Of a DNA stretch of 29,472 nucleotides, positions 1-29,472 are shown one piece after another. The notes under the pieces are model-generated. The model had not been told where the DNA came from. It did not search any database and was given only the letters and a program-made list of their open reading frames with translations. Every line of letters starts with the position of its first letter. Position 1 is the first letter of the stretch. The translations under genes were made by a program, and so were the position numbers. This DNA is from a virus: the IMG/VR virus record IMGVR_UViG_3300032770_000513, positions 1 to 29,472 of that record; one strand, given 5' to 3'.

Positions 1-31
1 AGCGGCCTCAGGCGCTACCCGCTCTCCCACC

Positions 32-559
32 ATGATTCCCCGGCTGCATACCAGTGCTGGAGCCGCCAATGCCATCATGGGCCTGCGGGGTAATCTCTCC
101 ACGCAAGCGACCACCATACCTATTGGCAATCCCGCCAATACTACGGACTACACCGCCTTTAGCTACACCCTCCCTGCGGCAACCCTGGGAGTTGAGCCTC
201 TGAGCGGTGGTGTGACAGGGGTGGAGATTGAATTTGGAGGGAATACCGCCAGCAATGCCAACACGAAACGGGCCAGCATCTGGATGGCTGGGACCCGCAT
301 TGCGGATACGGGCAATGTCGCCTGGTCCGCCGTTGGCTGGGTCCTGCGGGTACGGGTGTTTCGGACCAGTGATACTCTGGTCTTTTACACCTCCATCATC
401 ATGGCCAACAACATCGCCATTCCTGTCTTCCATGGCGCCGTGAGCGTCCCAGCCTTGAGTACCAATACCACGGCCCTGCTAGGGACCGTTGCCTCCCCCG
501 TCAGCGGTGCGGTGAATGATATGGTGGCCTTTAGCTTCACCGTGCAGTACATTGGTTGA
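32..559 (+). CDS. Putative virion surface or decoration protein
   Basis: 175 residues, not recognised by family. It is rich in Thr, Ser, Ala, Gly and Val with alternating hydrophobic residues, lacks Cys, and looks like an all-beta protein such as a head fibre, decoration or tail-associated protein. There is no ribosome binding site before the ATG and the frame is open to base 2, so it could be the C-terminal part of a longer protein. Alternatively the ATG at 32 is real and coupled through an ATGA overlap to a frame that enters from the window edge and stops at 33-35. It is similar in size and style to the protein at 22825, which favours a structural role. It ends 18 bp from the end of the convergent helicase gene. 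Confidence 0.65.
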   Translation: MIPRLHTSAGAANAIMGLRGNLSTQATTIPIGNPANTTDYTAFSYTLPAATLGVEPLSGGVTGVEIEFGGNTASNANTKRASIWMAGTRIADTGNVAWSAVGWVLRVRVFRTSDTLVFYTSIIMANNIAIPVFHGAVSVPALSTNTTALLGTVASPVSGAVNDMVAFSFTVQYIG

Positions 560-562
560 TCC

Positions 563-576
563 TGCCCTGACGGGCA
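563..576. terminator. Hairpin between convergent genes
   Basis: TGCCC (563-567) pairs with GGGCA (572-576) around a 4-nt TGAC loop, exactly filling the 17-bp gap between two convergent stop codons. A bidirectional terminator is the obvious role, but neither strand has a clear T tract, so termination is inferred from position. Confidence 0.4.
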
Positions 577-1305
577 CTATTCCCACTGCGGCAGGCTCCA
601 GGCGCCAGTGAGCGGATGGCGTTCGAGCAGCATCTCCCGCTTGCTGGCCACCTTCGACTTCTCCAATGCCAGCACCGTGCCGGTCAGGGTCAGCATCGTC
701 CCACACAGCCCGGCAAAGCCCTTGTAGCCGCTGCCGGCATGCACCCCGCGTTGGACCGTACTGCTGGGATGGTGGATCAGCAGGTAATGGGTCTCGTGCA
801 TGATGGTGGTGAGCGCTTCCAATACCGCATTCATCGCCGCTTTGGTGTTCAGGTCCCGCTTCGTAATGGCATTGAGGCAATCGAACACCACGAAGCTGAA
901 GGGCTTATGCTTCAGGACCTTGCTGTAGGGGCTGATGGGAGCATACGTGCCCTGGACCAGTTGCTCCAGGTACAGCACGCTGGCCGGGTCATCGAGGCAC
1001 CCCTGGTCAACCTGACAGTAGCTCCAGGCAGCGCTCTCCGGGGCCAGGTTCTTCACTTGCTTCTGCCACTCGTACAAGCCAGCATCGGCCTGGAGGTACA
1101 GGCAGTTCTGCGTGGTAGTGGGCAGACCCAGGAAGGGCTCTCCAGCCTGCAACGCTGCACAGAGCTGAATACACATCATGCTTTTGCCAACTCCTGGGGG
1201 TCCCACAAAGTACGTCCAGGCTCCAGGGCTAATCAGTCCCTCCACGATCCAGGCTTCATCCAGGTCCAGCTGCGCCAATGCTTTAAACGGCTCAAGGCGT
1301 GGCAT
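577..1305 (-). CDS. RepA/AAA_25-like replicative helicase ATPase
   Basis: 242 residues with a RecA-type ATPase fold. Walker A GPPGVGKS is at residues 35-42. A Walker B-like hydrophobic strand ending in Asp (FVVFD) lies near residue 140. A later His-His-Pro segment, followed by an Arg-Gly and a Gly-Ser-Gly-Tyr-Lys-Gly loop, matches the sensor and arginine-finger region of RSF1010 RepA-like hexameric helicases. It would unwind DNA ahead of the phage polymerase. The start has a good upstream GGGGGAG and overlaps the end of the polymerase gene by 14 bp, indicating translational coupling. It is the last gene of the leftward replication operon. A non-replicative RecA-like ATPase role is the alternative. 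Confidence 0.8.
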   Translation of the reverse strand: MPRLEPFKALAQLDLDEAWIVEGLISPGAWTYFVGPPGVGKSMMCIQLCAALQAGEPFLGLPTTTQNCLYLQADAGLYEWQKQVKNLAPESAAWSYCQVDQGCLDDPASVLYLEQLVQGTYAPISPYSKVLKHKPFSFVVFDCLNAITKRDLNTKAAMNAVLEALTTIMHETHYLLIHHPSSTVQRGVHAGSGYKGFAGLCGTMLTLTGTVLALEKSKVASKREMLLERHPLTGAWSLPQWE

Positions 1306-2470
1306 GGTTGCTCCCCCGCTTGATCCGAAACGTTGCCGTCAGGCGAATACTCCGGCCCTGGTAGCTCAAGGTCCGCTGGCATATCTCCTTGCATTGGGCG
1401 AGGGTAGCCTGCTCCTCAGCCTTGTGGTCCGCTATGGTATAGGGGAAGGCCCATTTCAAGCTGTCGTGCTGGTTGTGAATCAGCCACGAATGCGGAAAGG
1501 CCTCTTGTAGCATGATGGCGGTTTCATTGATATAGCTGGCTACAGTTCCCTGGACCACCTGGTTAAAGCCCTCCTTGGCAGTGTGCTGGTCGGAGAGCCA
1601 GAACTTCCTGGGGGCTCCATACAGGTTGCGGCTTTCCCTCGCCGCCTTAATCCGAGCCTGCCAGGTGGCTTTACGCTTCTGGATAGCCACCGTGCTCTCC
1701 ATATAGCGGATAGCCAGGCCTTCAAAGTCGGGGGTGACCGCCTGGCCAGTAGCATCCAGCACCTTATAGCTCTCGATGTGGGGGATCTGCCAGACATAGC
1801 CAGGGTTGTACACCAGCCCCTGGTAGTTGCGCTGCGGCTCCCTCGGTTTGTAGTCAGGCCTGGCTGTGTACACATAGGAGAACTGGCTGCCAAAGGTAAA
1901 GTTCTTGCCCATCGTCCGCCTGCGGTCATCCTTGCCCTGCCATTGGACCGCTCTCCGCCACGCAGCATCAGCCTGGCTACTGTGCGGGTTGCGCAGATCG
2001 CTGGGATAGGGCAGCTGGAACAGATCACAGGCCGTAGGCGTATGGATATCCAGCCCTTCTGCCATAGCGGCTAAGCGCTCAGTCCAGCCGAGGATGAGGC
2101 AATAGATCCGGTGCTCGACTGCGTCTAAATCATGCTCGATCCAGAATGTCCCTGGGGCAGGCATGAAGCAATCCCGAGCCGACCAGCACTGGTCTGTCCA
2201 CTCGTGGTGGTAGGGTGGACAGCCAGCATTGATGCAGGCCTTGGGAAAGTTGGAGATGGGTGGGTCGAGATAGCTCCAGCGTCCGCTGCTCTGCGTGGGC
2301 AGAATCGTCGGTCGGACGACTGCCTGGTCCTGCAATGCCGCAAGAAACGTATTCGCAGTGGTGGCCATGCTGGAGTATTCCAGCCGCAGCTGGGCCAGCT
2401 TCTGCTGGGTGTCACTATGCCCTGGACTGTCCAGGTACTTTCGCAGCACGTCTCGTGTCACGCTTGGCAT
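1292..2470 (-). CDS. Family A DNA polymerase, palm and fingers half
   Basis: 392 residues carrying the polymerase motifs of PolA. Motif A is DLDAVEHR (residues 114-121; Asp114, Glu119 and Arg121 in the expected places). Motif B has Arg185, Lys189, Phe193 and Phe197 at the O-helix spacing; position 197 is normally Tyr. Motif C is QHDS (334-337), where the usual HDE reads HDS. There is no exonuclease domain: this, and the start of the thumb, are on the overlapping upstream gene (2415-3872). The first residues look like the region that follows the thumb in PolA, so the two genes together make one normal polymerase. An internal GGAGGGAG lies 9-12 nt before the ATG, supporting independent initiation inside the upstream gene. 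Confidence 0.88.
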   Translation of the reverse strand: MPSVTRDVLRKYLDSPGHSDTQQKLAQLRLEYSSMATTANTFLAALQDQAVVRPTILPTQSSGRWSYLDPPISNFPKACINAGCPPYHHEWTDQCWSARDCFMPAPGTFWIEHDLDAVEHRIYCLILGWTERLAAMAEGLDIHTPTACDLFQLPYPSDLRNPHSSQADAAWRRAVQWQGKDDRRRTMGKNFTFGSQFSYVYTARPDYKPREPQRNYQGLVYNPGYVWQIPHIESYKVLDATGQAVTPDFEGLAIRYMESTVAIQKRKATWQARIKAARESRNLYGAPRKFWLSDQHTAKEGFNQVVQGTVASYINETAIMLQEAFPHSWLIHNQHDSLKWAFPYTIADHKAEEQATLAQCKEICQRTLSYQGRSIRLTATFRIKRGSNHATP

Positions 2471-3872
2471 GGGTCGTTTCTCCCTCCGGGAAAAGTACGC
2501 TGGAGAGCTGCTGGTTGCTCGCCAGATTGAATGCAGGATCGCCAGTCAGGGCCTGCGCCTCCGCCTTCAGCGCTGCAAGCCGTGTGGTGAAGCGGCTGGA
2601 AGCCTCCTGGACCCTGGCATGATCGACAGGAATGCCATGCTGCTGGAAGCGGTCCAGCACATGCAACAGGGGCTGACGACGCTGGCGGTACTCCGCATAG
2701 GCCTGGGGATCACGCTCAAACTGCCTGCACAGCTCCCGCCACACATCGTTGAGCGTCGTGAAGGCATCGAGCCCGGCATACAGCCACCGCAGCTCAGGTA
2801 CCTCCCGCAGGTGCTTATGGCGATTGAAGCGTCCGTACTTGCTCAGCATGTAGTCCAGGTTATGCAGCTCTCCAGGCCACAGCACCGCATCAGCCAGCAT
2901 GCAATCCTCCAGCACGAACTGATCTGTGCCAAACACCGCCCTGAAGTGCGGCAGGTCCACAATGGCATTCTGGGCAATGACCGCCAGGTCCTCTGGCACC
3001 TCCAGCGGAAACTCTGTGCCCCACTCAGTGACATCGACGAAGTGGACATGCCCCTCGGTATCGGCCAGGCTCCACTGCTCCAGCTTGCCCAGGCTATCGT
3101 ATTCCGTGTCAAAGCCGATGACTGGAGGCAGGGCTTTCGGTGGCTCCAGGGTGACATCAGGCAACGCTGCTGGCCAGGTCCCTCGCACCAATGCCCCCAG
3201 GCGCCTGAAGTCCCTGAGGGTAGCATGGTAGAGCTGCGTGTCTCGGAACAGCGCTGCAATGTGCAAGGTGGCAAAGATGGTCACACGGTCGCTGCCACTG
3301 TAATAGCTCGTGACGCCTGGGATGTACTCCTGCGGAGTCCACAGGGTCGCACTGCCCCTGCCTAAGGCCCAGCCTCGCCAGCTGCCAATGTTGCTCTGGC
3401 CGGTCATGGCATAGAGCGCCAGGCTGCCCATGGCGACCACGGTGCGGACGCTGTCAGGCGGATGGAAATGCGCTGCCATGCAGTGCTGGATAGCCTGCCG
3501 GAGCATGGGCTGCGTAATGCGCTTGCTCGGATCATGGCCGGTCAGGCTGGGCAGCTCATTCAGGCCATAGGGACGGCATTTGATGACATTGTCCAGGCTG
3601 TGTTCCTCCAGGGAGCCCAGCTGGGCCAGTGGCCAGAACTCCCGCCGGAGCCAGTGGCCAGTTGCGCCAATCAGCGGCTGAGGCACACAGGGCTCCGTGA
3701 TTTCCTGGCCGTAGTGCTTCTCCAGCACCCTGGCGCCGATCTCCTCATTGACGCCAGGATTCTGTCCCAGGACCAGCACGGGGCTGTTGCGGTATCTGCC
3801 TGGGACGTAGTACGGACTGAGGGTTTCGAACGGACAGCCTGCACACGAGGCAGGCTTGGGAATAGGGGGCAT
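2415..3872 (-). CDS. UDG-like domain fused to 3'-5' exonuclease and polymerase N-terminus
   Basis: 485 residues. Residues 8-215 resemble an iron-sulfur uracil-DNA glycosylase: Cys10-x2-Cys13, a GQNPG motif at about 36-40 (GEAPG in classical family 4), NVIKCRP with Cys99, a further Cys131 and a late LHIAA motif near 204. Residues 250-375 form a DnaQ-like proofreading exonuclease with Asp255/Glu257 (DTE), Asp306 and Tyr365-x3-Asp369 all present. Residues 385-465 match the start of the PolA thumb and end in a FNLASNQQL segment, where the frame changes and runs 56 bp past the next gene's ATG. AAGGAG precedes the start. The fusion suggests base-excision or uracil surveillance coupled to synthesis. 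Altered UDG motif residues leave glycosylase activity unproven. Confidence 0.87.
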   Translation of the reverse strand: MPPIPKPASCAGCPFETLSPYYVPGRYRNSPVLVLGQNPGVNEEIGARVLEKHYGQEITEPCVPQPLIGATGHWLRREFWPLAQLGSLEEHSLDNVIKCRPYGLNELPSLTGHDPSKRITQPMLRQAIQHCMAAHFHPPDSVRTVVAMGSLALYAMTGQSNIGSWRGWALGRGSATLWTPQEYIPGVTSYYSGSDRVTIFATLHIAALFRDTQLYHATLRDFRRLGALVRGTWPAALPDVTLEPPKALPPVIGFDTEYDSLGKLEQWSLADTEGHVHFVDVTEWGTEFPLEVPEDLAVIAQNAIVDLPHFRAVFGTDQFVLEDCMLADAVLWPGELHNLDYMLSKYGRFNRHKHLREVPELRWLYAGLDAFTTLNDVWRELCRQFERDPQAYAEYRQRRQPLLHVLDRFQQHGIPVDHARVQEASSRFTTRLAALKAEAQALTGDPAFNLASNQQLSSVLFPEGETTHAKRDTRRAAKVPGQSRA

Positions 3873-3929
3873 AGGTGCTCCTTCCAGCGCGAGAAGGGAC
3901 TGCCGATGCCAGCAGTCCCCCTGCCATGG

Positions 3930-4484
3930 CTAGGCGTATTTGCGGAGTTGCCGCAGGTAATTCCTCCCGGTCCCTCGGGTAATGTACATCTGATAGAGCG
4001 CTGTCTGGAGCCAGGGGATAAGCTCCTGGAGCCCCTCAGGCCAGCGTTCCTTGATGCTGCGGAACAGCTCCAGGCATTTCCCCCAGGTTTCGCTTCGAGG
4101 GTCTCCACGGACTTCATCGTACCCCAGGCGCCAATCAGGGCTGAAGCTAAAGGAGAAGGGACCTTTCAGCCTCGTATCGATGGTGGTGGCAATGCCTGAG
4201 ACGGTAAAGATCATCCTGCCCTGGGGACTCTTATCCCCCTCAGCACACTCCCGATCGTCAAAGACCTGCGTAATGCGGCATTTGCCTTGATGCCACACAT
4301 ACCAGTCATTGGGAAGAAACAGCGCTTCAGCCGCCTTGGCAATTTCCTCCACGGAAATCGGGAAATCCAGCTGCATCTCCGTGGGAGACTGGTGCACCGT
4401 GGCAGTGCTTGGCAAATCCTCCTCGATGATGGCTGGGACCTCCTCAGCTGTAAAGAATTCCGTAGCTTTCCGTGCTCGTGGCAT
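3930..4484 (-). CDS. Conserved-looking replication-operon protein, unknown function
   Basis: 184 residues, not recognised. It has an acidic, low-hydrophobicity N-terminus (about 1-35), a central part with aromatic and beta-type strands (residues 60-125) and a basic C-terminal tail. Its place directly after the Sak4-like ATPase gene (11 bp gap) and before the polymerase resembles where phages often carry a single-strand binding or recombination partner of Sak4-type proteins, but no OB-fold signature can be seen by eye. AGGAG lies 7 nt before the ATG. A 57-bp gap separates it from the polymerase gene. Confidence 0.7.
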   Translation of the reverse strand: MPRARKATEFFTAEEVPAIIEEDLPSTATVHQSPTEMQLDFPISVEEIAKAAEALFLPNDWYVWHQGKCRITQVFDDRECAEGDKSPQGRMIFTVSGIATTIDTRLKGPFSFSFSPDWRLGYDEVRGDPRSETWGKCLELFRSIKERWPEGLQELIPWLQTALYQMYITRGTGRNYLRQLRKYA

Positions 4485-4495
4485 GATCGCTCCTG

Positions 4496-5368
4496 TCAGG
4501 TGTTGAGAATGAAGTCACACAGATTGGGCCAGCTCTGATGCACATACGTGGGGACGATATGGTGCAGGCCCTTGACCCCGACATGCTGCACATCGCCTCG
4601 GGGCTTGAGTTGCCAGGTGTAATGCTGCCCGGTGGCCACTTCAGCGGCTGTCTCCTTATGCTTGCGGTAGACCGCACAGCTGTCGCACTCCTGGGGATAG
4701 CTCAGCCCGGCCCGAATGCTCCAATCGAACTCGCCATTGATGGTATAGCCCATCTGGCCTGGGAACGCTGGCAACCAGACCCGCTGGCCCGTTCGCTGTG
4801 CGGTGCGTTTCTCCGCCTCGCTGGCGTTCTCGTCTTCCCCGGCCAGCCGTTCCCAGGCTGTGGCGACAAACAGTGGTGTGTTGCTCATGTAAATTTCCGT
4901 CAGGTAATTACGAAACAGCTGGTGGGCATGCCCATACAGCCGTGTGGTATAGTCCCCCTTTTCATCAAATACCTGGCCCTGCAGGTACCGCCCTTTGCTG
5001 ACGATATCCATGCACAGCTCATAGAACTTGCTCAAGCCATCATAGAAGAACAGCTCATACGCTCCATGCTTGCCTGTGAGAATCTGTCTCGTGATGGCCA
5101 ATGTCGCCTGATACTTCTCCAGGCTGAGCTGATACCGCTCCAGCAGCGTTGCGGACTCTGCCAATGGCTCAGAGGTAACAATCAGACTGCGTACAGCCTC
5201 CGTCTCCATGGGGAGCGATTTCACCCCCTTTTCATCAGGCCCACTGAGGGCAATACAGGGCACATCGACGCTCTGCAGCAGGAACGTCTTGCCGGTATTG
5301 GGTCCACCGCTAATCAGGCCTCGGCTGGCCATGCTCCGCGACTGCGGGGACGTAATGCTGACTGGCAT
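4496..5368 (-). CDS. Sak4/AAA_24-like RecA-family ATPase
   Basis: 290 residues. Walker A GGPNTGKT is at residues 21-28 and a Walker B-like strand FFYD lies near residue 128. The short RecA-like core with an N-terminal P-loop is typical of the phage nucleotide-binding AAA_24 group, which includes Sak4 single-strand annealing or recombination proteins. Two Cys in a Cys-x2-Cys lie near residues 228-231. It is the first gene of the leftward operon: AAGGAGGAG lies just before the ATG and a consensus promoter reads into it from 5460-5432. The probable role is recombination-dependent replication with the operon's polymerase and helicase. Sak4 versus another AAA_24 member cannot be settled from motifs alone. 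Confidence 0.78.
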   Translation of the reverse strand: MPVSITSPQSRSMASRGLISGGPNTGKTFLLQSVDVPCIALSGPDEKGVKSLPMETEAVRSLIVTSEPLAESATLLERYQLSLEKYQATLAITRQILTGKHGAYELFFYDGLSKFYELCMDIVSKGRYLQGQVFDEKGDYTTRLYGHAHQLFRNYLTEIYMSNTPLFVATAWERLAGEDENASEAEKRTAQRTGQRVWLPAFPGQMGYTINGEFDWSIRAGLSYPQECDSCAVYRKHKETAAEVATGQHYTWQLKPRGDVQHVGVKGLHHIVPTYVHQSWPNLCDFILNT

Positions 5369-5382
5369 ACTCCTCCTTTCGG

Positions 5383-5411
5383 TTGCAGGGTGGCCATGCA
5401 GCCGCTATACT
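5383..5411 (+). promoter_or_regulatory. Rightward sigma70 promoter
   Basis: TTGCAG (5383-5388), a 17-bp spacer and TATACT (5406-5411) give a near-consensus promoter reading into the small gene at 5471. The expected start near 5418 faces the start of the opposite promoter (about 5425) at only a few bases. Confidence 0.65.
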
Positions 5412-5420
5412 AGCTCCACA

Positions 5421-5459
5421 TGACAGTAGTAAGTGTAGTGCACCACTATTCCCCTGTCA
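5421..5459. promoter_or_regulatory. Candidate operator with inverted repeats
   Basis: TGACAG (5421-5426) and CTGTCA (5454-5459) form an outer inverted repeat around the leftward -10 and spacer. Inside it TAGTG and CACTA (5436-5440, 5444-5448) form a second, closely spaced one. A bound regulator here would block both facing promoters. Confidence 0.45.
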
Positions 5460-5460
5460 A
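5432..5460 (-). promoter_or_regulatory. Leftward promoter of the replication operon
   Basis: On the minus strand TTGACA (5460-5455), a 17-bp spacer and TACACT (5437-5432) form an almost perfect sigma70 promoter for the ATPase-polymerase-helicase operon. The -10 box lies inside ACTACACTTAC (minus strand, 5439-5429), the shared candidate operator motif of this phage. Confidence 0.75.
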
Positions 5461-5470
5461 GGAGCAGCCC

Positions 5471-5758
5471 ATGGAGCCCTCTCGATCCCTCTCCCCAGGA
5501 CGCCGTACCCTCCGTATGGCGGGTCTCAGCCGCAGTGATTTCCAGCTGTTCACCCTCTTGAAGAAGCACTTTGGCTTTGACATGCGGCAGATCGTCATCC
5601 TCGGCTTCCGATGGCTGTATGCCAGCTGGCATGAGCCTCGGCTCAGGGCCATGGTCATTGCCCTGGCCCAGGAGATTGTGGCCGAGGACCTCAATGAGGA
5701 GGGCCCCCGAGGCACATACAGACCGCTGGATGCGATCACCCAGGACATCCCATCCTAG
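5471..5758 (+). CDS. Small early protein, possible ribbon-helix-helix regulator
   Basis: 95 residues. The start at 5471 is chosen because AAGGAG (5459-5464) lies 6 nt before it; an in-frame ATG at 5420 would leave almost no leader after the promoter. The middle (about residues 22-55) reads as a helix, a Gly-Phe-Asp turn and a helix running into hydrophobic residues, similar in outline to ribbon-helix-helix or small HTH regulators. Its position alone between facing promoters and before a strong terminator fits an early regulator. No family is recognised, so DNA binding is inference only. Confidence 0.7.
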   Translation: MEPSRSLSPGRRTLRMAGLSRSDFQLFTLLKKHFGFDMRQIVILGFRWLYASWHEPRLRAMVIALAQEIVAEDLNEEGPRGTYRPLDAITQDIPS

Positions 5759-5811
5759 GCGGACGCAAGTGCTCAGCCTGGAAAGCCAGAGCACTTTCCG
5801 CCACATTTTCA
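5758..5811 (+). terminator. Strong hairpin terminator after the early regulator
   Basis: GGCGGA (5758-5763) pairs with TCCGCC (5797-5802) and AAGTGCTC (5767-5774) pairs with GAGCACTT (5789-5796), with a 3-nt bulge on the 5' side, followed by ACATTTTC. It starts within the stop codon of the gene at 5471. The T tract is short but the 14 base pairs are perfect. Confidence 0.6.
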
Positions 5812-6171
5812 AAACTTCCAACGGCCAATGTTCACAATCTCAGGCATTGTTCCCCCTGGGGATTCTGTCACCTTTTATACCAGGACGAACAGGCCCTAGA
5901 GCCAGGTGGTGAGAATAGGAATAGTTTGAACAGCCCTAATGAGGTAGTGCTCTTGATAGTCCCAGTGCCCTGGTGGACTCCTTCCCAGTTGGAGGCTCCC
6001 TCTGCACCATCCATCGATCCAGGGTAGTGCATATATATACCTCTCGCATACGAGACGTAATATATATACCCCAATGCCCCTGCAGCAGCCCTGGACCATG
6101 CCCCATGGCTGCCCTAAGCCATTGAGAATGCAGCGCCTGGAGAATACTTGCAGGGGAAGGCTGCCCAGCCC
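5812..6171. other. Noncoding region with AT-rich repeats
   Basis: No convincing gene in about 360 bp. The notable part is 6028-6069 (AT-rich repeats around a hairpin, listed separately). CCCCTGCA (6077-6084) and TGCAGGGG (6149-6156) form a longer-range inverted repeat. The next promoter begins at 6172. An origin or a transcription-control region is possible. Confidence 0.5.
6028..6069. repeat. AT-rich direct repeats flanking a small hairpin
   Basis: Two ATATATATACC stretches (about 6031-6041 and 6060-6070) flank a hairpin with TCTCG (6042-6046), a CATA loop and CGAGA (6051-6055). The 15-mer from 6054 to 6068 (GACGTAATATATATA) recurs exactly at 10639-10653, and TGCATATATATA (6028-6039) recurs inverted at 14836-14847. 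These are sharp AT islands in a GC-rich genome, so an origin, unwinding element or regulatory site is possible. Confidence 0.5.
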
Positions 6172-6199
6172 TTGACAGGCTCACAGCAGTAGGTATACT
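6172..6199 (+). promoter_or_regulatory. Promoter of the rightward early operon
   Basis: TTGACA (6172-6177), a 16-bp spacer and TATACT (6194-6199) read into the coupled gene string that starts at 6273. A short inverted repeat CTGT-TAT-ACAG (6198-6208) overlaps the expected start and may be a regulator site. It lacks the ACTACACT motif of the other operons. Confidence 0.65.
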
Positions 6200-6272
6200 G
6201 TTATACAGATGCTGTAGCACAGTTGCTATGGCCAGTACTAACGGGCCGAGTGCCCAGACAGGAGAATGCTCC

Positions 6273-6539
6273 ATGACCCACCAGGAACGCACCACCATTT
6301 GCACCGCTGAATATGACCGCCATGCCGTTGCGGCTGCCATTGCCGCAGTGAATGCCGCGTTGCCCAAGCGCTACACCCTGCTCGGCTACATCCACAATGA
6401 GCCATGCCAAGCCTGTGATGACGCGACTGACGGTGCCTTTCTGCTCCGGGACTGGCTGGCACCAACGGGACATGCAGTGCATCTGTACCTCTGTGACCTC
6501 TGCTGTGACCGCTGGATTGATGCCGTCGAGGAGATGTAG
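6273..6539 (+). CDS. Small zinc-ribbon-like early protein
   Basis: 88 residues. The ATG at 6273 is preferred over an in-frame ATG at 6228 because AGGAG (6260-6264) lies 8 nt before it. Two Cys-x2-Cys pairs (CQAC near residue 45, CDLC near residue 75) about 30 residues apart are the pattern of a small structural zinc ribbon. It is the first gene of the early operon and its stop is 2 bp before the next ATG. A nucleic-acid or host-protein binding role is plausible; the family is not recognised. Confidence 0.75.
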   Translation: MTHQERTTICTAEYDRHAVAAAIAAVNAALPKRYTLLGYIHNEPCQACDDATDGAFLLRDWLAPTGHAVHLYLCDLCCDRWIDAVEEM

Positions 6540-6541
6540 CC

Positions 6542-6811
6542 ATGCTGGAAACGCCAGGCTTCGCCACGACCCTTAACCGCATCAATGCCCTGTGTGCTGA
6601 GCGGCACTGGTACTTTCGCCTGGAGGTCCAGCGGGTCGATACGACCCAGTGGATTCCAGGCCTCTGCTGGCCCTATGCCGTGCCTCCACGCCAGGTGCCG
6701 TGCTCTATCCTTCCCTACAGCTCCGAAGAGGTACAGGGCTGGCTGTGGGGCTTTGAAATGGCACTCGGGCTCATGCCCTGGACTGCCTCAACCACCAGGG
6801 AGAACAAGTAA
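6542..6811 (+). CDS. Small early protein, unknown function
   Basis: 89 residues, rich in Trp and Pro in the second half, not recognised. GAGGAG is 9 nt before the ATG. Its stop codon overlaps the next start by one base (TAATG), so the two are translationally coupled. No membrane segment, zinc motif or repeat is visible. Evidence that it is real is its place in a tight operon and its good ribosome binding site. Confidence 0.7.
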   Translation: MLETPGFATTLNRINALCAERHWYFRLEVQRVDTTQWIPGLCWPYAVPPRQVPCSILPYSSEEVQGWLWGFEMALGLMPWTASTTRENK

Positions 6812-7158
6812 TGCCGCAGAATAGGCCATTGCAGACACGAGAAGGCATCAAGGTTCAATCGACAGACCTAACCCATAGAATCACCCTCGCCCAGTTGAAA
6901 AGTGCGTATGTGGACCTCTCAGGGCAGCTCTACGGGCATATTCCGGCGGAGCAACGATTGCGGAGAGCGATGGAGATGCTCTGCTACGACAGGCAGTACA
7001 CGTTCCTCCAGGAGAGCGATGGGACCTACACGGTCACTGGCCCCAATGCCGCCTATACCGTCACCGCCACGGACTGTAGCTGCCCGGATAGCGAGGTCCT
7101 GTGCAAGCATCGCCTGGCCATTCGCCTGTTCCAGATGGCCCAACGGAGATACGTATGA
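6811..7158 (+). CDS. SWIM-type zinc finger protein
   Basis: 115 residues. The C-terminal third has the SWIM signature: Cys89-x-Cys91, a six-residue spacer, Cys98-x-His100, preceded by beta-type strands (TYTVTG, AYTVTA) as in genuine SWIM domains. SWIM fingers bind DNA or proteins and occur in bacterial ATPases and small phage proteins; here the domain stands almost alone. GGGAG lies about 9 nt upstream. The gene overlaps both neighbours (TAATG at the start, ATGA at the end). A DNA- or host-protein-binding early protein is the best inference. Confidence 0.8.
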   Translation: MPQNRPLQTREGIKVQSTDLTHRITLAQLKSAYVDLSGQLYGHIPAEQRLRRAMEMLCYDRQYTFLQESDGTYTVTGPNAAYTVTATDCSCPDSEVLCKHRLAIRLFQMAQRRYV

Positions 7159-7385
7159 ACCGCTTTGACATTGTGGAAGCCCATTACTGGTGGAATACGG
7201 ACCACCACACAGGCCAGTGGAGCCGGGAGTACAGGCGGCTCTGTCGCATGAGGGCGTACTTTACTCCTGGCCACTCGACCAGCACAGCGAGCCTCATTGG
7301 GACCCCAGCGGGGGATATTTACGATGCCCTGTGTGACAGCGCAGGCTGCATCCATGCACGTCTTGCAGAGGAGGAGACGGAATGA
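7155..7385 (+). CDS. Small early protein, unknown function
   Basis: 76 residues from the ATG at 7155, which overlaps the stop of the SWIM gene as ATGA and is followed by another ATGA overlap at 7382. It has an aromatic, His-rich N-terminus (YWWNTDHHTG near residues 11-20) and an acidic C-terminus. A longer in-frame start at 7101 would lie deep in the preceding gene and is not preferred. Function unknown. Confidence 0.68.
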   Translation: MNRFDIVEAHYWWNTDHHTGQWSREYRRLCRMRAYFTPGHSTSTASLIGTPAGDIYDALCDSAGCIHARLAEEETE

Positions 7386-7720
7386 CCACCTACCATGTGG
7401 AGCTGAGCTACAACCACGGCCGCAGTGGCTTCCTGAGCAGCGATGCCACCCTGGAGCAGGCCCTTGCCACTGGCATGTGGCACCTGACGTACTACCGGGA
7501 TGAACTGGGCTATGCGATTGATTACGCAGTCATTGCGCCACGCTGCTCGCTCTGCAATGGGCTCGGCAAAGTGCGGAAATGTCGCCATAAACGCCATGCC
7601 TTTGTCATGGAAAAATGCTATAAACCCTGCCCTGTGTGCCATGGCATCGCCCCAGCACCCTGCTACGTGTTGGACATCCCCTGCACTGCAGCGCAGCCAC
7701 AGGAGCCGACCCATGCCTGA
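7382..7720 (+). CDS. DnaJ-like zinc-binding early protein
   Basis: 112 residues with Cys-x2-Cys-x-Gly-x-Gly (CSLCNGLG near residue 55) followed by a second Cys-x2-Cys-x-Gly (CPVCHG near residue 83), the repeat style of the DnaJ cysteine-rich domain, here as a single two-half unit. N-terminal residues 1-50 look beta-rich. Such isolated domains are common in small phage proteins and bind zinc. It is coupled to the previous gene by ATGA and overlaps the next start. It probably binds a host or phage protein; the exact role is unknown. Confidence 0.75.
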   Translation: MTTYHVELSYNHGRSGFLSSDATLEQALATGMWHLTYYRDELGYAIDYAVIAPRCSLCNGLGKVRKCRHKRHAFVMEKCYKPCPVCHGIAPAPCYVLDIPCTAAQPQEPTHA

Positions 7721-7991
7721 CCATCCCGATGGCATCTATGGCAACGCTGCCTGCCGCCAGCTGGCCCAGGATCTTTGGCGGACCATGCTGGCTCAGCACT
7801 ATGACCTGTCCCCTGACCCACAGACCCCGGACCCCCGGGAGCAGGTCCTGGAGGCCCTGAGAGCCTGGCAGGCTCTCCATGGCAGCCTGCCCACTGCCAA
7901 GCAATTGCTTCGGCAGGTGAAAGGCCTGCCCAGTTTGACCACGATTCAACGCTACTGGCCCACACTCAAGGCCTGTTACCTGGAGGTTTAA
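7713..7991 (+). CDS. Small protein with HNH-associated-repeat-like C-terminus
   Basis: 92 residues from the ATG at 7713, which has AGGAG (7701-7705) at 7 nt; an in-frame start at 7500 would overlap almost all of the previous gene. Residues about 55-90 (Gly-Ser-Leu-Pro-Thr, a helix, Leu-Pro-Ser-Leu-Thr-Thr-Ile, a helix) resemble the short DNA-binding repeat found beside HNH homing endonucleases. No nuclease domain is present. A small DNA-binding protein is the inference; the repeat match is by eye only. Confidence 0.68.
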   Translation: MPDHPDGIYGNAACRQLAQDLWRTMLAQHYDLSPDPQTPDPREQVLEALRAWQALHGSLPTAKQLLRQVKGLPSLTTIQRYWPTLKACYLEV

Positions 7992-7994
7992 CCC

Positions 7995-8381
7995 ATGGAC
8001 CAATGCACCTTTGCCTATACCTTCCCACTGGCCCCTGTCCCACCAGTCCCTCAGGCTGACCAGCCTTCCTGGCAAGCCTACATCAACGCTGAAGACTACA
8101 AGCAAGCCGAGCAGGACCATGCTGCCATCCTGGACAGGCTGCCACGGTTGCTCAGCAAAGCGGCCGCAGTGCAGCGCAAGCGCCTCAGCACCATCCAGGC
8201 CGAGATACGCCAGGAAGCCGCCCAGATTGCCCACCACGAGCGCAGTCGGTGGGCTCCCTACCGACGCCACGGCCAGACTGCTGCGGCCTGGGTTCGGCAG
8301 ACTGGCCGTTTCACCCATGACGACCAGACCATCCCCTTGAGCCAGTGGTGGGTCTACTGGCTTGCCCCGGAACGGAGGTAA
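7995..8381 (+). CDS. Early protein with central helical region
   Basis: 128 residues. A Pro-rich N-terminus (to about 25) is followed by a long charged helical stretch rich in Ala, Gln, Arg and Lys (30-80), then a Trp-rich C-terminus. It follows the preceding stop by 3 bp and ends the first block of the early operon; the next 86 bp carry no gene. Not recognised; a nucleic-acid-associated coiled coil is possible. Confidence 0.68.
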   Translation: MDQCTFAYTFPLAPVPPVPQADQPSWQAYINAEDYKQAEQDHAAILDRLPRLLSKAAAVQRKRLSTIQAEIRQEAAQIAHHERSRWAPYRRHGQTAAAWVRQTGRFTHDDQTIPLSQWWVYWLAPERR

Positions 8382-8467
8382 GGACGAGACACTGTTTCAC
8401 CTTAAAGGCTTTACACCTGCAGAAGAAGCATTGATCTATAAGTGCATAACGGAGGAGAGCTAACACT

Positions 8468-8680
8468 ATGTCTCGAAAAGATTATATTGTCATTGCTGAC
8501 GTTTTGAAGACTGTGCATGAGACTATCGTTACTATTAAGGAACACCGTGGTGTTGTTGTGCCTGCTACACATGTTTTACAGGCAGTAGCAGAAGGGTTAG
8601 CTGAGCACCTTGTGTCTAATAACATAGAGGTTGATATTGCAACGTTCTTAGCTGCTACTGGTCTGTACGCTACAGACTAG
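8468..8680 (+). CDS. Small phage protein of the MSRKDY type
   Basis: 70 residues. The start MSRKDY, the Ala-rich amphipathic helix in the middle and the FLAATG-type ending resemble a widespread group of short phage proteins of unknown function. Codon use is clearly more AT-rich than the genes on either side, so gene and neighbour look recently acquired. GGAGGAG precedes the ATG. Function unknown. Confidence 0.75.
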   Translation: MSRKDYIVIADVLKTVHETIVTIKEHRGVVVPATHVLQAVAEGLAEHLVSNNIEVDIATFLAATGLYATD

Positions 8681-8716
8681 TCACAGGCAGTTGCACCTGA
8701 GAGGAGGTAAGACCGT

Positions 8717-9049
8717 ATGACACTCGATGCGTTGTTGACGCTTGTCGAGCATCGCTGCTCGTATTACTGCCAAGACGGCTATCATGCGATCGAAACGAAC
8801 AGTGAGGCTAACGCCTCTGCGGAGGCGATGTGCGACTACATGCGTATGGTGTGCAAGGAGCACCATAATCTGACAGTGGATGTGCAGGCACTCCCTGCTC
8901 GTGAAGCCGACTCTGCAGTGTTCTGTGCAAAAATCGATCAAGGCAACGCAGCAATAGAGCGCTGGTACAGCGGAAAAGCCCCTGAGGGGATGTCTATGCA
9001 TTATCCCAAACTGTGGATAGTGCTTGTTAGAGAGGCGGTAACGCCATGA
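8717..9049 (+). CDS. Small early protein, unknown function
   Basis: 110 residues, with several Cys (Cys14, Cys18 and others) in its first half but no clear zinc-finger spacing. GAGGAGG lies before the ATG. The stop overlaps the next start as ATGA. Codon use, like that of the gene at 8468, is less GC-rich than in the flanking genes, suggesting shared foreign origin. Not recognised. Confidence 0.68.
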   Translation: MTLDALLTLVEHRCSYYCQDGYHAIETNSEANASAEAMCDYMRMVCKEHHNLTVDVQALPAREADSAVFCAKIDQGNAAIERWYSGKAPEGMSMHYPKLWIVLVREAVTP

Positions 9050-9258
9050 CCACAGACGAGCAGATCCGCCGTCTTGCTGCGGTGGTGCAGTACACCATGG
9101 CCCAGCTGCCGGAATGCAGCCCAGCCGCCCAGCAGCAGCTTGCCACGGCTGCCATGTTCCAGATCCTGCACCTGTGCCCCTTTACTGGCCTGGCAGTGCC
9201 CATGGTCAGCCTGGATGGGACGCCAGGGACTGGCTCCGTGGCTATTGGCTTGCAATAA
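9046..9258 (+). CDS. Small early protein, unknown function
   Basis: 70 residues, mostly helical in the first 45 and Gly-rich at the end. It is coupled to the previous gene by an ATGA overlap and followed 12 bp later by the next gene. Base composition returns to that of the main genome here. No motif recognised. Confidence 0.65.
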   Translation: MTTDEQIRRLAAVVQYTMAQLPECSPAAQQQLATAAMFQILHLCPFTGLAVPMVSLDGTPGTGSVAIGLQ

Positions 9259-9270
9259 GGAGATACCATC

Positions 9271-9615
9271 ATGACCTCGACCGATTTGCTGCATGGCTGG
9301 TCCCTGGACCAGGATAGCGAGAGTGTGACGCTGTATGGTCCGGGTGGATCTTTCTACATTACCCTCTGCCCCTTCATCCCCAGTCGTCTGACCAGACACC
9401 AGGATGCAGGCCTGTTCACGCCAACGCTGCTGTCCTGGTCGTATCCGCTGGAGGAGGGTGTCGAGTTGCAGTATAGCTCCACCAGCATGACTGACTCCGC
9501 TGTCACCCCACTGTACCTGCTCCATGTGGGCACGTCTGTGACATGGCATCTCCCCCCTGAGACGGGGAGACGCTTTGCTGCCTGGTGTAGCGCTCAGAAG
9601 GCGCAGGCTGCCTGA
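9271..9615 (+). CDS. Early protein, unknown function
   Basis: 114 residues, beta-type and aromatic, without zinc or membrane motifs. AAGGAG lies before the ATG. It is the last gene before the first copy of the structured element: the stop codon (9613-9615) ends 2 nt before its first helix. Not recognised. What matters most is that the same gene-end-to-element arrangement recurs at 16324 on the other strand. Confidence 0.68.
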   Translation: MTSTDLLHGWSLDQDSESVTLYGPGGSFYITLCPFIPSRLTRHQDAGLFTPTLLSWSYPLEEGVELQYSSTSMTDSAVTPLYLLHVGTSVTWHLPPETGRRFAAWCSAQKAQAA

Positions 9616-9617
9616 AC

Positions 9618-9727
9618 CCGACACAGGACAGTAGCATCTCTGGTGGCTATGAGGTCAAGGGCTTCGCGAGTTCGGCTTCGCCTCACCCTTGACCTCGCCA
9701 CCGTCGATGCTGTGGTGAAGGTGTCGG
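9618..9727 (+). ncRNA. Structured element, copy 1 (core hairpin)
   Basis: A long hairpin built as: CCGACAC (9618-9624) with GTGTCGG (9721-9727); an 8/9-nt internal loop; AGCATC (9633-9638) with GATGCT (9706-9711); a 3/3 loop; GGTGGC (9642-9647) with GCCACC (9697-9702); a TAT bulge; and an 11-bp stem GAGGTCAAGGG (9651-9661) with CCCTTGACCTC (9686-9696) capped by a 24-nt folded loop. Copy 2 (16221-16340, opposite strand) has the same plan with changed but still paired bases. Similarity resumes at 9842-9864. It may be a cis-acting RNA, a free RNA or a mobile hairpin; the sense strand shown is that of the upstream gene. Confidence 0.75.
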
Positions 9728-9874
9728 CTCCAGAGCAGCGTCCGGCTTGTCTCACCACGCAGCTATGGCTCGCTACGCTTCGCTTCGCTGTGGCAGCTGG
9801 GCCATGCCAGGGCGAGCAATGGTGCTGGCAATGGTGCTGGACTGGCCTGGATTCCCCAGGAAGGAGATGGACCT

Positions 9875-9955
9875 ATGAAGACTATTACTGAGAGCTGGGA
9901 TGCTGCTGGCCATTGGTTGCCCCATGGCTGGGTCGACAGGGAGGAGGGCTCGTAG
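9875..9955 (+). CDS. 26-residue micro-protein coupled to a membrane protein gene
   Basis: 26 codons from the ATG at 9875 with a perfect AAGGAG (9861-9866) at 8 nt. Its TAG (9953-9955) overlaps the GTG start of the next gene by one base. The peptide is acidic and Trp-containing with no membrane segment. It may be a real micro-protein or a leader that sets translation of the membrane protein. Its ribosome binding site lies inside the distal conserved box (9842-9864) of structured element copy 1. Confidence 0.5.
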   Translation: MKTITESWDAAGHWLPHGWVDREEGS

Positions 9956-10434
9956 TGGAACTCATTGGCATGCTGCTGGTACTGTGGCTGATGGTCCGAG
10001 TGGTGCGGTCAGCCTGGGGTGTCATGCAGCCGAAGGAATTACCTGGCAAGGGCTACGCATTGGAGGATATCATGGCATTACATTTCAAGGATGAAGCCGC
10101 ATTCAGGATGTGGCAGTTGCAGATGCAGGCCGACCCCAGGGTGCAGGCTGCGCTGGCAGGAGATGGGCCTTCCAGGCCTGTCCAGGCTGTGCAGGCGGAA
10201 AAGCCCTTGCAGGGGGGTGGGAAGGATGGTAGACTGCAGGCCTTTACGCCGTTGAGGCAGGCTGAGCATAGGCCGTCTCAGGCTGGTACACTGTGGCATG
10301 GCAGTGAGCAGTTGTGGTCTGCTCCGTCTCCGGTGCCTGCGTCGAGCAGGGCTCCATGGTGGGCCTGGGTGCTTCTGATGCAGGGGGTCGTTGGTTTGCT
10401 GCTGCTGCTGGCGGTCTTTGGGGCGTTGCAGTAG
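9955..10434 (+). CDS. Membrane protein with N- and C-terminal transmembrane helices
   Basis: 159 residues from GTG 9955, chosen because AGGAGGG (9942-9948) is 6 nt upstream. A hydrophobic helix at about residues 3-20 is followed by a soluble, Gln- and Pro-rich middle (30-125) and a second strongly hydrophobic helix near the C-terminus (about 130-157). Both ends would be membrane-anchored. A role in lysis, superinfection exclusion or host-envelope interaction is possible; no family is recognised. It is the last gene of the rightward early operon. Confidence 0.68.
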   Translation: MELIGMLLVLWLMVRVVRSAWGVMQPKELPGKGYALEDIMALHFKDEAAFRMWQLQMQADPRVQAALAGDGPSRPVQAVQAEKPLQGGGKDGRLQAFTPLRQAEHRPSQAGTLWHGSEQLWSAPSPVPASSRAPWWAWVLLMQGVVGLLLLLAVFGALQ

Positions 10435-10439
10435 GGTGG

Positions 10440-10477
10440 ACCCCATATGGATATAGCCCTGAGGAGGCTCATGGGGT
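10440..10477 (+). terminator. Hairpin after the membrane protein gene
   Basis: ACCCCAT (10440-10446) pairs with ATGGGGT (10471-10477), with an inner AGCC/GGCT stem, starting 5 nt after the stop codon. There is no T tract, so it may stabilise or process the transcript rather than terminate it. Its GGAGGCTCATGG also occurs in the repeat at 11050. Confidence 0.4.
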
Positions 10478-11049
10478 AAGGGCTTCCTGGGGCAAAGGGG
10501 TGGGAAAGCAAGGAAGGAAGCGGGGATGATGGAGGGTGGAGTGAGGAGACCCAGCATCTACGCGGATTTCCCGAGATGCACACAGCCAGAATAGGAGCAG
10601 GAGGAGGCATACAGGAGTTAAAGCAGTAGGAGGTATAAGACGTAATATATATAGGGATGTATGGAGAGAGAGAAGGAGAGGGCATACAGCTCCTTCTGAA
10701 CTTCAGACGACTCCGCACGAAGCTCCAGTCCCAGTCTTTCCAGGCCTACCACCGAGTTTTCCACAGGCTTTCCCTCAGTATTCAAGCCATTTCTGGCCCT
10801 GGATGATCCTGTCCAGACTGCTCTATGCATTCCTGTCAGACATGAATAAGGATTGCAGAGGCCATGCTGGACGAGCTATGCCTGCATCCCCAGGACTGCT
10901 GTATACCTGTCAGACAGGAAGGGGGGTATCCCTGCAGCTCCAGCAGTGCGGCTCGACTGTGGCAGTGTAGAACTGTATGCTCTCGGACTGATTGCTCTAC
11001 TGCTGCTGGGATGAGGGCGAGTTGGACTGGGCTGGTGTGGTCCTGGGCT

Positions 11050-11146
11050 GGAGGCTCATGGCTCGGGGTCCTGGCCAGGGTGTCAGGCTGAGCCAGGGAA
11101 CCCATGCAGGTGCAGGGTATCCCCCTCACCCCCTAGTACCATACAC
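11050..11146. repeat. 97-nt noncoding repeat, copy A
   Basis: Aligns end to end without net gap to 11273-11369. It runs from GGAGGCTCATGG, through a hairpin with CATGG (11057-11061)/CCATG (11102-11106) and CCTGG (11070-11074)/CCAGG (11093-11097), to GGGTATCCCC and the conserved CCCCCTAGTACCA box. Confidence 0.65.
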
Positions 11147-11272
11147 CCAGAGAGCCACATGCCACGCCTTCACCCCCTGGCCTGCTCTACCCAACCACGC
11201 TCTCGCTCGCAGTGTCGGCCAGGATCCTGATGCACCAGTGCTGGCAACCCCACTGTGGAGCCTTGCTGCCCT

Positions 11273-11369
11273 GGAGGCGCATGGGCTGGGGGTCCTCCCT
11301 GGGTGCTGAGGCTGTCCAGGGAACCCATGGCAGCAGGGGTATCCCCCCTCTCCCCCTAGTACCAAACAC
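11273..11369. repeat. 97-nt noncoding repeat, copy B
   Basis: Second copy, 223 bp after copy A. Its hairpin is longer: CATGGG (11280-11285) with CCCATG (11324-11329) enclosing TCCCTGG (11296-11302) with CCAGGGA (11316-11322). Helix positions are kept while single-stranded parts differ, which favours conserved structure. Confidence 0.65.
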
Positions 11370-11643
11370 TGCCCAAGGCACCACCAACCTCCTGCTCTGT
11401 CCGCTTCATGCCCTGGTCCTCCAGGCGTCCTGAGAGTCGCAGGTCCTGGCTGCTGGAGCTGCATGGAATGATGGGCTGGAAGAGCGCTGCTGAGTCCTGC
11501 TATGGGATGCAGGCAGCAGCAGTCAATCCAGCCATCCCTGCTCCTGCAAGCAATCTGCGTGAAGTGAGCTGGCATGGGATGCAGGGGTGCAGAGCAGCCT
11601 GGGAGACCTGGCAGAGGAGGTCCAGGCCAGCAGGGGACCTCGA

Positions 11644-11787
11644 TCAAGGGAGGCGGAGCATCCAGGCCCATCCACGAGCCAGGAGATGCCACAGCAGGAC
11701 CAGTACAGCACAGAGCAGTATGGCTAGGAGTAGTGAGACATGGAGCAGGACTGCAAGGATTATCGCAGCAGATACCAGACCACCCAT
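11644..11787 (-). CDS. Candidate hydrophobic membrane micro-protein
   Basis: 47 residues. Residues 4-35 are an almost unbroken hydrophobic stretch (Leu, Val, Ala, Ile), enough for one long or two short membrane helices, followed by a short basic end with two Arg. It starts inside the preceding micro-gene (11760-11858) in another frame, with GGGAAG upstream as a modest ribosome binding site. This nesting resembles overlapping holin and antiholin genes. CTG-rich sequence easily gives Leu-rich frames, so the gene is uncertain. Confidence 0.35.
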   Translation of the reverse strand: MGGLVSAAIILAVLLHVSLLLAILLCAVLVLLWHLLARGWAWMLRLP

Positions 11788-11858
11788 AGCAGGCTTCCCA
11801 GCAGCAGGGCTACGGCGAACAGGTGCCAGAGGCCATTACCGCTGGGGCTGGACAGCAT
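11760..11858 (-). CDS. Candidate single-pass membrane micro-protein
   Basis: 32 residues: a short polar N-terminus (MLSSPSGNG) and one hydrophobic helix (about residues 11-31). GGAGGAG lies 5 nt before the ATG. It begins within the end of the gene at 11810-12004 and overlaps the next micro-gene, a layout typical of coupled phage membrane peptides. A lysis role is inferred only from size, topology and nesting. Confidence 0.4.
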   Translation of the reverse strand: MLSSPSGNGLWHLFAVALLLGSLLWVVWYLLR

Positions 11859-12004
11859 GCAGGCTCCTCCGTCTGGGTAAACAGTCCTGCCAGGTACTGC
11901 TGGACCTCGGTGTAGATGGCCAGCTGCTCAATGGGCAGTTTGCGCAGCAGGAGCAACAGGGCATCAGCCTGCGCCAGGGTGAGGGTAATCGCCTCAGACC
12001 GCAT
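11810..12004 (-). CDS. Small protein, unknown function
   Basis: 64 residues. Residues 5-45 form an amphipathic, Leu/Gln-rich helical region and the C-terminus is Cys/Pro-rich. TGGAG lies 5 nt before the ATG. It overlaps the end of the upstream gene by 11 bp, so the two are probably coupled. Function unknown. Confidence 0.6.
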   Translation of the reverse strand: MRSEAITLTLAQADALLLLLRKLPIEQLAIYTEVQQYLAGLFTQTEEPACCPAPAVMASGTCSP

Positions 12005-12293
12005 GGCTGCTCCAGATGGCGGAGAGATCGATTGGCTCCAGGCTCATGTAGCCAATGGTCTGCTGGCCTTCACAGACCCGGAGGAGGTGCAGGCGGTCCA
12101 GCAGCACCGTCAGGATGCCCAGCTGGCGTTGGCGCATCTGGTGATAGGCCGAGCTGCGGATGCCCAGGCTGAGCAGCTTCTGGGCCAGGCTGCCTGGATG
12201 GCCATCGCGGATTTCCTCCAGGATGGCCAGCCTGAGGGTCTCGGGGGCATAGAAATACGCCACCGTGCTTTCAACATCGAGTGCAGTGGGCAT
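11994..12293 (-). CDS. Small helical protein, unknown function
   Basis: 99 residues, largely helical, with a Leu-rich middle (residues 65-85) that could be an oligomerisation or DNA-binding helix. GGAAGG precedes the ATG and a clear promoter reads into it from 12356-12328. It heads a short leftward operon of overlapping small genes. No family recognised; a helical regulator is possible. Confidence 0.65.
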   Translation of the reverse strand: MPTALDVESTVAYFYAPETLRLAILEEIRDGHPGSLAQKLLSLGIRSSAYHQMRQRQLGILTVLLDRLHLLRVCEGQQTIGYMSLEPIDLSAIWSSHAV

Positions 12294-12327
12294 AGCGTTG
12301 TCCTTCCTGGGAGCATGCGACAGGACA

Positions 12328-12356
12328 ATACTACACTATCTGAAGGAGACGTGCAA
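12328..12356 (-). promoter_or_regulatory. Leftward promoter with shared operator motif
   Basis: TTGCAC (12356-12351), a 17-bp spacer and TAGTAT (12333-12328) on the minus strand. ACTACACTATC (plus strand, 12330-12340) overlaps the -10 box and is one of five copies of the phage's candidate operator. Its -35 and spacer closely resemble those at 16916-16888. Confidence 0.65.
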
Positions 12357-12377
12357 CCATGCCCTGGTCCAGCGCTC

Positions 12378-12692
12378 CTAGGGAGGGGACCTGTCCTGCT
12401 TCAGGCGGTCCAGCAGGTCATCCAGTCGGGCCTGGATAGCCTCCTGGCGGGCTTCTTGCCTGGCCTGGGCCGTATCGAGGCTACGGAGCTGCTGGTGGAG
12501 CGTACTATCCGCCTGTTGCAGGGCAGTGACCGCTTGCACCAGCGGGGTGAGCGTGGTCTGGAGCTGGACGCTGAGGACTTCGTTCTGCCTGGTGCGATCA
12601 TCCAGGCTCATCATCCGAGCCAGGGGAATCCCCGCCAGCAGGACGACCAGGCTGCCGATGACCCCCAGCACCCACAGCCCCAGGCGTTGCAT
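12378..12692 (-). CDS. Membrane-anchored coiled-coil protein, possible spanin or holin partner
   Basis: 104 residues. One transmembrane helix (about 6-26) is followed by a long charged, Gln/Leu-rich coiled coil (30-98), with a Pro-Pro end. The shape fits an inner-membrane spanin or a hemolysin-XhlA-like protein, but no lysis enzyme is beside it. It starts 3 nt after the stop of the previous gene without its own clear ribosome binding site, so re-initiation is likely. Family not recognised. Confidence 0.65.
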   Translation of the reverse strand: MQRLGLWVLGVIGSLVVLLAGIPLARMMSLDDRTRQNEVLSVQLQTTLTPLVQAVTALQQADSTLHQQLRSLDTAQARQEARQEAIQARLDDLLDRLKQDRSPP

Positions 12693-12695
12693 GGG

Positions 12696-12899
12696 TCAGG
12701 CCTGCGCAGAGGCATCGGGCTCCTGAGCACGGAGCGTCTGGAGGAGTTGCTGGGCAAAGCGCTTCACCACAGGAGGAGCGAGTACCACCGCAGCCACGCT
12801 CTCCCCACTCTGTTCATCCGTGAACAGAAATTGCACCTGCAAGTCGCTAAACTCCCCAGGGAGCATCTGCGCAATCACGAAGCTATTGTTGAGGATCAT
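12696..12899 (-). CDS. DUF3467-like small protein
   Basis: 67 residues. An N-terminal beta-type half, then a Leu-Ala-Pro-Pro-x2-x-Lys-Arg segment leading into a helix (residues 40-60), recalls DUF3467 proteins, in which a Ser/Thr-Pro-x2-Ala-Lys-Arg-Leu motif precedes a terminal helix. The match is by eye. Its ATG overlaps the preceding stop (ATGA), so it is coupled to the gene at 12896. Function of that family is unknown. Confidence 0.62.
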   Translation of the reverse strand: MILNNSFVIAQMLPGEFSDLQVQFLFTDEQSGESVAAVVLAPPVVKRFAQQLLQTLRAQEPDASAQA

Positions 12900-13309
12900 A
12901 CCACCTTTCTGCTGCGTCTGCGCTGTGTGGCAGGATGCAGCCCCTCCTGGTCTTTCCAGCTCCGCAGGTTGCTGAGGGTGGCCAGGCTATTGCCATGGAA
13001 CACATACTCCCGCAGGTAGTGGTACAGGGGGCTGTCCAGCTGGACTGGCCCATCATCCGGCATGAGGGTCTTAGCAATCGCGGTCTGCAGGATGGAGCCC
13101 AGCAGCTCCTCCGTGATAATCCGCCGAACGGTCCGCCGGAAGCCAGCCCGCTGTCCAGCCGAGAGGCCCAGCCACACCCCCAGCATCTTGCCCTGCAAGT
13201 GGGGGCTTTTCATAAACATGCGCTCGATACGGTCCACACAGCAACAGACGCCAGGGCTGAGGGGCTTGTCCATATGCCCATAGGCAGCAGGGGGCTTATC
13301 TCGATCCAT
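12896..13309 (-). CDS. Unknown protein
   Basis: 137 residues. The ATG at 13309 is preferred because CAGGAG lies about 8 nt before it; an in-frame GTG at 13441 would add a hydrophobic N-terminus of 44 residues but has no good ribosome binding site. Three adjacent Cys occur near residue 26, and residues 50-90 look helical and basic. It ends in an Arg-rich tail and overlaps the next gene as ATGA. Not recognised. Confidence 0.65.
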   Translation of the reverse strand: MDRDKPPAAYGHMDKPLSPGVCCCVDRIERMFMKSPHLQGKMLGVWLGLSAGQRAGFRRTVRRIITEELLGSILQTAIAKTLMPDDGPVQLDSPLYHYLREYVFHGNSLATLSNLRSWKDQEGLHPATQRRRSRKVV

Positions 13310-13325
13310 ACGCAGGCTCCTGAAA

Positions 13326-13360
13326 TGCCCCGGTGGGAGAGCGACCATCCCACCAGGGCA
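13326..13360 (-). terminator. Strong intergenic hairpin
   Basis: TGCCC and GGTGGGA (13326-13330, 13332-13338) pair with TCCCACC and GGGCA (13348-13354, 13356-13360) around a 9-nt loop, with one mismatch. On the minus strand TTTC follows. It sits just before the ribosome binding site of the gene at 13309 and could attenuate, process or stabilise the transcript. The rest of 13310-13442 shows no gene. Confidence 0.45.
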
Positions 13361-13442
13361 AAGGGCACACAGTGCACTGGCTCCAAGCCATGGCACCAGG
13401 GGGACTATACACCAGGCCACACCCAGCATGCAACGGAGCACA

Positions 13443-13598
13443 TCAGCCCGCCTTGATCACCCGAATCGGCACCAGGCTGTGGCGTTCCTGGGCATCGCTC
13501 TGGGCTCGGAGCCTGACTGCAAGCGCCTGAGCCTGTTCCAGCGTCAGCCCCGTCTGGACCACCCGCTGCTCGTGCACCCACCACGTCACGGTGTACAT
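13443..13598 (-). CDS. Small conserved-looking protein
   Basis: 51 residues from the ATG at 13598, just after a GGGGGGA; the longer frame from 13712 lies inside the DHH gene. The pattern of a beta hairpin (YTVTWWVHEQRVVQTG), a helix (LEQAQALAVRLRAQ) and a final strand matches many short phage proteins of unknown role. It overlaps the end of the DHH gene by 13 bp and is probably coupled to it. Confidence 0.62.
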   Translation of the reverse strand: MYTVTWWVHEQRVVQTGLTLEQAQALAVRLRAQSDAQERHSLVPIRVIKAG

Positions 13599-14446
13599 GG
13601 CGCATTCCCCCCACTGGGAGCCACAAAGCCCGCTGCATGCTTGTGCCCTCCTCCACCATAGGCCTGGGCAATAACGCTGACATCGACATCGCCAGTACTG
13701 CGGAGACTCCACTGCCGCTGGTCATCGTTGCGGTCAAAGTACAGGGCCACGAAGGCAGCATCGACCGAGGGCAGGAGCGATTCACACAGCCATTCCCCCA
13801 GCTCCGACAGCAGACAAGTGGCATTGACCACCACACAGGGCTGTCCAGCCAGCATGCCATAGTGCCACCGGGCCCCTTGAGCCGCCACCAGCCCATCCAC
13901 ATAGCGGGCAATAGCACTCCCTTCCATCTTCAGCCGCTCCAGCTCCGTCATGGCCTTCCGCCAGACGGGGAAGGTCCGAGGGAGGCTCCACAGGGCCAGG
14001 CTGACTTCCCGGCTCTTGTGCAACTGCCATTTCCAGAGGTCTCGATCCCGGAGGTACTTGTAGAACAGGGGCATCGTCTGCTCCAGGTCAGCCGCTCCAG
14101 TGTGCCGATGCAGGTACTTCCAGACCAGGGTGGCTCCGCATTCGTGCTGGTCGAACACCACCTCCAGCCCCGCTCGCTGGGGAAGTCCTGCAAGAGCGGC
14201 TTCTGCGGTGGCATGATGGTCCAGCACTGTCAGGCTGGCATGGGTCTCAGCCAGCGTCAGGGTGGTGTCCAGGTCGTAGCTGAAGTCGAACAGGAGCACC
14301 CCATGGCTGGCAGGGATAGCCGGTGGAGGCTGGCCATACTGCACGGGGAGATAGGTGCAATCAGCGTCCCCCCACTTCAGCCAGTAGGCCAGAGCCGCTC
14401 CAAAGCCGTCAGGGCAATTGGCATGGTACAATATGGTACGACGCAT
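13586..14446 (-). CDS. DHH/DHHA1 family phosphoesterase
   Basis: 286 residues. The N-terminal DHH domain shows HANCPDG (8-14), a DFSY motif with Asp54, and Asp76-His77-His78 (LDHH), the two-metal catalytic set. The C-terminal DHHA1 domain ends in GGGGHKHAAGF (about residues 263-273), the substrate-binding glycine motif. This matches NrnA/oligoribonuclease-type enzymes that cut short RNAs, cyclic-dinucleotide products or pAp (3'-phosphoadenosine 5'-phosphate). In the phage it could recycle nucleotides or remove nucleotide signals used in host defence. It lies 11 bp after the VRR-NUC gene and close to a PAPS-reductase-like gene, whose product class would be pAp. Confidence 0.88.
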   Translation of the reverse strand: MRRTILYHANCPDGFGAALAYWLKWGDADCTYLPVQYGQPPPAIPASHGVLLFDFSYDLDTTLTLAETHASLTVLDHHATAEAALAGLPQRAGLEVVFDQHECGATLVWKYLHRHTGAADLEQTMPLFYKYLRDRDLWKWQLHKSREVSLALWSLPRTFPVWRKAMTELERLKMEGSAIARYVDGLVAAQGARWHYGMLAGQPCVVVNATCLLSELGEWLCESLLPSVDAAFVALYFDRNDDQRQWSLRSTGDVDVSVIAQAYGGGGHKHAAGFVAPSGGNAPCTP

Positions 14447-14457
14447 ACAGGACCTTT

Positions 14458-14814
14458 CTAGCGATGGGACAGGATGGTAGTAATGTCAGCGAGCTGTGAT
14501 GGATACCACAGGTAGCTCTCCACGGTCTCCACATGCCCCAGCATCTCCAGCCACCTGGCCTGAGCTGCGGTGGGCTTTCTGGAACCAACCTTGAGTTCTG
14601 TTAGGACCAGCCTGTGCCCATTGCAGCAGGCCAAATCCGGCCATCCTTCTTCACTGCGCTGAGAGTTGTAGGGATGGTAGGTCAGCCAGCCATGCTGGTG
14701 CGCAATGCTCCGTACCTGCGCCAGGAAGGCTGCTTCCCGGAGTACGCCCTGGGACGCTGGAGCAGGCAGCTGGCGAGAGCAGTAGACAGCGTATTCAGCC
14801 TCGGTCCAGTGCAT
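14458..14814 (-). CDS. VRR-NUC family nuclease
   Basis: 118 residues. A PD-(D/E)xK core is visible: Glu-Gly-Trp-Pro-Asp (56-60), then after a beta hairpin Glu73-x-Lys75 (TELK), followed by a helix with Gln85 and Trp88 as in VRR-NUC domains. Stand-alone phage VRR-NUC proteins are structure-selective DNA nucleases thought to act in recombination or DNA processing. AAGGAG lies 10 nt before the ATG. The AT-rich stretch shared with 6028 lies immediately upstream (14836-14847). Confidence 0.85.
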   Translation of the reverse strand: MHWTEAEYAVYCSRQLPAPASQGVLREAAFLAQVRSIAHQHGWLTYHPYNSQRSEEGWPDLACCNGHRLVLTELKVGSRKPTAAQARWLEMLGHVETVESYLWYPSQLADITTILSHR

Positions 14815-14958
14815 GGGATCTGTTCTCCTTTACCTTATATATATGCAGCAGGAGAGCCTATGCTCCCCATGCCTCCAGGAACGCACGAATGAAGAGCGCT
14901 GCTACTTGCGGTACGAGGCTATTGCCATAGCCGCACAATCGTCCCACGCGAGCGTGGT

Positions 14959-15882
14959 TTATGTATCGCACAGGCCATACTTGCTTTCGCACGCACTGGG
15001 CTGGAGCACAAACATGAGTCGTCTCCCGCCGTGCGCCGTGTGTGCCCACTGCACAACATCGTCAATCCAATTGATCGGAGATCCTGGAACCATCGGTGCG
15101 AAGAAGGTGCGGCCAACTCGCTGCTCCCATGCACGCACTTTGTCAATTATGGCAGGGAATCGTGTCGCCCAATTGAGGATATCTGCTTTATTACTATTGA
15201 TACACGGTGCACACCCAACGCGATTAAACCCTAATGTATACAGTGGGTTAATAGGCTCTCCAGCTTGCCGGAGTACGGCAAACACTTCAGGTTTTGTCCA
15301 GCATCGGACTGGATAGTGCAACAGACAGTTGAAATAGGTATCCCACGTACTGTCTGGTGTATTGGCGCGCACAGCGAACTCATCGCACCGCACACCGATA
15401 TAGCGTTCATAGGCGACATGCTTGGATGTAAGCATCGTGTCTATCCACCGTTTTTGTGGGAGCAGTTTCAGATGCCTGGTACAAAACTGGGCTTTACGGG
15501 AGGGAAATCGGTTCTGAATATACGCCAGCGTGTCGAACGTGAGGGGATCAGTCTCCTGAAACTTCTGCCTGCGGTCCCGTGTCCCCCCTGGTCGTGTCCC
15601 TCGACTGCCCATGTCCTGAATTTGAGCGGACACCGTGACCACGGGAAAGATTGTGCGGGAGTACTCCGCGATAAATTCGGTAGTCATCGGATGCTCATTG
15701 CCACCGGCATCGGAATTGAGAAGGATAATCTCTTCAGCGGGGAACCTCTGCCGTACCCACCATGCGCATGCCTGGCTATCCGCCCCTCCTGAAAAGCTGA
15801 CAAGGCGCAGTACTGTGCTGCTCGTTTCCGCCCGAGCAATTTTGTCTCTCGCATCACTATCCTCGTTAGTCGTCTGGAGCAT
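14959..15882 (-). CDS. PAPS reductase/DndC-like PP-loop protein
   Basis: 307 residues. The PP-loop SFSGGADS (29-36) marks the ATP-pyrophosphatase superfamily. QFCTRHLK (132-139), Gly-Val-Arg-x-Asp-Glu near 163-168 and Cys224-x2-Cys227 match the PAPS reductase/DndC-like branch, which moves sulfur via activated sulfate or adenylation. Phage members occur widely; a metabolic, tRNA/DNA-modification or counter-defence role is possible. Codon and word use differ from neighbours (fewer CCTGG words), suggesting transfer. AGGAG is 10 nt before the start. The DHH gene two genes downstream could use pAp, the by-product of true PAPS reduction. Confidence 0.85.
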   Translation of the reverse strand: MLQTTNEDSDARDKIARAETSSTVLRLVSFSGGADSQACAWWVRQRFPAEEIILLNSDAGGNEHPMTTEFIAEYSRTIFPVVTVSAQIQDMGSRGTRPGGTRDRRQKFQETDPLTFDTLAYIQNRFPSRKAQFCTRHLKLLPQKRWIDTMLTSKHVAYERYIGVRCDEFAVRANTPDSTWDTYFNCLLHYPVRCWTKPEVFAVLRQAGEPINPLYTLGFNRVGCAPCINSNKADILNWATRFPAIIDKVRAWEQRVGRTFFAPMVPGSPINWIDDVVQWAHTAHGGRRLMFVLQPSACESKYGLCDT

Positions 15883-15982
15883 ACAATCCGTTCTCCTGTT
15901 GTCCGGCAGAGCGAAATGGTGGCCAGAGCTGTGCCAGCCAGTGGCAGATGAAGGCGTCGTTGAAGTAGCGACGAATGCTCAT
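15866..15982 (-). CDS. Candidate 38-residue leader protein
   Basis: 38 codons beginning close to a candidate promoter start and overlapping the next gene's start by 17 bp. The peptide is mixed hydrophobic and charged (MSIRRYFNDAF start) with no membrane helix. There is no ribosome binding site, so it would need leaderless or very short-leader initiation. It may only be the untranslated leader of the PAPS-reductase-like gene. Confidence 0.3.
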   Translation of the reverse strand: MSIRRYFNDAFICHWLAQLWPPFRSAGQQENGLYAPDD

Positions 15983-15988
15983 GCCAGA

Positions 15989-16017
15989 AGTATACTACAC
16001 TTACGCTAGCATTGCCA
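15989..16017 (-). promoter_or_regulatory. Candidate leftward promoter with shared operator motif
   Basis: TGGCAA (16017-16012), a 17-bp spacer and TATACT (15994-15989) on the minus strand. The -35 is weak, but ACTACACTTAC (plus strand, 15994-16004) sits at the same place relative to the -10 as in the promoters at 12328 and 16888 and is identical to the motif at 5439-5429. Confidence 0.5.
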
Positions 16018-16080
16018 GAGCCGGATGCAGCCCGGAGCTGTCCCCCCGGTATGTGCCCTGGGAGCTGGAGCAGTATGGTC

Positions 16081-16214
16081 CCTTCCTGGGGCATGGAGGC
16101 CAGCAGGGGGTTGTCTGGTTATGGCAACCGACCTCCGTACCAAGTTGTCCCCCGATCTTTAACCTCGGGACCAACGCATGCTTTTTCTCTGGAGAGATGG
16201 TTGCCGCTTTTTCT
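16081..16214. other. Outer part of structured element, copy 2
   Basis: No gene. GGCAACC (16123-16129) pairs with GGTTGCC (16199-16205) and encloses a hairpin with CCCGA (16151-16155)/TCGGG (16165-16169), extended by GTTG (16144-16147)/CAAC (16172-16175). The box 16081-16103 matches the reverse complement of 9842-9864 at 20 of 23 positions, at nearly the same distance from the core hairpin as in copy 1. Confidence 0.55.
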
Positions 16215-16345
16215 CCGGAGCCGATACACCCCACGCAGCATCGGAGCAGTCGCGGTCAAGGGTGAGGCGTAGCGTAGCGAAGCCGAATTCACGTAGCCCT
16301 TGACCGCATAGACTGCGGAGATGCTATGCTCCCGTATCGGTCCGG
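16215..16345 (-). ncRNA. Structured element, copy 2 (core hairpin)
   Basis: CCGATAC (16221-16227) pairs with GTATCGG (16334-16340); AGCATC (16237-16242) with GATGCT (16320-16325); GCAGTC (16246-16251) with GACTGC (16311-16316); and the 11-bp GCGGTCAAGGG (16252-16262) with CCCTTGACCGC (16297-16307), with an ATA bulge (16308-16310). CCGGA (16215-16219) and TCCGG (16341-16345) extend it. Relative to copy 1, five base pairs changed on both sides and still pair. Its outer arm lies in the last codons of the gene at 16324, whose TAG falls in the internal loop. Sense strand assigned by analogy with copy 1. Confidence 0.75.
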
Positions 16346-16632
16346 GGAAACAGCGAGAAGGGGCAGTGCCTCCAGGGTGCAGCGTAGGTTGCAGTCCCAT
16401 CAGTGCAGAACTCCATCGCTGCGACACACAGCCCATCCTGGTGCCATTGCAGCATGAGGGTCCTGTGTGGGGTCGTGCAGAGGGTCATGACGCTGTCGTA
16501 CTGCTGGGCATCTCGGCTGAGACGCCTGCCATAGCGGTCTAAGAAGGCCTCACAGCCTGCTAGGGCTCCTGGCAGTACCGGCGGGTCTGCACTGCGGACA
16601 AGCTGGGTGAGACTGGCTGCAAGGCTGGTCAT
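16324..16632 (-). CDS. Small protein, unknown function
   Basis: 102 residues, mixed helix and strand, with four Cys but no zinc spacing. It is coupled to the upstream gene by an ATGA overlap. Its final codons form part of the outer helix of the structured element, so the element may have set the present C-terminus. Not recognised. Confidence 0.65.
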   Translation of the reverse strand: MTSLAASLTQLVRSADPPVLPGALAGCEAFLDRYGRRLSRDAQQYDSVMTLCTTPHRTLMLQWHQDGLCVAAMEFCTDGTATYAAPWRHCPFSLFPRTDTGA

Positions 16633-16853
16633 AGCGGTGCTCCTCGCTGGTGGGGTGGAGTGGCATGGCTGAGCTGTCCCAGCAGGATGCCCAGCAGGGC
16701 CCAGAACTGCCGGGCTTCAGGGGTGCTGAAGCTGAGGCTCATGCCCTGCCTGGTGCAGGTGTACTGGTCGATCTCGGCCGTATAGGCAATGTGGCCTGCA
16801 AGCGTATGTGTCTCCGGGTCAATCCAGCATTCCAGGCGGTCTGGTGTGTGCAT
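16629..16853 (-). CDS. Small protein, unknown function
   Basis: 74 residues, first gene after a near-consensus promoter (16916-16888). The N-terminal 45 residues look beta-rich with a Cys at 9 and 33; the rest is a hydrophobic helix (about 50-64) that could be amphipathic or membrane-associated. The ATG lies about 30 nt from the predicted transcript start. Function unknown; its place beside an HTH gene suggests an immediate-early role. Confidence 0.65.
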   Translation of the reverse strand: MHTPDRLECWIDPETHTLAGHIAYTAEIDQYTCTRQGMSLSFSTPEARQFWALLGILLGQLSHATPPHQRGAPL

Positions 16854-16866
16854 CGGTCTTACCCTG

Positions 16867-16875
16867 TGCTATACT
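16867..16875 (+). promoter_or_regulatory. Candidate extended -10 promoter for the HTH gene
   Basis: TGCTATACT (16867-16875) is a TGn-extended -10 box without a good -35, placed 44 bp before the GTG of the HTH gene and facing the leftward promoter at 16888-16916, as at 5383-5460. Confidence 0.4.
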
Positions 16876-16887
16876 CGGCTGTGGATA

Positions 16888-16916
16888 ACTATACACTATC
16901 TGTAGCAGAGGTGCAA
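16888..16916 (-). promoter_or_regulatory. Leftward promoter with shared operator motif
   Basis: TTGCAC (16916-16911), a 17-bp spacer and TATAGT (16893-16888) on the minus strand. TATACACTATC (plus strand, 16890-16900), a variant of the operator motif, overlaps the -10. The -35 overlaps the ribosome binding site of the divergent HTH gene. Confidence 0.7.
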
Positions 16917-16918
16917 TC

Positions 16919-17200
16919 GTGGAAGATGTCATTGGCTATATTAACCGATTGCGGACAGGATGCGTGGTGTATCGAGGCACCAAGAGCCTCAGGCAGATGG
17001 CAGCAGAGATGGAGGTGGGAGAACGGATGCTCGCTCGGTTCCTCCGTGGAGGGTATCTCGGCTTAGGTCACTTAGCTCGTATTGAGGTGTGGCTGGAACG
17101 GTATGGAGTCATGCCTGCAACTCATACGGAAAGTACTGAGACTGGTACGAAAAGTGTTCCACTAGGGAAAAATATGAGTACGAGTTCTGAAGGGCTGTAA
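16919..17200 (+). CDS. Small HTH DNA-binding protein (Cro-like)
   Basis: 93 residues from GTG 16919, with AGAGG (16907-16911) at 7 nt. Residues 23-43 (SLRQMAAEMEVGERMLARFLRG) read as a classical helix-turn-helix with Ala-Ala, Val and Leu in the expected core places; helices follow to residue 64 and a polar Thr/Ser-rich tail completes the protein. Its divergent position from a promoter with the shared operator makes it a candidate Cro-type regulator of the phage. A terminator follows directly. A small-terminase role is a weaker alternative. Confidence 0.75.
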   Translation: MEDVIGYINRLRTGCVVYRGTKSLRQMAAEMEVGERMLARFLRGGYLGLGHLARIEVWLERYGVMPATHTESTETGTKSVPLGKNMSTSSEGL

Positions 17201-17228
17201 CTTGCTGTATTGCAAGGAGTTATTTTTT
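17201..17228 (+). terminator. Rho-independent terminator after the HTH gene
   Basis: CTTGC (17201-17205), a 6-nt loop and GCAAG (17212-17216) followed by GAGTTATTTTTT. It begins immediately after the stop codon and isolates the HTH gene from the next promoter. Confidence 0.6.
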
Positions 17229-17230
17229 GC

Positions 17231-17258
17231 TTGACAAATGGAAAAATCGTGCTACACT
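17231..17258 (+). promoter_or_regulatory. Promoter of the repressor-like and packaging genes
   Basis: TTGACA (17231-17236), a 16-bp spacer and TACACT (17253-17258) in an AT-rich island. The -10 lies inside GCTACACTTAA (17251-17261), a copy of the operator motif. It reads into the 350-nt leader before the gene at 17619 and may be the main promoter for the structural operon. Confidence 0.65.
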
Positions 17259-17264
17259 TAACGC

Positions 17265-17618
17265 GCAGCGCCAGGGGGGGGGTAAAGGGGCAGCGAGGCA
17301 GCAGGCTGGAGGAGGAGGGTCTGGGGGTCTGGAGCAGGAGGAGGGGTCCTGGGGGGTAAAGGAGGGTCTGGGAACCAGAAGGGGGTATGCAGTCCAGTAG
17401 CTGGAGTATGGGGTTAGCCGGAGTCTACGTCGTGTTGGTCTGCTGAAGGCGAGGAAAGACGCTGGATGCATGGGGAGTAAAATGAACGTTTGTGCCCCCC
17501 TCTCAAGCAAACTGGGCGTTTTCTTGAGGATCTACGGAGGGAGGGACTGTGGTTGAAGGAGATCTGTGGGGGTTAAGGGGGTTTAGGGGTTTAAGGGGGA
17601 GTGCAGAGGGGGGATACA
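17265..17618 (+). other. Long G-rich leader with a hairpin
   Basis: About 350 nt without a convincing gene. 17274-17282 is a run of nine G and many further G4-G6 runs follow on the plus strand, allowing quadruplexes or an R-loop. A hairpin with CTCAAGCAAAC (17502-17512) and GTTTTCTTGAG (17518-17528), one mismatch and a 5-nt loop, may be an operator or attenuator. Frames of 19 codons at 17387 and 24 codons at 17483 could be leader peptides. Confidence 0.5.
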
Positions 17619-18494
17619 GTGCAGCAGGCAGGGGTACCCGGTGGAGACCGGCTGCAGCGGAGGATCACAGCGCAAGCACCGTTGCGTCTGGCGATGCAGC
17701 GCAAGCAGGACGCTCTGGGCTGGACGTTGCGGCAAGTGGCACAGCACCTTGGGCTGAGCTTCTGGAGCGTGAGCAGGTTCGACAGGCGGGAAGGGGGCTT
17801 AGGGCTGCGGTCACGGCTGCGGTTGCAGGAGTGGCTCGGGGAGAGCATCGAGGGCTCTGAGCGAAGCGCCTGGGTGCATGTGCGTAGTGCTGCGCCGCTG
17901 GATACAGCGACAGGGCAGAAGCTGCTCGATGTTGCAGGACGGCTGCAGGGTTCTACCGGGGTGGATATGCCTGTGCGGCGGGCATTGGGACTGCGGGAGG
18001 CGGGTATGGAGGCAATGGCTGGGGCCTTCCGGGCTGAGTTGGGGCTCACGGAGGATGATGCTCTGGACCCGCTGCGGATTGCTGTCGATGGCGTTGAGGT
18101 GGTGGAGGAGGCTGTGGGCTCGGGGGTCTGGGCGCTTATGGCTGTGCCGATCGATGCGGAGCACTGGGTGGTGGTACGGAATGCGGAGTATCGCTACCTG
18201 TACGGAGCAAAGCAGGCGTTTCTTGAAGAACTGTGGCATATTCTGTTGTGTCATAAGCTGCGGCGGGTGGTGAAGAGTGCTCCAGGGGTCTATAGCCGTG
18301 ATTTTGGTCAACAGGCTGACTTCGAGGTATGGTATCTGGCCTTAGCAACGCTGCTCCCAGCAGGGCGAGTGATGGACACTGCAGGAGAGATCGCTCTAGC
18401 CAAGCACTATGGGGTCACTCCGCCTCAGGTGGTGGAACGGCGGCAATGTCTGGAGGTCTGGCCCGTGGTGGGGAGGAAGGTGCGGCTGTGCTGA
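17619..18494 (+). CDS. HTH protein with degenerate ImmA/IrrE-like domain
   Basis: 291 residues from GTG 17619 (GAGGGGGG at 6-7 nt; GTG 17601 is an alternative). Residues 24-51 form an XRE-type helix-turn-helix (TLRQVAQHLGLSFWSVSRF). Residues about 165-255 look like ImmA/IrrE: the place of HExxH reads EELWH (203-207), so the first zinc-ligand His is Glu, and the distal Glu ligand region reads QQAD. The peptidase is therefore probably inactive, as in several phage repressors with ImmA-like domains. It overlaps the terminase start by 7 bp in the slot where a small terminase subunit often lies. It is either the phage repressor or a DNA-recognition partner of packaging. Confidence 0.75.
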   Translation: MQQAGVPGGDRLQRRITAQAPLRLAMQRKQDALGWTLRQVAQHLGLSFWSVSRFDRREGGLGLRSRLRLQEWLGESIEGSERSAWVHVRSAAPLDTATGQKLLDVAGRLQGSTGVDMPVRRALGLREAGMEAMAGAFRAELGLTEDDALDPLRIAVDGVEVVEEAVGSGVWALMAVPIDAEHWVVVRNAEYRYLYGAKQAFLEELWHILLCHKLRRVVKSAPGVYSRDFGQQADFEVWYLALATLLPAGRVMDTAGEIALAKHYGVTPPQVVERRQCLEVWPVVGRKVRLC

Positions 18495-20158
18495 GACCTG
18501 TAAGGCGTGCTGAGCGGAGAGCCCAGCTGTGGGATATCCAGGAGGTGGCGAAGCTGATGCCGGTCTGCCTGGTGCCCAGCTGTGAGCAGGAGGGCACTCG
18601 CCACTTGCTGCCGCATCAGGCAGAGATTGCGGAGTACATGCTGTGTGGGGAGGAGAACTACGTCTACTGGCAGGGGGGTGTAGGCTCGGCCAAGACGCTG
18701 CTGGTAGCGGCGGTGGTGGTCCACATGAGCCTGCATATTCCTGGTATCCAGGCCATTTGCTTCAGGAAGGACTTTGGTCTCAATCATGAGACATTGTTCG
18801 GGGCGGTGAGAATGGCCGTGGATGCGGCCTACGAGCAGGGCATGCTGGGGGCTCTGACGGCGAAGGCCTATATCGCCTGTTGGACGGTCAAGATCGCTGG
18901 AGGGCATACCATCTGCCACCTGCCCAATGGCTCGGTCATTCGGGCGGGAGAGACCAAGAACTGGTCTCGCTACATGGGGCCGACCTATGACGTGATTGCG
19001 GTCTCGGATGCGATGGAGAACCACGACTTTGGCGAGATATTCCATGGCACAGGGGTGGTGGGAGGCCTGCAATCCCGGCTCCGTGGCCAGCGCAGTGCCT
19101 TCTGTCGCATGGCGGATGGGTCCATACGGGATATGCGGCGGTTTCTTATTGAGACCAACCCTCCGCCTCGGGTGAATGAGCTGCATGAAATCTTTGGTCG
19201 AGAGCCTGGAGTGCGGGTGTTAGCGTATACTGAGCCTCGGAATATCACCTACCGTCATATCCAGACGACTTCGGTGCAGAATACCCACAATCCGCCCTCC
19301 TATCTGGCTGAAATCTCCAGCCAGCACCCTAATCGAGACGACATTCGCCGTATTCTGGAGGGCCGGACAGTTCCGTACTACGGAGGTGTTCGCGTCATTG
19401 AAAGCTTTCACGCTGAAGTCCATGTGGATCGCTTTACGGTCGATGACGCCTTGCCGCTGTTTGTGGGCATTGACCCAGGCTATCAGCATCCAGCGGTGGT
19501 GATCTCCCAGATCCGCCGGTGTGCCTATGGGGAGGAGCACTGGATTACCCTGAGCGAGATCAGCAACCTGTTCAATGTGACCACCTGGGAGCTGGCGGAG
19601 CTGGCCAATGGCGATAGTATGGGGATCTTGCGGCATTTAGGGCTGTACTATCCAGCCCATTTCGATTATACGTTATACCAGCAGGTGAAAGCCCGACAGC
19701 AGCCAGGCTCCAGTGTCCTCCAGGGCCATTTTCAGCAGGTGCATTTCTGTATCGACAGGGCTGGCAATAGCACCTCGCGGCTGAACAAGGACCGCCAGGG
19801 TGATGCGGGGGTGCTGGCCCGAGACTTTGGTATTGTGACTCGGAGTCGAGCCAATCTGCGGCTGCAAGTCACCCTCGATAAGGTCCGTGAGCTGCACAAG
19901 GAGCTGTGTGCGTGTGCAGTACCACGGCGGATGGTGGACCAGAAGTGCCAGCTGCTGATTGATGCCTACAGCGGGGGCTATCGCTTTAAAAAGCGCCGGG
20001 ATGGCTCGCATTCCGAGGAACCTGTAGGGGACCACCTGTACGAGGACATTGCCGATGCAGACCGCTATGCCCTGTGCAACTTCTTCTGGCGCAAGAACGC
20101 TCCAATAGTCACCTACAACGGCATTACGCTGCGTGAGGATGCCTGGGAGACCTGGTAG
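18488..20158 (+). CDS. terL: Terminase large subunit
   Basis: 556 residues from GTG 18488, with GGAGGAAGG 7 nt upstream and a GTGCTGA overlap with the preceding stop; the longer frame from 18329 would lie inside that gene. Walker A is GGVGSAKT (63-70). A Walker B-like strand ends in VSDAME (near 170), differing from the usual DEA order. The RNase H-like nuclease begins with FVGIDPG (near residue 328), giving its first catalytic Asp. It drives ATP-dependent packaging of phage DNA and cuts it. No separate small subunit is recognisable. Its stop overlaps the portal start by one base. Confidence 0.9.
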   Translation: MLRPVRRAERRAQLWDIQEVAKLMPVCLVPSCEQEGTRHLLPHQAEIAEYMLCGEENYVYWQGGVGSAKTLLVAAVVVHMSLHIPGIQAICFRKDFGLNHETLFGAVRMAVDAAYEQGMLGALTAKAYIACWTVKIAGGHTICHLPNGSVIRAGETKNWSRYMGPTYDVIAVSDAMENHDFGEIFHGTGVVGGLQSRLRGQRSAFCRMADGSIRDMRRFLIETNPPPRVNELHEIFGREPGVRVLAYTEPRNITYRHIQTTSVQNTHNPPSYLAEISSQHPNRDDIRRILEGRTVPYYGGVRVIESFHAEVHVDRFTVDDALPLFVGIDPGYQHPAVVISQIRRCAYGEEHWITLSEISNLFNVTTWELAELANGDSMGILRHLGLYYPAHFDYTLYQQVKARQQPGSSVLQGHFQQVHFCIDRAGNSTSRLNKDRQGDAGVLARDFGIVTRSRANLRLQVTLDKVRELHKELCACAVPRRMVDQKCQLLIDAYSGGYRFKKRRDGSHSEEPVGDHLYEDIADADRYALCNFFWRKNAPIVTYNGITLREDAWETW

Positions 20159-22296
20159 TGGCAACCGAGCAAGAACTGCTGGACATGCTGCTGGGGCCCC
20201 TGTATGGGATTACCCAGCGTCGGCGCTATGTCGAGCAGGGTTGGTTGCTGAATTACCGTGGCTACCAGGGCGTTCCGTTGCCTACCGGCGTCCAGCCCCT
20301 GTTGGATGGCTCAGCCCGCTACTTCGTGCCGCATGCCAGACGGGTCATTGAGCGCAATGTGGCCAGGCGGACCAAGCTGCTCATGCCCGTGACCGACTGG
20401 TTCGAGACCCTCCCCCTGGATGATGTCTCCTCCGTCAGCGCTGAGGCAGTCCATGCCCTGATGCGCTATGTCTATGAGAAAAAGCTCCAGACCCGCCGGG
20501 TGATCTCCAGTCTCTGCCGCTGTCTCCAACTCTACAATTTCGCAGTGCTGCATACTGGCGTCCGTGTCGCTGGTAATGAAGTCTGGCCCTACCAACGGGC
20601 TGTAGACCCCTTCAGCTTCTACGTATTTCCCGATACTGCCACCTGCCGTGAGGAAGCCTCGCTCATTTTCGAGACCTGCATCGTGCCATTTGCGGTATAT
20701 GACAGCTTTGTGGACCATGAGCAGCCTGCGGAATCGCTGTATGTGCCATTGCGGGTCGCAGATCTGAGCCGCCCGGTGTGGCCTTACCACATGGTCGAGC
20801 GGCTGGCCTACAAGGGCCTGAGCATGCCAGACGACATTATCCGTGGAGGCTCGGAACGGACTATACGGCGTCGAGAGGGGCAGATCCGCAGGCAGACACA
20901 GCAGACCTTGCAGGATCAGTCCAGCAGCTTTGTGCAGCTCAGCAAGGTGAATTTCCGCCAGGGGGCGAAGTGGTACTTTGCGGTCATTGCCCACAACCTG
21001 GAGGAGCCTCGGCTGGTGCGCTTTGATGAGGAGTACGAATGGCCGATGTACCAGTGGGCCTGTAGTCGGCCTATCCCTGGGGAGCTGTACATGCCAGGCG
21101 AAATGGACGACATGCGGGTGCTGCAACAGCTGACGAACAGTGCGCTCAGCCAGATCGAGAGCAACCGGGAGCGGGTTGCTGACCCTCCCATGGCCATGGA
21201 TACCAGCCTGGTGGACCGCTTGGAGAACTTCACCTTTGAAAACAGGAAGATCTGGAAGGTGAATGGCGATCCTAATGCGATCTTCAAGGACATTCCGACG
21301 GGGGATGTTGGCCAGGGTGGCTTACGGGCTTTCCAGGTCTACCTGAATTTGCTCAATGCGGTCTCAGGGGGAGCCCAGGTGAACGAAGGCGAACCCGGCC
21401 GCAATATGCCCCGCAGCGGTGCCATTGGGGGGAGCCTCCTGAATCTGGCCATGGCGGACCAGGAATACGCCGCCAATGTGGAGGAGGAGGAGCTGCTCAC
21501 CCCGGGGCTGGCGGATGTGTACCACATGCTGGTGACGGTGGTGCCTCCCAGCCAGATCTTTCGCATCCCTGGTCGAGGCCGGGATGCCTTGCGGGTGCTG
21601 TCTCAGGCAGAGGCGCTGGGGGAGTACTCCTTCCTGTGGCAGGGCAACCTGGCTTACGAGAGCACCCAGGAACGGGCTGCGAAGCTGATGCAGTTCGCTG
21701 GCATGCTGCTTCAGCCAGCCCTGATGCAGGAGCTGGCCTATGAGCTGGGCATGATGGGGCAGAAGATCGACTTTGCACAGCTGTTCAAGATGGTCTATAC
21801 CTATGGCCTGGGAGAGCGCGGTCTGGGGGAGATCGTGGCAGACATGTCGCCCCAGGAGCGGCAGATGTTCGAGCAGCGGCGGCAGCTGAGCAATGCGGCT
21901 CAGCTGGCAGCTCTCCAGGCCCAGCAGGCGCAGGCAGGCCTCAGTGTGCAGACTGGCAGGGCTAGGGTCACCGATATTGCCAGTCGAGCCCAGGAACGCC
22001 AGCAGAAGGGCCGTCTCGCCGCAGCCAGAGCCCAGCGGGAGGCAGCACGGACCCAGTCGGATGTGCAGTCAGCTCGAGTGGCAGACCACTTGAGCATTGC
22101 GGAGGAGCACCGCAAGCAGCAGCAGCTGGGGCTGGATGCCCAGACCGCAGCGCAGCAGGACCAGCGGGAGCGGTTTGGGATGATCCTGCCGATGCTCCAG
22201 CAGGAGGACCAGGCAGGCCAGCAGGGTGGACAGCCAGGGCCTCAGGAGGCTCCAGAAGGCCCTCAGGAGGCTCCAGAAGCGCCAGAAGGTGCCTGA
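20158..22296 (+). CDS. Portal protein
   Basis: 712 residues, size and position right after TerL fit a portal; the GTG start overlaps the TerL stop (TAGTG). The first 560 residues are mixed alpha/beta with a long helical region (about 300-420). Residues 570-690 are a Gln/Ala/Arg-rich helical tail of barrel or coiled-coil type, and the last 25 contain a repeated Pro-Gln-Glu-Ala-Pro-Glu unit encoded by a 21-bp direct repeat. It forms the dodecameric DNA channel of the capsid. Assignment rests on gene order, length and style more than on motifs. Confidence 0.83.
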   Translation: MATEQELLDMLLGPLYGITQRRRYVEQGWLLNYRGYQGVPLPTGVQPLLDGSARYFVPHARRVIERNVARRTKLLMPVTDWFETLPLDDVSSVSAEAVHALMRYVYEKKLQTRRVISSLCRCLQLYNFAVLHTGVRVAGNEVWPYQRAVDPFSFYVFPDTATCREEASLIFETCIVPFAVYDSFVDHEQPAESLYVPLRVADLSRPVWPYHMVERLAYKGLSMPDDIIRGGSERTIRRREGQIRRQTQQTLQDQSSSFVQLSKVNFRQGAKWYFAVIAHNLEEPRLVRFDEEYEWPMYQWACSRPIPGELYMPGEMDDMRVLQQLTNSALSQIESNRERVADPPMAMDTSLVDRLENFTFENRKIWKVNGDPNAIFKDIPTGDVGQGGLRAFQVYLNLLNAVSGGAQVNEGEPGRNMPRSGAIGGSLLNLAMADQEYAANVEEEELLTPGLADVYHMLVTVVPPSQIFRIPGRGRDALRVLSQAEALGEYSFLWQGNLAYESTQERAAKLMQFAGMLLQPALMQELAYELGMMGQKIDFAQLFKMVYTYGLGERGLGEIVADMSPQERQMFEQRRQLSNAAQLAALQAQQAQAGLSVQTGRARVTDIASRAQERQQKGRLAAARAQREAARTQSDVQSARVADHLSIAEEHRKQQQLGLDAQTAAQQDQRERFGMILPMLQQEDQAGQQGGQPGPQEAPEGPQEAPEAPEGA

Positions 22297-22551
22297 GCAT
22301 GGCTCCCCTGGTCAAGAGGTCACCCTGGGGCTGCTAGCGGCCTGTACAGCGGCAGGATGCAGTGCTCCCGCACGGGTGGAGGTATGCCCCTCAGAGCAAT
22401 ACCCCCTGGGAGGCTCTAGAAGGCCCCTAGGAGCCTCCAACAGCTCTGGGGGGTAGTCAAGTATGGTTTCGCTATCAGAAAGCAACCTGGAGGCTGCTAG
22501 AGGCCTCTAATGGGGATTAATGCAGCTATGCTGTACGGATAGGAGAGCTAC
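22297..22551 (+). other. Intergenic region with a large hairpin
   Basis: No gene. TACCCCC (22400-22406) pairs with GGGGGTA (22449-22455), and inside it GGAGGCTC (22409-22416) pairs with GAGCCTCC (22431-22438) with a TAG/CTA extension. A related GGAGGCT-GCTAGAGG-CCTCT copy follows near 22492. No T tract follows, so transcript control between portal and capsid genes is more likely than simple termination. Confidence 0.5.
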
Positions 22552-22761
22552 ATGGCCAGCAAGGCAAAGCGTGAGAAGACCCAGGTCCGCCCTGGGGCTG
22601 ATGCGAAGGCCCAATACCGTATTCAGAAGGCAGCGAATGCTCCCAAGGGCCGGCATAACCAGCCTCGGGGTACAGCGGGGAAGGCCAGGGCTAAAATGAC
22701 CCCATTACAGCAGCGCAACAGCGGTGGGGAGAAGGAAAGCCTCAAGGAAATGCTGTTTTAA
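22552..22761 (+). CDS. Small basic protein
   Basis: 69 residues, strongly basic (Lys/Arg) and hydrophilic, with TAGGAGAG before the ATG. Such short basic proteins in the head operon may bind DNA or the capsid interior. The last three sense codons are part of a 33-bp tandem duplication that continues past the stop. Not recognised. Confidence 0.65.
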   Translation: MASKAKREKTQVRPGADAKAQYRIQKAANAPKGRHNQPRGTAGKARAKMTPLQQRNSGGEKESLKEMLF

Positions 22762-22808
22762 TGGGTGCATTAGCACACAGAAATGCTGTTTTAATGGGTG
22801 CATAAGCA
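22747..22808 (+). repeat. 33-bp tandem duplication
   Basis: A 24-bp unit (22747-22770) recurs exactly at 22780-22803 and the similarity continues for five more bases with one change, giving a 33-bp period. It duplicates the end of the gene at 22552 including its TAA, and ends just before the ribosome binding site of the gene at 22825. Confidence 0.85.
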
Positions 22809-22824
22809 TATAGAAAGGTAACAT

Positions 22825-23328
22825 ATGCCAGTGTTCTCCTCCGTCACGGTGCAAATTCCCCCTGGGGACAATACGGGCCTGGGCATGACGGTGGCCAATA
22901 TCGATGCCAGGGGCCTTCAGGCGGTCGCTCCTGCCCATCTGAAGCAAGATGGCAATCTGGTCCATGATAAGGAGCTTATCCAGGTAGCGTTTCCAACGGC
23001 TCCTGCGGCTGGTGGGCTGTATGTCTGGTCCGTGCCAGAAGGCTTCTGGCAGTTGGCGGGGGTGATATATAGCCAGGGCACGGCAAGTACCAGTGGGACC
23101 ATCGATGTGCAGGTGTGCTCTGTTGGTACAGCGGCAAATGCGGGTACGACGCAGTTGACAGCGGTCATTGGGACATCCACAGCAGGGAACAATAGCCAGG
23201 ATGTAACGGGAACATTAATTGCGACACCGACGACCTTTGGACCGGGGAACCGGCTGTCGATTGTGATTGGTGGGACGCCGACTGGCATGGTCGGGACGGT
23301 GAGCCTCTCGATACGGAGGGTGGCGTGA
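22825..23328 (+). CDS. Putative capsid decoration or head-fibre protein
   Basis: 167 residues, rich in Gly, Thr, Ser, Val and Ile with alternating strands, lacking charged helices: an all-beta, secreted-like composition typical of decoration or fibre proteins. AAAGG lies before the ATG. It stands between the portal and scaffold genes, and its stop overlaps the next start (TGATG). Similar in style to the protein at 32-559. Function is inferred from composition and place. Confidence 0.72.
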   Translation: MPVFSSVTVQIPPGDNTGLGMTVANIDARGLQAVAPAHLKQDGNLVHDKELIQVAFPTAPAAGGLYVWSVPEGFWQLAGVIYSQGTASTSGTIDVQVCSVGTAANAGTTQLTAVIGTSTAGNNSQDVTGTLIATPTTFGPGNRLSIVIGGTPTGMVGTVSLSIRRVA

Positions 23329-23963
23329 TGGCTGAGGAGTACATAGAAGGTCAGCAGGAACCCGCAGTCCCCCAGCTGAGCCGGGAGGACCTTGAGCAGA
23401 TGATCCGGGAAGGCGTTGGCGCAGGCTTGCAGCAAGCGGTGCAGCAGTCCCTCCGCCAGCAGCCAGTCCAGCAGCAGTCCTCCCAGCCACAGCAACCCGA
23501 CAATCCCTTCAGGGAATGGATTGACCCTGTGGTACAGCCAGGGTTGCAGCAGGCCCACCTTCGCACCATGGCCATGGAGGACAAGGTGGACTTCTACTCC
23601 TCCGACCAGTGGGTACGGGATGTGGAGGACCACCTGGTGGGTGAAACGGATGAGGAGCGTCGCAAAGAGCGAGCTGAACTGCGGGCAGACATCGAGCAAT
23701 ACTTTGCCAACTTCATGCAGCAGGGTCGTCCGATTATCCGGAAGGACTTGCTGGACTATACCCTGGGCAAGCGCATTCGGGAGCAGTCCGGGAAGTACCA
23801 GGACGCGGTGCATAAGCGCAAGTCCGCTGTGCAGCAGGCAGAGCTAGCGAAGGCCAGGCGGCATGTGGACATGGGAGGCTCTGCGATGGACTTTGATCCC
23901 AGGAGCGTCCATGCCATGCCCATTGAGAAGGTCCAGGAGCAGTACGGCGATTTCCAATTCTAG
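23328..23963 (+). CDS. Putative scaffolding protein
   Basis: 211 residues from the ATG at 23328 (GGAGGG upstream). A Gln/Glu-rich N-terminal half (10-70), then charged helical segments (residues 80-180), high hydrophilicity and position just before the capsid gene are characteristic of phage scaffolds, which guide procapsid assembly and then leave. The C-terminus is short and mixed rather than strongly basic. No protease motif is visible. Assignment is from composition and synteny. Confidence 0.75.
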   Translation: MAEEYIEGQQEPAVPQLSREDLEQMIREGVGAGLQQAVQQSLRQQPVQQQSSQPQQPDNPFREWIDPVVQPGLQQAHLRTMAMEDKVDFYSSDQWVRDVEDHLVGETDEERRKERAELRADIEQYFANFMQQGRPIIRKDLLDYTLGKRIREQSGKYQDAVHKRKSAVQQAELAKARRHVDMGGSAMDFDPRSVHAMPIEKVQEQYGDFQF

Positions 23964-23984
23964 AAGCAGTAGGAGACGACACCA

Positions 23985-25310
23985 ATGGCGGATGTGCTCA
24001 ATACCTTTGCGAGCCTGGCGCAAGATGCTCCCAATGTGCTGATTACCCGGCGGATGTTTGATCTGGCAGAGCGGAATCTCGCCTTAGGTCAGTTTGGCTA
24101 TGAATACCAGCTCGATGCGTACATGTCCAAGACTATGCGGATTAACCGTTCCAGGCGCTTTAACCTCCCAGCCGCTCAGCTGGTGGACGGCGTACCCCCT
24201 GATGCAGTGGGGCTGACCCTGGATACGGTAGATATCACCGTTGAGCAATGGGGCATTGTGGCCTTGCTGACGGATGTTGCCCTGGTCACCCTGGTCCACC
24301 CGCAGCTGGAAATAGCTATGCAGCGCTGTGCGCTGGCCATTGCCGAATTGCAGGAGCGCGAGATTGCCAGGACGCTGCTGAATACGGGGACTGCGGTCAT
24401 TTATGGCAACGCTGGAGCCACCAGCCGAGCCGGTATTGTGAATACGGGCACCCCCAAGACAGACCGCTTGCTGACCAGTACTATCCTGGCTGGCAGTGTG
24501 CAGCTCCGGGCTCTGGGTGCTCCTCCGTTCGATGGGGACCTGTACGGCGTTGCCATCCAGCCCCAGCAAGAGGGTGACCTCCTGGGGGCGGATACGACGT
24601 TCCAGCAGGCCTCGAACTTTGCCCGAGTCCGCAAGCTGGAGAATGCTGAGATTGGCATCTGGATGGGTGGGCAGTATGTCCGGGGCAACTTCCTGCCGAT
24701 CTTCCAGGGGACTGCAGCTCCAGATGGGACCGCAGCGACCTTGACCAAGGGTCAGGTGACCGCAGCAGCAACTGGAGGCTCCTTGACCACTGGGAACTAC
24801 CAGGTGGTCATCGTGGGTCGAGAGGTCACCACGGACTACGCTCGCCGTGTCAGCCAGAACAGCGCCAACCTGGTCATGGGCGCTGGAGTGACCACAGGCA
24901 GTGTTGCTGTGACGACCCCACTGGCGGTGAGTTACACCTATGATGTGTACCTGACGCAAGTCGGAGCGACGGTGCCGTACCTCCAGCTCAGTCGTGTGCC
25001 AGCCAATACCACCGTGACCCTGACGGCTCCAGCCGTTACCAGCCAGCTCATTGCGCCCACAGCTCCAGCGGCTGGAGTGGAGGTGTTCATTGCCTGGATG
25101 CTGGGGAAGGATGCCTTTGCACGGGTGAAGATGGACCAGATGTCCATGCAGAGCTACATTACTCCGCCTGGAGCCTCCTGGATGAACCCCTTAGCCCAGG
25201 GCCGGAAGGTGGGCACCAAGGTCATGGTCAAGGCAGGCATTCAGGACCAGAACTTCCTGGTGCGGCTGGAGACCGTGAGTACCTATTCAGCCTACCTGCC
25301 TACAACCTAG
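23985..25310 (+). CDS. Major capsid protein, N4-gp56-like
   Basis: 441 residues. The N-terminal half resembles N4-gp56-type capsid proteins: a long helix-rich arm, Arg-Phe-Asn-Leu-Pro before a Leu-x2-Gly-Val-x-Pro turn, and a WGIVALLTD segment followed by a helix rich in Ala, Glu and Gln. Residues about 250-355 are a Thr/Ala/Val-rich beta segment (TGNYQVVIVG, SYTYDVYLTQVG), most like an inserted Ig/FN3-type domain, after which the family pattern resumes with GKDAFARVKMDQ. Such an insertion would project from the capsid surface. GGAG-type ribosome binding site upstream. It is the shell protein of the HK97 fold. Confidence 0.85.
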   Translation: MADVLNTFASLAQDAPNVLITRRMFDLAERNLALGQFGYEYQLDAYMSKTMRINRSRRFNLPAAQLVDGVPPDAVGLTLDTVDITVEQWGIVALLTDVALVTLVHPQLEIAMQRCALAIAELQEREIARTLLNTGTAVIYGNAGATSRAGIVNTGTPKTDRLLTSTILAGSVQLRALGAPPFDGDLYGVAIQPQQEGDLLGADTTFQQASNFARVRKLENAEIGIWMGGQYVRGNFLPIFQGTAAPDGTAATLTKGQVTAAATGGSLTTGNYQVVIVGREVTTDYARRVSQNSANLVMGAGVTTGSVAVTTPLAVSYTYDVYLTQVGATVPYLQLSRVPANTTVTLTAPAVTSQLIAPTAPAAGVEVFIAWMLGKDAFARVKMDQMSMQSYITPPGASWMNPLAQGRKVGTKVMVKAGIQDQNFLVRLETVSTYSAYLPTT

Positions 25311-25321
25311 GAGGCAGTGCT

Positions 25322-25885
25322 ATGCCACAGCAACCGGGGAATCCCTATCGAGCAAAGAAGTCCTCCAGGCCGAAGTCTACTACAACTCAGGGGGCAGCTC
25401 GGGCCTCAGCCATCCGCCGTGAGATATCGCTGGAAGAAGCCATTGCAGCGCTGCAAAAGCTGGGATTCCAGATCACGGCTCCGGTGGTCGATGCGGATAG
25501 GGCCCGTCAGGCTGCCACGCTGGATGCGCTGGGCTTTGAGCGTGGTGCAGAGCCAGAGGCGCCACGCTCGACACGGACGCTGCGGGGGTATCTGCATGCA
25601 CGGCATACCCTGGGGACGACCGTGTATGGTCCAGGCGACTTTGAGCTGCCTCCGTGGGAGACAGCGCTGTATCAGACCCTGCTCCAGGCAGACCAGGCCT
25701 GTGTCCGTGGTCATATGGACACCAGGGAGTACCACCCTGAGGTGCGGAGCTTCATGATCGTCCCTGGTCAGGGGGGTGATCAATTTAGCAAGTACAGCAA
25801 GGTGGAAGTGGCGACCGGGGCGTTCGAGAGCACCTGGCAGACGACAGACAACATGATTGCGGTGGACCTGCGGACGGAGCATTGA
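25322..25885 (+). CDS. Head-operon protein, unknown function
   Basis: 187 residues. A basic N-terminus (to about 35) is followed by a helix-Leu-Gly-Phe unit (EEAIAALQKLGF) and a related Leu-Gly-Phe unit near residue 75, then a mixed alpha/beta rest. GGAGG lies 7 nt before the ATG. It follows the capsid gene by 11 bp. A head completion or internal protein is possible; not recognised. Confidence 0.65.
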   Translation: MPQQPGNPYRAKKSSRPKSTTTQGAARASAIRREISLEEAIAALQKLGFQITAPVVDADRARQAATLDALGFERGAEPEAPRSTRTLRGYLHARHTLGTTVYGPGDFELPPWETALYQTLLQADQACVRGHMDTREYHPEVRSFMIVPGQGGDQFSKYSKVEVATGAFESTWQTTDNMIAVDLRTEH

Positions 25886-25889
25886 ACCT

Positions 25890-26501
25890 ATGCAGTTGGT
25901 AGCGCATATCACTCGGCATATTGCGGTCGCAGATGAAGTGATCGAGGTGGAGGTGGATAACATCTGGAATGTGGAGATGCTCCAGGCCAGGGTGCTGGCA
26001 GCCTGTGCGGTCATGGATGCTCGGGCTCACACCCAGATGCAGCGGCTGTTCGAAGATACGCAGCTGACGGACCAGCTGAGCCTGGACGAACGGATGGCTG
26101 CCAGTGATACCGCAGCACTGCTCTTTCCTGTGGTGGAGGCAGCCCTCTGGCTCCTGGCATCCCATGCCAAATGGCGCTTCACCAAGACCCTTCCGGCTGG
26201 GGAGCACCTGGTCATTGGTGCGGAGGGCATTACCAGCCTGACGGAGCTGGAACTGCTGCTGCAAGGGGTCTGGCATACGATTGATAGCCGCTTGCAGGTG
26301 GGCAATGGGCGTGAAATGGCCTGTCAGGAGTACACCAGGACGCTGCCCTATGACACCAGGCTGAAGGTGGCCAAGGTGCTGGGGATTCTGTATGGCCAGA
26401 CCGATAAGGCCCAGGTCATCAATGCCTTCAAGCAGGAAGCACTGGTGGCTCTGGAGTCCCTGACGGCGAATGGCAATGAGCAGTCCCATGTACCGAGTTG
26501 A
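25890..26501 (+). CDS. Putative head-tail connector region protein
   Basis: 203 residues from ATG 25890; an in-frame TTG at 25857 would overlap the previous gene and is not preferred. Largely helical, with Ala-rich helices (45-110) and a His/Trp-containing core. Its place two genes after the capsid protein is where adaptor or tail-completion proteins lie in podoviruses, but no fold is recognised. The weak GGAG-type signal upstream suggests coupled translation. Confidence 0.65.
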   Translation: MQLVAHITRHIAVADEVIEVEVDNIWNVEMLQARVLAACAVMDARAHTQMQRLFEDTQLTDQLSLDERMAASDTAALLFPVVEAALWLLASHAKWRFTKTLPAGEHLVIGAEGITSLTELELLLQGVWHTIDSRLQVGNGREMACQEYTRTLPYDTRLKVAKVLGILYGQTDKAQVINAFKQEALVALESLTANGNEQSHVPS

Positions 26502-26931
26502 TTTCAACGTGCCGATGTGGCGCTACCTCTTTGGACCGCTGTACGAACGCCTGTGGGGCTTTGCGCAGAAGACCCAGCAGCCAGAAGTGACCGTGCGGAC
26601 CCAGTTTGTGAAGCTCCTGCAAGCAGCTCCGGATGTGCTGCTCTTTGTGGAACTGGATGACACGCGCATTGTCGCGCATGCCATGGTGTTGCTCCTGCCA
26701 CAGGTGGATGGGAGTTTTATGGCCATGTGTGAGCAGGCTGAGGTGGATCAGGATCATGCCAAGGGCAGTACCTTCATACAGGACGTGATGGACTACTGTG
26801 CTGGACCGCTGCGGCAGATGGTGCCGATCTCCAAGCTGGGGTTTGCGACCTTCCGTGATCCCCGCAGTTTTGAGCGCAAGTATGGGTTCCAGCGCTGGCG
26901 GACCTTGCTGGAGAAGGAGCTACCGGTATGA
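26470..26931 (+). CDS. GNAT-like structural-operon protein
   Basis: 153 residues from ATG 26470; ATGs at 26476 and 26488 are also possible, the last with GAG about 8 nt before it. A central strand pair (VLLFVELDD, RIVAHAMVLLLP) and a C-terminal SFERKYGFQRWRTLLEKEL segment recall GNAT acetyltransferase folds, in which a Tyr-Gly-Phe ends the domain. No acetyl-CoA loop (Arg/Gln-x2-Gly-x-Gly/Ala) is evident, so it may be a fold used structurally. It overlaps both neighbours (26501 end; ATGA at 26928). Confidence 0.62.
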   Translation: MAMSSPMYRVDFNVPMWRYLFGPLYERLWGFAQKTQQPEVTVRTQFVKLLQAAPDVLLFVELDDTRIVAHAMVLLLPQVDGSFMAMCEQAEVDQDHAKGSTFIQDVMDYCAGPLRQMVPISKLGFATFRDPRSFERKYGFQRWRTLLEKELPV

Positions 26932-29300
26932 GTGGTGGGGCGTCCATTGCCGGTATGTTCTCCCAACGGGTCACCAGTGGGCAGCAGACCAACGTCCCTG
27001 ATGTGGGCACCCAGGCTCTGGATCTGGCCAGGCTGTCTCAGATTGCCAATGTGTTTGGCCTCCAATTTGGTCCGAATGGGACATTGCAGGGAAGTGACAA
27101 CCCTATCGGCGGCATTGCTGGGAACCTCCAGGGCCTCGGGCAGGTGAGCGACCAGACGCAGCAGCTCGCCAATCAGATCGCGCAGTATGGCAGTCAGCCA
27201 GGGCTGATGTCTGTGCAAGACATGTACAACCAGGCCGTAGCGGGGACTAATCCAGCCCAGGCTATGCAAAGCCAGAACGCTCTGGCTGGGCAGAACTGGG
27301 ACTACATGAATGCCCTGGGGCTCAGTGCCTTCAACCAGATGAATAACATCGCTGCCCAGGGTCAACAGGGCATTCAGATGTATAACGCTCAGAACCAGGC
27401 AGCCCTGGAGAGCGGTATTAACCGGGCTGGAGCAGCGCTGGGCAATGCCTACAGCGGGGCAGCAGGAGCGGTGGACCAGTGGGGTGCAGCTGGCATGGGG
27501 CAGCTTGCAGGGGCCTATGGAGCTGGCCAGGGGGCAATCGCCGGGGCGTATGGGCAAGGCGCTGGAGGCGTGCAGGGAGCCTATGGCCAGGGCATTGGCA
27601 ACGTCCAGGGAGCCTATGGTACAGGTGCAGCTGGGGTGCAAGGGGCCTATGGCCAGGGTGTTGGGACCGTGCAAGGAGCGATGCAACGGGGTGTAGGTGA
27701 TGTCCAGGGAGCCTACAGCCAGGGCTTGAATACGCTCTTGAATGCCTATGGTCAGGGTGGTGGGGCCCTCCAGAACATCTACAATACCGGCCTGGCCAAT
27801 CTCGGGACAGCTCTGGGGCAAGGCCAGCAGGCGGTCCAGGGAGCCTATGGCCAGGGCCAGGGTGCGATTGCTGGCGGCTACGGAGCAGGGCAGCAAGCTG
27901 TCCAGGCAGCATTGGCACAGGGTCAAGGCCTCATTGGGACGGATACTCAGGCGGCTATGCAGGCGATCCAGGGCAATCAAATCGCTGCACAGCGGGCCAT
28001 CGAGAACCAAAACCAGGCCAACCTGGGGTATATCAACGATGTCATTGGCGGACAGCTGGTTGGGGCTGGTGCAGACTATCTCAACCGCATTATTGCCCCC
28101 CAGATCGGTACGCAGAATGCGCTGCTGGGCCTGGGTCGCAGTGGCGCAACGCAGGAGGCTCTGGCGCAAGGTGCTGCTGGCACAGCGCTGCAAGTGGGGC
28201 AGGTGATGGCCGGGCTGCAGGGCGGACAGCTCACTGCCACGCAGGCCCAGCAAGCAGCCAACCTTGCCCAGGGCGCAGGCCTCCAGGGCCAGACCCTCCA
28301 GCAGCAAGCAGCCCTGCGGGCAAGCTTGAGTCAGGCAGGCCTGGGAGCGCAGCTGGGACTCAGCCAGGCGGATATTAACGCCATTGCTGGGATGGGCCAG
28401 GGGCAGCAAGCGGCTATGGCCCAGCTGGGTGCAGCCAATCTCGGGCAGGTGGGAGCGCTGGGGACAGCCCAGACTGGTGCTCAAGCGCAGATCAATGCAG
28501 CCCAGCAAGCGGCGCAAGCGCAGCTAGCAGCAACCCGCATGGGCACCCTCGGCCAGCTCTCTGGCAATGAGATGGGCACCCTGGGGCAACTCGCTGCTGC
28601 CAATGTGGGAGGCATGGCGAACCTGGGGTCGTCTCAGATCGGGGCCATGGGTACTCTGGGGTCCTCTCAGGTGGGTGCTATGGGCTCGCTGGGTGCTTCG
28701 CAGATCGGGGCGCAGGGCAGCTTAGCTGGAGCGCAGATGGGCGCCATGGGCAATGTGATCGGCGCTGGCATTGGAGCCCAGGGCCAGCTCGGTGCAGCCA
28801 ACATCGGGGCGACGGCGTCCATGGGCAACAACTGGTTGAATGCGATGAATGCCGCCAATATGCAGGCAGCAGGGCTCTCCGCAGGCATGACCAGCCAGTT
28901 GCTGGGGGATACGACAGCCACCAATCAGACGCTGATGTCCCAGCAGGGCAACCTCATGGGCCTCAACTACCAGGGCCAGCAAGCCTTGCAGCAGCAGCAG
29001 CTGCAGAACCTGTATGGCATCAATACCGCTCTCCCGCAATGGCAGAACCAGAATGCTCAGACCCAAATGGCCCTCATGCAGGCTGGCATGGGAGCGTCGG
29101 ACTATGCCAGGCAGCAGCAGCAGCAGTCTCAGAGCAACCTGCTAAGCCAGTACATTGCTCTGCTCAATGGCACGCCCTATGTGCCAGGGGGCTGGCAGTA
29201 TACCAGCGGACAGCAGAATACGTCCGGGGTGTCTGGCGGGGTGAGCTATGGGTCTAGCCCTGGGGCTGGAGCCATGGGTGGTAGCATGGGGGTGATGTAA
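26928..29300 (+). CDS. Large Gly/Ala/Gln protein with 11-residue repeats, candidate ejection protein
   Basis: 790 residues, coupled to the previous gene by ATGA. After a unique N-terminus (about 1-190), residues 195-338 consist of repeated undecads of the type GAYGQG-x-G-x-VQ, and residues 546-634 of a second set of the type (S/A)QIGAMG-T-LG-(S/A). The rest is Ala/Gln-rich helix with few charges and no Cys. Strict 11-residue periods make amphipathic right-handed helices, as in LEA and synuclein-type proteins. A tail or internal virion protein that forms a membrane-crossing conduit during DNA ejection is a reasonable inference. No enzyme motif is seen. Confidence 0.78.
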   Translation: MSGGASIAGMFSQRVTSGQQTNVPDVGTQALDLARLSQIANVFGLQFGPNGTLQGSDNPIGGIAGNLQGLGQVSDQTQQLANQIAQYGSQPGLMSVQDMYNQAVAGTNPAQAMQSQNALAGQNWDYMNALGLSAFNQMNNIAAQGQQGIQMYNAQNQAALESGINRAGAALGNAYSGAAGAVDQWGAAGMGQLAGAYGAGQGAIAGAYGQGAGGVQGAYGQGIGNVQGAYGTGAAGVQGAYGQGVGTVQGAMQRGVGDVQGAYSQGLNTLLNAYGQGGGALQNIYNTGLANLGTALGQGQQAVQGAYGQGQGAIAGGYGAGQQAVQAALAQGQGLIGTDTQAAMQAIQGNQIAAQRAIENQNQANLGYINDVIGGQLVGAGADYLNRIIAPQIGTQNALLGLGRSGATQEALAQGAAGTALQVGQVMAGLQGGQLTATQAQQAANLAQGAGLQGQTLQQQAALRASLSQAGLGAQLGLSQADINAIAGMGQGQQAAMAQLGAANLGQVGALGTAQTGAQAQINAAQQAAQAQLAATRMGTLGQLSGNEMGTLGQLAAANVGGMANLGSSQIGAMGTLGSSQVGAMGSLGASQIGAQGSLAGAQMGAMGNVIGAGIGAQGQLGAANIGATASMGNNWLNAMNAANMQAAGLSAGMTSQLLGDTTATNQTLMSQQGNLMGLNYQGQQALQQQQLQNLYGINTALPQWQNQNAQTQMALMQAGMGASDYARQQQQQSQSNLLSQYIALLNGTPYVPGGWQYTSGQQNTSGVSGGVSYGSSPGAGAMGGSMGVM

Positions 29301-29472
29301 ATGGGCTACTATCGTCCAGGTCTGGGCAGCTTTAGTGATTACGTCATGGATCCGGGGGTGCAGGACCAGATCCTCCAGCAGCAGGGGAGGCCGCAGCAGG
29401 CTGTACCACAGGGGCTGGGCTCCTTGCAGGGCACTTCCCCAGACCTGGGTGCTCAGGAGGGCCTGGCCCGGA
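29301..29472 (+). CDS. Partial gene at the window end, unknown
   Basis: 57 codons and one base are visible, starting directly after the previous stop, with GGGGGTGATG upstream. The peptide is Gly-, Pro- and Gln-rich. If the molecule is circular the frame continues at base 1 and ends with TGA at 33-35, giving about 68 residues and an ATGA overlap with the gene at 32. Otherwise it continues beyond the window. Confidence 0.62.
   Translation, partial: MGYYRPGLGSFSDYVMDPGVQDQILQQQGRPQQAVPQGLGSLQGTSPDLGAQEGLAR

Follow-up and report, generated by a model that had tools for sequence, protein, structure and literature searches.

Two diverged copies of a long hairpin lie behind genes on opposite strands of a phage sequence

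The window analysed here is the entire IMG/VR record IMGVR_UViG_3300032770_000513 (29,472 b), from an uncultivated phage, and a long hairpin occurs in it twice, each time at the end of a gene. Copy A (9618-9727) is on the + strand, where its outer helix starts 2 nt past the stop codon of a 114-aa gene (9271-9615) with the ribosome-binding site AAGGAG. Two small ORFs in the same sense, 9875-9957 and 9955-10434, lie beyond it and both have ribosome-binding sites, that of the ORF at 9875 being GGAAGGAG. The + genes therefore restart about 140 nt past the hairpin, and no recognisable sigma-70-type promoter is present in between. Copy B (16221-16340) is on the - strand and adjoins a two-gene unit (16853-16324), in which a 102-aa gene (16324-16632) is ATGA-coupled to gene 16629-16853. 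The final 17 nt of the 102-aa gene, stop codon included, overlap the hairpin. Genes on the - strand restart near 15.98 kb, and before them is a promoter-like site (CTGGCA-18-TATACT, 15989-16018, -) with weak statistics.

Each copy is thus directly behind a same-sense gene and has the same orientation relative to that gene. The preliminary description of this DNA had each copy closing a block of small genes, which is correct for the genes upstream, but same-sense genes restart past both copies. No family match was found for any of the genes adjoining A and B, and the two upstream genes share neither a family nor visible homology. A CTGGCCTNNATNCCCCAGGAAGG block is located 107-110 nt past both copies (9842-9864, + and 16081-16103, -; 20 of 23 letters alike). 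A longer A/B duplication that would include the blocks 9842-9864 and 16103-16081 was considered and is not claimed, because the downstream block scores only at the ~10% background level.

Copies A and B are diverged copies of one hairpin, one per DNA strand. They are 71% identical over 128 b (blastn, E 4.6e-15) and constitute the only opposite-strand repeat at E ≤ 0.05 within the window (E 8e-13). An invertible segment between them was ruled out because the identity is 71% and there is no long identical core. Structurally, the preliminary coordinates and helix plan are correct. In copy A, an outer 7-bp helix (9618-9624 with 9721-9727) encloses a loop of 7/8 nt, or 8/9 nt with the closing U-G pair assigned to the loop, which is followed by helix 2, formed by UAGCAUC (9632-9638) and GAUGCUG (9706-9712) and containing a conserved U-G pair. 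A 3/3 loop separates helix 2 from a 6-bp helix, helix 3 (9642-9647 with 9697-9702), in both copies. Next come a conserved 3-nt bulge, UAU, on the 5ˊ side (9648-9650), an 11-bp helix (9651-9661 with 9686-9696), and an apical part of 24 nt (9662-9685). The apical part of copy B is 10 nt longer (CGCTACGCTA type), at 34 nt.

Pairing was counted in a two-sequence alignment of A and B that includes 31 pairs in four helices. All 31 positions have standard pairing in both copies, with five pairs changed on both arms, none changed on one side and none broken. The five double changes claimed previously were all recovered: one in the outer 7-bp helix, three in the 6-bp helix, and one in the 11-bp helix. 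The chance that the same five pairs are hit on both arms is 1/C(31,5) = 5.9e-6, before the right base is required, in a test that compares two copies whose changes are mostly double transversions. When the alignment register is slid, only 29-50% of positions are paired and at most two double changes appear. All of the double changes are Watson-Crick. Four of the five are double transversions, and these have no G-U step because double transversions cannot pass through G-U.

Conservation is uneven along the element. Helix 2 (UAGCAUC/GAUGCUG) has the same letters in both copies, the UAU bulge is constant, and 21 of 24 aligned letters agree in the apical part, whereas the loop adjoining the outer helix shares 5 of 15 letters. 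Both copies fold better than 200 of 200 shuffles on either strand, with fold z-scores of -5.9 (sense) and -7.5 (antisense) for A and -5.5 (sense) and -6.0 (antisense) for B, and folding energy reveals no strand preference in either copy. The conserved U-G pair would be a C-A mismatch on the opposite strand and so points weakly to the sense RNA. Because paired positions have changed together, folding of the element is probably maintained. Compensation alone is no proof of RNA, however, because changes of this kind can also arise when DNA palindromes undergo template switching.

Relatives of the element were sought in several collections, from which records very close to the window may be missing. 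Rfam yielded no match at the gathering threshold anywhere in the window, and sub-threshold matches around A and B (microRNA and others; E 0.2-4.7) are chance. With copy A as the blastn query, 50,697 phage records yielded at E ≤ 1 nothing beyond a chance match of 26 nt, in a Streptomyces phage. Plasmid records contained no relatives and viral contigs contained no exact half-sites; viral-contig matches to looser core patterns are chance and were rejected by a covariance model, R1, which matches copy A at 9617-9735. An exact-stem scan of species genomes gave 44 loci, which were selected by the stem itself. The best of these, in Leptolyngbya (L030, 36.6 bits), lacks the helix plan, and its stem is unique in its genome. 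R1 was also applied with strict filters to 888 genomes sampled from the phyla of one Caulobacteraceae, one Thermoleophilaceae, and one Leptolyngbya genome, and found no relative there, the one weak lone match being in an already-known genome (G001). The model likewise did not find the element in the closest phages, whose capsid proteins are 66-68% identical. The preliminary description knew of no family with this plan, and the searches agree: Rfam yielded none, and the covariance model added no homolog among the 888 genomes and the closest phages.

The stem scan brought up a separate observation. Several Clostridia MAGs (L014, L021, L034, L035, L042, L043, L045, and L050), a number of them from rumen-type samples, have in common a palindrome that carries the same GGTCAAGGG/CCCTTGACC core, which lies within CTGCTGTCATCC...GGMTGYCAT arms. 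This looks like an unrelated repeat family.

Searches with single proteins (terminase, PAPS reductase) gave no close phage relatives. Capsid alignment identified four collinear ones (G002, G003, G007, and G008), with 66-68% identity in the capsid and 54-55% in the terminase, in which replication and structural genes are ordered as in the window. Three of these (G002, G003, and G007) are 43-46 kb long, and the window is therefore probably a genome fragment. Direct terminal repeats in G003 (1-438 and 45315-45752, 93%) and G007 (1-123 and 43042-43164, 100%) suggest that those genomes of 43-46 kb are near-complete. The window encodes a family-A DNA polymerase in two ORFs (1292-2470 and 2415-3872, -), an N-terminal part with a uracil-glycosylase-like start and then the palm part. 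The same two-ORF arrangement is found in G002 (36012-38776), G003 (17058-20002), and G007 (14614-17542), and because the split is present in the window and three relatives it is a trait of the group rather than a sequencing error.

Additional features of the window were recorded. GAYAAYNNTACACTATC occurs twice (12324-12340 and 16884-16900), one copy being between the divergent genes at 16.85-16.92 kb. It is a possible operator, but two or more matches also arise in 13 of 100 shuffles. The protein encoded at 17601-18494 matches helix-turn-helix proteins weakly and contains the stretch EELWHILLCH, which resembles a metallopeptidase motif; it is a possible repressor-linked protease. Gene 22552-22761 has at its end two 33-b tandem units that are 91% alike (22747-22812). 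Across the whole window, CTAG and CGCG occur at about a quarter of the frequency expected from dinucleotides, and GTAC at twice it.

Long palindromes were surveyed in six genomes, namely the four collinear relatives, the more distant G004, and the window. The survey found 26, of which 19 are intergenic compared to 2.4 expected from coverage. Copies A and B are not among these 19, as they fall below the palindrome score of the survey because of their asymmetric loops. The hairpins are spread over G003 (20210-28454 and 43971), G002 (802-42437), and G007 (21373-36249). Several begin 1-10 nt past a stop codon (for example G003 25665, G003 43971, and G007 36215), and most of the long intergenic ones have no U-tail, while that at G007 24751 is a normal terminator with a T-run. 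One hairpin, AAAGGTAGAYAT...ATRTCTACCTTT, is common to G002/G008 and G003, where it follows a - gene and has an 8-nt bulge and a conserved outer helix. In G007, an array of ATTTACGTAAGTGAGTG-like units (21331-21607) that follows the homologue of window gene 5420-5758 folds into large palindromes.

As a control, 36 capsid-centred loci of distant phages were examined, and these had 17 palindromes, four of them intergenic, in 630 kb. The relatives have five intergenic palindromes in the matching ~56 kb, with G008 omitted as a near-duplicate of G002. This is about 14 times the rate of the distant phages (P 3.5e-5), a surplus of approximate size, given simple gene calls and unequal GC content in the two groups. 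Having long hairpins in the spacers behind genes, in similar spots but with changing sequence, seems to be habitual in this phage group. The hairpins at G002 41303, G003 22340, 22514, 25665, and 43971, and G007 36215 resemble A and B in their placing and in mostly lacking a U-tail. However, they have no sequence similarity to A and B, and in some of them the bulge is 8 nt long and on the 3ˊ side, as against 3 nt and the 5ˊ side in A and B; the surveyed hairpins in general differ from A and B in both sequence and plan. The best reading of these comparisons is that A and B might represent this lineage's own version of the hairpin habit, duplicated once.

The function that we favour, tentatively, is that of cis-acting intergenic RNA hairpins for protection, processing, or insulation of mRNA 3ˊ ends. 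Under this proposal, a single duplication would have produced A and B, with pairing kept as they diverged. The transcript of each copy would fold into an interrupted duplex of 11 + 6 + 7 bp within the outer 7-bp helix, and this hairpin might protect or define the 3ˊ end of the upstream mRNA and separate that mRNA from expression of the downstream genes. Cleavage by a host double-strand RNase, a block to 3ˊ-5ˊ decay, or both, could be the means. We infer both the action of the sense RNA and the processing or protection mechanism. With 11 + 6 + 7 bp in spacers, the copies offer the intergenic duplex of near two helical turns that an RNase III site needs. No RNase III was found to be encoded by the phage group, and a host enzyme must thus be assumed. 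T7-type phages have RNase III processing hairpins between early genes, and those hairpins, like A and B, are long, interrupted, intergenic, located between same-sense small genes, and without a U-run. A and B differ in being longer, in their five-part plan, and in each having a sequence-related partner on the opposite strand, and their cleavage is only predicted. The functional RNA envisaged in the preliminary description is therefore retained in part: a structure beside genes has kept its pairs and is possibly RNA, and of the roles named there a processing-type signal best fits the habit of the relatives, while the put-like antiterminator does not.

The nearest rival to this mRNA-element reading is a transcription boundary, in which a long hairpin acts as a U-less or factor-dependent terminator that stops or slows RNA polymerase and insulates the units on either side. 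Both copies are directly behind stop codons, past B come a promoter-like site and further - genes, and the hairpins of relatives are similarly placed, including the normal terminator of G007. An intrinsic terminator has a GC-rich hairpin and then a U-run, and A and B are not classical terminators because no U-run follows either copy in the sense direction. Moreover, the + genes restart past A without a recognisable promoter, and the five-part structure with its conserved bulge exceeds the needs of a terminator, such that we regard a boundary as unlikely. Less likely again is a mobile REP- or MITE-like palindrome that entered twice from a host outside those sampled, an option carried over from the preliminary description. 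REP elements occur at gene 3ˊ ends in enterobacteria and, like A and B, are palindromes in spacers directly behind stop codons and are repeated in the genome. The presence of two copies in this genome and none in the closest phages is consistent with mobility, as are the runs of CGCTA/CGCTT pentamers in the apical part that are also present just past A. Yet A and B are ~110-120 nt long, number only two, and reside in a phage, and no outside copy was found in Rfam, phages, plasmids, viral contigs, the exact-stem scan of species genomes, or the 888 genomes searched by model. Furthermore, no target-site duplication or end motif was recognised, and both copies are equal in place and orientation relative to the gene. 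There is a small chance that A and B instead belong to a previously undescribed class of regulatory phage RNA that occurs in pairs, a single hairpin with one copy per opposed gene block that a phage protein or RNA polymerase would read via the UAU bulge, the UAGCAUC helix, and the apical part, thereby controlling elongation or processing in both blocks.

A slightly smaller chance attaches to a quasipalindrome that has no function and whose arms are kept matched by template switching during replication, a process that can both generate stems with multi-base compensations and preserve them (PMC8794818). The concentration of three double changes within the 6-bp helix and the predominance of double transversions, four of five, fit such an origin, but the asymmetric bulge and the 3/3 loop, both of which template switching would tend to erase, stay in place. 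In addition, the conservation of helix 2, the bulge, and the apical part, set against the divergence of the outer internal loop, suggests that parts of the element are under selection. The two remaining explanations are the least probable and carry equal weight. One is a put-like antiterminator RNA, one per early operon, as named in the preliminary description. The put sites of phage HK022 are ~70 nt long, form two stem-loops, and are just downstream of early promoters, putL directly behind PL and putR ~270 nt away (PMC9378689). Like putL and putR, A and B are two structured elements per phage, similar but not identical, with one in each opposed block (PMC9378689), and B is about 500 nt from the start of its - unit, the promoters being predicted ones. 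However, A is some 4 kb into the + block, A and B point toward each other, each is a single hairpin of ~110-120 nt, and no phage record has a matching sequence. The other is a DNA-level site, a single-strand initiation or protein-binding palindrome used in replication with one per strand, in the manner of ssiA and ssiB of RSF1010, each strand of which likewise has one hairpin-bearing site (PMC4434180). Mutually inverted copies, one per strand, would suit this role, as would Watson-Crick pairing at all double changes, which DNA pairing needs, equal folding of both strands, and a helicase/primase-like ATPase encoded by the phage (577-1305). Against it, the ssi sites are about 40 nt long with a small hairpin and serve plasmid replication with its own primase (PMC4434180), whereas A and B have neither that size nor that structure and are 6.5 kb apart. 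The collinear relatives have the same replication genes without the element, and a DNA site leaves the placing behind stop codons unexplained. The mobile palindrome, the quasipalindrome, and the single-strand DNA site are all less probable than the transcription boundary.

Should the structure act in mRNA, the group would be well suited to asking how phages that lack recognisable T7- or lambda-type signals divide up their early transcripts, as related genomes retain the hairpin habit while swapping the sequences. The A/B pair also provides a clean case of two copies for testing which of two processes, RNA-level selection or template switching in DNA, gives rise to paired changes.
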